Source: Ulva prolifera (Eukaryota; Chlorophyta; Ulvophyceae; Ulvales; Ulvaceae). Taken from it: a stretch of 64,000 nucleotides of DNA. The position numbers and the translations under genes are program-made. The notes under the pieces were generated by a model. The model was not told the DNA's origin. It saw only the letters and a program-made list of their open reading frames with translations, and ran no database searches. The stretch spans positions 3,658,001 through 3,722,000 of the forward strand of contig CM041196.1 of assembly GCA_023078555.1 (NCBI GenBank), in the 5' to 3' direction. This document shows positions 1 through 64,000 of the stretch, piece after piece (positions within the stretch are counted from its first letter, which is position 1; each line of letters opens with the position of its first letter).

Positions 1-18
1 GCTGCCGCTGCAGCTGCT

Positions 19-363
19 CAGAGTTGCATGAATACGCGTGCCTTTCGATTTCGGTACGTTTAATACGCGTATTTCATTCTAACGTACTTTATCAGCGTAT
101 AGTACGCGCGTACGTTTCGGACTTGGGCGTTTTGAGAGAGCCTAGAGCTCTGCACTGTGGTGCACCTCTAGCCACAAGGCCAAAGGAGGTTTTTCACGTC
201 CCTCGCATTGCATGATGAGCCTGAGTAACCTGGTCATCTAATTGACTGTTAGTATCTTGTATTGTTCTCTGCAACAGTGTGCCTAAGCACAGATGACAGT
301 GACCGGCTTGGCGCCTCGGTGACGTCGACGTACTTTATAACGAAACGTACTAATGCAACTCTG
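19..363. mobile_element. hAT-type MITE, 345 bp
   Basis: A 345-bp sequence bounded by inverted termini: CAGAGTTGCATGAATACG on the left and the complement of CAGAGTTGCATTAGTACG on the right. It is flanked by an 8-bp near-duplication (cagctgct / ctgctgct). It has no coding capacity. CAGAG termini with 8-bp target duplications are characteristic of the hAT superfamily. It sits in the intron between the zinc exon and exon H, at the same place as the copy at 49,891-50,235, so both descend from one insertion that predates the element duplication. Confidence 0.75.
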
Positions 364-376
364 CTGCTGCTGCTGC

Positions 377-748
<372 letters not shown>

Positions 749-855
749 TGTGTGGGTGTGCTTCCCTGTCTCGGTGTTCTTTTTTTCCTGACAGCAGTGA
801 TCGCCCCCCCTACCGCTGTGGCAGGTGCAGGCCCTCCATCCGGTGTTGCCTGCAG

Positions 856-3266
856 GTGTTGTGGACGCGCTGCTCCCGGATGGCACTGTGGACTTTGGCC
901 ACATCAGCTTGCTCCCGGTGCGGGGGCACGGCTCGGATGCCCGCGTCGCTGCCTCGCACCGCAATCGGGTGCAGGACCACCTCCTCCCGCCGGAGCTCCG
1001 GCAGGAGCGGCTGGACCGTGCGCTGACGCGGCGACAGGACATCGCCGCCGGGCGCATCGTGGCCGGAGCCCCGCTGGTGGGTGTGCCGGAGGGGCCCCTC
1101 GCGGACGCCCTGCGGAGCAGGGTCCCCCCCTCGTGGCATTGTAGACATGGTGCGATAAGTCCCCCGGAAATGCACAAGCAGCATCTGCTGAGATATGCCG
1201 CACTGAAGCACGTGTTTTGAGATGTTGGCCTATCGGGAAAGGCGCACAGGCTTGCTGCTCTGAGGTTTCGGCTCACTCCCCCTCGTGTAGTAGAGGCTGT
1301 GTCATGAACGCACGTGTGCAGCCGCCGCCGGCGTGGACCTCGTGGCGTGCCTCCCGACTGTCGGCCAGTGGTCACTGCTGGAGGACGTGGTGGAGGAGGG
1401 CTCGCCGGACGTGGCCCTCCGGGGGATCACGGTGACGGGGGCCCGCTTGCATGGGAAGGGCATCCGCAACAGGCCGACGCCGTCGCTCACTGACTTTGGG
1501 CCCGTCGGCCTGATATCGAAGACGATCCGAGGGGTCGAGCTGACGATGATCCGGATCGGGCACGACGAGAAGAGGTCGGCAAGCTCGACCGGGCCACAAC
1601 AGCCCACCCCACCGTCCCTCGGCATCGCCGTCGGCACGGCTGCGATCACCGTCCGAGGTTGCTCACGCGACATCACGGTGGACGCCCCGTGCGCGAGGAA
1701 CGTGGACGCACGGTGGATGCAGCTCTGCCGTGATGCCGGCGAGATGCTGGTGTGCCACGCGTTCAGCCTCCATGGCTGCGCCTGCACACGGGCGATCCGG
1801 CGCACGCCCCTCATCCACAACAGCTCGGCTCAGCTCATGCGCAGGCTCGGGGTGCTGGAGGCGCCGGCGCTCGCGCCGCTGCTCATGATGTTCGTGGTGG
1901 GGTGCGCACAGAGCTTGCTGCCGGCAGAGGTGCGGCAGGGCGCCTCTCGTGCCTGTCACAACAGCGTCGCCCGGGCGACCTGCTACGCGTACCGCGTGTT
2001 GCACAACAGCTTCTGCCGGTGGGGCGACTCGCGCGCCGCCTGTGTTGCGGCCTACATGTCCACACTGGCGGCCCTCCCACGTGCCGTCCTCAGCTTCATG
2101 AAGGAGCCGTTCCAGCCGGAGGACTGGGAGGCTGCCATGTGTAGAGCGCATGACGTGTGGCGTGGCAGCCCCCTCCACGAGGTGTGAGGCGGCTCCCCCC
2201 ATGCATGGTCGCATGTCTGTTGCACGCCGTTCCTGTTGTTATGGTCGCATGTCCACGCACTGTACGCAATGTCTGCGCTCACGCGTTGTCTGCACTCGTG
2301 TACGGGAAGGAGGTGCCCCACTCTGCAGAGGTGTGGCCATGGCCCGGTGTGCGGCCGTCGTGTGTGCGCATTGCGTGGTGTGAGTGATGCGTGTGTGTGT
2401 GTGCGTCTGTGCAGATCTCCTGGTCACCCGGGCAGCGCCCCGACGCGGTCTTTGCGGGGGCGGCGCCGACGCGGCTCGGGGCTGCGGCTGCTGGGGATTC
2501 CCGGGCGCTGCGCGTGCCGCGGATGGAGTTTGAGATGTGTGCGGACGGGCCGGGCGGCGCAGGCTCGGTGCCAGTTTCGCGCCTGCCGCAGCGGTCGTCA
2601 GAGGCCGGGGCTAGGGGCGCGCCGGTGGAGGCCACAGGCGCGGGCCCACCTGTCAGCGCGGCCGCTGCATCTGCCGCGCCCGCTGACGCGGCCGTGCCGG
2701 CTGACGTCACCGCCGCAGCACCGGTGGTCGGCGCCCACGACGGGGCTGAACGGGCAGGCGACGCTGCCCCTGCCGGCTCTGCCTCAGGGTCAGCACTCAC
2801 AGCCGCAGCTGCAGTGGCCGCTGCAGTAGCTGCCGCACCATGCGTGGTCGTCGACCACACACGCGCTGGCGGTGACGGGCCGGCGGTCGCAGTGGCCACC
2901 GTCGACGCTGCTCTCGCAGCCGACGCAGGCCCGGCACTCGACGCCGCTGCCAACGTCGCGCCCGATGGACCTGGCGCAGCTGCTGGTGATGTCAACGTAG
3001 CTGTCGCCCCTGCGCACGCCGTGCCCCGCCAGCAGGGCGCTGTTCCCGCCGCGGCTGCCGCTCTGCAGGCCCCGACCCGGAGCCTGACGGGCTGGCCGGT
3101 GACGCCCGGGCGGGCCAGGGTCCCGGGACGGACCCGCGTCCAGACACGCCTGGCACTCGAGCGGGCGGTCGACGACAGCAGCGTGCCACTGCGCTACTTC
3201 GCTACGGTGGCTGATCATCCGCACACGATGGCGGCTGGGAAGGAGGTCGTGCCGATCACAGGATGG
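856..3266 (+). CDS. Copy 3 exons H, I and J: conserved domains plus Ala-rich linker
   Basis: Three exons: 856-1149, 1322-2181 and 2415-3266. Exon H starts with Gly-Val-Val-Asp-Ala-Leu and encodes a 98-residue domain shared with 30,477-30,770. Exon I encodes about 286 residues, with conserved stretches around Phe-Gly-Pro-Val/Ile-Gly-Leu and Arg-Trp-Leu/Met-Gln-Leu, then a Cys-His-Cys cluster, matching 29,451-30,286. Exon J starts Ile-Ser-Trp, has a conserved Pro-Arg-Met-Glu-Phe, and becomes a long Ala/Gly-rich linker; its last residues (Val-Pro-Ile-Thr-Gly-Trp) are conserved. Donors are GTGCGA, GTGTGA and GTGTGC; acceptors end in TGCAG. No known family is recognised for H or I. These exons join the zinc region to the helicase. 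Confidence 0.65.
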
Positions 3267-3397
3267 GTGTGCTCCATGGGTGTCGTGTGTGCTACATGCG
3301 TCACACACACGCGTGCGCGCTCGGTCGGCCCCGGCGTGCATGACCGTGTTTGGTGTTTTCACGTGTGCGGGGATACATGTACTCGGGGGCTCGGGGA

Positions 3398-3413
3398 GGG
3401 GGGGGGGGGGGGG
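3398..3413 (+). repeat. G16 homopolymer in the J-K intron
   Basis: A run of 16 G inside the 235-bp intron before the helicase exon K. Homopolymer G/C tracts recur in this window at 18,102 (37 bp) and 37,942 (40 bp). Confidence 0.95.
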
Positions 3414-3501
3414 AGATGCGTTTCCTTGCACGGCACATGCATGCATGCATGCCGCTCTCTCCTCACATGCCCTCACATGCAGCGGGTGCTGATGTGTGCA
3501 G

Positions 3502-5740
3502 GATTTGTACAACCTGGCACAGCCGAGGGACGGTGCTGCGAACGTGGTGTTTCTGCTGGGGCCCCCGGGCAGCGGGAAGTCTGGCCTCATTATCGATGCC
3601 ATGGCCGCAGCGACAGCGGGGTCGCCGTTCAGAGAGAGCACTCGAGCCGTGGGGGTGGAGCCCGTGCACGGAGCGCACAAGGTGTCGCTGATGGTGCACA
3701 AGGCCCTCATGCGCTTCAACCTGGGTCACCCCGCGGAGACGCTCGCCAGCGGCATGTGCGCGTCGGCGTGGATGCCCGGGGCCGCCCCCGCCTTCCAGCA
3801 TGACGCCGCCCGCACCATCGCGGCGCGGAAGCTGCACGTCTTGGACGAGGTGCAGGCCATGACGCCGCTGCTGCGGCAGTACCTGCTGCAGCTGCGGAAG
3901 GCCCACGCTCAGGCGACCAACACGGACGGCGTGTCACACGCGGAGGTGCTGCGGAGGTGCCCGCACATCTTCGCCCTCGACCCGCAGCAGAGTCCGTGCC
4001 GGGAGATCGGCGTGCAGAGTGTGGACGCCAACGGGCGCGTGCTGATGCGTGACACGACCGTGATCATGCCGTGGAGGATGTGCATGGACGTGTGCGGCCC
4101 GCCGAGCGCGTCGCTGCGGTACCACTTCGTCGTCCTCCACGGCCAGTACCGCATGAGCGGACTGCTGTACCGCTTGCTGCACAGCGCGTGCGCTCTCCCC
4201 GCTGATGCATGACTGCGTGATTGGCCCTGGCGAGGGGCCCGTTGTGTCGGCAGGCGCACGACGGTCGTGTCGTTCGTTCAGGTCGGCTGCGGACCTGCTG
4301 GCAGTGTCAGAGCGGGTTGTGGACGTCGAGGTCAATCACCACTTTGTCACGTTCTACGCGCCGGACCGGGAGGCAGACGCTGTGGACTCGGACAAGTTCA
4401 CGATGCGGGGCTTCGGAATCGAGGCGGAGGGTGAGAACGTGTACGTCTGGGACGGAGGCGACTGCGCGCTGAGGCCCCACCCGACATTGATCATCACCGC
4501 GACCAAGGACGGGGCGAAGGTGATGTATGATCGGGTCAAGGGTCGCACGGACTACTGCGGATTCATCGATGCAGCGCACGCGTCTGCAAAGGCAAAGGCG
4601 CAGATGCGAGCAGAGCTGAAGGCTGCGGAGTTGCGCCGTCTCGGTCGCGAGCAGGAGGCGGCTGCAGTGCAGGCTGCACCGGTCGTGTTGGCTGGCACGT
4701 TCAAGGCGAGCGAAGCCTGTGTGTTCCGGTGTGCCCCCAACGCCCGGTGCCGGCTGCCCGCCTGTGAGCAAGCATGCATGTGTATCAAGCCGTATCCTTC
4801 CCGGCATCGCCTGTGGCCTGTGCAACGGACCTGAGGGAGGGCATGTGGGTGCAGGCACGAGGATGAGGTGGGGCAGCAGATGGTACAGCGGCTGGAGGGG
4901 TTCGTGTACAGCAGCTGGGACGAGGCCCGCCTGCAGGTGGGGGAGCAGTATCTGCTGACCTCGGGGCTGGGCCCGAACTACCCGAGGGGGTCCGTGTGCG
5001 CCGTCGCGTGCTTCGAGCGTGCGCCGTGCGCAAAGGTCGTGCGTGACGCGGTAGCATCCTTCGAGGTGTTCACGAAGGATGCACATGCACGCGGCCTCGC
5101 CTGGGACGGGGTACATTACAGTGTCGGCGGCGTTGCCGGCCCCCCCGGCGAGCAACAGCAAATGCTCGATGTGGTGCGGCGGGTGGCGCAGCGGTTTGTC
5201 GAAGAGCATGGTGACGGCGGCTACATCACAGTGCCGAGGTGCCGCATCGCCATGGCGTCCGGGTCCGCGGGCACACGGCAGGTGCTGCCCGTCGTGGAGG
5301 CCATTGTGTCCGAGGAGGGCGCGCTGGTTGCGTGCCGGATGCAGATGCCGCTGGTGCCGTCGGTCGTGCGCATGGCCAACTCCATGCTCAGCGCGACCGT
5401 GGTCGACCAGCGGCTCGTGGTGTACTGCCCTAGTGTGGGAAACGTGCACATGTCAGCGGAGGCGCATGCGGCGCCTCTGCTGGTCGCTCTGACCCGTGTG
5501 CAGTCCATCGCGCGAATAGCCCTGGCGAAGGACTCGGACTGGCACGACGAGGTGTTCAGTGCGCGGGGTCCTTTCGAGAGCCTGACTGCGGACGTGCAGC
5601 AGTGGGCGCAGGGGCTGCGGTACTGCCGGCTGTACCACTGCCAGTCGCTCGGTTATGATGGCGGGCGTGCGCAGCCTCGTGGATCTCATGACCACGATGC
5701 AGAGCATGTGATGCAGCTGAATTTCGGCTACTTCTATTGA
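3502..5740 (+). CDS. Copy 3 exons K-M: SF1 (PIF1-like) helicase domain
   Basis: Exons 3502-4187, 4282-4728 and 4855-5740; the stop is TGA at 5738-5740. Helicase motifs appear in the superfamily-1 order: Walker A GPPGSGKS (3559-3582), motif II Leu-Asp-Glu-Val-Gln (3841-3855), a motif-III-like Asp-Pro-Gln-Gln (about 3979), Gln-Tyr-Arg-Met (about 4144), and a motif-VI-like Val-Ala-Leu-Thr-Arg-Val near 5480-5500. The last resembles the Val-Ala-Leu-Ser-Arg-Val of PIF1 helicases. Exon M is 886 nt, exactly the length of its homologue at 25,998-26,883. Such enzymes unwind DNA with ATP. As the C-terminus of a mobile-element protein, a role in replicating or processing the element is inferred. The PIF1 assignment is less certain than SF1, because the KSQG-like motif V is degenerate. 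Confidence 0.72.
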
Positions 5741-8640
5741 TGTAGAGTGGCACCGACGGGCCTGTTAGCTGTAGCCACTGTGCAGGCTGTCATGTAAAGT
5801 GTGTGACATGTGCACATGACTCGGCGGGTTCGGCGGGTTCGGCTCAGCATGATGCCGTCCGCGACGAACGTGTCGCTATGGGATTCTTTGACTTTACATG
5901 TACGCAGCCGGGTTGGTGATGGAATGCGCGCGCCTGTCTTGGGCATGTACACCGTGTATGGCATGTATGGCATGTACACGCGACGTGATGCTGATTGCCA
6001 CAGCGACCGTTGCCATGATCAGTTATGTGTGGATTGCGTTTTTTCTACCTGACTCGCACCGTGGGTGCATTGGACAGGCCAGCGTGCCAGATGCAGCTGC
6101 CAGATGCGACGTGTACGGCACGGGCCCGTCATAGGCGCGGGAAGCACACGGTAATACACGCCAACGACCGCTAATCACCACCGTGTTGTGTATTGTAAGA
6201 CCTCGCACCGGCTGCTGCCAGCGTCACGTCTTCGTGTAGTCGGTGCTGCGAGCTGCTGCAACACCGACCTGCCCTGCCGGATACTGTATCGGCCTACTGA
6301 CTCTGTTTACCTAAGATTTGTCCACCTGATGCAGTGGCGTGGAGTATACCGTCGCGTGGACGGCGCTCTCACACTCTGGAAACCTTTCTATGACAGCTTC
6401 TACTCAAGCAAAGGCGGGATGGCCGCCACGCACACGATACACATTGACTATGTGTGTTATCGATGAAATGTTGGTGTGGCAGTTACAGCAGGCGTGATTG
6501 TCACGACTCTGTGGGCATCGACAGCCAACCGCATTGCTAAACGAGGTGACAAAAAGTCGCACTGCTTTGATGCCAACCGAATTTGTCAGCATCGCGCAAA
6601 CGGCGCCTGGTCTGTTTGAGGATGGGTTGCATTGTGACGACTCTCGTGTCGTGGCGCACACTCGGCGTCCGTCACCGTGGCATGCACTGTGGCAACATGT
6701 GGACGCCAGGCACGCTGATAGCGAGTCGGTCGGGGTTCGACACTGCACATGTTGTGGCTTACGCAGCTCCGCGCAGCTTCGCGGCTTACGCCGCTGATGC
6801 GTAAGGGCCCTGTAACCCCGTGCAACACCGCAGCTACGTGCAGCTGCGTTCAGTGCGACGGATGCGATTCGGTTTCAGTGTTTGTTTTTTTGCAAATAAC
6901 GTGCAGTGTGACCAAAGATCGTGCGTGCCGTGCCGTTCGGTCCCAATTGTGAAAACGCGGCCATGCAGACCTGCCAGTGCGTGCGTGGCGCTGTTCCGCC
7001 AACCCGATCGTTGTGGTTCGTGACAGCAGCACCGTGGCGTAAGGGGCTTCTCGAATCCGAAGAGTTCAGCAAGCCCCTCACGCCACTGCTGCGGGCTGCC
7101 GGGTCGTGTCAGCACCACTTCACACACGTGTGTTATGCGGTGGACACAGCTGCAATGCTTGCAAGACAGGACGAGGGACACCGAGGCTGATGCCATACAG
7201 CATCAACGCCACCGCCTGCTCTGCAACGGCGTGCGCACGCCAGGTCTGTGGAGACGGTGGGCGGTGCGAATCACTCACCAGACAGTAGCAGCGGCCGCAC
7301 AAGAACCAGCGAGGGCTACGTATGTACTCCGGTGTATATATATATATATATTCTAGCGTCAATCTGTTGTTCTTGTGCGCTGCGATACCGGGGACAAAAC
7401 ACATCGAGCACAGGCCTACCTCTCGAAACAGCCTGTAATGAAAACATCACGCACGCTGCAGATGCACAGAAAAAGCAGGATTGACGAATGGCAGGCGTGG
7501 CTGCAGCTACTGTGCTGCAGCATGCCACACACAGTCCGTCGTGCATCGCGTTTGCAGCCCCAGCGTGGCGAAGGGCACAACGCGCCGTGCACAGGCACGC
7601 CTTGACGCCGCCATTGCCGGCCTGTAGCAGGACACCCAAGAAACAAAAGTCATGCACTGCTTGTCGCTACCCTTCCTCTACAGCTGCATGTCACACCTCC
7701 ATTGTCACAGGTTCTGTACAGCGCTCACCTCGAGTTCCACAAGTGTTGTCGTCGCGCGTCGTTAACGATACCTCGAGGCGTCGACATGTCGACGGGTGCC
7801 ATCAAGCCAGGGATGCAGGTGCGTTGTTTCTCTCTGTCCACAGGTCGCTTGCCTGTGCTTGAAATCCCCTTGTCAGGTCCAGCAGGCTGTCCCTCCTAGC
7901 TCGGGTCGGGGTCCAATCGGGTCTGTTGTCAGCAAGGGCGTCCGCGTGGTACAAATCGAATTGTGACAGCGAAGCAGCCATGATGGTCATTTTAATCCGG
8001 TCCTCAGGTTTCGATCCGTCGCATGTATGACTACAACACCATGTCATGGGCATGGCATGCATGCTTCAGTGTCATGCTAGATGATGCCTTGTGACGGCAG
8101 GTGTACCGCCATTGCACTGCTGCCGATGCGCAACGACTAGCGCGCATCCCCGGCGCCTCGAAGTGTTACTGCGAGCATATGGTGCAGCGTGGCTGCATGT
8201 ATCGCGACGTGGTCACGGTCCTTGCGGAGCAGCCGATCGTTGTCTGCTGTTTAGATGTACATAAGCAGCCTCTACACCACTGTGCTTTACACAACAAACT
8301 TTCGAAAACTCACTTCAGCCTCTCAAATATTGCCGCACATTGTCCTTTGTTGCTAATCTGCCTTCACCGACGCTTCTGGGAGCAGTCCGGCAGTAAAAAA
8401 GCGTGCCAGCCATTGAAGCGGATCCAGCCGAAGCGCAAGTGGGTCGCATGAGGGATGACATCAGCAAACAGCACATGAAAATATTTCGGAGAGAATACTG
8501 GTGTGCTGGGTCAGCTCACGCTTTGTTCCATCCTTACACGATGCTATCAACACCACAACCACTGTGGTGCCAATGGCCTTTTAACACAAGGCAATACACA
8601 AAATGTATACTAACACGACCTCGAAGCTTCTTTGGTGGGT
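5741..8640. other. Region without recognisable gene
   Basis: About 2.9 kb between the helicase stop and the MULE. The open frames are short, lack conserved residues and have no matching splice pattern. A short (TA)n run lies at 7335-7351. Base composition is closer to 50% GC than in the flanking element. It may hold the 3' end of the large element and one end of the MULE, but I found no terminal repeats. Confidence 0.5.
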
Positions 8641-8763
8641 GTGTAGCGTAGTGCGTCTGTGCTGGATGGACTTGGGTGGGCCGTTGCCCGGAGCAGATGG
8701 GTGGTTGCAGCTGCTGGGTTGCATAGTAAAGCTGCAGTACAGCATATAAATGCTGCTGCTGCA

Positions 8764-11700
8764 TCAGTGTAGCTTGTTCTGGTGGCTCGTGCATGGGCGC
8801 AGCATGTTGCTGATGTGAATGTAGCGATCGGTGTTGCAGCACAGATTGATTGTCCATCTGCTGAGACTGCAGTTCTTGGTTGCATGAATCTCCCCGCAAT
8901 AGCTTTGTGGAGGCATTGGACACGCAGACGGCTGCCTGTTGCATCGGCTGAGACTGCTGTTGGTGCAGTGATCCTTGGGGCTGCGATGCAAGCGGTTCCT
9001 GCAGTACAGTTGTCGATGTTCTGTTGCTTTGAGCATCTGACTTTGCTGCTGCCGGCGCTGCCTTAGACTCTGCCTGCTTGCCACGCCTGGCCTTAGCACC
9101 CCTGCACTGGTTTTGGAGCTCTTGCTGTTCTGGAAGGCTTGTTGGTCTGCTGGCAAGTTGGGCACTTGCGGACCAGAACCTCGCGCTGGTTCGGTGGACT
9201 GCAGGGCTGCCTGCTGTCCTGCGGGATGCTGCTGCTTTTGTCGCTTTGATGGAGGCTCCAATGCCTCCAGAAAGCTCTTGTGTCGTTTCAGGGAAGCTGT
9301 GGATCCCTGGAACTGCTGTTGCATCGGTGCAGGGGCTTGTTGGCCTTGCGCTGCTTGCACATCCTTACGCATTGCTGCATGGCTGCGTTTCACGATGTTC
9401 AATTGTGCCTGCTGTACATGAGGTTGAGAGAGTGATATCATGTCGAAGCAGGCTGTCAAATCCTGGAGAGCTGCTTCATGTGCATGGGCTTGTGCCTTCT
9501 CACCCACTGGGGTCTGCAGTGGCACTGAGTGTGCTGGATCTGGGGACTGTTCAGCTGGAAGCTGCCCCACTGCAGAACATGGGGGGCCCTGGCCGGGGGA
9601 GGCATCACGTGTAGAAGTGAGAGCTCTGATGCTCTCGGTCAGGATGCTGATGTCCTCGCGGTCGCATCCCCCCACACATCCGAGTTTTGAGCCCAACAAC
9701 CTCACAATCAGTCTGTCTGTTTCAAGATTGTCGTTGCTGAGGGTCAGTAGGGATGCTAGCTGGTGCTCGCAGGCTTGCCGCTGCATGGCCTTGTTGCGCG
9801 AGCAAGCCGCAAAGCGCAGCTGGGGCTCAACCATGATATGTTCTTGTCTGGTCAGGTCTGGTGTCAGAACCGCGACCACCTGAAGACCTTCAGCGATTGC
9901 ATTCTGGACCTTGGCTTCACGCTGCTCTGCTGTGTCAGTGTTGCATGGCTGTAGTGTAGACGTGGCTGCTGCAATCGTGATGTGGGCCACATCATCTGTG
10001 TCGGGCTCTGGCTCGGGTGGTTGTGCTTGCCACAGCACTGGAGCCTCTGTGTCATCAAGAGAGTCGTCTGTTGAACATGCTGGTCCGTCAGCAGCTGGAG
10101 CCATACCCTGAGACAGCGCTCGAAAACGAGCTGAATTGAATTTGTGTGCGTCACCCAGATTGTCACAAACAGCTTTCTGTGCCTTGGCATTGATTGCGCT
10201 GCCTGCAAGCATAATCTTGTCTAGGATCAGCACATGGAGCCACAAATTGGCAGGCCTACGCACACAGCTTGATACACTCTTGACGTCAAAGTCCTTGGAT
10301 CATACCATCCTGACTTCGCAATTCTCTTCTGACATAGTCTTTGATCATGCATTCCAGGAAAAACCATATGAGCTTGTCCACTCGTAGGGCTTCACTGCCC
10401 ATGGCGCGTAGTGTGGACTTGACCTTCCAGTGGTAGCCCTCGCAGTGTGCCGTGGTGTGGCAGTCGAGGGTGTTGTGGAAAACTTGAAAGCACTTCACCC
10501 ACAGCTCTGCACGCTCAGGCAGCACAGTCATCAACTCGGGCGATTGGGAACGTCCAAGGCCAACAGGTGTCCAGCATTCACTGCAACACATGTGGTCTTG
10601 CTCACCCCTTTTATCTTTCCAGGCTCGCTGGAACCAGGCAATGACCTCTGTCTCTTCATGAAAGCGGGACTCAAAGCAGCGAATGGCATCATCGACAGTA
10701 CTGTGAACTTCTTTTAGAGTGCCTGGCACCTGCATGCCTGCTTCCTTCGTAGCTTTTCTGCCCGGGCCTTCAGTACATGCCACATGCACAAGAACACACG
10801 TGTACCGGGGAATACTAGCCTGCAGGGAATAAATCAGTCACAGGGGATGTGCACTTTCGACATAGCCCTGCAGAAAAGGTATATACAGTTGACTGCAACG
10901 ACAGAAGCATGGTAGCAGGCACCTGATTGCCCCGATCTCTGCGTTGGAGTTGTCCGTGAGCATACAGCTCGGGCACCATGCCAGTTGCCGCTGAAATTTC
11001 TTTGCCGCGAACATCTCCACAGCGTCTTTGACGGTTTGCTGTATGGTCTGATACACCTCAATTGTCTCAAAGCGTACAATCGCCCAAGCAATGGGCAGCC
11101 CTGTAGCATGAGGGTGTCAGTCTGCTGGCAATGTGCATAAAGTACGCATCACTATGAGCAATGCCAGTGTAGCGCTGGTCACACCTTTGCCACAGGCGTT
11201 CCTGACATGGACGGTCACTACTTTCAGCCCATAGCGCTGCATGTCGTGTGATGCATCCATAAAAATTGGGTTGCTCTGCCCCAAGGCCCATGCCCACTCC
11301 TTCTGCTCTGGAGTGCACAATATAATTGTGACCCTCTTCCCACTCACGTCCACATCATGCAGCAGCCACTGCCGACTTGCTTCAGGTCGCTGTTGGTCCT
11401 GGTGGTACTGCATAGCAAAGTGACTGCTGCTCTAAATGGGTTGGCGGCATGCAGACACTCTTGAAGGAATGTGCCCAGGCTGCAATTGATGTAGAGAGAG
11501 CTCACCGCTGCAGCAACAGAATGTACATCGCTGGAGTTTTTGCGCCACAAATAATCAATATAATTCCTCCGCAAGCTGCAGATGTATGAATTTTTGATCA
11601 GGTTGTCTTTGGCAAACCTAGATGTTTTGATGCACTGGTCAGCCTCTATTTCGCTCATATGAGAGGGTATGCCTAGCAGCTCTCGGATCACACTCTGTAT

Positions 11701-12568
11701 TCCTGCATGCAAGCTTTGTCTGATCATATGCGTACAATCCGTGCAAAGAGCGGGAAACTGTGAAAGAGGCGCAGTGCTTCTAGGGCCACTGCTTCCTGCG
11801 ACATCATTAGTGTAGCAGAAAAGAACATTTCCCACCAAAGCAGATCGCACCCTCGATAATCAATGCAGGCTTTGCATGCATTTTCAGCTGTGTAACAATA
11901 AAAATTTTATCCTCGATTGTGTGCTCACGTAAGTGATGTATGTCCTCCACTGAGTGGGCAGCTTTGTTGAGATGTTTCATGGACGTGCACGTCTCCACTG
12001 TGTCGTCCGTGCCACAGGAAAACTTGAGAATCGCTACCTGCGGAAGTTGGACATAAGACTTCACGATGTAATGGTATTTACAGCCCTTCTTGCAAGTGAG
12101 GCCAGTCATCGTCTTCGAGAATCTGGGTTTGCTGCCCTCAGTCTGAGCCACAGGAGCAGTACATGCCAGCATCCGTTGCCTCCCCTTTTGTTCTCGATGG
12201 CGTGGACCCTCAAATAGACAAACCACTCGATCCTGTATGTATGCACCGACCGTATGGTGCCCCTGCGAATAGGCTGAAAGCTTTGTTCGCCCTCGCTGCG
12301 CCTCACCTGCTCGAAAGTCAGGCACTCGATCCACAGGGATGGCGGCCACCAATGCTGAACGCCGGTATTCGTTGGTTTTCTGCCAGGTCAAATCATTAAG
12401 AGTGAACATCCCAGAGATTGCCTTCTGTATCTCGAGAGACCTCACGTATGATGGCAGGTCGCCCCGCTTGGGCTTCTTGTGCTCTTCGACGCCAGCAGGC
12501 CGGTGGTTCAGAATGACCGGTCTCAGGTGGCACGTCTGCGGATGAATGTGGCGCCTGTACGGTGTCAT
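8764..12568 (-). pseudogene. MULE (Mutator-like) transposase with one apparent frameshift
   Basis: A Mutator-like transposase read from 12,568 to 8,764. The N-terminal exon (12,568 to about 11,860) holds a FAR1/WRKY-like zinc region (Cys-Lys-Lys-Gly-Cys, later His-x4-His). The DDE triad is visible: Phe-Met-Asp-Ala-Ser-His (about 11,240), Leu-Thr-Asp-Asn-Ser-Asn-Ala-Glu (about 10,960) and His-Cys-Glu-Gly-Tyr-His (about 10,435). A Trp-His-Val-Leu-Lys-Ala segment precedes the third motif. Introns with donors GTGCGA, GTGAGC, GTGTGA and GTGCCT join the frames. A one-base frame change near 10,711-10,718, between Leu-Arg-Arg-Lys and the Glu-Val-His-Ser region, is not explained by an intron, so the copy may be dead unless it is a sequencing error. 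The C-terminal 500 residues are Gln/Ala-rich. No terminal inverted repeats were found. Confidence 0.8.
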
Positions 12569-12887
12569 GAGGTAGGGGCTTCAGTGTGTTTTGTAAATGT
12601 GGACTCGGGACAGCTACATTGGTGCTGATCAACCGTAGAGGCTGTCTCTCCGACGCATCTTGACCCAACTGATGCATGACCTTAAATTTTTCGTTGCTGA
12701 TTCTGGATGAATTGCCTGGACTTGTGCAGCACTCACGGAACGCGGTTGGCGACGCTCGCCAGCTAACAACGTTGCCTAGACCCTGCAAGAAGCGCGGACT
12801 GTCTCGCACTTGATCATGCATTGTAATAATCGCTCCTGAAGCATACGTTGCAGACTGATAGCCAGGTTGTTGACTGAAGATCATCAC

Positions 12888-13265
12888 TAAACGCCGTCAA
12901 ACAAACGATGCGCAGCTTTCCGAGCGATCAATACAGACATACGTACAGACATCGACAATAGGTCATCAAGCTCCCGCGTGTGGAAATTCACAAGCGGGTA
13001 CCACTGGAACCAAATGGCAAGCGCGAGATACACGCCGCTATTGATTACATGGCAAGTCAATGCTGCTGATACGAGCAATCCATATTGTCTGCTATTAGAT
13101 GCGGGTGCCGCTGGCGGAGTATGTGTCGGGGTCGCGCTGGTCGCGTCCATGCGGCGGTGGCCCCGGCGGTCGGCTCAATTCATGCATTGCGTCCGGTCAA
13201 GTGCTGACGACCTTCTGGGGGTTGTGGGGGTAAGGGGTCCATGCATGATGAATGGCGCGGTGCTG
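12888..13265. other. No gene seen
   Basis: Upstream flank of the MULE. It has only short unconserved frames. It could contain the MULE terminal repeat, but no inverted partner was found on the other side. Confidence 0.4.
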
Positions 13266-13378
13266 ACGACGTGAGCCATGAGACCAGTCGAGACTTGAGG
13301 ACCGGTTACACAAGACCTCCATCACGGGTCTCGAGTAACCTGTCCTCAGGTCTCGACTGGTCTCATGGCTCATGTCGT
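13266..13378. repeat. Near-perfect inverted repeat (46-bp arms)
   Basis: Arms at 13,266-13,311 and 13,333-13,378 are reverse complements with about 4 mismatches in 46, separated by a 21-bp loop. The shared core reads gagccatgagaccagtcgag. Such a structure is typical of a short foldback or MITE-like element, or a strong RNA hairpin. No coding frame crosses it. Confidence 0.9.
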
Positions 13379-14348
13379 CTGCACCGTACTACGTGGCAAT
13401 CCCCCCCTCCACGAGGGTCTGTCGTACCGCGTCATTTGCACACGCCATGACGGCCATTGGACGCCGTCATGCATCACCATATGGCAATCTGTGGTGCTCC
13501 ACGGTGGCCGTTTGGTGCATGACGGTTCGGCAAGCGTGCTGTGCGGGCGGCAGGTGGTTCCATGCGTGACGTGCGCGTGACACCCACCGTCGCGTCCTCA
13601 TGCGTTCCCAGGCTTCGACAGACGTTCATTTTATTTGTATAGGTGCTTCAGTACCTTGTTAGTGATGTTTGATGTACTTGCGCGGCCCGGAAGAGGGAGA
13701 TGTGTCAGCTCGTCGCACTGTCGCGAGGTGCCCGAAAGCCAGGACCAGGTTGCAGGTTGCGCACAGGGAGGACGCACAGCATAGGGCGTGGACGCGGACG
13801 CTCAGGCAGGACGCACAGACTCAGATGTGCCAGGGAACGACCTGGAACACCTACCTGAACGCCGATCATGAATACTATCCATATACGTGGTTTATTTGGT
13901 GTGGATTCCTGCTTTCCCATCGACATTTGCGTCTGAATCTGTGAACGTGCACCATGGTTTCTGACGCCACATGTCCCAAGTTCTCTCGCGAACAGGAGGA
14001 AGTCCTATTTGAAAGTTCTGACAAATATCCTCCAATCTGTGGTGAGCAGGACGGCTCGATGGCTGTGGGGAAGTCGAAGAATGTGTACGAGAAAGTTTTG
14101 AAAGACTACCTTGCAACAATACGCACCGTGATCGAAACACCACAGGACATTACATAAGGTCTCTAATAATCACACATAACGTAGACGTGCAATTTGGAAG
14201 CGTTTAGACGGCTCGTTGCTTTCGCGGGCGGGGCTGAGCGTCCCGCCGGCACTACTCGCCACTGAACACGGCGCCTCTGTAGACCCGGTCGAACAGTCCG
14301 CGTCCACGCTGTGCGCCCACCGCCACTGAACACAGCCTAAGTATGTCA
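13379..14348. other. No gene seen
   Basis: About 1 kb with short open frames and no recognisable domain, repeat or conserved splice structure. Confidence 0.4.
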
Positions 14349-14480
14349 GGTCTCAAGTGGCACATCTGCATATGAATGTGGCGCCTGTATGGTGTCATGA
14401 GGGTGGTGCGTCTGTAAGTTTTGCACATGTGGACCCCGGACTGCTACGTTGCTGATCAACTGTACAGGCTGTCTCAGGGA
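14349..14480 (-). pseudogene. Relic of a second MULE (N-terminal segment)
   Basis: This segment matches 12,515-12,648, at the start of the MULE, over about 130 bp with scattered substitutions and small indels. Shared stretches include aatgtggcgcctgta and ggtgtcatgag. It is a truncated, diverged fragment of the same family and has no open frame. Confidence 0.7.
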
Positions 14481-14948
14481 TGGCTTGTTAGGAAGCAATT
14501 TATTAACTGCATTGAGCCTCCGGGAGGCCTCGAATCGGCAATTTTAGCCTTCAGCAAAGCAAGCCTAAGTACCTACGGATTGTGTACCTAGGTACACCGC
14601 GCACAAAGTGTGCGTGCCACGTGCCACATAGCCCCTTGTGCTACTGCAGACATAGATCCCATGGCTGTCGCCCGGGTCCAAATGTGTTGTTACATGTGCA
14701 CCAGGTGATGCAGAAACCTGGAACTCGTATTTGCCACGTCCGTCTATCAACATAGGTCTTGGTCACATGCTACGAGGGTTGATTCGACTAGCGCACGGCC
14801 ACCGTCAGCCCCATCTGTGAGGAATCGGCAGGCACCGTGTCATGATCTCCGTTGACACGGCCGGTCGCCACGGTGCTTGCACAACAACTGACGCGCGTAC
14901 CTTTTATCCTAATGTTGCATACAGGCTCACCACCTTACTTCTTTGTAG

Positions 14949-17900
14949 GCTGGGGGGGTGCAAGAGACGGGCGGCCAGTTCGACGCCTCTGACCCCTTGC
15001 GAGTCACCTGTGTCAATGACTCGGGAGATCTGTTGCTAGCAAACACGATCTTCCAGCCGATGGCAATTGCGGACGGGCCTTCTGCTGAGGTCGGGCCTAC
15101 GGGCGTAGAGGGTGCCTGTCTGGCGGGGCCCTCCGGCCTTCGGACGGAAGCTCCGGAACTTCCACCGCGCATCGACGGTCTCTGCTCTCGCATCACCCCC
15201 GAGCACAAGAGCCTCTTCAAGGATGCAGATGATTTGCGTCGTCGATATGTGGAGGATGAAATCATAGATGCGATTGTGTTGCTGCATGCGACTATGCGGA
15301 GTGCGCGATTGCTGCGGCAACGCGGCGTGGGCCCCGACTCAGGCCCGATCGGGGAGTTCACGGTGGCCGGGCCAACCGAGTCCACCTCGCTTGCCGTGCT
15401 GGTGCCGCTCGACGAGCGGGAGCAACGGCTTCCTGCGGCGGACAGAGCTGCGTTACATGATGTGAGACTGGCCCAGAAATTCCCAGATCACGCAGCTGCC
15501 GCGACGGCTGACGATCTCAAGATTGTGCCTTTCAAAGTGGTCAGCCTCTTTTCGGCGATCGAATGGGCGCACTGCATGTGGTCGCGATCGTTGCCGACGC
15601 GTCGCCGCAAAGGGGATCCGGTTCTCGGGCGGTACCACCTGCCGGTGCACGGGGCTGACATCGGGGTGAGCGAGGATTCGCCTCTCATCATCTTCATGTT
15701 GCCATCAGGCTTGAACGCCGAAGACCTGGCGAGACGGCTACCCGCCTTGTCAGGGGATGCTCGGGCGTGGTTGGCGGTGTTGCTCAACTCCGGTCTGCAC
15801 AAGGCTTTCCTGCGGAAGAATAATCAGCCCACGCGTGCTTTGATCAGTGCGATCGGGGGCGCTCCGATCCTGCGAGCTCTACAACAAGGTGCCCGAGACC
15901 GCCACCGAGGGGTGCGCGCTCGTCGATATGTGACTCCATCTTGGCTGTGTTTTGATATTTATTGAGATGTATTGAGATGATCTGAGGTGTATGTGGCATA
16001 CACCGTGGTGTTCATTCTTGATGGCGAGGATGATGTGTTGCACGGTCCATGTAGGACACGGGTTTCCTCATGCACTACGCGGCGGCCATGGTGCGCATCG
16101 GGGAGTGGCTGTGCGCTTTGGACCGCCGGAAGCATCCTGGTGGCGAGGGCCTCGTGGCGTCGTTCAAGTCGCCAGTGGAGTTTGCGCACGCAGTGGTGCG
16201 TGCGGGGTTGCACGAAGGCAGCACCGACCACCCCCTCGTCGCTGCGCTTATCGACGTGTGGCACATGGTAGCCACGGAGGAGGGCAAGTACCCCGGCGGG
16301 GCGCTGTTGTTTGAGTCGAAGGTCATCTTCGTCACCTTGCTCGCTCTCCTGAGCGTCACCGTTGAATGTGCGGGTCCACACTGCCTGTCTTGATTGCGTG
16401 CATCTGTGTAACGCTCCATGTGAGGGCGTGCGCTGTCGTGCAGGCGATGCGTTTTCCGACGTCGGGTCGACTGCATTCACTCGGATCATTGAAGCGGTTC
16501 CCCAAGGCGAGCAGCCCGCTCACGACCTTGTGAGCATCCTGATCTACTCTCGCAAGAAGCATTTAATGCCGCGCGTCGAGTCGCCGATTTTTGCGGCGGT
16601 TGAAGATGACATCAACTTGCGGTTGCGGACGGTGTTGTCGAGTGACCCTGAGCATCGGACTTTCACGAGGTGCGACCAAATGTCGGAAGATGCACTTTGC
16701 GTTGTTACTTTGCGTTTGCGTCTTTGCACTGTGCGATAGATGCAAACTATATCGTGACAACCTTCCGTGATAACAGACTTGTTGCAGCAGTTTACAGAGT
16801 TAACATCCCGAAAGTGCTCCAGTTATGGTCGCTGCAAGGCGACATGGGAATCCGCAATTTCTGGGATGGCCGCCATGGGATTCAAACACACGCTGAATTT
16901 CGATGCGTCGCTCGCCAGACGTGATGGCGACCCTGCTCGCGCAAGTACACAGTACCCGAGGGCAGCCAAGAAGCGCGTGCGGGACGGGCGTGATGATACG
17001 GCCTCGGACACCGAGGCCACGGTGACCGATGAGCCTGCTTCGGATGACGGAGCGGGGGACAGCGATGCTGATGGCAACTTTTCTCGTATCAAGATTGCGC
17101 GTTTGCGGACAGGGCGTGTCGCGGCGAAGAAGCCTTCGAGAGGGGGAGCAGTGGCAAGTCCGGCGGCGGAGATTCAGCAGCGGTGCGGAATTCTCGGAGG
17201 ATTTCTCGAGGGGCCGAGCTTTGCTGCGTTGTTGACGTCGAACGGTCCAATGGCAAGCCATGCCACGGTGTTGTTGCGTGAGTGCCATCGTGCGGGTGTT
17301 CTCGAAGGTGTTGCAAACGGTTCTGCGCCTGCGGCCACTGCTCTCACCGAGCTTGTGGGTGTGTTTGCAAACCAGGCACTATCGGATGCCTCCGGCGAGG
17401 GCGACCGTCTCGCGGCAGAGATGCCGCCATCGTCAGCATCATTGCCTGCGTTTGATGCCACTCCATATGTAGAGCGCCATCTGAGCGGTGCACCGCTCGC
17501 ACAGTGGACACATGGTACGGGGCGGACTAGTGGGCAGGTGGTAGAAAGGGGCGGAGGGGCCCACCCCACACTGAGTGCGCGATATGCTCGGGCGACTGTT
17601 GATGTCAGTGCGCATGAGGGTGCACGTGAGCATGGCCAGGCATTTGCCCTTAACGCCGGCGATGAGGATGCGACTGGCATGCATAGGGCAGGTTCGGGGA
17701 CGGGGGATCCCGCTACGCTCCCGGAAAGTGTGGGCCAAATTTTGCCAGTCGAGAAGGGGGGCCTGACAACCGGTGTGCAGCGTGCACACAGTTTGGGCTT
17801 GATGCCGATGTGCCCGCGAGCTGTTTATGCGGACATGCGAAATGACTCGCCGCTCGAGACGCATCCCAACGAAGTAGAAGCTCATGCTGTAGAGCCGAAC

Positions 17901-18029
17901 AGTGTGGCGGCCGAAGCAGACGTTGACGAGGTGGGTCGCGATGTGGAAGGTGCTTCGTCTGTTGCTCCTAGCATGGACATGCAGGCTCCCACATCGGTAC
18001 AACGTTTTCTCAACATCTTCAAACGGTAG
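14949..18029 (+). CDS. Four-exon gene of unknown function (at least 902 aa)
   Basis: Exons 14,949-15,911, 16,055-16,367, 16,444-16,669 and 16,823-18,029 join with consistent phases (0, 1, 2) into 903 codons ending at TAG 18,027. Donors are GTGCGC, GTGCGG and GTGCGA; acceptors are TGTAG, TGCAG and TCCAG. The first visible exon starts at an acceptor, so a 5' exon with the true start probably lies upstream. Exons 1-3 look like a folded helical domain (segments around Glu-Trp-Leu-Cys and Leu-Leu-Phe-Glu-Ser-Lys). Exon 4 is mostly low-complexity, with an acidic stretch (about 17,000-17,090) followed by basic Arg/Lys-rich residues, suggesting a nuclear protein. No family is recognised. It may be a host gene or the coding part of another mobile element; one copy only is seen here. 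Confidence 0.6.
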
Positions 18030-18101
18030 TTGACGGGCTCAGGATTACCTCGCCGGTTGCGTACCCCCTCTAGGGCCCCATACCGTTTTTTGAAGAGGGA
18101 T

Positions 18102-18138
<37 letters not shown>
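18102..18138 (+). repeat. G37 homopolymer
   Basis: Thirty-seven consecutive G, 70 bp after the stop of the four-exon gene. Such tracts can form G-quadruplexes and are prone to assembly error. Confidence 0.97.
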
Positions 18139-19423
18139 CGATGTTTTTGTGAAGGATTACCGGGGGTTACCGGGGGTGACGCCCGTAGGTTCTTCTGCGG
18201 CGGCCGAGACCTTCCGCTGAGGCGGCGGGTGGGGCGGCGGGGGGCTGCGGGGGGTGCAGGGGGGGCCTGGGGGCTACGGGGTGCACTGGGGCGCGCCGCG
18301 AGCGGCGACGGTGGTGTAGGAGGCTGTGATGGGTGATGTCGGTGTGGGGGTGGGCCCCGTGGCGGTTATGGCGGGCGCAGGCGGTGACCGCGGTGTCGGT
18401 GTTTTAGAATGTTTATGATGACGCCCCGCGGCGGCTGTACAGAACACCAGAGCAGCACAAGGCAATAGCCACCCACCGCAATAGCATGAATTGTTGCACT
18501 CTGTACAGAACCACAACAGCGGCAAAGATCAACACACATCCAATGAGTGCAACAGCATCAACTATTGTATTCTGTACAGATCAACGGTGCAGCACACATG
18601 CGGTGCAATAGCATCCACTGTTGCATGGTGGACAGGGCAACAGAGCACATGTCATTGTTAAAGACGCCGCACAGTACAAGATAGTAGCACGGAGCAGCAC
18701 ACAGAGAGCAGCGGAGAGCAGCACAGAGCAGCACACATCCAGGGGGCCGACAATTGCATGTTCCGTCTACATATTTCCGTCTACATATAGCTGTTTTGTG
18801 AACGACGTCATGGCAAGGTCACGACCGATAGCAATGTTGTGTGCTCACAGCCGCAAGAGCATTATCGCAATGGAGATTAGGCTGTGCTATGCGGCATGTT
18901 ATAAAGGTTGTGGGGTTCCACTAGCCTTTTTTTTTTTTTGCAGCCGCCGGGTTGATTTTCGAACTTTCTCAGTGACTTAGGCTCGCGGAACATGTGTTGG
19001 TAGTGTACTGTTGTTATCGCCCGGAGTCTCTTTTGCGGCGGGCGAGACCTTCCGCTGAGGCGGCGGGGGGGCGATGTGGAGGGTTAGTCTAATCCCCTAC
19101 GTAACCTAGGGCCCCGGACCGACCCCCTTTTGGGGGGGGGGGGATTTTTGGCGGGCGGGGAGAGGATATTTTTTTTGATGCCGGGAGGGCATTGTGTTCG
19201 AGGGTCACCATTTTGCACGGCGCCCCCGGGCCGTGGCTTTTGTGATCCCTCTGGCAGGTTCGGGGGTGGGGGTTTTGGGCGTGTTTTTGGGCAGAACAAC
19301 CGAGCGGGCAACACAGCGGAATTGTGTTCGAGGTCGATGTGTTGTACAGAACACACGCGCCCGCGCGTGCTGCACAGAGCAACAGAGCGGTGAGTGTACA
19401 GAACAGTAGAGCAGCATGGACAG
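18139..19423. repeat. Dispersed-repeat region
   Basis: No gene. It holds two copies (near 18,199 and 19,034) of a GC-rich unit containing cgagaccttccgctgaggcg, also found at 23,890 and 52,170. It also has degenerate monomers with gtgcaacagcatcaacta (18,480-18,760) and a terminal-like motif at about 19,195 (cgagggtcaccattttgcac) that recurs at 45,738 and 54,245. A T13 run lies near 18,928. Confidence 0.6.
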
Positions 19424-19669
19424 GGCAACAGAGCAGCATAGAGTGCAAAGAGTTGGATGTGTTGTACAGAACACACGCGCCAGCGCGTGCTGCACAGAGC
19501 AACAGAGCGGCACTCTTTTGACGGGGGTGGGGGGTGTGTGATTGGCGAGTGGCACAGGGCATCACAGCGCTACGGAACAGGTACGCGGCATTGCCTCGTC
19601 ATTACCATATTACATGTGCACAAGGACGAACAAGACATATTCAGTGAACGGGTCACAGTCGACCAGTCG

Positions 19670-21472
19670 CTACGAGGCGCGGCGAGACCTGGAGCGCGTC
19701 GCGTACGCGTGGTCCCCGGCCGCCGCGCCGCCGTCGGCGGCCTCCACGGCGCCCACGCTCGGTTTCGCCCTCGCATCCGGGTCCTTGGCCAGGGCGGCGT
19801 TGAAGACGGACACGACGCGTGCCTTGGCGTAGAAGGCCATGCCGATGCGCATGGCCGCGGGGTGGGCGTACGTCGCCCCCCCCGTCGTGCCGTGCCGCAG
19901 CACCGCCGTCCGCAGCCACAGCAACAACTCGTTCCTGACGGGAACCCGCACCCCGGCAGCGCTGATCCAGAAGAACTGGCCCTCGACCGACGCGCGACCC
20001 TGGAACGGACCGGACTGCAGCCAGGCGATGGCGCAACCCTGGATACAGTCGCCGCCGTCCAGGTGCTGCTTCACGTGCTGGGTCCCGTCCGTCGGCCGGA
20101 GGATCGTCATGGACCTGGACGGGAACGGCGACGGCGCCGGCGCCGCGGAGTTCTGCTCGGTCGCCTCCCACTGGGCGGCGCGCTCGGCGGTCTTCACGAT
20201 CTCCGCGTTGGACAGCGCGATGTTGCCGAGCCACCCCATCGTGGGGGACGTGGCGAAAGCACGGGCCCCGATCTCCCAGACGGCCCCCTGCACGACGCGA
20301 GGCATCGGGCGACGCGACGGCGCGTGCACCCGTGTGCGCCACCGGCACACCGGGATGCCGTACACGGGCTCGGATACGGGGGCTCACCTTGCAGGACCCC
20401 ACCGCAAAGGCGCTGAGGCCGTTCACCGGAGCCAGGTTCTGGATGCTGGCGTCGCCGTCTTTGCCCCCCCCGAGGGGGGCGTTGGCCCCCGAACCGAGCA
20501 GGGTCACATCGCCCCGTGTATTCGCGCCCCGTCTGGCGGCCCCGTCCGGGCTGCCGTCCGCGATCTTGGCAAACTCGGCCACCGCCTGCACAGGCGGGTG
20601 TCCACCGTCGGCGGCGCCCCGGGCCCCGAACATCGGGGGAGCAGGCGACCAGCGGCCGGGCGTACCTGCTCATGGAGGTACACGGACTCGAGCTGGCTCG
20701 GTCCCGCCACCGCCAGGATGTCCTCGAAGGTGGGGTCCTCGGTCGCCGCCATGAAGAACGTGGTGCGGTGGTCCCGGGGCACCGTCCACGCGTCGCCGCT
20801 GTCCGCGACGGCCCGGCCCTCGCCCAGGGTCTTGCATTTCTTGTCCGGCAGGGTGCTGACAAAGACGACCACGAGGTCGTCTCGGGGCAGCGTGACCCAG
20901 TCGTGCGCGGCGAATGCGTCGTGGGCGTGCTGCAATCGACCCGTGACGCTGACAAACAGCGGGCTCCCGTGCCGCACGGGGTAATGAGCACAGGCGCCCG
21001 GGTGGTGCGCCGACATGTACGCACGAGCCCGGTCGTACTCGTCCCGGGTGGACACCTCGACGGCCCCGTCTACACCACTAGCCCACCCCACCCGGTACAC
21101 CCCGTTCTGACCACGGACCTGCAGCGTCGCTACCGACGTCGATCCGACCGCACCCGGCACCGAGGGAGGGTCGACGGAGTGGTCGAGCGTAAAGAATCTC
21201 GCGATCGTGTTGGCCTCTTCATACCGCTTGTAAGTGGTTTTCTGGCACATGACAAACTGCGGGGTCGACGTCCCCGGTGCCGTGCGCAACCTCTCCAGCC
21301 GTTCGCGGCCGAGTCGCGTGGGGACGGCCCAGGCGCTCTTCCCGCCGAGCCGGATCCGGAAGTACGGACTGTCGACCGTCCCGGCCACCGTGGTGTAGTG
21401 GCATGACAGGTTGCACCCACTACCCGGGCAGCAGTGTCCAATACAGTACCTGCGGAGTGGCGCCCTACCCAT
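19670..21472 (-). CDS. Three-exon gene of unknown function, copy 1 (540 aa)
   Basis: Exon 1 21,472-20,666 starts with ATG; exon 2 is 20,585-20,388; exon 3 is 20,287-19,670 and ends in TAG. Both introns (80 and 100 bp) are phase 0, with GTACGC and GTGAGC donors and TGTGCAG and CGTGCAG acceptors. The lengths sum to 269 + 66 + 205 residues. The N-terminus is Cys-rich (Cys-x3-Cys-Cys-x4-Cys-x3-Cys). The middle has no recognised motif. The C-terminus ends in Arg/Ser-rich basic residues after an Ala/Gly linker, which could be a nuclear signal. GC-rich third positions support this strand and frame. A nearly identical second copy lies at 54,564-56,423, and an exon-3 fragment at 51,565. Function unknown; passenger gene of a duplicated, probably mobile, block. 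Confidence 0.7.
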
Positions 21473-23760
21473 CCCGAATCGGGCTCTGTTGGCCGTGTTC
21501 CAGGCCTACAGCAGCAAGGCACGTGGAGCGGGGGCGAGTATGTGTAGTGGTGCGTATGCCAACAGGGGGCGCTCGACAGGACGCCGCGCCCGAACGACAG
21601 GCGGACAGAGGGATCGATGGCAGCGGCATACCGGCGTCGGTGTGGCCTCCTACGTTGTAGAGGCTGCAGATCGGCCCGAAATCGGGCGCCTGCACAGGTG
21701 TGTCCACTCAACTCACGGGCGCCAGGGCACAGGCAGGCGGGGCAGCAACGAGGCGACAGAGCGACGGCCGCATACCACAGCTACTGCTTCCTCCACTGTA
21801 ACGACGACTGCCAATTGTCGCCCACGGGACGGCTGTGCACTACGTCACGGGCGTGTGATGAGGTGTGTCACCAAGGCAGGCACGACAGGTCGCTGGGGCA
21901 GCGACGATCGCAGAGAAGGCGACAAAGCGGCAGCTGCAAACCACGGATACTGCCTCTTCCGATGTAACAAGGCCTGCCGATTGTCGCCGTTCGAACGGCC
22001 ACGCATTCATGCGAGTGGCGAGCGTGCACGCGCGCTGTCGCTCTGTCGCTCTCTCTGTCTCGAGGCGACAGAGCGACAGCTGCATGCCAGGATAACGACT
22101 GTCAACTTTCCGAGCCGGTGGCATGTAGTTCCTGTCAACTTTCCGAGCCGGTTTCACGCGAGTGCAGCGGTGTCGGTTTCCGCTGCTGGCGAGCAGCTGG
22201 CTAGCGCCTGGTGTGGCACACGCGCACACGGGACAAACACATTGGGTATTTCAGGTGATACAAAGATGAAAAGTAGCTATACTCAAAGCCACGTTCCGTG
22301 ACACGACAGCACACGGAACGCGACGTCCTCTGCACTGCACAACACCGCCAGGGACAAACGAGTCGGCGTCGACGGTGTGAATGCACAGAGCCGCTGCACA
22401 TTCGCATGCAGTTACCAGAGGTCATTCAGCAGCGGCAATCGGGCGCTGGGCGCCCTCTGCCACGCGCTGGGCAGAATGACTGAAACCACCGTGCTACCTC
22501 CGAGTCACACCATCGCTGAAAAGGCGACAAACCGACGACTGCATACCATAGATACTACTCCCTCTGATACAACAAGGCCGCCCAATTCCCGCCTTTCCAA
22601 CGGCCACGCATTCGCCGGTCGGCCGAACGTCGCCTTCCGAACGCTCATCGCCCCGGCAGTCGCGATTCCAGCTGCTGCAGAGCTGCAGCAGCTCAAGTAC
22701 ACCGCAGGAAAGGAACAATCTGTAGCACACATGGAATTGCACTCACCGCCCCGGCAGTCGGTGATCCGAGCTGCAGCAGAGCCGGTTTCACGCGAGTGCA
22801 GCGGTGTCGGTTTCCGCTGCTGGCGAGCAGCTGGCTAGCGCCAGGTGTGGCACACGCGCACACGGGACAAACACATTGAGTATTTCAGGTGATATATAGA
22901 TGAAAAGTAGCTATACTCGAAGCCACGTACCGTGACACGACAGCACACGGTACGCGACGTCGAATGACTGAAACCACCGTGCTACCTCCGAGTCACACCA
23001 TCGCTGAAAAGGCGACAAACCGACGACTGCATACCATAGATACTACTCCCTCTGATACAACAAGGCCGCCCAATTCCCGCCTTTCCACCGGCCACGCATT
23101 CGCCGGTCGGCCGAACGTCGCCTTCCGAACGCTCATCGCCCCGGCAGTCGCGATTCCAGCTGCTGCAGAGCTGTAGCGGCTCAAGTACACCGCAGGAAAG
23201 GCAATCTGTAGCACACATGGAGTTGCACTCACCGCTTGGCTGTATGTATCCTCCCATGACACAATCAGCCACTTGGCAGGTGAACACATGTACATGAGAC
23301 CTCCATTCGGTGTGTGTCGAGAGGACAGGGTCTGCACAGGTCTGGGGAGGCAGGTGCTGCATGCACTGGCCAAGCCCATGGAGGCCTTGTGCTTTCACGA
23401 GCAGCACAGCTCGCCAGCACCTTGCAGAGTCCCCTGCACCGGGCGGACGGGGGGGCTGCACGTGCACGTGTTCCTACTGACAGGGCGACCCCCTGACGGG
23501 TCGCCACGCGATCCTAGCCTAGGATGGGGAGGATGGCGGTGGAGCAGTGTAGTGTATTGTGTAGGAGCGTCACCTTTTTTCTCTAGAGAGCCCCTGGGCC
23601 GCCTCTTGGCGTACAAAGGTGCTGTAAATTTTACACAGGAGCATTCGGAATTCGGCACTTGGCGCGAATGTGGCTGTGCGAAGGCCGGGGTCTGTTTGTG
23701 AACGCGGTTTTGCTGAACTGACAGTTCACACAGGCGGCAGCAGCGTTTCCAGAGGCTTTC
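21473..23760. other. Non-coding part of block Y with internal tandem duplication
   Basis: Upstream of the three-exon gene. Sequence from about 22,139-22,740 recurs at 22,783-23,225 with an internal deletion; both contain agtatagct-type and cagcacacgg motifs and the segment beginning ctgaaaccaccgtgctacct. No convincing gene. Many short frames arise from the high GC content. Confidence 0.6.
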
Positions 23761-23764
23761 ATAG

Positions 23765-24430
23765 CAGTGAGTGTACAGAACAGTAGAGCAGCAACACCAC
23801 CGACTTGTACAGAACAATAGAGCACCACACATGCAGCGCAACAGCATCGGGCGTGTACAATGACGCCCGGAGTCTCTTTTGCGGCGGGCGAGACCTTCCG
23901 CTGAGGCGGCGGGGGGGCGGCGGGGGGCCGCGGGGGGTGCGGGGGGGTCCGGGGGGTGCGGCGCGCGGCGACCCGGCGCGCGGGGCAGAGCACCGGCACA
24001 GCAAGAGAGCAGGACAGAGCAGCACGCAGAGAGCAGCACACAGAGAGCAGCGCATTGTTTGTAATGAGAGCAGCACTCTGTAGAGGAATAGGCGGAGGAA
24101 CGACGGTGGTATAGGCGGCCGCGTCCACTGTTGCATGGTGGACAGGGCAACGGAGGAGTACGCATCATTGTTATAGCCGCCGCACAGTGCAAGAGAGCAG
24201 CAGAGAGCAGCACACAGAGAGCAGCGCACAGAGAGCAGCACAGAGCAGCACGCATCCAGCGCAATGGCATGTCGCACACTGTAGAGGACCAGGCGAGCTG
24301 CATGGAGCAACACACATCAAGTGCAACAGCATCAACTATTGCATGCTGTACACAACAACGGAGCTGCACAGAGCATCACCCGTGCAGTGCACCAGCATCC
24401 ACTGTTGCATTCTGGACACGGCGACAGGCG
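23765..24430. repeat. Cluster of hairpin monomers (gcaacagcatcaact family)
   Basis: Degenerate copies of a unit of roughly 60-70 bp combining agagcagcacaca, gtgcaacagcatcaactgtt and a tgtacagaaca segment. The core can form a hairpin (TGCAACAG / CTGTTGCA). Similar clusters lie at 18,480, 32,940, 52,300, 58,250 and, inverted, 61,580. Confidence 0.7.
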
Positions 24431-25965
24431 TGACCCCCAAGCCACCGACACAACCCCCAAAGCCACAGCCGTGCATCGGGAGAAGCAGATGCGGTGCCAC
24501 GACAGTGCATCGTATACACACGGAACGGGCGGCCGAATTATACGTACACGGTTGATAATGATGAGGTCTGGGTAGGAGACCATTCGAGCCTGTGCGGCTG
24601 CACGGAGCGACGCCCGCGCACGTCACCACACCCCCAATCCGACACACACTCCGACACACCCATTAGTCTGTGACCTGTCAGGACAGGTAGTGTTTAGGCA
24701 GTCCGTGCATGCGTAGTCTGTTTATGAAAGGTAGTACAGCTGCCCGCACAGCCCGACCGCGCTGCACCGACGCCCCAGCTGTAGCAGCTCACAGCTGGGG
24801 CACAAGGCCATCTCAGGCGCGAGCTCTCAGCGGTAGCAGCTCGCAGCCGAGGGCGAAGCGCCGAGGCATAGCTGCGGCAGCGACGCTGTGTCCCGTGCGG
24901 TATGATACGTCATTTTTCTGGTGGACCAGTCGCCTCACGGTCGATACAGCGTACGGTGTCACTGCTTGATCATGTTACTACTTACGTTTAGTTTCATTTC
25001 ATTTCTGTACCCGAGGGTGTACCCGAGGGTGGCGGTCGCCTATAATGACGCGAAGCGGTATGATACGTCATTTCCTGGTGGACCAGTCGACTCACGGTTG
25101 ATACAGCGTACGGTGTCACTGCTTGATCATGTTGTCACTTGAGTTTAATTTCATTTCATTTCTTAACCCGAGGATGTACCCGAGGATGGCGGTCGCCCAT
25201 AATGACGCGAAGCGGTATGATACGTCATTTCCTGGTGGACCAGTCGACTCACGGTTGATACAGCGTACGGTGTCACTGCTTGATCATGTTGTCACTTACG
25301 TTTAATTTCATTTCATTTCTGAACCCGAGGATGTACCCGAGGATGGCGGTCGCCCATAATGACGCGAAGCATGTCGTATCATGGCCGCCTTTGAGGTCCT
25401 CGCGAACCACGCCTCCCCGCAAAAACACTCCAGCGAATGCAGTCGAGTAGCGTGATGTCGGTTGCTCGGAGTCAGCGTCGTGTAGTACATGTCGGTTGGT
25501 TTGGTCTGTGGGAGTCCGCAGCCCGCAGCGCAGGGCCCGAGATATCGAGGGAGTTGCACAGCTGCAGCGCTGTACAGCACCTAGCAATGGAACACACGAG
25601 GCGCGGCCACAACATGAAAACATACACACCTGCCAGACGGCCCCTGCAAGGTGAGCATGCGCATGCGGGAAACGTTGCAGCCACCGGGCGGGCCACTCAA
25701 CCACACGGTCATGGCCACATGCCGGTTCATCTTGGAGACACGGAGACGATGGGGCACAATTTACACAGACACACCTCGACAGGAACGGAAACACAGAGGC
25801 ACACTGAGACACACAATTACCAACAGTACCACAGGCCACAGGGATCACAATGCAGGAGGTACAGGTCCACCGCCGCTGCGGTGCGACCTCGACATACACA
25901 ATACGCGCTTTCAGAATGCGCCACTCTCATTCAAAACACAACTGCACGCGCGGCGCTGACAGGCT
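23858..25965. repeat. Segmental duplication block X, copy 1
   Basis: 2.1 kb that matches 52,138-54,245 at a constant offset of 28,280 bp with very few substitutions and no indel seen. It begins at tgacgcccggagtctctttt and ends at gcgctgacaggctt. In this copy it follows block Y; in the second copy it precedes it. No gene is supported inside. Confidence 0.9.
24898..25371. repeat. Triple tandem repeat, about 157 bp unit
   Basis: Three units starting at 24,898, 25,056 and 25,213 (spacing 158 and 157), each starting cggtatgatacgtcattt and containing gtgtcactgcttgatcatgt. A single diverged unit lies at about 33,580. The array is duplicated at 53,178-53,651 with block X. Confidence 0.9.
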
Positions 25966-25997
25966 TCAGCCGGCACACGCGCGGCCCGAGCCCCACG

Positions 25998-28218
25998 TCA
26001 CTCGTTGAAAAAGCCAAGCGTCTCCTGGTCCCTGTGGACCTGGTCGTACTCGTCGGAGCCCCGGGGCACCGACGCCTGGCCGTCGTAGCCGCGACTCTGG
26101 CAGTGGTACATGCGGCAGTGTCCCTGCTGCTGCGACCACTGATGCACGTGTGACGCGAGGTCCTGGAACTGGGCGCGTGCCTCGACGATGTGGTCGTGCC
26201 ACTCTGTGTCATGCGTGAACGCCACGCTCGCGATGGTCGGCACGCGCGTCAGCGCGACGTACAGCGGCGCCGCGTGCGCGTCGCGCTGCTGCCGGACGTC
26301 ACCGACCCGGGTGCAATGCACCACGAGGCGCTGGTCGCTGAGCGTCGCGCTCAGCATCGCGTTGGCGGTGCGCACGGCCGACGGCACGACCGGCATCATC
26401 ACCCGGCAGGCGACGAGCCGGTCCGCCGCGTCGACGACCGTCTCCACAGCGGGGAACACCTGCTTCGTCCCGACTGCCCCCGACAGGAGGTTGATGCGGC
26501 ACAGCGGCACGAGCACGCGGCCGGTCGTGGCGTGCGCGGCGAGGAAGTGGTCCAACACGCGCGCCACGATCGTCTCGGCCTTGGCGGCCCCGGCGAGTCC
26601 ATCGGGGCCCTCGAACGAGTGGTACACGCTGGTCCACGCCAGGTCGCGCTGCGCGGCGTCCCGCATGAACACCCTGAAAGCACTCATGGTTCTGTCCTTC
26701 ACGCGTGCGGTGCTGACCCACTCGAACTTGGACGCGACGCACACGCAGCCGGTGGGCGCGCGGGAGTCCAGGCCGGTCGACAGCAGGAGCTGCTCCCCGC
26801 ATTGCACTTCCATCTGCTCCCACGAGCCCCACGTCATGTCCTCCAGGTCTGTCACGGTCGCCTGCCCCTGCTCGTCTCCGACACTGCAAATCCGCACGGA
26901 ACGTGTTGCCGAGGATGCGCAAGTGAGAGTGCCATGGGGAGACCGAACACGCGGAACAACGGGGGAGGGGGGGCTGCGTACTGGAAGATGTATGCTTCGC
27001 TCGCCGCGTATGTGCATGTGGTGATCGGAACGTCTGGCACGACCTGGTCCGCTTCCGCCTCGCGACCGGCGCCGCGGAGCAGATCCTGCTTCCCTGCGGC
27101 GGCGGCGTGTGCCTCCCGACTCAGGGCCCTGCGGGCGGACTCCATGAACGCGTCGTAGTCGGCACGTTTGCGCAGGAGCTCGAGCACCGCCTTGGCCTCG
27201 GTCTTGGTGGCGGTGACGACCAGCGTCGCCAGGGGCTTAAGGGCCGTCCGCCCGTCCTTCCACTCGTACGCTGCGTTCACGTGGCCCTCACCGACACCGT
27301 AGTCCACACCCTTGATCCCGGGTGTCGTCTGGTTTGGCGGCAGTGCGAGGTTGGGGCTGAAGAATGTGATGTACAGGCTGCTGGTGGCGATGTCGACGAC
27401 CCGTCGGCCGGCCGCGTCCAAATCCTCGGCTGTCCTGCACACACGCACGGCCTGCGTCACGGGGGCGCCGCGCAGAGCAGTGCGCGGCGGCTGGCGCGAA
27501 TCGCATGCATGGGTCAGGGGGCGTACGGGTCGTGTAGCAGGCGGTACAGCAGCCCCGCCATGCGGTACTGCCCGTGGAGAACCACGAAGTGGTAGTGCAG
27601 GGTGTCGCTGGGGAGTCCGAACTCACGCATGAATCGGGTCCACGGCATGACGACGGAGGTGTCCCGCATGTGGACCCTGCCGTGGTTGTCCACCTCCTTC
27701 ACGCCGTGCTCCCGACAGGGGCTCTGCTGGGGGTCGAGGGACAGGATGTGGCCACACGAGCGCAGCAGCTGCGCGTGTGAAATGTGCTGGTGCACGGCGT
27801 TGTGGGCGCTCCGCAGGCGGGGCAGATACTGCCCGAGGAACGGCAGCATGGCCTGTACCTCGTCGAGGACGTGCAGACGGCGCCGCGCGATGGCCCCGGC
27901 GGCCTGCTGCGTGTAGAACGATGGCTGCCCGTAACGCCAGTCGACGCCTCGCATGCCGCTCGCGAGGGTGACCGTCGGGAACCCCAGGCTGAACCGCATC
28001 AGCGCCTTGTGCACCATCAGGGCGACCTCGTCCGAGGCACGCGCGGGGGCGACCGTCCCGGCCGCCGCTGCCGGGACCGTCTCGTTTCGGAACGGGGAGC
28101 CGTCTGTCGCGGCCGCGATCGCATCGATCACGAGGCCTGACTTGCCGCTGCCGGGGGGGCCGAGCAGGAACACGACGTTTGCCGTCCCGCCTGACGGCTG
28201 CGCGAGATTGTACAGGTC
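25998..28218 (-). CDS. Copy 1 exons K-M: SF1 (PIF1-like) helicase domain
   Basis: Exons K (28,218-27,527), L (27,434-26,982) and M (26,883-25,998). Motifs match copy 3: Walker A GPPGSGKS, Leu-Asp-Glu-Val-Gln, Leu-Asp-Pro-Gln-Gln, Gln-Tyr-Arg-Met, and Tyr-Val-Ala-Leu-Thr-Arg-Val in exon M, which is very close to PIF1 motif VI. Exon M is again 886 nt. Oddity: the base pair at the conserved acceptor of exon K is AT, not AG (minus strand ...gcgcat/GACCTG). An in-phase AG with a pyrimidine-rich approach lies upstream (about 28,350), and another 21 nt downstream, so splicing here may have shifted. Predicted function is ATP-driven DNA unwinding for the element. Confidence 0.72.
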
Positions 28219-28442
28219 ATGCGCACGCGTCACAACATGCATGGGAATGATCAGAACGCCGTGCCAGTTGCGGTCGGACGGTGCAACACGGGGAGGCGGG
28301 GTGACAGCAGCACACGCACGGGGCAGCGGGCAGTGACGTGCCTGTGACCATACACAGCCAAGAGACGGTGGGTCGACGGCAGCACACACAGGGGCAGCAG
28401 CACATGACGTGTCTGCGGTGCATGCATGCTATGGAGTCGCAC
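28219..28442 (-). other. J-K intron of copy 1 with altered acceptor
   Basis: By homology with copy 3 this is an intron with a GTGCGA donor at 28,442. The homologous acceptor reads AT. The frame upstream of exon K is open to about 28,389, so an earlier acceptor would add about 43 residues in frame. Confidence 0.5.
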
Positions 28443-28722
28443 CCAGCCCGTGATCGGCATGACCTCCCTCCCGGGGCTTGTGCTGTGAGGGTGGTCCGCG
28501 ACGGTTGCGTAATACCGCAGCGGGTCGCCGTCGACGTCGAGTGCACGCTGGAGAGCTTGGGTTGTCTCGGCGGGGGTGCGGGCGTCCTCGTGGATTCGGC
28601 CTTCAATCCGGGGCCACGTGTGCATGGTTCGCCTTGCCGCCCCGACCGCCGGCACTGCGGCGTCGTGTGCATCGCCTCCACCGCCATCGTCATTGTTGCT
28701 GTCGTCGCCACCGCTGCCGTTG

Positions 28723-28780
<58 letters not shown>

Positions 28781-30770
28781 CGTCGGGACCGGCGCCGTTG
28801 CCGCCGCCACGTCCACGGCCACGGCCACGGCCTCGGCCTCTGCCGTTGCCTCCGCTGCGGCCACGCCCACGGCCTCTGCCGTTGCCGCCGCTGCGGCCAC
28901 CGTGCCCACCGTCTCCGCTGTTGTCGTCGCTGTCGCCGTTGCCCCCGCCGTCGTTGCCTCCGCAGTTGCCGCTCTTGCGGCCAGCATTTCTGCCGGGGCG
29001 TCCGCTGTCACCGTTGCCATGGCTGCGGCCGGCACCATCGGGCGCGTCTTGCGCTGCGCCACCGGCCGCCCCCTGAGAGGGGCCGCTGAGTGCACCCTGT
29101 GCGGAGCCAGCGGCAGCACCCTGTGCGGCACCGCTGGTTCGACCAGTGATCGCGTCAGCCTTGCGCTTCCTCGACCGCACCATTCGCGTCTTGGCGACAG
29201 CCGGCACGCCTGCGATGTCCGGTCCACTGCGTGCGAACTCCATGCGCGGCGGCCTGACACCCTGTGTCAGCTGTTTGGAGGACCCTGCAACGGCCACTGG
29301 CTGGGCGTCCAGGAATGGCAGCTCTGGCCGGCGTCCCTCTAGCCATGGGATCTGCACGCAGCACCCACGGCCGTTTGTCCCCCCACACAACAGGGCCATC
29401 GGGCCAAGGTGTAGCTACCGGCTGTGTACGCGGGGCAAGAACAAGCACACCTCTGTTGTCTTGATGTCCGATCCCTGCCGTGTCGCTGCAGCGGCCATGG
29501 CCACCTGCCACTGCTCCGCCACGAATGGCTCGTTCATGGCTCCGAGCACGGCGCTCGGCAGGGCTGCAAGGACGGACATGTAACGCTGCTCGCACGTGGC
29601 GTGCGAGTCCTGCCATCGCGCCTTGCAGTTGCCGAGCAGGAGGAATGCCATGGAGACAGCCTTCGCGGTGCTCTTGTGCCACACATGGCCACAGCCATCC
29701 TTGAGGGCCTCCTTCGGCGCAAACACACGCGCACACGCCAGCACGTACAACATCACCAGGGTGCCGAGGGCGGGCTTCTCGAGCTGGTCCAGGTGTCTCA
29801 GCAGGGCGGCCGAGGCATCGTGGATCTCTGGGCGCCGTATGCCGGGGCACGGGCAAGTGCAGCCCGCCTCGCTGAAGCAGTGGCAGAGCAGCATCTCGCT
29901 GGAATCGCGCATGAGCTGCAGCCACCGGATATCGACACGTGCTTTGGTGCGGGCGACAGCGACGACGTCGTCCTCGTGTCCGCATGCCACGACTCGATCG
30001 TTCCTCGCAGACGCGTGCAATGCCGATAGCGGGTGGTCGATTGTGGAGCGGCCGGCGTCGTCGTGACCGCTGCGGACTTCGGATTTTCCGCCCTTGAAGA
30101 ACAATCCGATCGGTCCGAAGCCACGGACTGCGGCGTTGGGGGCGTCGATGACGGTGCGGTCGGCCGCGCACACGGTGACGTGCTCGAAGCGGACGCTGCC
30201 CGGGCCGTCGCGCGGGGCGACGGTGGGCAGCATCGACCATCCGACGATGTCGGGGACCTTTGTGACGGTTTCGACCGCCCGAGCAGCTGCACCCCACGAG
30301 CGCATATCACGCAAGACTGTGCATGCATGTAGGCGGGCATCCTGCCATGGTGTGCTGCCTGGTGCTTTCGAGGGGGATGTGTGCACGTGCATAGGCGGGC
30401 GATCACACTGCGTTCACATCACACTGTGTCACATCACACATGCATAGGGGTCCGATGGCACGGCGTCGGCGCGCACCGTGGGAGCAGTGCCAGCCTTTGG
30501 GGCCGTTGCCCTCCAGGGCGTCCCGGACTGGCCCAGCGCCCACCCCTTTGAAACGAGAGCGTGGCTTGGCTCCTGCAGGGACCCCGGTGGCCATGTTGGT
30601 GCGGTAACGTTGCATGCACTCGTCCCGAGCCTCGCCCGGCAGCACATAGAAAGCCACACGCTTGCGGTGCGCAGCGATCAGGCGCTCGTCATCTGCCCAT
30701 CCCTGGATTGGGATGATCCCAATGTGAGCGAAGTCCAAGACGCCGTCCGTCAGGAGCGCATCGACCACCC
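28443..30770 (-). CDS. Copy 1 exons H, I and J: conserved domains plus Gly-rich linker
   Basis: Exons H (30,770-30,477), I (30,286-29,451) and J (29,351-28,443). H begins Gly-Val-Val-Asp-Ala-Leu and follows the zinc exon in phase 1. I contains Phe-Gly-Pro-Ile-Gly-Leu and, further on, Arg-Trp-Leu-Gln-Leu, Cys-His-Cys-Phe and a Cys-x-Cys-x-Cys patch that could bind metal. J has the conserved Pro-Arg-Met-Glu-Phe near its start and then a Gly/Asn/Asp-rich linker encoded by GGC-type repeats, replacing the Ala-rich linker of copy 3. The linker differs in composition while the flanks are conserved, as expected for a flexible tether. No known family is assigned. Confidence 0.65.
28725..28785 (-). repeat. 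GGC/CCG trinucleotide run encoding poly-Gly
   Basis: A near-perfect CCG run on the plus strand, read as poly-glycine in the minus-strand linker exon J. Confidence 0.9.
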
Positions 30771-30901
30771 CTGCATGGCATCGTGCTGGTACAGACAGTG
30801 TGCACCTCGTGAGAAAGCAGAAAATGCGACGGCTCAAAATCGCCCAGAGCTGTCTCCGTCACACGATCCCAGGTGATGATTACCTGCGGCGGGGGGCACA
30901 C

Positions 30902-32765
30902 CTTGGCCGTTCAAAAGCGCCCCGGGCACGAGCAGGAGCGGAATGAGGTCGATCGGGGCTGCGTATCGCATCGTCGTCACGACGCATGTGAAGCAGTGAC
31001 CGCCGTGGCCGTCCGCTGCACAGAGGAGCTTCACACAGTCCGGGGTGCTGCAGACTTGGTCGGCGTCTGGCACTGGCGGCGCTGGCGCGATCGGCCTCGA
31101 GCCGCCCACGCGGAAGCAGAGGTCTGCCTCCGGCTCGGGGGCGCGGTGGCCGCCGGGGTCATCAGGGTCGGTGTCCGTGTCCCCGAAGCAGACGACGTTC
31201 AGCGGCGCCGCCGCGTCGCCGGGCGAGTCCGCTGCGGGGCTGCCCCCCTGTGCCTGCGCGGCGTGCGGTGGCTCGATGGCCGTGGTGTCCTCCACCATGG
31301 CACAATCGGCGTCGGCGTTGGCTGCGTGGCTGCATCCAGCCGCGGCACTCGGCCCCACCGTTGTGGCCGCGTAGCAGGCCCTGCACACCCCTGCACCCCG
31401 GGCCTCGAGGGGCTTCTCGCACTGGCAGCCCGGGCATGTCCACACCATGCCCGCGTGGTCTGTGCTGACTGCAACGGTGCCGATGTGAGCCGGACAGACG
31501 CGCTGCCCGGGCGCGCATTCGGCGCTGCAGCGCTGCCCCCCAAGTGGCTGGTGGCCACAGCCGGCGGTGTCTGCCCGGTGCAGCAGCCCCACCCCCATGA
31601 GCTCTGCAACCTCGCGGCATTGCTCCAGAGTCGGCGATCCCGCATCTTCGGGCCACGCCACCCCCGCAAATACCCTGTTGACATAGCCAGCCTTCTTTCG
31701 ACGGGCGTCGCCACGACACACATCGACGAGGTTGCACTTGTCGCCACAGGCACCCGATGCCCGGAAGTCGAACGCGTTTTTCATTCGCTGGCAGCGCTTG
31801 CAGTACCGCTGTTGGGCACACTCCCCTACAGCAACCTCCTCGTGCACGACGACACCGGCGTGCGATTTGCACACAAACTTGCCCGTGGCATCCTCGCCGC
31901 AGCCGTACACTCGGCACGTATGTGTCGCTTTGCCCTCCCCGCGCACACGATTCTCGCCTCCTGCCTTGCCATCCGCCGATGCTGTGGTGGTGTCGGGGGC
32001 GGGAGCGGCGGACGGGGCTGCGGCGGGGGCGTTGGTGAAAAGGGCGGCATCGCTGCTCATCCACAGGAGGCCTCCGCTGCGCGCCTCGCCGGCTTCGGCA
32101 AGCGTAATCATGTCTCCACGGCTCTTCTTCTGGCGGGGTATGTCTTCGATGACAGTTCCCGGTGCAGGGGTCTTTGTGCGCTTGGACGCGGCAACAGGCA
32201 GCCCCTTGGTCTTCGCTCGCCTCGCCGCGAGGTCCTCTTGCTGGATCACGTAGCACTTTGGGCAACGAGTGCGGCGCTTGTTGTCGGGTTTCAGCGGGGA
32301 CCAGGGCTCCGCCGCTCGCCAGCCCGTGCAACCATCGCACCAGGATTCAGGCTCGCACTCCGTCGGGCGCATGGCCCACACAATCGTGCCGGATCGGTGA
32401 AATTCGCACACCCCCGAGGGGTGGGGCTTCTTTAGCTTCGACTTGCAGCCTTCGACGCGGCACCGGGTGGTGTTGCGTACGGGGCCGACCCTGCGGCTGC
32501 CCTCGGGCAGCCACGGCACCTCCGTGCCCTGGGGCAGCTGCGCCACGACCCTCACATATGAGCCCGGGGGCGGCAGTGGGACCATGCCGAGCACGTCCGC
32601 TGTCGCATCCGCCACACACGCGTCGCTGCTTGCCTTGGTCTCACGAGCCCGCTGGAGGCACATGGTGCACTGTCTCCCGGGCAGGGTCACGTAGTCCGTG
32701 GTGACGAATGCATCGCACGTGCTGCACACGCAACAGGCTCGCCCCTTGGTGTCTGACACCAGCTC
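30902..32765 (-). CDS. Copy 1 zinc exon with repeated SBP-like modules
   Basis: A 1,864-nt exon in one frame. The order is a Cys-x-Cys-x2-Cys ... Cys-x2-Cys knuckle (about 32,730-32,655), then three composite zinc modules at about 32,462-32,253, 31,916-31,734 and 31,559-31,374, and a final Cys-x4-Cys ... Cys-x2-Cys pair near the 3' end. Each composite module is Cys-x4-5-Cys, a spacer, Cys-x2-His, about 20 residues, Cys-x2-Cys and a distal Cys pair. Module 2 (CRVYGC, VCKSH, QQRYCKRC) follows the plant SBP-box layout closely, including the Gln-Gln-Arg-(Phe/Tyr)-Cys stretch, but the second-site His is not obvious. The distal frame ends Gly-Gln-Gly, phase 1, leading into exon H. A role in DNA or protein recognition is inferred. 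Confidence 0.7.
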
Positions 32766-32939
32766 CTGCACATCGTCGGCGTCATGGATCAACTGGACGT
32801 GGCATATGATGGAAGTGACAGTCTTGCGGAAGACACGGCCATCGCAGCAGTGTTGCAACCTCATGGGTCACAAGCAGGGCTGCTGGTCACAATGCACACA
32901 GGGACATAGTGCTGCTGAATTAGGAATCAGCACGGATTA

Positions 32940-33735
32940 AACCAGAGCAACACACAACCACTGCAACACCATCCACTATTGCATTCTGCACAGAACAACA
33001 GAGCGACACAGAGCATCACACATGCAGTGCAACAGCATCAACTGTTGCATTCTGGACAGGTCGCCAGAGCAGCACACATCTAGCGCAACAGCATCAACTA
33101 ACACGGAGTCGCAGAGGCAGGAGTGACCCCCAAGCCACCGACACAACCCCCAAAGCCACAGCCGTGCATCGGGAGAGGCAGATGCGGTGCCACGACGGTG
33201 CATCGTATATAGCCGGAACGGGCGGCCGACGTACATGGTTGATAATGATGAGCTCTGTGTAGGAGATCATTCGAGCCTTTGCGGCTGCACGTAGTGACGC
33301 CCACGCACGTCACCACACAACCAATGCGACACACACTCTGGCACACACTAATAGACGGTGACTTGTCTGGGCTGTCATTGTCTAGTAAGTCCGTGCATGT
33401 GTAGTCTGTTTATTAGTACAGCTGCCCGCACAGCCCGACCGCACTGCACCGAGGCCCCAGCTGTAGCAGCTCGCAGCTGGGGTACAAGGCCACGTCAGGT
33501 CGAGTTCTCAGCTGCAGCAGATCGCAGCTGAGGGCGAAGAGCTGCGGCGTAGCTGCGGCAGCGACGCTGCATCCCGTGCGGTATGATACGCCTTTTCCTC
33601 GTGGACCAGTCGACCCACGGTAGATAAAGCATCCGGTATCTCTGATTAATATTTTTATTACTCATCTTTATTGTTGAAGTCAATGTACTCGCGGATGGCG
33701 GTCGGGCTGTGCGAAGCATGTCGTATAATGGCTGC
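32940..33735. repeat. X-like repeat block interrupted by a MITE
   Basis: Diverged relative of block X: hairpin monomers at 32,950-33,110, then the stretch starting gtgacccccaagccaccgac (as at 24,430), one 157-bp-type unit at about 33,580, ending at the MITE. The X-type sequence resumes at 34,216 (tcctcgcgaaccacg). The block lies within the long intron between exons G and Zn. Confidence 0.8.
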
Positions 33736-33743
33736 CTCACGGG

Positions 33744-34207
33744 CAGAGTTGCATTAATACGCGTATCTTTCGATTTCGGTACGTTTAATACGCGTATTTT
33801 ATTCCAACGTACTTTATCAGCGTATAGTACGCGCGTACGTTTCGGACTTGCGCGTTTTGAGAGAGCTCGAGCCTTGAGCTCTGCACTGTGGTGCACCTCT
33901 AGCCACAAGGCCAAAGAAGGTTTTAACATCCCTTGCATTGCGTGATGAACCTGAGCAACCTGATAAACTACTTGACTGTGAGTATATTGTACTGTTCTCT
34001 GCAATAGTGTGCCTGAGCATAGATGACAGTGACCGTTGCACTACCAAGTCTGGCCATCACCGGCTTGGCGCCGGCCAAGCTTGAGGCGCCAAGCCAGTGA
34101 TGTAGCCTATACAGCGTACTTTTCAACCCCCCAAGATTGGAGCCAACGTACCATACGCGTATTTCTGCTTAGCGTACTTTATCACGAAACGTACTAATGC
34201 AACTCTG
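33744..34207. mobile_element. hAT-type MITE, 464 bp, perfect 8-bp target duplication
   Basis: Inverted termini CAGAGTTGCATTAATACG and complement of CAGAGTTGCATTAGTACG. The flanks are identical 8-mers ctcacggg at 33,736-33,743 and 34,208-34,215. The target, a block X-like sequence, is uninterrupted at 25,390 (cctttgaggtcctcgcg), which confirms the insertion. Internal sequence (cgtactttatcagcgtatag) is shared with the 345-bp copies. Non-coding, so it needs a hAT transposase supplied from elsewhere. Confidence 0.9.
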
Positions 34208-34289
34208 CTCACGGGTCCTCGCGAACCACGCCTCCCCGTGAACACACCAGCTGATGCAGTCAAGTAGCGTAAGATGTTGGCCGTCGGTA

Positions 34290-37090
34290 GGCCGATAGGC
34301 GAGAAATCGACTATGACAGCTCCTGAAGTTAATGCCCCCACCCCCACACACATGGCGAGTACTGTAATCAGCACTCGACAGACCCGCGATCCGTCGAGCG
34401 AGCGCGCCGTGGCGCCGAGTCGAGCGCTACACACCCCCGTGTCCTGTGGCTCCACTGTTCACAGGCGAGAAATCGACTATCACAGCTCCTGAAATTAATG
34501 CCCCCACCCCCATACACATGGCGAGTACTGTAATCAGCACTCGACAGACCCGCGATCCGTCGAGCGAGCGCGCCGTGGCGCCGAGTCGAGCGCTACACAC
34601 CCCCGTGTCCTGTGGCTCCACTGTTCACAGGCGAGAAATCGACTATGACAGCTCCTGAAATTAATGCCCCCACCCCCACACACATGGCGAGTACTGTAAT
34701 CCGCACTCGACAGACCCCCGACCGGCCGAGCGAGCGCGCCGTGGCGCCGAGGCGAGCGCTACACACCCCCGTGTCCTGTGGCTCCACTGTTCACAGGCGA
34801 GAAATCGACTATGACAGCTCCTGAAATTAATGCCCCCACCCCCACACACATGGCGAGTACTGTAATCAGCACTCGACAGACCCGCGATCCGTCGAGCGAG
34901 CGCGCCGTGGCGCCGAGGCGAGCGCTACACACCCCCGTGTCCTGTGGCTCCACTGTTCACAGGCGAGAAATCGACTATCACAGCTCCTGAAATTAATGCC
35001 CCCACCCCCACACACATGGCGAGTACTGTAATCCGCACTCGACAGATCCGCGATCCGTCGAGCGAGCGCGCCGTGGCGCCGAGTCGAGCGCTACACACCC
35101 CCGTGTCCTGTGGCTCCACTGTTCACAGGCGAGAAATCGACTATCACAGCTCCTAAAATAAATGCCCCCACCCCCACACACATGGCGAGTACTGTAATCC
35201 GCACTCGACAGATCCGCGATCCATCGAGCGAGCGCGCCGTGGCGCCGAGTCGAGCGCTACACACCCCCGTGTCCTGTGGCTCCACTGTTCACAGGCGAGA
35301 AATCGACTATCACAGCTCCTAAAATAAATGCCCCCACCCCCACACACATGGCGAGTACTGTAATCCGCACTCGACAGATCCGCGATCGGCCGAGCGAGCG
35401 CGCCGTGGCGCCGAGGCGAGCGCTACACACCCCCGTGTCCTGTGGCTCCACTGTTCACAGGCAAGAAATCGACTACCACAGCTCCTGAAATTTAATGCCC
35501 CCACCCCCACACACATGGCGAGTACTGTAATCCGCACTCGACAGATCCGCGATCCGTCGAGCGAGCGCGCCGTGGCGCCGAGTCGAGCGCTACACACCCC
35601 CGTGTCCTGTGGCTCCACTGTTCACAGGCGAGAAATCGACTATCACAGCTCCTAAAATAAATGCCCCCACCCCCACACACATGGCGAGTACTGTAATCCG
35701 CACTCGACAGACCCCCGACCGGCCGAGCGAGCGCGCCGTGGCGCCGAGTCGAGCGCTGCACGCCCCCGTGCTCCTGTGGCTCCACTGTTCACAGGCGACA
35801 AATCGACTGTGACAGCTCCTAAAATAAACGCTTCCACCCCCACACACATGGCAAGTACTGTAATCCGCACTCGACAGACCCGCGGTCGGCCGAGCGAGCG
35901 CGCCGTGGCGCCGAGTCGAGCGCTACACACCCCCGTGTCCTGTGGCTCCACTGTTCACAGGCGAGAAATCGACTATCACAGCTCCTGAAATTAATGCCCC
36001 CACCCCCACACACATGGCGAGTACTGTAATCCGCACTCGACAGACCCCCGACCGGCCGAGCGAGCGCGCCGTGGCGCCGAGGCGAGCGCTACACACCCCC
36101 GTGTCCTGTGGCTCCACTGTTCACAGGCGAGAAATCGACTATGACAGCTCCTGAAATTAATGCCCCCACCCCCACACACATGGCGAGTACTGTAATCAGC
36201 ACTCGACAGACCCGCGATCCGTCGAGCGAGCGCGCCGTGGCGCCGAGGCGAGCGCTACACACCCCCGTGTCCTGTGGCTCCACTGTTCACAGGCGAGAAA
36301 TCGACTATCACAGCTCCTGAAATTAATGCCCCCACCCCCACACACATGGCGAGTACTGTAATCCGCACTCGACAGATCCGCGATCGGCCGAGCGAGCGCG
36401 CCGTGGCGCCGAGGCGAGCGCTACACACCCCCGTGTCCTGTGGCTCCACTGTTCACAGGCGAGAAATCGACTATCACAGCTCCTGAAATTAATGCCCCCA
36501 CCCCCACACACATGGCGAGTACTGTAATCCGCACTCGACAGATCCGCGATCCGTCGAGCGAGCGCGCCGTGGCGCCGAGTCGAGCGCTACACACCCCCGT
36601 GTCCTGTGGCTCCACTGTTCACAGGCGAGAAATCGACTATCACAGCTCCTGAAATTAATGCCCCCACCCCCACACACATGGCGAGTACTGTAATCCGCAC
36701 TCGACAGATCCGCGATCCGTCAAGCGAGCGCGCCGTGGCGCCGAGTCGAGCGCTACACACCCCCGTGTCCTGTGGCTCCACTGTTCACAGGCGAGAAATC
36801 GACTATCACAGCTCCTAAAATAAATGCCCCCACCCCCACACACATGGCGAGTACTGTAATCCGCACTCGACAGACCCGCGGTCGGCCGAGCGAGCGTGCC
36901 GTGGCGCCGAGTCGAGCGCTACACACCCCCGTGTCCTGTGGCTCCACTGTTCACAGGCGAGAAATCGACTATCACAGCTCCTGAAATTAATCCCCCCTTC
37001 CCAACACACATGGTGAGTACTGTAATCCGCACTCGACAGACCCGCGATCGGCCGAGCGAGCGCGCCGTTGCGGCGACACGGGGGCGTGTA
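34290..37090. repeat. 166-bp satellite array, about 17 units
   Basis: Head-to-tail repeats with an exact 166-bp period (two units are 167). Each unit carries gcgagaaatcgactat, a run of cccccacccccacacac, and gagcgagcgcgccgtggcgc. Variants fall into subtypes (for example gaaatt versus aaaata, and cgatcc versus cgatcgg). The last unit is diverged and is followed by a partial inverted copy (gacacgggggcgtag) at about 37,078-37,108. Frames inside are repeat artefacts, since 166 is not a multiple of 3. The array sits in the G-Zn intron of copy 1. Confidence 0.97.
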
Positions 37091-37108
37091 GGACACGGGG
37101 GCGTAGTA

Positions 37109-37165
37109 ATTATCAGTGTGATTATATTGTGTAATGACAGTGTGATTATATTGTGTAATTAAGTG
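37109..37165. repeat. Short tandem duplication (gtgtgattatattgtgtaat x2)
   Basis: Two adjacent copies of an AT-rich segment of about 22-25 bp directly follow the satellite array, marking the transition back to the element. Confidence 0.8.
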
Positions 37166-37303
37166 TTAATCTACGATCTGGGGATTGAATCCGTAGCCCT
37201 TCAGGGATTCCATCTCCAACACAACACATGTGGTACATGTCAACAGGGGGCTAAGTGCATAGAGCCCCAAAAATGTGATTATGTCAAGGGGTCCGTATCG
37301 CAC

Positions 37304-37939
37304 CTGGCGGTGCTTTCCGCAGAATCCGGTTGCGCCTTGCACGAGGCTACCACATCCGCTGACATCACAGTATTCCAGACCCCCGCGTGTGGACCGCGGT
37401 GTCTCTCCAAACGAGAGAGTGCTGCACTTGTCTCGTTTTTTGACGACAAGCTCCTCGCCGTCGATCTGTGCGGGCACCGAAGGTTTGCGCCCCCGGACGC
37501 TTTTCCCCGCTTCGTGATCCGTGCAGTGTGCGCAAAACCCCAAAAACTTCTTCAAGGGCTGGAAGGCTCCGTGTGACACACAATAGCGCCAAAACTTGCG
37601 GATGCCTTCTTTCTTGATATCCCCCGTTAGCACCGTGGGAGCTCGCAGGTGTCCGTCGCAGGCCTGTGCCTCCTTGCCCCGTGACACCACCGGCAGCCCG
37701 CAGGCGACGTGCTTGCCATCACGCTTGACCAGCGCCACGCATGTGCCGCGACCCTCATGCTCTTCGTCTCGCACTCGTGTGCTCTTGTATGATGGTAGGA
37801 GCACTGGCGGTGCAGGCAATTCTGCACAGGCAAACGCCGGGCGGTGGATCCCCGGTCCGTGCGATGAACACCGGACTGAACACCGGTTTCATGCATTGTC
37901 ATGCATTGTCATGCATTGTCATGCATGTAAGGCATCACG

Positions 37940-37982
<43 letters not shown>

Positions 37983-39396
37983 CGTACGTCCGGCGAGTAT
38001 CGCAACCATCCGTCCCATTTGGTTGTCCCCGTGTACAAGTCCGGCCATCATGTTCTCGAACGCAACCCCTCCCACAGACTTGACATAGTCATGCATGTTC
38101 AGGGCCTCGCGGCCCGCTGGCATGTACCCCGAGTTTTCCGCTTGCCGCTGCAACAATGCTCTGCGGTACCGGAGTACGGCGTTGATGCCGACGCGTGATG
38201 CCTGCACCCCACATCTGTATGCATGTTGTGCGCATGTTGCGTGGGCTCGGGCCAAATGCTGCGCAACTGTGTGCCAGTGGCATGCTGCTCGAATTCGGGG
38301 TGCAGCCACCAAGCCCACGTGAGGCGGTCACTGCATCGGTGTGTTTGTTGGCGCAACGCACCGTGAAGGTATAGTCTTTGTACTTCACCGTTGCCGTCTT
38401 GGAGGCACGCCGTGCTCTTGCTGCAGCCGCTGCTTCCGCGCTCTTCAGCACCTTGTTACGGGCCCCTTCAGCCACCTTCAACAAGGACTGTCGTGCCGTA
38501 TCCAGAGTCAGCTTGGCGGCTTGGATGTCATGTTCGGGAGAATCTCGAATGACGGTTCCGTCCACACACACGATTCCCATTGTGCCTGCTTCAGCATCAC
38601 GGACCTTCTCCATTGCTTCCACCAGCTCGTTGCGCACTTGAGCGTGCAATGAGGCCGTCTTTGCGTCGCGCCCATCGGCAGTGCCGAGCAACGCGACGAG
38701 GTCCATGCCGGGTGGCAGCTCCAAGCTCGTCAACCAGGCGGTCTGTGTGCGCGTGGATGCTCCAAGCATCGAGCAGAAGGCCCTCAGCTTCTCTGCATGG
38801 CCAACAACGGTTTTAGCGCGTGCAAGGTGCATCATGCATGCAATCGGTGTGTACACGGTCAAGAACATGACTCATCATTGTTCGTGGGAACGTTGCACAA
38901 TTGCTACATTCTATGTGGGTTCTGTCATTGCTGTCTCGTGATCAAAGGCCTGGAATGCCGTCACCATGACAACCAAGAGATTGAGCCCATGCGGAAAACA
39001 AGGCAGCCTGCATAAGCTATGGGCGTGGATGGGCGCACGTTTCGCGGGTGTTGTAGCACTCGGCAAGTGCTCCGGCCGGCCCCACAGGTGCAGTGGCCCC
39101 GGTCCCGTCTTGTGCAGGTCTCGGATCATCGCCCAGCCATATTCGAGCACGGACCCCCCTGGGCCGGACGCATGTGCGGCGCATGCTGCGTTCCACACGT
39201 CGCAGGACGCCGCATCGGCGCGTTCGAGCTCCCGTTGCCCCGTCGGCGACAACAAAAACATTTGACTCACACTTGCGCTGAAGTACAGGCTTGCCGCGTG
39301 GGGATTTTCGTCCCTAGGAACGCTTCCCGCAGTTGCAGCCACGTCTTGGAGGGCTTTGTTGTTGACGAACTCGCCAGCACTCGTGCCCCGCGTCCG
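37304..39396 (-). CDS. Copy 1 exons E, F1, F2 and G
   Basis: E (39,396-39,060) contains Gly-Pro-Leu-His-Leu-Trp-Gly-Arg-Pro-Glu-His, shared with 44,149-44,494. F1 (38,792-38,362) is a helical segment around Phe-Cys-Ser-Met-Leu-Gly, shared with 43,995 onward. F2 (38,201-37,988) begins after ...TGCAG and carries Leu-Leu-Gln-Arg-Gln-Ala-Glu, shared with 46,123-46,337. G (37,821-37,304, 518 nt, same length as its copy at 46,629-47,146) begins Pro-Pro-Val-Leu-Leu-Pro and holds a zinc module with Cys-Asp-Gly-His-Leu-Arg-Ala-Pro-Thr, closely resembling the Cys-x2-His-Ser-Lys-Ala-Pro-Thr of SBP-box proteins, then two Cys pairs and Cys-Asp-Val-Ser-Gly-Cys...Cys-Gly-Lys-His. These exons link the recombinase core to the large zinc exon. 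Confidence 0.65.
37942..37981 (+). repeat. G40 homopolymer in the F2-G intron
   Basis: Forty consecutive G (C on the coding strand) starting just after the F2 donor in a 166-bp intron. It makes up a quarter of the intron. Confidence 0.97.
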
Positions 39397-39941
39397 CTGA
39401 AAACCACGATGTTTGAGAAAAGTGTAGTGGGTACTGTCGTGCGTCACGCATGCATGCCGGACACGGACACAAAGAACATCAATATTAGGCGATGGCAACA
39501 TCACATTGACCACGTTCTCTGATGCTATTTTGACCTCATGATCAACGCCGCCATGCCTCAAGTTGGCCCTACCCCCTCCCCAAATTGTTCACATTTCCAT
39601 ACGGCCTGACATATGCATGAACAACAACGCCTGCTCCCGTCACCACCGTCGCATATTGCCACTCTCAACAGCATTTGTACCCGAAATTACCGTAGTACAT
39701 GTGAGGGTATAACATGTCCCTTGGGGAGTGCATTGTGGCCGGTGCGCCTGATCAAGATCGTTGGTGGACACGCACGCTAAACTATACTTACAAAAGAGTG
39801 AACGGGTGAAAACAAATACCGAAACCGAATCCCAAATTACATCACGATGCTGATTTGTAGAGAGGGCCGAACGTGAACGGTGGATTCGGTGCCTGGATCC
39901 GGTGCTTGTGTGAGTCATATGCATGGATGTGTGTGGCACAC

Positions 39942-42205
39942 CTTGTGCGCCATGACAGCGACGTAGTACCCTTGATTCAGGTAGGTGGTCTCTGCAGTCT
40001 TTGAAGCGGGACTCCATTGACCAGTGATGCTGAGCTCCACGGCGTTATGCATTTGTCCGCGCACGTGCGCTCCCGCGATTTCCACAAACGCAAGTCCCGC
40101 GCGCATCTCCTTCCCCAGGGCGTTGTTGTCAGCACCGGCGCTGTAGCGTTGCAACCAAGTGGAGATTGCCCATTCCGGGGTGGGGATGGGCCGCAAGGGT
40201 ATCATACCAAGCCAGCGACAGAAGACAAACCTGCACGCAGTTGTGTCGATCACATGCTGGCATACGTCTAGGTGTCTGCCACCGCACGCACGCATGTGCC
40301 GATCGGCGGAGGCATGTCAGTAATTATAGCCATAGCATCCTTATTGAACCTCATGCTTTTTGGGTGGTAAATCATGTCTGACTTTGTTCCGAACATATGC
40401 CTCCGGTAGTGTAGTGTCGACGGCTGACTGCTGTGGCTGAGTACAGACTTCGGTGAGTGTAGCTGGTCGTGTAATTTCTAGTGCTGCAAATCAAGGCACC
40501 CGGAAAAGCAGGTAAGGGCTAATTTAGAACCCTGCGTTGTAACTTTCTCCACTTCAAAACCATCATATTCAGGGGATTTCAAGGGCATTACCCTGTGTTC
40601 AGGCAGCGAATCATGCCATGTTGTCTGGTTGCATTTAACCTGCGGGAAATTTGCACGTGTGTCGCGATGCAGCCTCGGCCACCTCGCGACGGCTGTGTGT
40701 GCAAATGTACCATGCCAGCCTAGGGGGGCAGGGGGCATACATTGTCATCGCTCTTGTTGCGAGTTCTGCGGATCCGGCGGCGCCTCGTCTCCGGATGAGT
40801 TCCGGAATCGTGAAAGCCTCCCCCATCTTGAGGCCTTTCAGGTCGTCCGGCATCAACAAGCCTTGGTGGAGCGCCATTGTGACGAGTTGGCACCCGACGC
40901 TTGCAACGTTTGCGTCCCAGGTACCGGGCTCGAGACACACCGCGCCGGTGGGGTTGGCACCGAAGGTTTTTGGACCTAGTGAATTCGGTGCTTTGTCCCT
41001 CTGCAGGTGCACCACGACACCAAAGGCGACCTGCACCGGTCATACGTCATGTCCTGGCGACGCGTGTCGACACCCGCTCATACGGACAATGTTCAAACCG
41101 GGTGTAGCATGACGGTCACAACATCAACTCTGAGTATACGTTGGCAAGTGAAGCGTGCCTCGTCTTTCTCTGTGCCCCGAACGGCTGTGACAACAAACGT
41201 GACATGCTTCCACTGCCACGCTGCCAGCGTTGGATTCCGTGCTCCACACAAGGCGCGCACGAATGCAGCCACGCGGCCGTACAATACAGTTGTAGACCCC
41301 GAGGTTGCGTCTTCCGCGATCGCCTGCATCTCTCCGCGTTGCATTGGTGCAGGCTTGAGTGACACAAACGCGTCGACCGACTTGAGATGGGCCACGAGGG
41401 TCCCAAACATCCCGCAATGGCTCTCGAACAACGAGGCGCGTTCCATTGCTTTCTGCATGTGTGAAATGATGTTGACAATGAGCTCACACAAGGTTGATGA
41501 CAAGCAAAATGCAACAGTGTCTCAATCGGCATGCGATGAATTTGCATGGTGGGCGAAACAGCGGCACGCAAGTGTGTATGCATGCATATATGGACACACG
41601 GGAGGTGGGCAACAGAGACGTCGTGCATATGCATTAGGATGCGATTGTGATTGTCATTGGCATTAACAGTGGAGGTGGCAACTGGACAGGGGCCGCACAT
41701 AGGATTCATCCGTCTGCCTTTTGCGCGAATGTGTCCTTGAGAAGTACACCTTCACCGTGCACGTGACGACAAACCGGAGCATCGTCAGAGAGCTGTATGT
41801 GCCAAGGTGGCCGGCCCACATCATGGCATACAGGGCGTGCATGAAAGGCACGCTGCCGCAATGCCTCAGGCTGTTGATGATAGCCCCCATCGGGACTCTT
41901 CCGTCGGGACTTGAGTTGCGTGCTTTCTCCCACTCTTCGATCATGGGGTCGCTCGATTCGTGGAACTCTGGGTGGTGTCGATGCGACACGATGACCGCGA
42001 CCAAGGCGCGGATGAAACGGACAAAGAGTCGCGCCATATTCTTGTTTTGCGACGTGTACCGCCCCTTCAAGAGATTGCTCCACAGGGCTTCGTTGTCAAC
42101 CCACTCGAGCTCTGGTGGTAACATGTCCCGCTCGATGTTCCACACCTTGCGGGTGTCCGCTGTTTGCACGGTGGCCGTGTGTGCACCTTTGATCATGCCA
42201 TCCAC
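39942..42205 (-). CDS. Copy 1 exons A-D: tyrosine-recombinase-like core
   Basis: Exons A (42,205-41,756), B (41,452-41,099), C (41,030-40,741) and D (40,230-39,942). The catalytic pattern of tyrosine recombinases can be read across B-D. Box I is Cys-Gly-Ala-Arg ... Leu-x2-Trp-x-Trp-Lys-His-Val (Arg codon 41,237-41,239). The beta-hairpin Lys is in Leu-Gln-Arg-Asp-Lys-Ala-Pro (40,992-40,994). Box II is Lys-Glu-Met-Arg-Ala-Gly (Arg 40,101-40,103; the usual His is Lys here and Arg in copy 2). Gly-Gln-Trp replaces the second His. The nucleophile candidate is Tyr in Thr-Ala-Glu-Thr-Thr-Tyr-Leu (39,981-39,983), 11 residues after the Trp. Exons C and D are conserved at 45,417-44,688, with D the same length (289 nt). 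Exon A shows no catalytic motif. Predicted role: integration or excision. Confidence 0.6.
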
Positions 42206-42730
42206 GACCCTACATGCATGACATCATGACATCAGCCACCCGCCGTTCAACCGGCATCTCACGTGCATGCCGGCAAATAGTACCACTCATGAGCTATGCT
42301 GTTACATTGCTCTTCTTCTGACCGCCGGGTGCATTGGCTGTCCGGAAATGGCTACTATGCACGCAAGCTGCCAACAATCAATTGATGCCTTTGAGCTCGA
42401 CACCCTACATTTCGTGCAAGGGCCAAGACTTGTGCATTGTCCATGTAGCCTCGACGCCACCAGAGCGCGTGTGGCAAATGGGACATACATATTGAGATGA
42501 AAACACAGGAACTTAAACATGAATCACTTATTGCGGTGTACAAACCAATCATGTAATTCGATATTTCGCTTCATGTTCCTTGCACGTTCCTTGTGACGTC
42601 GGACTGAAGGAGCGCATGCATCAACACGAATGTGCACTACAAGCTAGATATCATCATCGCATGTCCAAGTATTTTGCGCGGAACTATGGCAGAAGAATAT
42701 TCGATTATGTCGGTTGAACTATGGAGGTTT
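42206..42730. other. Junction between copies 1 and 2; no gene seen
   Basis: About 525 bp between the most upstream exon found for copy 1 and the end of the F1 homologue of copy 2. A/T content is higher than in the element. It could contain the 5' end or promoter of copy 1; no terminal repeat is evident. Confidence 0.4.
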
Positions 42731-43995
42731 TCATGTAGCCGAAAATATGGTATGAAAGTAGCGCTCTATAGTATGGTATGAAGGAAGCGCTCTATAGTAA
42801 GCTGCATTCCCGACACCAGCCTGGTAGCACTTGCCGACCACTCCGCACATGGCTTGGCCGCAAAACATTTGTTCACCGGGGACCAGTACAACGCATAGAC
42901 ATCGGACTATTGTTGTTGTGCCTCGGTGAATGCAAGGTTTCAGGGCGCACCGTTTCAATTCGGCGGGGTCATCGAAAAGGTCGCTCAAGGCTTCCATGTC
43001 GGCATCGTCTTCGTTGGCCTCACTGCCACTGTCGTCTTCTCCCGCGTCCGGCAACAACTCGTCCGCGAATGCTTCCGCTTCGGCGCCAAGGCCGTCGCCA
43101 TTGAAATCTTCGCCCGTATCGGAGTCAAGCATTTGTACCCGTTGACGGCCGTCGGTGGTGTCCATGTGGCCGTCGTCAGAATCATCAAGGACCGTAGCCG
43201 GGACGCGACGCGGAGTTGTCATGTCATTGTCCGAGTCATCCAGGATCGCGGCCGCGGCGTGATGCTGAGCTGTTGATGGGTGTGTGTCGTTGGTGACTGC
43301 TTCAGGGTCAGCTTGGTGTGGTGGATGTGCGGTGACAGTGTGTCCCACCTCGACGATGTTGTCGTCTTCGTCATCTTGCAGACTGATTGACACTGGCTCG
43401 GGGCCGGTTTCGGCCGTCCCCGGTGTTGCACCGGTCGGTGCGCCTGCGTCGTGGCCGCCCTCTTCATCACGGCTACGCTTCAACGCCCGTTGGTGCTGCG
43501 ACATGTTCTTCGGGACGTGACACAAGGAACGCGACGGAGCGGAAGCGCGGGTAGAGGTGGTTGCTGCCAGTGATGCAGGGGGCGCATCGGTTGGTGGGGC
43601 ACCGTCGATGTCCTCACTCTCTGTGTCGGTGACCACGATCACATCACCACCTCCCCGAACCCTCGAGGGTGCAGTGTGCACATGTGCTGCCCTCGGGGAA
43701 GGTGTGGAGAAAGAAAGATTGCTCGTTGCATCTTTTGTGAGGTTGGCTGTCGACGAGTTTGCGTCGGGGCTCACGATGACGTCGCCCGCCTGCTGCGCCT
43801 CCTCGACCTTGCACATGGCCGTCACAAGGTCGGCCTGCACCTCCGTGTGCAAAGCGACGGCCTCCGCCGTGCGATCGTCGACCGACCGCATCAGCGACAG
43901 AAGGTCTCGATCGTCCCCGAGGTCCAACGCCTTCAGCCACACACTCTGCCGGCCCCCAATCGACCCGAGCATCACGCAGAAGTCCCTCAACGCGC
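42731..43995 (-). CDS. Copy 2 exon F1 homologue with acidic, SIM-like repeats
   Basis: Begins after an acceptor (...CCGTGCAG) with Gly-Ala-Leu-Arg-Asp-Phe-Cys-Val-Met-Leu, homologous to copy 1 F1. After about 60 shared residues it runs into a 300-residue acidic, disordered region absent from copy 1. Four segments fit SUMO-interacting motifs: Val-Ile-Val-Val-Thr-Asp-Thr-Glu-Ser-Glu-Asp, Ala-Ile-Leu-Asp-Asp-Ser-Asp, Thr-Val-Leu-Asp-Asp-Ser-Asp-Asp and Gln-Met-Leu-Asp-Ser-Asp. A basic Lys-Arg-Ser-Arg patch precedes them. The 3' boundary is uncertain because exon F2 of this copy lies on the other strand. Confidence 0.5.
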
Positions 43996-44148
43996 CTGCA
44001 CGGAGCCGGTGCGATGCATGGACGGCATGAATGCAACACATCCCGGGGGCCCCCGCAGCCACACGTGACGCGCCGACACCGCTCGTGGCGTGTGCAACGG
44101 CAACACTTGCACCGTCGAGCACACCGCAGCGCGGAGCCTACTGCGTAC

Positions 44149-45417
44149 CTTCCTCGCGTGGGACGTGCTCGGGCCGGCCCCACAGGTGCAGCGGTCCGGG
44201 GCGATTCGTGGTGAACAGCGCGCGGATCTTGGCCCACCCGTACTCTTTTAGGCCGCCGAACTCCGACTCGCGGTGGCGCGTGCATGCCGCGTCCCACAGC
44301 GCGTGCGAAGCGGCGTCCGCCTCCGCCAGCGCCGCCTGCCCGTCGGGCGAGTCGAGGTACGCCTTGCCAGCGGCTGCACACAAGTACAGGCTGCCGTGAT
44401 ATCGGCTGCCTTCGCGCTCCATCTGAGCCGCCTGCGCCGCCACCCTCTGAAGGCCGTGCATGTCCACAAAGCGCCCGCCTCCACTCTGAACTTGCTGCAC
44501 AGCACGCCATCCCCCGTCACCGTTCACCCCGCGACCGGGAAGTCGCCGGGACGCTGCAGAGCAGGGCGGCAGCCACGGCGCCCTCAGGGTGACAGCGACA
44601 CATGCGGCGACACACACAGCCGCGGAGGCACGTTCAAGCATTGGGCACAGCGGGTCCCCGCAAAGACACACGAGACAGGCCACGCACTCGATGCGCCACG
44701 GTCGCGTTGTAGTGGCCCTGGTGGAGATACTGGGTCTCGGCCGTCTTTGCGGTCGGGCACCACTGCCCCCTGAGCGCAAGCTCCAGCTTGTTGTGCTCCC
44801 GCCCGCGCAGGGTGCTGTCCGTGATGAACATGAACGCGAACCCCGCACGCATGTCCCGTGCGTTCATCTTGGCGCCGGTCCCCGCACAGTACCGAGCGAT
44901 GAGCACGCTGACGGCCCAGCTCGACGACGGCACGCACCGCAGCGGCACCATGCCGTGCCAACGGCAGAACACGAACCTGCACGTGGCGACACGCGTCCGC
45001 ACTCGGCAGCCACGCATGTCAGTGCTCGCTACGTGGCAGGTGCCGGAAATCGGCCGTGCGCACACATCACACACACGCTCTCCGGGCGGCGCACATGTCT
45101 TCCGAACGCTTCGCCAGCGCAGCAGCTCCGGCCCCGCGGCGCTTCGCGATCAGCGCCGGCAGGGTGAACGCCGTGCCCACAGGGAGGTGCTCCAAATCCT
45201 CGGGCAGCAGGAGGCCCTGATGCATCGCCATGCTGAGCAGCTGGCACCCGACGCTCGCTACGTCGACATCCTGCCGGTGGTCCTCCTCCGCTTCGCTCAG
45301 GTCCACCCTCTCGCCGCACGTCACGAGGTTGCCCGTCGGGTTCATCGCGATGACCTTCGCCCCGAACTTGTTCGGGGCCTTGTCGTGCTGCAGGTGCACC
45401 ACGATGCCGAAGCCCAC
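44149..45417 (-). CDS. Copy 2 exons C, D and E: recombinase C-terminal half
   Basis: Exons C (45,417-45,095), D (44,976-44,688) and E (44,494-44,149), phases identical to copy 1. C carries the Lys of Leu-Gln-His-Asp-Lys-Ala-Pro and an 11-residue insertion rich in Glu/Asp. D carries Arg-Asp-Met-Arg-Ala-Gly, Gly-Gln-Trp and the candidate nucleophile in Thr-Ala-Glu-Thr-Gln-Tyr-Leu. E ends at Arg-Pro-Glu-His. Exons A and B, including the box-I Arg, are missing: sequence beyond 45,420 is unrelated. The recombinase of this copy is therefore truncated and presumably inactive. Confidence 0.65.
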
Positions 45418-46122
45418 CTGCACGGTCGGCGATTGACGAGGTGCCGGCGGGTGTGGGGGCACCACGCGACACATGCCGAGGTGCGGGGGCACACAGCCGA
45501 CACATGCCGACGGCGACGGCCTAGTCGCCTCGCCTAGGGCTGTTGGATTACAATTCAACACGGATTAAAGCACAAATTACAGAGAATTATGCTGTCGTAA
45601 TTGAATGTTGATTTGAAGACATGTGATGAACTCAAGACCAGTTATCATTAATTTTGTCTGGCGATTACAGTGTACAATCAATCAATGCATGATTGTAAAT
45701 GGTCCACCTGCGGACTATGACCTGAAAAACATATCCTTGTGTTCGAGGGTCACTCTTTTGTACAGCGCCCCCGGGCCGTGTTGGCGGTGTTGCTGCTCCG
45801 GGCGATGCGTGTGCTCCAAGCCTCCACCACCTCGATGATGTTGCATTGCCCGATGCCGATGTCCCTTGCTCTCTGCTGAATGACACGCTGCACCACCTGG
45901 TGCACTACCTGAGACCGGAACACACCGCATCAGCGCCCCTCCTCCCCCATCTCTACTGCCCCTGGTTGATTGATCGCTGCATCCCCTGGTGTACTGCCTC
46001 AGACCAGGGCACGCCCAGGCGGTGCGTGTGCGAGCGGGGACGCGGGCGGGCGCCGGCGGTAGTGGGGGGCGGGGGGCGGCGATGCGCCCGGCGTTGCTGA
46101 CGGTACGTGGTCGTGCTCGCAG
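45418..46122. other. Rearrangement junction between inverted parts of copy 2
   Basis: No gene. A/T-rich unrelated sequence (45,540-45,730) is followed by the terminal-like motif cgagggtcactcttttgtac at about 45,738, also found at 54,245 and, diverged, 19,195. Then comes about 350 bp leading to exon F2 on the plus strand. The two halves of copy 2 face away from each other across this interval. Confidence 0.6.
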
Positions 46123-47146
46123 GCCACGCGCACCGGAGTGAACGCCCTGCTCTCGTACCGCAAGGCCTTCCTCCAGCGGCAGGCGGAGTCTACGGGCCTC
46201 ATGCCGGAGGGCCGGGCCGCGCTGCACATGCAGGACCACGCCCGCTCGGCGGGGGGGGGCGGTGTTCGACCGCCTCATGGCCGCGCTCGTCGAGGACGAC
46301 GGGCGCATGCTGGCGATCCTGAAGGTCCTCACTGGAGGTGCGAATCCATGCATGCCGTGTTTGCCGTACGTAACTGGGGTGCAAAATGCATGGGGCGCTG
46401 CTGTGCTCGGGACCCGCCTGATACGTTGCCAGGGCGCTGCGCACGCAAGTGATGGATGCGACCGAGGCTCCCGCCCGACATGCTGCACGCACGCAGCAGT
46501 CCTTCTCGCGGGGTGCACGCCCCGCCGTGACTATAGGCGTGTTGGCATGTGCCGAGGCGATGGGGCGCCGCGGCGCGGCGGCGGACGCGCGGGTACGGGG
46601 TCTCACGCGCGCGGTGGTGCATGTGCAGACGCTGCGGCCCCTCCGGTGCTGCTGCCTGCGTACAAGACCGTCCTGGCGCGTGGGGAGGGGCACGTCGGCC
46701 GCGGCACTTGCGTTGCCCTCGCCAAGGTGGGTGGCGTGTTCAAGCACTGCGGACTGCCGGTGGGGCAGCGCGGGCGTGGGGCTCAGGCCTGCGACGGCCA
46801 CCTGCGCGCCCCGACCATCATGGAAGCGGAACCAGCGCGGGGTGGCGGCGTGGTGTACACGCGCTTCTGCGTCTCGTGCGACTCCCGGCAGCCGCTCGAG
46901 AACTTTGAAGGCTTCCTCGTCCACTGCAAGAAGCACCCGAAGGGGCGCAGCTCGCGGGGACGCGCTCCTAAGGTGCCCGCGGCGGTCGACGGGGAGGAGC
47001 TGCTGAGGCGTGTGCGGCCGGTGTGCGAAACGCTGGTGGCGCTCGAGACACCCGGTGATGTGCGCAGGGCACTGGTGACATGCGACGTGCGCACGTGCGA
47101 GTTCAACGTCGCCCGTGGCTCCGGCTTCTGCGAGGACCATGCCATG
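46123..47146 (+). pseudogene. Copy 2 exons F2 and G, with a frameshift in a G9 run
   Basis: F2 (46,123-46,337) starts after ...TCGCAG and matches copy 1 F2, but a G9 run at about 46,250 changes the frame between His-Ala-Arg-Ser-Ala and Val-Phe-Asp-Arg-Leu-Met. The exon length (215 nt) breaks the phase kept in copy 1. G (46,629-47,146) is intact, 518 nt, with the SBP-like Cys-Asp-Gly-His-Leu-Arg-Ala-Pro-Thr ... Thr-Arg-Phe-Cys-Val-Ser-Cys and Cys-Asp-Val-Arg-Thr-Cys ... Cys-Glu-Asp-His. The donor is ATG/GTGTGC. Confidence 0.65.
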
Positions 47147-47977
47147 GTGTGCCTTCGCCGAGCAAACATCCGTAATGACAGATGTAGGATCATGTGGTGT
47201 CCGTGTTTGGTGCATGCGTGTGTACTGTGCAGTCGTCACCACATGAAGCACTTGGTCCATTGGCTGATCGGCTGTGGCCAGCAGGCCACCTAGGGGAAGC
47301 GAGTACGTGTGGTCATGTCCTTCAGCCGGGCCACACGTGGCCTTGCTGAAGCGGCATGCCAGGCTGTCTTTCCCTACGCAGCGCTGCTCACTGCACTACC
47401 TTGATGCCTTGCTGCGTGTGGCCAACAGGCCACGGACGTCGAGCGTGTGCGTGACACACCCCACCCTTCAGCATGGCCACACTCGGTCGTGCTGAAGCCG
47501 TGCGCCGCCGCTGTTCACAGCATCACACTGCAACCTCTCTGTTCTGCACTCAGCCCGCCCTAGCATGCCGGTGGTAGAGGCTGGATGAAAAACGGTGGTG
47601 AACTGCGATTGAATGATGTGACTTCCGCTCCTGGCATGCCATATCTGTGGCGTACCCGGGCAACATCTGCACCCATGTGCCGCATTGTGAACACACAAGT
47701 ATTGCGAAAGCCCTCCTGTCGTTGCAGTAGAAGCGCTCGATCCACAGTATGCCACAGCTGGCAAGACACCGCAACAAGCTCACAGCACACTGCAATGTGA
47801 AAATCACGAGCCGACGCTGCCTTCACAACCTGGCCGTGCGAAAAAACCTGTCATCCGCGCTTGCTGAATCCGCGTGCAAGTGCATCCGGGCTTCGGCACC
47901 TCTCGGACCCGGTGTCACCCGAATCCGGCATGCGTTACGGAATGAACCGACACCTGCAGCGCGTGCGGTTGGTGCAG
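47147..47977 (+). other. G-Zn intron of copy 2
   Basis: An 831-bp intron by homology (4.5 kb in copy 1 because of repeat insertions). It contains two related short hairpins with TTCAGC...GCTGAA arms at 47,321-47,350 and 47,467-47,496. Confidence 0.55.
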
Positions 47978-49823
47978 GGGTTGGTGACGGACGCGCGCGG
48001 CGAGGTCAGCTGCATCTGCACAAACTGCCGTGAGTTTGTGCCCGCGGCCTACGCCAACGCGAACGCGCTCCAGTGCTGCATGTGCCTGGAATCGCGGCGC
48101 GCACGTGACGAGCGCGCCTCGGACACCCTGGCGGACGCTGTCAGCAGGATCCCGGTCCCCCCAACGGGGGCGCTTGTGAAGGTGGGGAGGCGGTTGCCGC
48201 CTGGCTACCGCCTACCGTGGCTGCCCGACGTGCCTATGGGGGACGTGTGCGAAGCGGGTCGGTGCCGCATCGTAGGCTGCGGCGTGGAGCTGCTGGAGAA
48301 GGAGCTCAGCGCGGGCGTGTGCGACAAGCACCGCCGGCAGGTGGTGTGGGACCTCAGGCCGACCGAGTGTAAGCCGCAATTCTACTGCGTCGACTGCCGC
48401 GGATGGAGGGCGGCTGATCCATGGCCCCTCGTGAAAGGCAGGGACGGCACGATGAAGCGTGACTGTCGGTGCCAGAAGCACGCTGACCGGGAGGCTGCGG
48501 CGTGGGCGGTCGGTGCCGACGACTTGATCAAGCGTCAGTCGAAGACGCGCGTCGGTCACATCCGGAAGGCGCCGAACAAGGCGCTGTTTGCGGCAGACGG
48601 CCTGGCGTGGATGACGTGTGAGACGCGCGTGGCGGCGGCTGCCCACGGGCCGCAAGCCACGGCTGCAGGCGCGAAGAAGGGGAACGGCAGGCCGCGGGCG
48701 ATCTCTGGCGAGGCCCTGTGCCGTGTGCTGGTGTGCGACCAGCCTGCACAGGGGAAGTTCCTCTGTCGGGAACACAAGGAGGTCGTCGTGCATGAGGAGG
48801 TCGTGCCTGATGAGTGCGCGCAGCAGCGGCTATGCGCGACGTGTAAGAAGTTTGCCAACGCGTACAGCTTCAGGCCGGACGGGCGCTGTGGGGACCGCTG
48901 CACCGCCGTCGGCAATGTTCGGCGAAGGGCGCGGGAGGACACGTCGAGGCCCGGGCAGCGGGCGGGGAAGCGTGGCAGGGGCCGGGGCGCAGGGGGGGGG
49001 AGCGACCCAGTGTATGGGAACCTGCCCTGCATCGACGGCCTCACTCATCACGACCGCTTCATCCGCGGCGTGATGGTGGGGGTCGCGTGGCCGGATGACG
49101 CGGGGACGCCGACACGCCGGGACTGCGAGCATGTCGCTGCGTTCATGAGGGTCGGCCTCCTGCACGCCGCCGCCGAGCCCCCGGGGGCCAGGTGCTGCTA
49201 CGAGGGCACGCAGACGCGCTGCGAGGAGCCGTGTGCAGAGGGGGCATGCGTGTGCGACGGCCACGTCGGCGCTATCGCGGTGAGCCTCGCAGACGCGGGC
49301 CTGAAATGGATCTGCCCCTCGTGCAGGCACACCAAGCTGCTGGAGGCCCGCGGCTCGGGCGTGTGCAGGGCATGTCACGCGCAGGCAGGGGGGGCGGGCG
49401 GCTCCAGCGCAGTGGTGGATGCGCGTGCCACGGCCACAGGTGCCGCGGTTCGCCCCGTGGAGGCGGACAGGGCTGGCATCAGCGGGGCAGGCAGCAGCGC
49501 TGCGATGCTCGCTGCGGACGCGGGCGGGGAAGACGACACGGACGAGTGGGTCCACCCGGGGTGGCTGGTAACGGAGGCCGTCGGTGCGGCAGCCGAAGCG
49601 CCGGTTACGTTCAAGATCGGCGGCTCGAAGGGAGTCGGGCGGCAGGCGGTGGTGGACGAGGCGGTTCGCACGTGCGCGGGAGAGGGCTGCACGAAGCAGC
49701 TGACGGCGCAAGACGGCCACGGGGGGTACTGCTTCGTCTGCCTGATCACCGAGGCCCTGCACGCCTCGCCCCTGGACCTGCTCGCGATGCTGCTCGTGCC
49801 AGGCGCTGTTGTGAAAGGCCAAG
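47978..49823 (+). CDS. Copy 2 zinc exon with repeated SBP-like modules
   Basis: A 1,846-nt exon in one open frame, starting after TTGGTGCAG and ending Gly-Gln, phase 1, at the GTGCGT donor. The first knuckle is Cys-Ile-Cys-Thr-Asn-Cys ... Cys-Cys-Met-Cys. Composite modules begin Cys-Arg-Ile-Val-Gly-Cys, Cys-Arg-Val-Leu-Val-Cys (followed by Leu-Cys-Arg-Glu-His, Gln-Gln-Arg-Leu-Cys-Ala-Thr-Cys and Gly-Arg-Cys-Gly-Asp-Arg-Cys) and a Cys-Tyr/Cys-rich third. Spacing between modules matches copy 1 while linkers differ, so the Cys/His positions are under constraint. Nearest recognisable fold is the SBP-box. Confidence 0.72.
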
Positions 49824-49890
49824 GTGCGTCGCCGCTGCTGCTGCCGCTGCTGATGCTGCAGCTGCCGCTGATGCTGCCGCTGCTGCTGCT

Positions 49891-50235
49891 CAGAGTTGCA
49901 TGAATACGCGTGCCTTTCGATTTCGGTACGTTTAATACGCGTATTTCATTCTAACGTACTTTATCAGCGTATAGTACGCACGTACGTTTCGGGTTTGGGC
50001 GTTTTGAGAGAGCCTAGAGCTCTGCACTGTGGTGCACCTCTAGCCACAAGGCCAAAGGAGGTTTTTCACGTCCCTTGCATTGCATGATGAGCCTGAGTAA
50101 CCTGGTCATCTAATTGACTGTTAGTATATTGTATTGTTCTCTGCAACAGTGTGCCTAAGCACAGATGACAGTGACCGGCTTGGCGCCTCGGTGACGTCGA
50201 CGTACTTTATAACGAAACGTACTAATGCAACTCTG
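49891..50235. mobile_element. hAT-type MITE, 345 bp, perfect 8-bp target duplication
   Basis: Same element as at 19-363, with identical inverted termini. The flanks ctgctgct at 49,883-49,890 and 50,236-50,243 match exactly, although they lie in CTG-rich DNA. Confidence 0.85.
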
Positions 50236-50267
50236 CTGCTGCTGCTGCGTGCGTGCGTGCGCGCGCG

Positions 50268-50405
<138 letters not shown>

Positions 50406-50502
50406 TGCTTCCCTGTCTCGGTGTCCTTTTTTTCCTGACAGCAGTGATCGCCCCCCCTACCGCTGTGGCAGGTGCAGCCCCTCCATCCGATGTCGCCTGC
50501 AG

Positions 50503-51537
50503 GTGTTGTGGACGCGCTGCTCCCGGATGGCACTGTGGACTTTGGCCACATCAGCTTGCTTCCGGTGCGGGGGCACGGCTCGGATGCCCGCGTCGCTGCC
50601 TCGCACCGCAATCGGGTGCAGGACCACCTCCTCCCGCCGGAGCTCCGGCAGGAGCGGCTGGACCGTGCGCTGACGCGGCGACAGGACATCGCCGCCGGGC
50701 GCATCGTGGCCGGAGCCCCGCTGGTGGGTGTGCCGGAGGGGCCCCTCGCGGACGCCCTGCGGAGCAGGGTCCCCCCCCTCGTGGCATTGTAGACATGGTG
50801 CGATAAGTCCCCCGGAAATGCACAAGCAGCATCTGCTGAGATATGCCGCACTAAAGCACGTGTTTTGAGAGGTTGGCCTATCGGGAAAGGCGCACAGGCT
50901 TGCTGCTCTGAGGTTTCGGCTCACTCCCCCTCGTGTAGTAGAGGCTGTGTCATGAACGCACGTGTGCAGCCGCCGCCGGCGTGGACCTCGTGGCGTGCCT
51001 CCCGACTGTCGGCCAGTGGTCACTGCTGGAGGACGTGGTGGAGGAGGGCTCGCCGGACGTGGCCCTCCGGGGGATCACGGTGACGGGGGCCCGCTTGCAT
51101 GGGAAGGGCATCCGCAACAGGCCGACGCCGTCGCTCACTGACTTTGGGCCCGTCGGCCTGATATCGAAGACGATCCGAGGGGTCGAGCTGACGATGATCC
51201 GGATCGGGCACGACGAGAAGAGGTCGGCAAGCGCGAACGGGCCACAACAGCCCACCCCATCGTCCCTCGGCATCGCCGTCGGCACGGCTGCGATCACCGT
51301 CCGAGGTTGCTCACGCGACATCACGGTGGACGCCCCGTGCGCGAGGAACGTGGACGCACGGTGGATGCAGCTCTGCCGTGATGCCGGCGAGATGCTGGTG
51401 TGCCACGCGTTCAGCCTCCATGGCTGCGCCTGCACACGGGCGATCCGGCGCACGCCCCTCATCCACAACAGCTCGGCTCAGCTCATGCGCAGGCTCGGGG
51501 TGCTGGAGGCGCCGGCGCTCGCGCCGCTGCTCATGAT
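50503..51537 (+). pseudogene. Copy 2 exons H and I, frameshifted and truncated
   Basis: H (50,503-50,797) has a run of eight C at about 50,771 where copy 3 has seven, making the exon 295 nt instead of 294 and putting a stop soon after. I (from 50,970) matches copy 3 to about 51,537, then is replaced by a fragment of the Y gene. Exons J-M are missing. Confidence 0.75.
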
Positions 51538-51564
51538 GCAACAGAGCCTGCTGCCGGCAGAGGT

Positions 51565-52095
51565 GATGCGTCGTGCAGGGGGCCGTCTGGGAGATCGGGG
51601 CCCGTGCTTTCGCCACGTCCCCCACGATGGGGTGGCTCGGCAACATCGCGCTGTCCAACGCGGAGATCGTGAAGACCGCCGAGCGCGCCGCCCAGTGGGA
51701 GGCGACCGAGCAGAACTCCGCGGCGCCGGCGCCGTCGCCGTTCCCGTCCAGGTCCATGACGATCCTCCGGCCGACGGACGGGACCCAGCACGTGAAGCAG
51801 CACCTGGACGGCGGCGACTGTATCCAGGGTTGCGCCATCGCCTGGCTGCAGTCCGGTCCGTTCCAGGGTCGCGCGTCGGTGGAGGGCCAGTTCTTCTGGA
51901 TCAGCGCTGCCGGGGTGCGGGTTCCCGTCAGGAACGGGTTGTTGCTGTGGCTGCGGACGGCGGTGCTGCGGCACGGCACGACGGGGGGGGCGACGTACGC
52001 CCACCCCGCGGCCATGCGCATCGGCATGGCCTTCTACGCAAAGGAACGCGTCGTGTCCGTCTTCAACGCCGCCCTGGCCAAGGACCCGGATGCTG
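51565..52095 (+). pseudogene. Fragment of exon 3 of the three-exon gene
   Basis: Starts at ...GTCGTGCAG plus the first codon of exon 3 (Gly-Ala-Val-Trp-Glu-Ile) and runs for about 520 bp, stopping at ...Lys-Asp-Pro-Asp-Ala before the C-terminal tail. It is inverted relative to the intact gene at 54,564 and fused to the broken exon I in a different frame. Confidence 0.85.
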
Positions 52096-52114
52096 TTGTC
52101 CTTAAAAGAGACCC

Positions 52115-52159
52115 AAAGAGACTCCGGGCGTCATGTATAATGACGCCCGGAGTCTCTTT
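52115..52159. repeat. Palindrome with perfect 19-bp arms
   Basis: aaagagactccgggcgtca (52,115-52,133), a 7-bp loop, then its exact complement (52,141-52,159). Block X begins in the right arm. At 23,850 the same X boundary keeps only a 7-bp left arm. Confidence 0.95.
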
Positions 52160-54245
52160 TGCGGCGGGCGAGACCTTCCGCTGAGGCGGCGGGGGGGCGG
52201 CGGGGGGCCGCGGGGGGTGCGGGGGGGTCCGGGGGGTGCGGCGCGCGGCGACCCGGCGCGCGGGGCAGAGCACCGGCACAGCAAGAGAGCAGGACAGAGC
52301 AGCACGCAGAGAGCAGCACACAGAGAGCAGCGCATTGTTTGTAATGAGAGCAGCACTCTGTAGAGGAATAGGCGGAGGAACGACGGTGGTATAGGCGGCC
52401 GCGTCCACTGTTGCATGGTGGACAGGGCAACGGAGGAGTACGCATCATTGTTATAGCCGCCGCACAGTGCAAGAGAGCAGCAGAGAGCAGCACACAGAGA
52501 GCAGCGCACAGAGAGCAGCACAGAGCAGCACGCATCCAGCGCAATGGCATGTCGCACACTGTAGAGGACCAGGCGAGCTGCATGGAGCAACACACATCAA
52601 GTGCAACAGCATCAACTATTGCATGCTGTACACAACAACGGAGCTGCACAGAGCATCACCCGTGCAGTGCACCAGCATCCACTGTTGCATTCTGGACACG
52701 GCGACAGGCGTGACCCCCAAGCCACCGACACAACCCCCAAAGCCACAGCCGTGCATCGGGAGAAGCAGATGCGGTGCCACGACAGTGCATCGTATACACA
52801 CGGAACGGGCGGCCGAATTATACGTACACGGTTGATAATGATGAGGTCTGGGTAGGAGACCATTCGAGCCTGTGCGGCTGCACGGAGCGACGCCCGCGCA
52901 CGTCACCACACCCCCAATCCGACACACACTCCGACTCACCCATTAGTCTGTGACCTGTCAGGACAGGTAGTGTTTAGGCAGTCCGTGCATGCGTAGTCTG
53001 TTTATGAAAGGTAGTACAGCTGCCCGCACAGCCCGACCGCGCTGCACCGACGCCCCAGCTGTAGCAGCTCACAGCTGGGGCACAAGGCCATCTCAGGCGC
53101 GAGCTCTCAGCGGTAGCAGCTCGCAGCCGAGGGCGAAGCGCCGAGGCATAGCTGCGGCAGCGACGCTGTGTCCCGTGCGGTATGATACGTCATTTTTCTG
53201 GTGGACCAGTCGCCTCACGGTCGATACAGCGTACGGTGTCACTGCTTGATCATGTTACTACTTACGTTTAGTTTCATTTCATTTCTGTACCCGAGGGTGT
53301 ACCCGAGGGTGGCGGTCGCCTATAATGACGCGAAGCGGTATGATACGTCATTTCCTGGTGGACCAGTCGACTCACGGTTGATACAGCGTACGGTGTCACT
53401 GCTTGATCATGTTGTCACTTGAGTTTAATTTCATTTCATTTCTTAACCCGAGGATGTACCCGAGGATGGCGGTCGCCCATAATGACGCGAAGCGGTATGA
53501 TACGTCATTTCCTGGTGGACCAGTCGACTCACGGTTGATACAGCGTACGGTGTCACTGCTTGATCATGTTGTCACTTACGTTTAATTTCATTTCATTTCT
53601 GAACCCGAGGATGTACCCGAGGATGGCGGTCGCCCATAATGACGCGAAGCATGTCGTATCATGGCCGCCTTTGAGGTCCTCGCGAACCACGCCTCCCCGC
53701 AAAAACACTCCAGCGAATGCAGTCGAGTAGCGTGATGTCGGTTGCTCGGAGTCAGCGTCGTGTAGTACATGTCGGTTGGTTTGGTCTGTGGGAGTCCGCA
53801 GCCCGCAGCGCAGGGCCCGAGATATCGAGGGAGTTGCACAGCTGCAGCGCTGTACAGCACCTAGCAATGGAACACACGAGGCGCGGCCACAACATGAAAA
53901 CATACACACCTGCCAGACGGCCCCTGCAAGGTGAGCATGCGCATGCGGGAAACGTTGCAGCCACCGGGCGGGCCACTCAACCACACGGTCATGGCCACAT
54001 GCCGGTTCATCTTGGAGACACGGAGACGATGGGGCACAATTTACACAGACACACCTCGACAGGAACGGAAACATAGAGGCACACTGAGACACACAATTAC
54101 CAACAGTACCACAGGCCACAGGGATCACAATGCAGGAGGTACAGGTCCACCGCCGCTGCGGTGCGACCTCGACATACACAATACGCGGTTTCAGAATGCG
54201 CCACTCTCATTCAAAACACAACTGCACGCGCGGCGCTGACAGGCT
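52138..54245. repeat. Segmental duplication block X, copy 2
   Basis: Matches 23,858-25,965 at a constant offset of 28,280, including the hairpin-monomer cluster (52,260-52,710) and the triple 157-bp array (53,178-53,651). No gene is supported. Confidence 0.9.
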
Positions 54246-54324
54246 TCGAGGGTCACTCTTTTGTACAGCGCCCCCGGGCCGTGTTGGCGGTGTTGTACAG
54301 GCGGCGGCAGCGGACAGGGCAACA

Positions 54325-57300
54325 GAGCGGCATAGAGTGCAAAGAGTTGGATGTGTTGTACAGAACACACGCGCCAGCGCGTGCTGCACAGAGCAACAGA
54401 GCGGCACTCTTTTGACGGGGGTGGGGGGTGTGTGATTGGCGAGTGGCACAGGGCATCACAGCGCTACGGAACAGGTACGCGGCATTGCCTCGTCATTACC
54501 ATATTACATGTGCACAAGGACGAACAAGACATATTCAGTGAACGGGTCACAGTCGACCAGTCGCTACGAGGCGCGGCGAGACCTGGAGCGCGTCGCGTAC
54601 GCGTGGTCCCCGGCCGCCGCGCCGCCGTCGGCGGCTTCCACGGCGCCCACCTTCCGCTTCGAGGACGGCGTCGGGACACGCAGGTCCTTGCCCATGAACC
54701 CGTTCACGCTCGGTTTCGCCCTCGCATCCGGGTCCTTGGCCAGGGCGGCGTTGAAGACGGACACGACGCGTGCCTTGGCGTAGAAGGCCATGCCGATGCG
54801 CATGGCCGCGGGGTGGGCGTACGTCGCCCCCCCCGTCGTGCCGTGCCGCAGCACCGCCGTCCGCAGCCACAGCAACAGCCCGTTCCTGACGGGAACCCGC
54901 ACCCCGGCAGCGCTGATCCAGAAGAACTGGCCCTCGACCGACGCGCGACCCTGGAACGGACCGGACTGCAGCCAGGCGATGGCGCAACCCTGGATACAGT
55001 CGCCGCCGTCCAGGTGCTGCTTCACGTGCTGGGTCCCGTCCGTCGGCCGGAGGATCGTCATGGACCTGGACGGGAACGGCGACGGCGCCGGCGCCGCGGA
55101 GTTCTGCTCGGTCGCCTCCCACTGGGCGGCGCGCTCGGCGGTCTTCACGATCTCCGCGTTGGACAGCGCGACGTTGCCGAGCCACCCCATCGTGGGGGAC
55201 GTGGCGAAAGCACGGGCCCCGATCTCCCAGACGGCCCCCTGCACGACGCGAGGCATCGGGCGACGCGACGGCGCGTGCACCCGTGTGCGCCACCGGCACA
55301 CCGGGACGCCGTACACGGGCTCGGATACGGGGGCTCACCTTGCAGGACCCCACCGCAAAGGCGCTGAGGCCGTTCACCGGAGCCAGGTTCTGGATGCTGG
55401 CGTCGCCGTCTTTGCCCCCCCCGAGGGGGGCGTTGGCCCCCGAACTGAGCAGGGTCACATCGCCCCGTGTATTCGCGCCCCGTCTGGCGGCCCCGTCCGG
55501 GCTACCGTCCGCGATCTTGGCAAACTCGGCCACCGCCTGCACGGGCGGGTGTCCACCGTCGGCGGCGCCCCGGGCCCCGAACATCGGGGGAGCAGGCGAC
55601 CAGCGGCCGGGCGTACCTGCTCATGGAGGTACACGGACTCGAGCTGGCTCGGTCCCGCCACCGCCAGGATGTCCTCGAAGGTGGGGTCCTCGGTCGCCGC
55701 CATGAAGAACGTGGTGCGGTGGTCCCGGGGCACCGTCCACGCGTCGCCGCTGTCCGCGACGTCCCGGCCCTCGCCCAGGGTCTTGCATTTCTTGTCCGGC
55801 AGGGTGCTGACAAAGACGACCACGAGGTCGTCTCGGGGCAGCGTGACCCGGTCGTGCGCGGCGAATGCGTCGTGGGCGCGCTGCAATCGACCCGTGACGC
55901 TGACAAACAGCGGGCTCCCGTGCCGCACGGGGTAATGAGCACAGGCGCCCGGGTGGTGCGCCGACATGTACGCACGAGCCCGGTCGTACTCGTCCCGGGT
56001 GGACACCTCGACGGCCCCGTCTACACCACTAGCCCACCCCACCCGGTACACCCCGTTCTGACCACGGACCTGCAGCGTCGCTACCGACGTCGATCCGACC
56101 GCACCCGGCACCGAGGGAGGGTCGACGGAGTGGTCGAGCGTAAAGAATCTCGCGATCGTGTTGGCCTCTTCATACCGCTTGTAAGTGGTTTTCTGGCACA
56201 TGACAAACTGCGGGGTCGACGTCCCCGGTGCCGTGCGCAACCTCTCCAGCCGTTCGCGGCCGAGTCGCGTGGGGACGGCCCAGGCGCTCTTCCCGCCGAG
56301 CCGGATCCGGAAGTACGGACTGTCGACCGTCCCGGCCACCGTGGTGTAGTGGCATGACAGGTTGCACCCACTACCCGGGCAGCAGTGTCCAATACAGTAC
56401 CTTCGGAGTGGCGCCCTACCCATCCCGAATCGGGCTCTGTAGGCCGTGTTCCAGGCCTACAGCAGCAAGGCACGTGGAGCGGGGGCGATGGTGTGCAGCG
56501 AGCCGTGCGAGTATGTGTAGTGGTGCGTATGCCAACAGGGGGTGCTCGACAGGACGCCGCGCCCGAACGACAGGCGGACAGAGGGATCAATGGCAGCGGC
56601 ATACCGGCGTCGGTGTGGCCTCCTACGTTGTAGAGGCTGCAGATCGGCCGGAAATCGGGCGCCTGCACAAGTGTGTCCACTCAACTCACGGGCGCCAGGG
56701 CACAGGCAGGCGGGGCAGCAACGAGGCGACAGAGCGACGGCCGCATACCACAGCTACTGCTTCCCCCACTGTAACGACGACTGCCAATTGTCGCCCACGG
56801 GACGGCTGTGCACTACGTCACGGGCGTGTGATGAGGTGTGTCACCAGGGCAGGCACGACAGGTCGCTGGGGCAGCGACGATCGCAGAGAAGGCGACAAAG
56901 CGGCAGCTGCAAACCACGGATACTGCCTCTTCCGATGTAACAAGGCCTGCCGATTGTCGCCGTTCGAACGGCCACGCATTCATGCGAGTGGCGAGCGTGC
57001 ACGCGCGCTGTCGCTCTGTCGCTCTCTCTGTCTCGAGGCGACAGAGCGACAGCCGCAGGCCAGGATAACGACTGTCAACTTTCCGAGCCGGTGGCATGTA
57101 GTTCCTGTCAACTTTCCGAGCCGGTTTCACGCGAGTGCAGCGGTGTCGGTTTCCGCTGCTGGCGAGCAGCTGGCTAGCGCCTGGTGTGGCACACGCGCAC
57201 ACGGGACAAACACATTGGGTATTTCAGGTGATACAGAGATGAAAAGTAGCTATACTCAAAGCCACGTTCCGTGACACGACAGCACACGGAACGCGACGTC

Positions 57301-58330
57301 CTCTGCACTGCACAACACCGCCAGGGACAAACGAGTCGGCGTCGACGGTGTGAATGCACAGAGCCGCTGCACATTCGCATGCAGTTACCAGAGGTCATTC
57401 AGCAGCGGCAATCGGGCGCTGGGCGCCCTCTGCCACGCGCTGGGCAGAATGACTGAAACCACCGTGCTACCTCCGAGTCACACCATCGCTGAAAAGGCGA
57501 CAAACCGACGACTGCATACCATAGATACTACTCCCTCTGATACAACAAGGCCGCCCAATTCCCGCCTTTCCAACGGCCACGCATTCGCCGGTCGGCCGAA
57601 CGTCGCCTTCCGAACGCTCATCGCCCCGGCAGTCGCGATTCCAGCTGCTGCAGAGCTGCAGCGGCTCAAGTACACCGCAGGAAAGGCAATCTGTAGCACA
57701 CATGGAGTTGCACTCACCGCTTGGCTGTATGTATCCTCCCATGACACAATCAGCCACTTGGCAGGTGAACACATGTACATGAGACCTCCATTCGGTGTGT
57801 GTCGAGAGGACAGGGTCTGCACAGGTCTGGGGAGGCAGGTGCTGCATGCACTGGCCAAGCCCATGGAGGCCTTGTGCTTTCACGAGCAGCACAGCTCGCC
57901 AGCACCTTGCAGAGTCCCCTGCACCGGGCGGACGGGGGGGCTGCACGTGCACGTGTTCCTACTGACAGGGCGACCCCCTGACGGGTCGCCACGCGATCCC
58001 AGTCTAGGATGGGGAGGATGGCGGTGGAGCAGTGTAGTGTATTGTGTAGGAGCGTCGCCTTTTTTCTCTAGAGAGCCCCCGGGCCGCCTCTTGGCGTACA
58101 AAGGTGCTGTAAATTTTACACAGGAGCATTCGGAATTCGGCACTTGGCGCGAATGTGGCTGTGCGAAGGCCGGGGTCTGTTTGTGAACGCGGTTTTGCTG
58201 AACTGACAGTTCACACAAGCGGCAGCAGCGTTTCCAGAGGCTTTCATAGCAGTGAGTGTACAGAACAGTAGAGCAGCAACACCACCGACTTGTACAGAAC
58301 AATAGAGCACCACACATGCAGCGCAACAGC
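54325..58330. repeat. Segmental duplication block Y, copy 2
   Basis: Matches 19,424-23,850 in the same orientation. It lacks the internal tandem duplication of copy 1 and keeps 57 bp more of the coding sequence. It directly follows block X, joined by the terminal-like motif at 54,245. Confidence 0.9.
54564..56423 (-). CDS. Three-exon gene of unknown function, copy 2 (559 aa)
   Basis: Exons 56,423-55,617, 55,536-55,339 and 55,238-54,564, with the same phase-0 splice sites as copy 1. It differs by a 57-bp in-frame segment (19 residues) before the C-terminal Ala/Gly linker and by a few substitutions. The copy-1 form could have lost it by deletion. No stop or frameshift, so both copies may be expressed. 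The N-terminal Cys cluster and basic C-terminus are conserved. Function unknown. Confidence 0.72.
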
Positions 58331-58540
58331 ATCAACTGTTGCATGTTGGACAGGGCAACAGAGCAACATAGAGCAACACACAGCCAGTGCAACACCAACG
58401 ACTATTGCATTCTGGATCCCTTGGCCCAACAGCATCGACTATTCTGTATTGTGCACAGAACGACAGAGCGGCACGGAGCATCACACATAGTTTGTTTACA
58501 AGCGGTCGGCATTCCGCTGTCACGCTGCACACACCGGACA
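58250..58540. repeat. Cluster of hairpin monomers
   Basis: Three degenerate monomers with gcaacagcatcaactgttgc-type cores and tgtacagaaca segments, where block Y copy 2 ends and unique sequence begins. Confidence 0.65.
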
Positions 58541-58650
58541 CACCGGATTACCATGCATCGCTGAACACGAGGCGACCACTGCCACGAACCTGCAGCCCCT
58601 GCACCGGGCGTACTGTACAGGGCGACCCCCCGACGGGCCGCCGAGCGATC

Positions 58651-59537
58651 CTAGTCCAGGATGGCGGTGAAGCAGTCCCAACAGACGCGTGTGTCGTCGT
58701 CGGGGCCTGCCCGCACGCGCGCCTCTGCACCGCACGCGCAACGCCACGCCGGCCGCTCCACGGTGCGGCGGCCCCGTGGCCGCCCGGTCGCGTCTGCGAC
58801 TGTGACATTCCCGTCGAGCCGCTGCAGGACCGCCCGACCGTCGAGGAACTCGGTCGGGGCGGGCGTCGGGGCCCGCTGCGGCGCGTTCCCGACCCCGCCG
58901 CCGTCTTCGAGCGACTCGGTCGGGTTGGACGGCGCCCGGGTGAGGTACTCCGTGGAGTAGCCTACCGCCGCGGGGGACCACCGGCCCCCGGCGACCGTGA
59001 CAAACGCGCGGCGGTCCGTGCGCTCGACGTGGCGGACCGTGGCCTCGTCGCGGTGGGCTGTGCACACGCGTTGGAACGTCGCGCCGAGGCGCATCGACAT
59101 GCAACGCCCGGGCGCCCGGCGCCCGGGTCGAGGGAGCGGGCGTGGGATCGACACCCACCGGTCGACGGGCGAGGCGTGAAGGCCGTCGGCCCCGACGGCG
59201 ATCCGCCACACCTCCTCGGCGGCCGTGGTGCCGTAGAAGCGGGTCCCGCTCGCGACGATGAGGCGGCGGACGTAGTGCACGTAGCGGGCGCCCGCCCTGG
59301 CCACGCCGAGGCACACCCACACGTCCGCCCCCGCCGGGCGGCGAGCGAGGTGGAGGGGGTGACCCGCGTGTGCGGCCGTGCGGACGGCGTCACACGCCCG
59401 CAGCACCACGGCGTGATCGCCCGAGGGCAGCGTCGATCTGCATGCGGCACCGGAATGGGGACGCCTGCCGTGCGGGCGGCCCGCGTGTGCGTGGGCGGTG
59501 TCCACGGTGTGCGGGCATCTGACCAGGTGGTGGCACT
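58651..59537 (-). CDS. Terminal exon with C-terminal zinc ribbon, unknown gene
   Basis: Open frame ending at TAG 58,651. There is no ATG at its beginning; similarity to other splice sites suggests an acceptor at 59,538 (...CGCTCAG), so upstream exons probably lie toward 60,000. The N-terminal part has a Cys/His cluster (Cys-His-His-Leu-Val-Arg-Cys-Pro-His). The last 35 residues hold Cys-Ala-Cys-Gly ... Cys-Trp-Asp-Cys, a zinc-ribbon pattern. GC-rich third positions support this frame. No family recognised. Confidence 0.45.
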
Positions 59538-59539
59538 CT

Positions 59540-61234
59540 GAGCGGGCGGGCGGCGCCGTGAAAGAAGCAAGCGGACGGTGCAAACACCGAGCCACCCGAC
59601 GAGGTCGTGTCTACGAGAGCCACGGGCACGGGGTGTCTCTCGAATTGACAGGCACACACCCGAGCGGGCGCAGGGCTAGGTTCGGCCGTCAGTGTGCTGG
59701 TGTGGCGGGCGTACCCAGAGCGCTGGAGCATCTCGGCCTGGAGCCTGGAGCCAGTCGAAGGGTCCTCGAACGTGCTGCCTGTGGGGTCTATCGTCCACTG
59801 CGAGTGGCACACGCCGCTGCAACACCGGGTGGGTGGCCTGGCCGTCACGGCTTGGAAACGGCAGGGTGAGAGATGTCACCCGGAAGGAGGATGTCTGGGG
59901 CCCCAGCGGGTCCACGCCTGTCATATATCAGACCGCCAGACTTCCATGACTGCAGAGGTGAGGCCTGCAACGGCGTCGCCCTGTTACGTAGGGGTCCCAT
60001 GGCGGTGCGAGGTCTCGGGCATGCATGCACGACTCTCAGCCGGAAGCTGCGGCCTCTCCCTATCTTATCCGCCCCGACATGCCCCCACGTGCGGGCAGCA
60101 GTCCTCCGTGCTACGGTAGTGAAAGAGTGAACGGAAGACGACCGATACCGGTAGCCTTGAGTGCATGTTGATGTCGATTCGGGTGAGATGCGGCGTCGGT
60201 GTTTGAATGCACTCTTCTGTGGTGTCGGCGTGAGGGGCGCCGTGCATCAGTGCATGGGTGCGTCGCGGCTCTGTGTGCATGCAGCATGACGCAGCCCAGC
60301 GGCAGGATAGACCCCGACTTGTAGGCTGGCAGACACCTGTCTCCCTCCCTAGGCCGATTCCCAGTTGTCCGTCTGTTGTCCGTCTGAAACGTCGCTGCAG
60401 TGACCGTTCGTTGCTGTTACTGTCTGGTTTTCCGCGGATTCCGAGTGGAATCGACTTAACTACGCAAGCTTACGACCGATCGAGCTGCTGTGCTGTGTTG
60501 TGTGGAGGTTGCACTGTCGCTGTCCCTTCGCGCGAGGTTGCACTGTCGCTGTCCTGTGTGTGGGATATTACAAGAGAGTGAGCGGGAGGTAACAGACACT
60601 GTGTGTCTGTGTGTGTCGGGGTGCCCTCCACCGTCACGGTTGCAGGGCGCTGTCGCAGCTGCGCCTTGGGTACATCGCGCCCTGTTTGTGTGCTCGTCCG
60701 GGCTGCACCTCTGCGTTTGACGATGGTACCGGATGGCGAATCGGTGGGAGCGCCAAGCGGGCGTCCGTCCCTCGATGAAGGGGCTATCCATGAAGCAGCC
60801 GGACACACTGGTCCCGGTGGACCGCCAGCGGCTCGTGCTCCACCATGTAGGCGGTGCGGCGGCTTCTCACCTGCTGTCACCTGCCGTCACCTGCGCCCCC
60901 CGTTCCTGTGCTGTGCTGTGGTCACCCTGTGCATGTGTTCTGCCCCTGTTCTACGCTCTCCGTGTGGAACCACCTCGGCCACGGGTGCAGTTTCAGCTGG
61001 GTGGACGGCGCAGCGCCTGGCTTGACGGTGCACGTCGAGCAGATGCGGGCGCCGCAGCTGACTCTGCCTGGTGGCGGAGGAGCTGCACGGGCGGCGCAAA
61101 GGTGGAGTGCGGACCTCGGCGACGTTGGCGACGGGAGAGTGGCTTATTCGTTGGTCTGGGACCGGGCGTGGACCGTGCGCTCGTGCGATCCCTGCCTGCC
61201 TGCATGACTCGCTGTGATGCGCTGTCAGTTCCAG
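59540..61234. other. No confident gene; possible exon fragments
   Basis: Minus-strand frames around 59,850-59,660 may be upstream exons of the zinc-ribbon gene. A plus-strand frame at about 60,990-61,207 ends in Cys-Asp-Pro-Cys-Leu-Pro-Ala and could be a last exon. Neither has a second copy to test it. A 21-bp segment (gaggttgcactgtcgctgtcc) is repeated 29 bp apart at 60,505 and 60,534. Confidence 0.35.
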
Positions 61235-61820
61235 CGGTCGGGAAAAAGCTAACGGGGCCATTCGACTCTGTGAATCAACAGGCCCGCCCGCAGACTGCCT
61301 GGCGGAATGCCCAGCAGTCAAGCCCCATCCGCTCTAGAGCAAACTGTGCTGCTCGGACAGCTGTGGCCCGTGCGGCAGGGGTGTCAGGGCGGTCTATGGG
61401 TGCTGTGCTGCACCCCCGGTGGCAGCCAAGCCTACCGAGAGCGCAATCAGCCCCAACTACACGGATTGCCTGATTTATCTCTGGAACTTTTACAGGCAAC
61501 AGATCACCCACTGCCTTATGTCTCCACAAACTCTCGCCGAGAGTACGAGACTCCGTACCAGCCCGGTGGCATTTCAGACTCTCTACAGCTGATGCTGTTG
61601 CGCTGCATGTGTGATGCTCTATTGTTCTGTACAACTCGATGGTGTTGCCGCTCTACTGCTATGAAAGCCTCTGGAAACGCTGCTGGAAACAAACAGACCC
61701 CGGCCTCGTATACGTGCACATGCACATCGTGCGTGCTGGTGCGCCGCTTGTGCGAGCTAAGCCCACCTCGGATGCTACGTTAAGAGCGATCGAATGGCCC
61801 CATTAGCGGCTTTCTGACCG
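61235..61820. mobile_element. Inverted-repeat-bounded element, 586 bp
   Basis: 31-bp inverted termini (61,235-61,265 and 61,790-61,820) agree at about 25 positions, with core gctaacggggccattcga. A direct ccag flanks both sides. The interior includes an inverted hairpin-monomer cluster (61,580-61,690). No coding capacity. A non-autonomous DNA transposon is likely, superfamily undetermined. Confidence 0.55.
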
Positions 61821-61866
61821 CCAGCTGCCAGCGGCTGTGTGTGACCCGACCGCCGCATGCAGGGCG

Positions 61867-64000
61867 ATGGCGCACGTCGTGCAAGGCAGGCGTGGCAACC
61901 ATCCGCGCGTCAAGCGCGTGCGGCGGTGGGAGGCGTACGGCTGCACCGCGTGGGGCTCCCTCCCCAGAGCTGACAGCAGCGTGCGGCGCCGCGAGTGGAC
62001 CGCGTTGGTGCGGCTCCCGGTGGCGTCCGCACCCGAGCGACGTGAATGCGGCGCGGCCTCGCTGGCCAAGCGTGTGCGCACCGCACGGGCGTGGTCGCTG
62101 AACCCCGCTCGACGGCGGCCTGTGGCGCACGCGACGCCGACGCGTGTCGTCGTCGCCGGTGGCGACGGAGGGCCCGACGTGGTTGTCCGCCAATCGGAGT
62201 ACGGCGTGGCGTGGTGCGAGGGCCTCCCCCCCGTCGACGGCGCCAGGCCTGCGAGCGGAGGCGGAGACGGCCAGTTGGTCGGCGGCGGCGGCGTCACGGC
62301 CGGCATGCGTGCGGCCGCGGCGATCGTGAGGTGCGTCCAGGGCGTGATGCGGCGTACGCTCGCGCCGCCGCTGGCGGGAGGGCGGCCTGCGTGCATGCGT
62401 GAGGTCGCGGCGTGGGGCGACGTTCTGCATTCAGCGTCTGGCGCTGTGCGTCGCGAGCGGGCGGCCGTCGAGTCGCGGCGGGCGGAGGCTGCTGCGGCGG
62501 CGTCGAGGGCGCGGGGTTCGGGAGGCGGCGATGGTGGCCGCCGTGGCTCCGGGGGGGCCGTCATCCTGCCGTGGCATTGCGGCTGGAGTGCACGCGAGGA
62601 GGCGGTGGTGGTGGGCGCGGACGGGGCGGGAGGGGGCGGGGTGCAGGGCATGGAGAGGCTGCGCGGAGGAGGAGACGCGGGAGCGCCCCATGGCTGGCAG
62701 CGGGAGGTCTGTGAGGGGGACTCCAATGAGCCTGACGAGGGGCAGCCACGGACGCCGCCGGCGCACGCGGATCGCGCGAGCGAAGCCTTGACCGCAATGT
62801 CGAGCGAGGCCCTCCGGAGAGAGCTGCAGCGCAGGTCTGGCGCGGGTGGCGAAGGCGCCAGCGACACGCATGTCGGCGTGGCCGCTGCGGCGCCGGGAGG
62901 GCGCGGGGGGGCAGAGGTGGCGATGTCAGGGTGGCATTCCATGGGGGAGCCGTGGGTACAGGGGACGCCGGCGTTCCAGATGGGGGGGGGCGGCCTCAGC
63001 GGCGTGCCGCGCGTGGTGGGCCAGCCTGCCCCAGTGCACGCGTACGGCTCCGTGAGCCACGTGTACGGCGTCCCGCACGCCCCCGACGCCGCGGTCGGCG
63101 TGCCGCTCGACGGCCCGTGGGGGCACGGCGGTGGCATCCCGACGGCTGGCGCTGGCAGCGTGACAGGTGGGTGTCACCCTCCGCCCCCTGGTGTGAGCTT
63201 CTATCCGCCAGCATACCAGATCCCGGGGTTCGCCTACACGGCCCATCCGGCGATGTCGGGGGCCCCGTACGGTGGGTCGCCGCACCCACTCGTCCGCCAC
63301 GCCGCGATGCCCGGACCTGCCCCGCCCACAGTTTCTGTTGGAACCCCGTTCCGGGAGGTGCACGCGGCGGCGCCACTCCCTGGACGAGGGGGCGCAGCCG
63401 CGACACGGGGCGACAGTGCGAGCCGTTGGGTACGCCGGGCGGCCGATACGCCCGCCATCGAGTCCAGGGAGGCTTTTGTGGGCCACTTGTCGGAGGGCGG
63501 CTGTGCCGGGGAGGCGGGCGGGGTGGGGTCGCGGTCGGCGGGCGGCGCGCGCGACGGCGGCGGTGGCGCGCGGGGCCACCCGGCCCCAGAACCGGGGGCA
63601 CCTGCGTCCACAGGGCCTGGCACGCCTGCGCAGCCCGCGGTTCACAGCCCGCGGCGTACAGACGGTGGTGCACGCGGTGACGGCGACTCGGGCGACTGTG
63701 AGGTCTTGAGCGTGTCGAGCGGCACGCCCGACGGACACTGCGGAGGTGACGCGGCGGCGGACAGCGCCGGTGGCGTGCAGGGGCTCGCCTCCGCGGCGGC
63801 GGGCTGTCGCGCTGACGTTGCCGGCGGAGCCGTGCGCGACGCGGCACAAGGCGGCACAGCGCGGCGGCTGCCCCCCACCGGTGGCCAACGGGCCACGCTC
63901 GCGACACGCGGACTCACGGGACAGGAGCTCGGCAGCATCCTCGGCTGCAACATGCGGATGTCCAGCAGCAAAGGGGCGTTCGTGCGCCGGAGGGATCCCG
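61867..64000 (+). CDS. Long open frame running off the window (at least 711 codons)
   Basis: From ATG 61,867 frame 1 is open to the window end, with nearly every third codon position G or C. An acceptor (gcatgcag) 6 bp before the ATG means this could instead be an internal exon. The N-terminal 200 residues are Arg-rich and mixed; a central Gly/Arg/Ala region (62,460-62,660) is low-complexity; a Pro/Gly/Tyr-rich stretch (62,940-63,300) reads Pro-Pro-Pro-Pro-Gly ... Tyr-Pro-Pro-Ala-Tyr. The final residues are Ser-Lys-Gly-Ala-Phe-Val-Arg-Arg-Arg. No family recognised. The opposite strand also has a 444-codon frame, but its third positions are not GC-biased. Confidence 0.5.
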   Translation, partial: MAHVVQGRRGNHPRVKRVRRWEAYGCTAWGSLPRADSSVRRREWTALVRLPVASAPERRECGAASLAKRVRTARAWSLNPARRRPVAHATPTRVVVAGGDGGPDVVVRQSEYGVAWCEGLPPVDGARPASGGGDGQLVGGGGVTAGMRAAAAIVRCVQGVMRRTLAPPLAGGRPACMREVAAWGDVLHSASGAVRRERAAVESRRAEAAAAASRARGSGGGDGGRRGSGGAVILPWHCGWSAREEAVVVGADGAGGGGVQGMERLRGGGDAGAPHGWQREVCEGDSNEPDEGQPRTPPAHADRASEALTAMSSEALRRELQRRSGAGGEGASDTHVGVAAAAPGGRGGAEVAMSGWHSMGEPWVQGTPAFQMGGGGLSGVPRVVGQPAPVHAYGSVSHVYGVPHAPDAAVGVPLDGPWGHGGGIPTAGAGSVTGGCHPPPPGVSFYPPAYQIPGFAYTAHPAMSGAPYGGSPHPLVRHAAMPGPAPPTVSVGTPFREVHAAAPLPGRGGAAATRGDSASRWVRRAADTPAIESREAFVGHLSEGGCAGEAGGVGSRSAGGARDGGGGARGHPAPEPGAPASTGPGTPAQPAVHSPRRTDGGARGDGDSGDCEVLSVSSGTPDGHCGGDAAADSAGGVQGLASAAAGCRADVAGGAVRDAAQGGTARRLPPTGGQRATLATRGLTGQELGSILGCNMRMSSSKGAFVRRRDP

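Follow-up and report, generated by a model that had tools for sequence, protein, structure and literature searches.

The gene model in the window

The window, i.e., the whole 64,000-nt stretch of Ulva prolifera DNA analysed here, holds 15 minus-strand exons running from 42209 to 25998. Spliced together they give 8,848 nt or 2,948 codons with zero internal stops, which bears out an earlier note on this DNA that had proposed fifteen phase-consistent exons of about 2,940 codons. To place the exon borders, the window copy was compared with one on contig C4, and between these two copies similarity ends at splice dinucleotides with matching phases, as had also been claimed for the internal borders. 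The donor is GT at 13 of the 14 introns and GC at the remaining one (at 41158).

Exon 0 (41699..42209) lies upstream of the putative recombinase core and was delimited by the C4 comparison and the joined model. The core is spread over exon 1 (41159..41482), in which box I with an invariant Arg (GARNP) is followed by the GC donor (alignment and profile match), exon 2 (40741..41030), with an invariant Lys in DKAPN, and exon 3 (39942..40230), with an invariant Arg, QW and TxY (box II and the tyrosine); the latter two are based on the joined model and the alignment. Exons 4 (39039..39396), 5 (38362..38792) and 6 (37988..38201) rest on the C4 comparison and the joined model, as do exons 9 (30477..30770), 10 (29451..30286) and 11 (28443..29351), the last being a Gly-rich linker with conserved ends on either side. 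Between these two groups are exon 7 (37304..37821), with an SBP-like zinc module (PF03110, E 0.00095, under the cut-off), and exon 8 (30902..32765), where the sequence and joined model give several Cys/His pairs, presumably zinc modules. The motif alignment places helicase motifs I, II, III and IV in exon 12 (27527..28197) as GPPGSGKS, DEVQ, DPQQSP and GQYR. Exon 13 (26982..27434) and exon 14 (25998..26883), which contains the helicase C-terminal domain, motif VI (YVALTRV) and the stop, follow from the joined model and the alignment.

The gene does not begin at the first listed exon, as had been proposed. This exon opens at a splice acceptor (42209) with no start codon there, and a further, acidic exon precedes it on that strand (42951..43663; donor 42950), the end of which at 42951 is in phase 2 and matches the next exon. 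The gene is therefore longer than first thought. The acidic exon contains the sequence VIVVTD, which we take to be a SUMO-interaction-like motif, and it matches an ORF upstream of the C4 copy at 43663-43610 (E 0.002) and 43108-42947 (E 6e-4), both weak single matches. Near 43.75 kb it is joined to a truncated B-type recombinase fragment (43750..44999, minus strand) that spans exons 3 and 4 plus a portion of exon 5 and runs into this N-terminal exon. Nor is the window copy intact. It is 5'-truncated, damaged and degenerate, and the acceptor position 28218, conserved in relatives, lacks AG here; in the model the exon 12 acceptor is the next in-frame AG, 21 nt beyond.

Conservation of the exon chain

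The same exon order is present in three divergent copies elsewhere, namely on C4 (e0-e12), in the B copy on C1 (e1-e14) and in a C2-type copy (14 of 15 exons). When spliced alignments were made without forcing the phase, the intron phase of the window was retained at 33 of 34 junctions. The B and C2-type copies, neither of which was used for setting the borders, provide an independent comparison in which 21 of 22 phases were retained. The best GT-AG join was in the window phase at 12 of 13 testable junctions in the B copy and at 9 of 9 in the C2-type copy (one of them a tie), the latter sharing about 23-44% amino acid identity per exon with the window. Third codon positions were the most divergent in all 25 exon comparisons (exon 11 excluded).

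Junction 7-8 joins the recombinase half to the zinc-helicase half, and this is where the exon chain could be split into two adjacent genes of one element, the splice match being fortuitous. The halves are 4.5 kb apart in the window with a minisatellite between them, and there are zinc/helicase copies with no recombinase exon found nearby (C1:3588-3629 kb and C3), both of which would fit two genes; 12 of 33 helicase loci lacked a recombinase exon where one would be expected. However, all four copies compared (window, B, C4 and C2-type) have GT..AG and phase 0 at this junction, and intron 7, which measures 4,538 nt in the window, is as short as 192 nt in the C2-type copy, where it holds in-frame stops and a poly-T tract ahead of CAG. 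No stop after exon 7 and no start is common to the copies at this junction, and the first Met of exon 8 sits, by eye, within a Cys pair (CTMC). The linkage and order of the halves also recur, as 21 of the 33 helicase loci have a recombinase exon 4.0-12.1 kb upstream in the same orientation and one has it on the opposite strand. GT is present at the 7-8 border in eight of nine loci (the B copy is among the nine, and one place is counted double) and is missing at the ninth (L039). Two separate genes are thus quite improbable in our judgement. We accept the single predicted gene with recombinase, zinc and helicase parts, as first proposed, because of the shared exon order, the retained phases, the phase-0 junction and the recurrent upstream recombinase exon.

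The enlargement of intron 7 to 4.5 kb in the window is due to two sequences: a 166-bp minisatellite of 16.7 copies (34297..37076, by repeat detection) and a 464-bp MITE (33744..34207), presumably hAT-like, with the TIR CAGAGTTGCATTA and an 8-bp duplication CTCACGGG. Separately, a very long open frame is no sign of an intronless gene, as the part of it that was read consists of N.

The probable recombinase core

Exons 1-3 probably constitute a tyrosine-recombinase core, judging from their residues. In an alignment of eight chosen subfamilies, R148, K187, R314, W343 and Y354 are invariant in all eight, and the R-K-R-W-Y order, and roughly the spacing relative to Cre numbering, are as in tyrosine recombinases. 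The alignment has 47 invariant columns, other Arg and Lys residues among them, so that different sets of catalytic residues could be picked. The histidine of the box II HxxR is missing from the eight aligned rows, which mostly have K, R or S instead; in a C5-type copy box II reads HDFR, a canonical HxxR. A box I profile compared with 78 tyrosine recombinases from viral contigs gave a match with E 0.0023, and none of 100 column shuffles was as good.

Exons 2 and 3, which hold the putative Lys and Tyr, had no profile match to the same recombinases (28/100 and 9/100 shuffles scored as well). PF00589 (Phage_integrase) was without a match genome-wide, Pfam and PHROGs searches with the eight subfamilies and a PDB profile search with the recombinase returned nothing relevant, and a recombinase protein search found no match among 7,998 scored candidates. 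The AlphaFold model of exon 3 alone had a mean pLDDT of 40, too low to be of use. The tyrosine-recombinase core of the earlier note remains probable on the invariant R-K-R-W-Y set and the box I match; Pfam and PHROGs are silent, and the C-terminal exon is unmatched by profile.

A core that is unrecognised by every profile database searched, and whose exons 2 and 3 lack profile similarity to the compared recombinases, might instead be another, helicase-associated domain. Movement would then be due to another enzyme, or the copies would be a tandemly amplified host gene family, which would agree with their clustering and with element termini not having been found. We consider this unlikely, as the five residues are invariant in 8/8 subfamilies in the order and rough spacing of tyrosine recombinases, HxxR is present in the C5-type copy, the box I profile matches, and copies are found on several chromosomes, some with stops.

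The helicase and zinc modules

The motifs support the assignment of the C-terminal part (exons 12-14) as an SF1-type P-loop helicase, in line with the earlier note. Motifs I and VI are found in five of six rows, and II (DExQ), III and IV in all six, in order. The more specific description as PIF1-like was not supported, as none of the six PF05970 (PIF1) matches in the genome lies within the window and there is just a weak profile link to one PIF1-type family of the same genome (first domain, E 5.5e-4, score 32.5; maximum of 60 shuffles 21.5). The P-loop was the only part aligned when the helicase profile was compared with six PIF1-type frames, and a genome search with AAA_19 left the window unmatched. 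Against PDB, the N-terminal domain matched P-loop proteins, with UvrD/Rep helicases among the weak matches; profile searches with the whole helicase and the C-terminal domain gave nothing relevant beyond P-loop proteins. The mean AlphaFold pLDDT of exon 12 was 37, again too low for use.

PF03110 matches exon 7 in the window, in another B-type copy and in the C4 copy over the same profile region (E 0.0006-0.005), with scores of 17.5-20.4 bits compared to a curated cut-off of 27 bits. The match of exon 8 is marginal. The zinc modules had been described as repeated and SBP-like, and this narrows to exon 7, which alone is clearly SBP-like, albeit below the cut-off.

Copies, boundaries and neighbouring genes

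Copies were found on C1-C6, as a fragment on C7 and in large number on small contigs, and there was none on C8-C12 among the matches listed. In addition to the described gene, the window holds a B-type copy with exons 9-14 (855..5734, plus strand), the exons 1-8 of which are at C1:3651209-3657950, and another B-type copy with exon 7 and the start of exon 8 (46637..48439, plus strand). The copies cluster on C1, C2, C4, C5 and C6, and some are in repeating units of about 19 kb and 23 kb. These clusters are possibly centromeric on several chromosomes, the candidate regions being C1:3.54-3.78, C2:1.86-2.09, C5:3.31-3.47 and C6:7.61-7.79 Mb. Centromeric location as a general rule was rejected, since no copy is listed on C8-C12 and C7 has just a fragment.

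Comparison of the copies revealed neither element termini nor target-site duplications. The breakpoints 3' of the gene, near 25808, 25967 and 26069, vary between copies and fix no terminus. Because the repeat units leave space for further genes, the gene could be the captain-like gene of a far larger cargo-carrying (Starship-like) element or of an endogenous virus. This is very unlikely in our view, as no relatives were found among viral contigs and the scanned ORFs of the window had no viral gene above chance. The neighbouring 511-aa gene was rejected as cargo, as it also occurs at sites on C3, C9 and C1 that have no recombinase among the matches listed.

Proposed mechanism and known systems

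The explanation we favour, and find likely, is that the window contains a degenerate member of a multicopy family of mobile elements from a green-alga-like host, with one multi-exon gene predicted to encode a recombinase-zinc-helicase protein of >2,950 residues. This is supported by the exon order, the conserved intron phases, the codon-position bias of selected coding sequence, the multicopy families and the catalytic-type residues. From its N-terminus, the predicted protein would have an acidic region, followed by the tyrosine-recombinase core, the zinc modules (of which one is SBP-like), a linker rich in Gly and the SF1 helicase. The zinc modules may bind the element ends or the target. The recombinase would cut and rejoin strands via a phosphotyrosine bond, resulting in a circular or strand-transferred intermediate, and the fused helicase could unwind the nicked element and thereby couple movement to strand displacement or replication.

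A recombinase-SF1 helicase fusion would imply that site-specific recombination is coupled to unwinding or replication. More tentatively, the element may represent a new superfamily in which tyrosine recombinase and SF1 helicase act as one enzyme, with phosphotyrosine strand transfer coupled to unwinding and replicative movement, and whose copies, often truncated, form single large, possibly centromeric clusters on several chromosomes. If true, this would be Helitron-like logic on a different nuclease. To our knowledge, the known eukaryotic tyrosine-recombinase transposons carry the enzyme nearly alone, or with a reverse transcriptase or cargo. Literature searches did not find the combination of recombinase, zinc modules and helicase for any transposon, consistent with the earlier statement that no described class is known to have it.

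The element is best described as a variant of a tyrosine-recombinase DNA transposon. Crypton ends have no TIRs and carry 4-6 bp terminal direct repeats. Cryptons are similar in being eukaryotic DNA elements with a tyrosine recombinase, putative in the Ulva element, and added DNA-binding or accessory domains; the Crypton paper includes GCR1_C and C48 among these, and the word helicase does not occur in its text (PMC3212892). The Ulva element differs from Cryptons in that the putative recombinase shares one predicted protein with zinc modules and an SF1 helicase, and in that PF00589 is unmatched. Helitrons also join a nuclease (HUH Rep) and an SF1 helicase within one protein, whereas the recombination core of the Ulva element is probably of the tyrosine-recombinase type, and no HUH Rep was matched when exons 0-5, 7-10 and 12-14 were scanned with Pfam. 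With regard to DIRS-type elements, the same exons had no reverse transcriptase match. Polinton-like viruses may hold a tyrosine recombinase and a helicase in one element, as separate genes beside viral genes; compared to this gene content, the Ulva element has one predicted spliced protein and no viral gene was seen. Starship captains (DUF3435) are likewise large eukaryotic tyrosine-recombinase proteins, in fungal, cargo-carrying elements, and we know of no helicase or zinc-module fusion in them. The tight chromosomal clusters resemble those of Zepp/ZeppL, which are green-algal centromeric LINE retrotransposons, the Zepp arrays often being 5'-truncated (PMC8226300). The Ulva element is not a LINE and has no listed copy on C8-C12.

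As the recombinase is unrecognised by the searched domain libraries, its relatives in the genomes of algae may be going unnoticed. The family is diverse, with exons down to about 23% identity and unchanged intron phases, and offers a concrete, testable system.

Gene structure and exon junctions

The described gene was rebuilt on the minus strand of the window (C1:3658001-3722000), from 42209 to 25998, as 15 exons (0-14) totalling 8,848 nt, or 2,948 codons free of internal stops, in agreement with the joined open frame proposed in the earlier note. Exon 1 carries box I of the putative recombinase core, exon 2 its Lys, and exon 3 box II and the Tyr, while exon 7 is SBP-like, exon 8 holds Cys/His pairs and exons 12-14 encode the helicase. 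Junction 7-8, where the recombinase half meets the zinc/helicase half, is decisive for whether there is one gene or two.

Single-exon searches of the genome (88.9 Mb, 44 contigs) gave at least 41 matches for helicase, 25 for zinc, 57 for box II and 55 for box I. On contig C4, one copy (C4:1060708-1070874) is collinear with the window over 13 exon blocks, which are 41-66% identical, and ends abruptly within helicase exon 12. Exon borders carry splice dinucleotides in both copies, except for one GC donor and one acceptor position without AG in the window, where relatives have AG; apart from these two, the claim that similarity stops at splice dinucleotides was borne out in this comparison. Exons 1-14 were also identified in a B-type copy (C1:3651209-3663734), the tail of which is window 855-5734; exon 0 lies beyond the stretch compared for this copy. 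The C2-type copy (C2:2059835-2071313) is very divergent, at about 23-44% per exon, and has 14 of the 15 exons; exon 6 was unmatched in the exon-by-exon comparison, and exon 2 was detected solely with the C4 query. Third codon positions vary most in all 25 exon comparisons with the B or C4 copy, low-complexity exon 11 being excluded.

A script picked the top-scoring GT-AG join wherever a junction was testable, with no phase imposed, and recovered the window phase at 33 of 34 junctions, i.e., 12/12 in C4, 12/13 in B and 9/9 in the C2-type copy (one a tie), the C4 test not being independent since this copy was used in setting the window borders. The sole exception, B junction 3-4, is a near tie (150 vs 147). 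Junction 7-8 is in phase 0 in all three copies. Intron 7 measures 831 nt in B, 673 nt in C4 and 4,538 nt in the window, where it is longer because of a 2.8-kb minisatellite (34297-37076; 166-bp unit, 16.7 copies), a 464-bp hAT-like MITE (33744-34207; 13-bp terminal repeats, exact 8-bp target duplication) and a segment related to 24425-24964. Stretches related to the MITE also lie at 19-305 and 49891-50177. The C2-type intron 7 is 192 nt when read from AAG/GTGATA to TTTTTTTTGCAG/ATC (slashes mark splice sites), with phase 0 on both sides; the script picked a 261-nt alternative in the same phase. GT stands at the match end or one codon past it in eight of nine loci inspected at this junction and is absent in L039, though the nine overlap (L034 is the B copy, L037 is 'winB', and several others are near-identical). 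Among the copies compared, neither a stop beyond exon 7 nor a start at exon 8 is shared.

Linkage was counted over 33 helicase loci, left after removal of eight adjacent fragments from 41 rows, and over 56 of the 57 box II rows, one being a fragment. In 21 of the 33 helicase loci, a same-strand box II exon occurs 2-16 kb upstream, with distances of 4.0-9.2 kb at 20 loci and 12.1 kb in the window. It is upstream on the opposite strand at one locus, downstream on the same strand at four, and missing from the expected place at 12.

The gene begins upstream of exon 0. The window and the C4 copy have in common (weak matches) an acidic exon, which ends at 42951 in the window, and the matching open frame in C4 exceeds 1,100 codons. 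The window version of this exon is joined, near 43.75 kb, to a B-type recombinase fragment that is truncated. Due to this fused and truncated 5' part, the GC donor and the missing acceptor AG, the window copy is probably not autonomous; copies free of such defects are present elsewhere in the genome. The minus-strand open frame at 42734-44137 (468 aa) is chimeric, containing part of exon 5 from a truncated B-type copy together with the N-terminal exon that belongs to the described copy.

Domain assignments

Residues R148, K187, R314, W343 and Y354 are invariant across eight recombinase subfamilies chosen from about 30 loci, many near-identical. In all, 47 columns are invariant, further Arg and Lys among them. 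L058, from a subfamily omitted from the alignment, retains the second Arg as well as QW and Tyr, and carries a stop. Order and spacing are similar to those of Cre-type recombinases. The HxxR histidine is absent from the eight rows, and a C5-type copy has HDFR there. Against 78 tyrosine recombinases (from 80 loci obtained with XerD, less two of insufficient length), the segment with box I matched at E 0.0023, with none of 100 column shuffles equally good, whereas exons 2 and 3 were unmatched (28/100 and 9/100 equally good shuffles, respectively). The recombinase region found nothing relevant in Pfam, PHROGs or PDB profiles, and PF00589 had zero matches across the whole genome. The proposed tyrosine-recombinase core stands on its five conserved residues and the box I match; this identity is likely, not proven.

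In three copies, exon 7 matches one and the same region of the SBP profile, with scores below cut-off; this sub-threshold module and the style of the introns suggest a green-algal host. Exon 8, in which Cys/His pairs are numerous, has no Pfam domain and matches the exon 7 profile marginally (E 0.009, for a single sequence). Hence, the description of the zinc modules as repeated and SBP-like is only partly supported.

The helicase motifs occur in order: GPPGSGKS/GMPGSGKT, DEVQ/EEVQ, DPQQSP/DPHQSP, GQYR/GQRR and ALTRV/GLTRV. Motifs II, III and IV are found in 6/6 rows, and I and VI in 5/6, the exceptional row (P0001) having a variant P-loop and lacking its C-terminal part. Pfam gave weak P-loop-type matches alone, and a genome search with PF05970 left the window unmatched. 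The first helicase domain matched three PF05970-family copies from the same genome (E 5.5e-4; score 32.5, best of 60 shuffles 21.5), but against all six PIF1-type frames the alignment was confined to the P-loop. By its motifs, the SF1 assignment is well supported, while the PIF1 label given earlier is not. A profile search against 5.8 billion proteins, in which 7,997 candidates were scored, found seven helicase relatives, every one a piece of 238-428 aa; two resemble the window's own A-type (described) and B-type copies. A near-identical PIF1-type open frame of 317-320 aa occurs at L003, L004 and L006 (C2, C1 and C10), and perhaps belongs to another mobile element.

Possible mechanism and novelty

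A recombinase-driven mobile element is the most economical reading. The zinc modules would recognize the element ends, the tyrosine enzyme would perform strand exchange, and the covalently joined helicase might unwind nicked DNA. Consistent with the earlier remark that no described transposon class is known to have this combination, none of the open-licence papers listed as matches describes, in its title or abstract opening, a eukaryotic transposon whose tyrosine recombinase is fused to an SF1 helicase; the literature covered also included PMC3212892, PMC8226300 and PMC3522703.

Genomic clustering and neighbouring repeats

Several chromosomes have a single main cluster in which copies are concentrated (C1 3.54-3.78, C2 1.86-2.09, C5 3.31-3.47 and C6 7.61-7.79 Mb), and many small contigs also carry copies; none were among the matches listed for C8-C12. 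The clusters are possibly centromeric arrays. This grouping into few large arrays is similar to that of green-algal Zepp elements (PMC8226300). Copy spacing is about 23.4 kb on C5 (3.36-3.41 Mb) and 19.2 kb on C1 (3.588-3.630 Mb), and this regularity suggests that larger units were duplicated in tandem. Seven contigs (C13, C14, C15, C16, C21, C22 and C29) have a helicase exon whose match covers query residues 1-23 and nothing beyond, with an identical breakpoint.

A separate repeated gene, the 511-aa minus-strand open frame at 8764-10299, has relatives at C1:9.72 Mb, C3:7.03 Mb and C9:4.29 Mb, and stops interrupt some of these. Large near-identical duplications occupy 19411-25967 and 52134-58333; a 2.1-kb block within them ends at 25967, 31 bp from the stop of the described gene, and 157-bp tandem repeats lie at 24897-25370 within the first.
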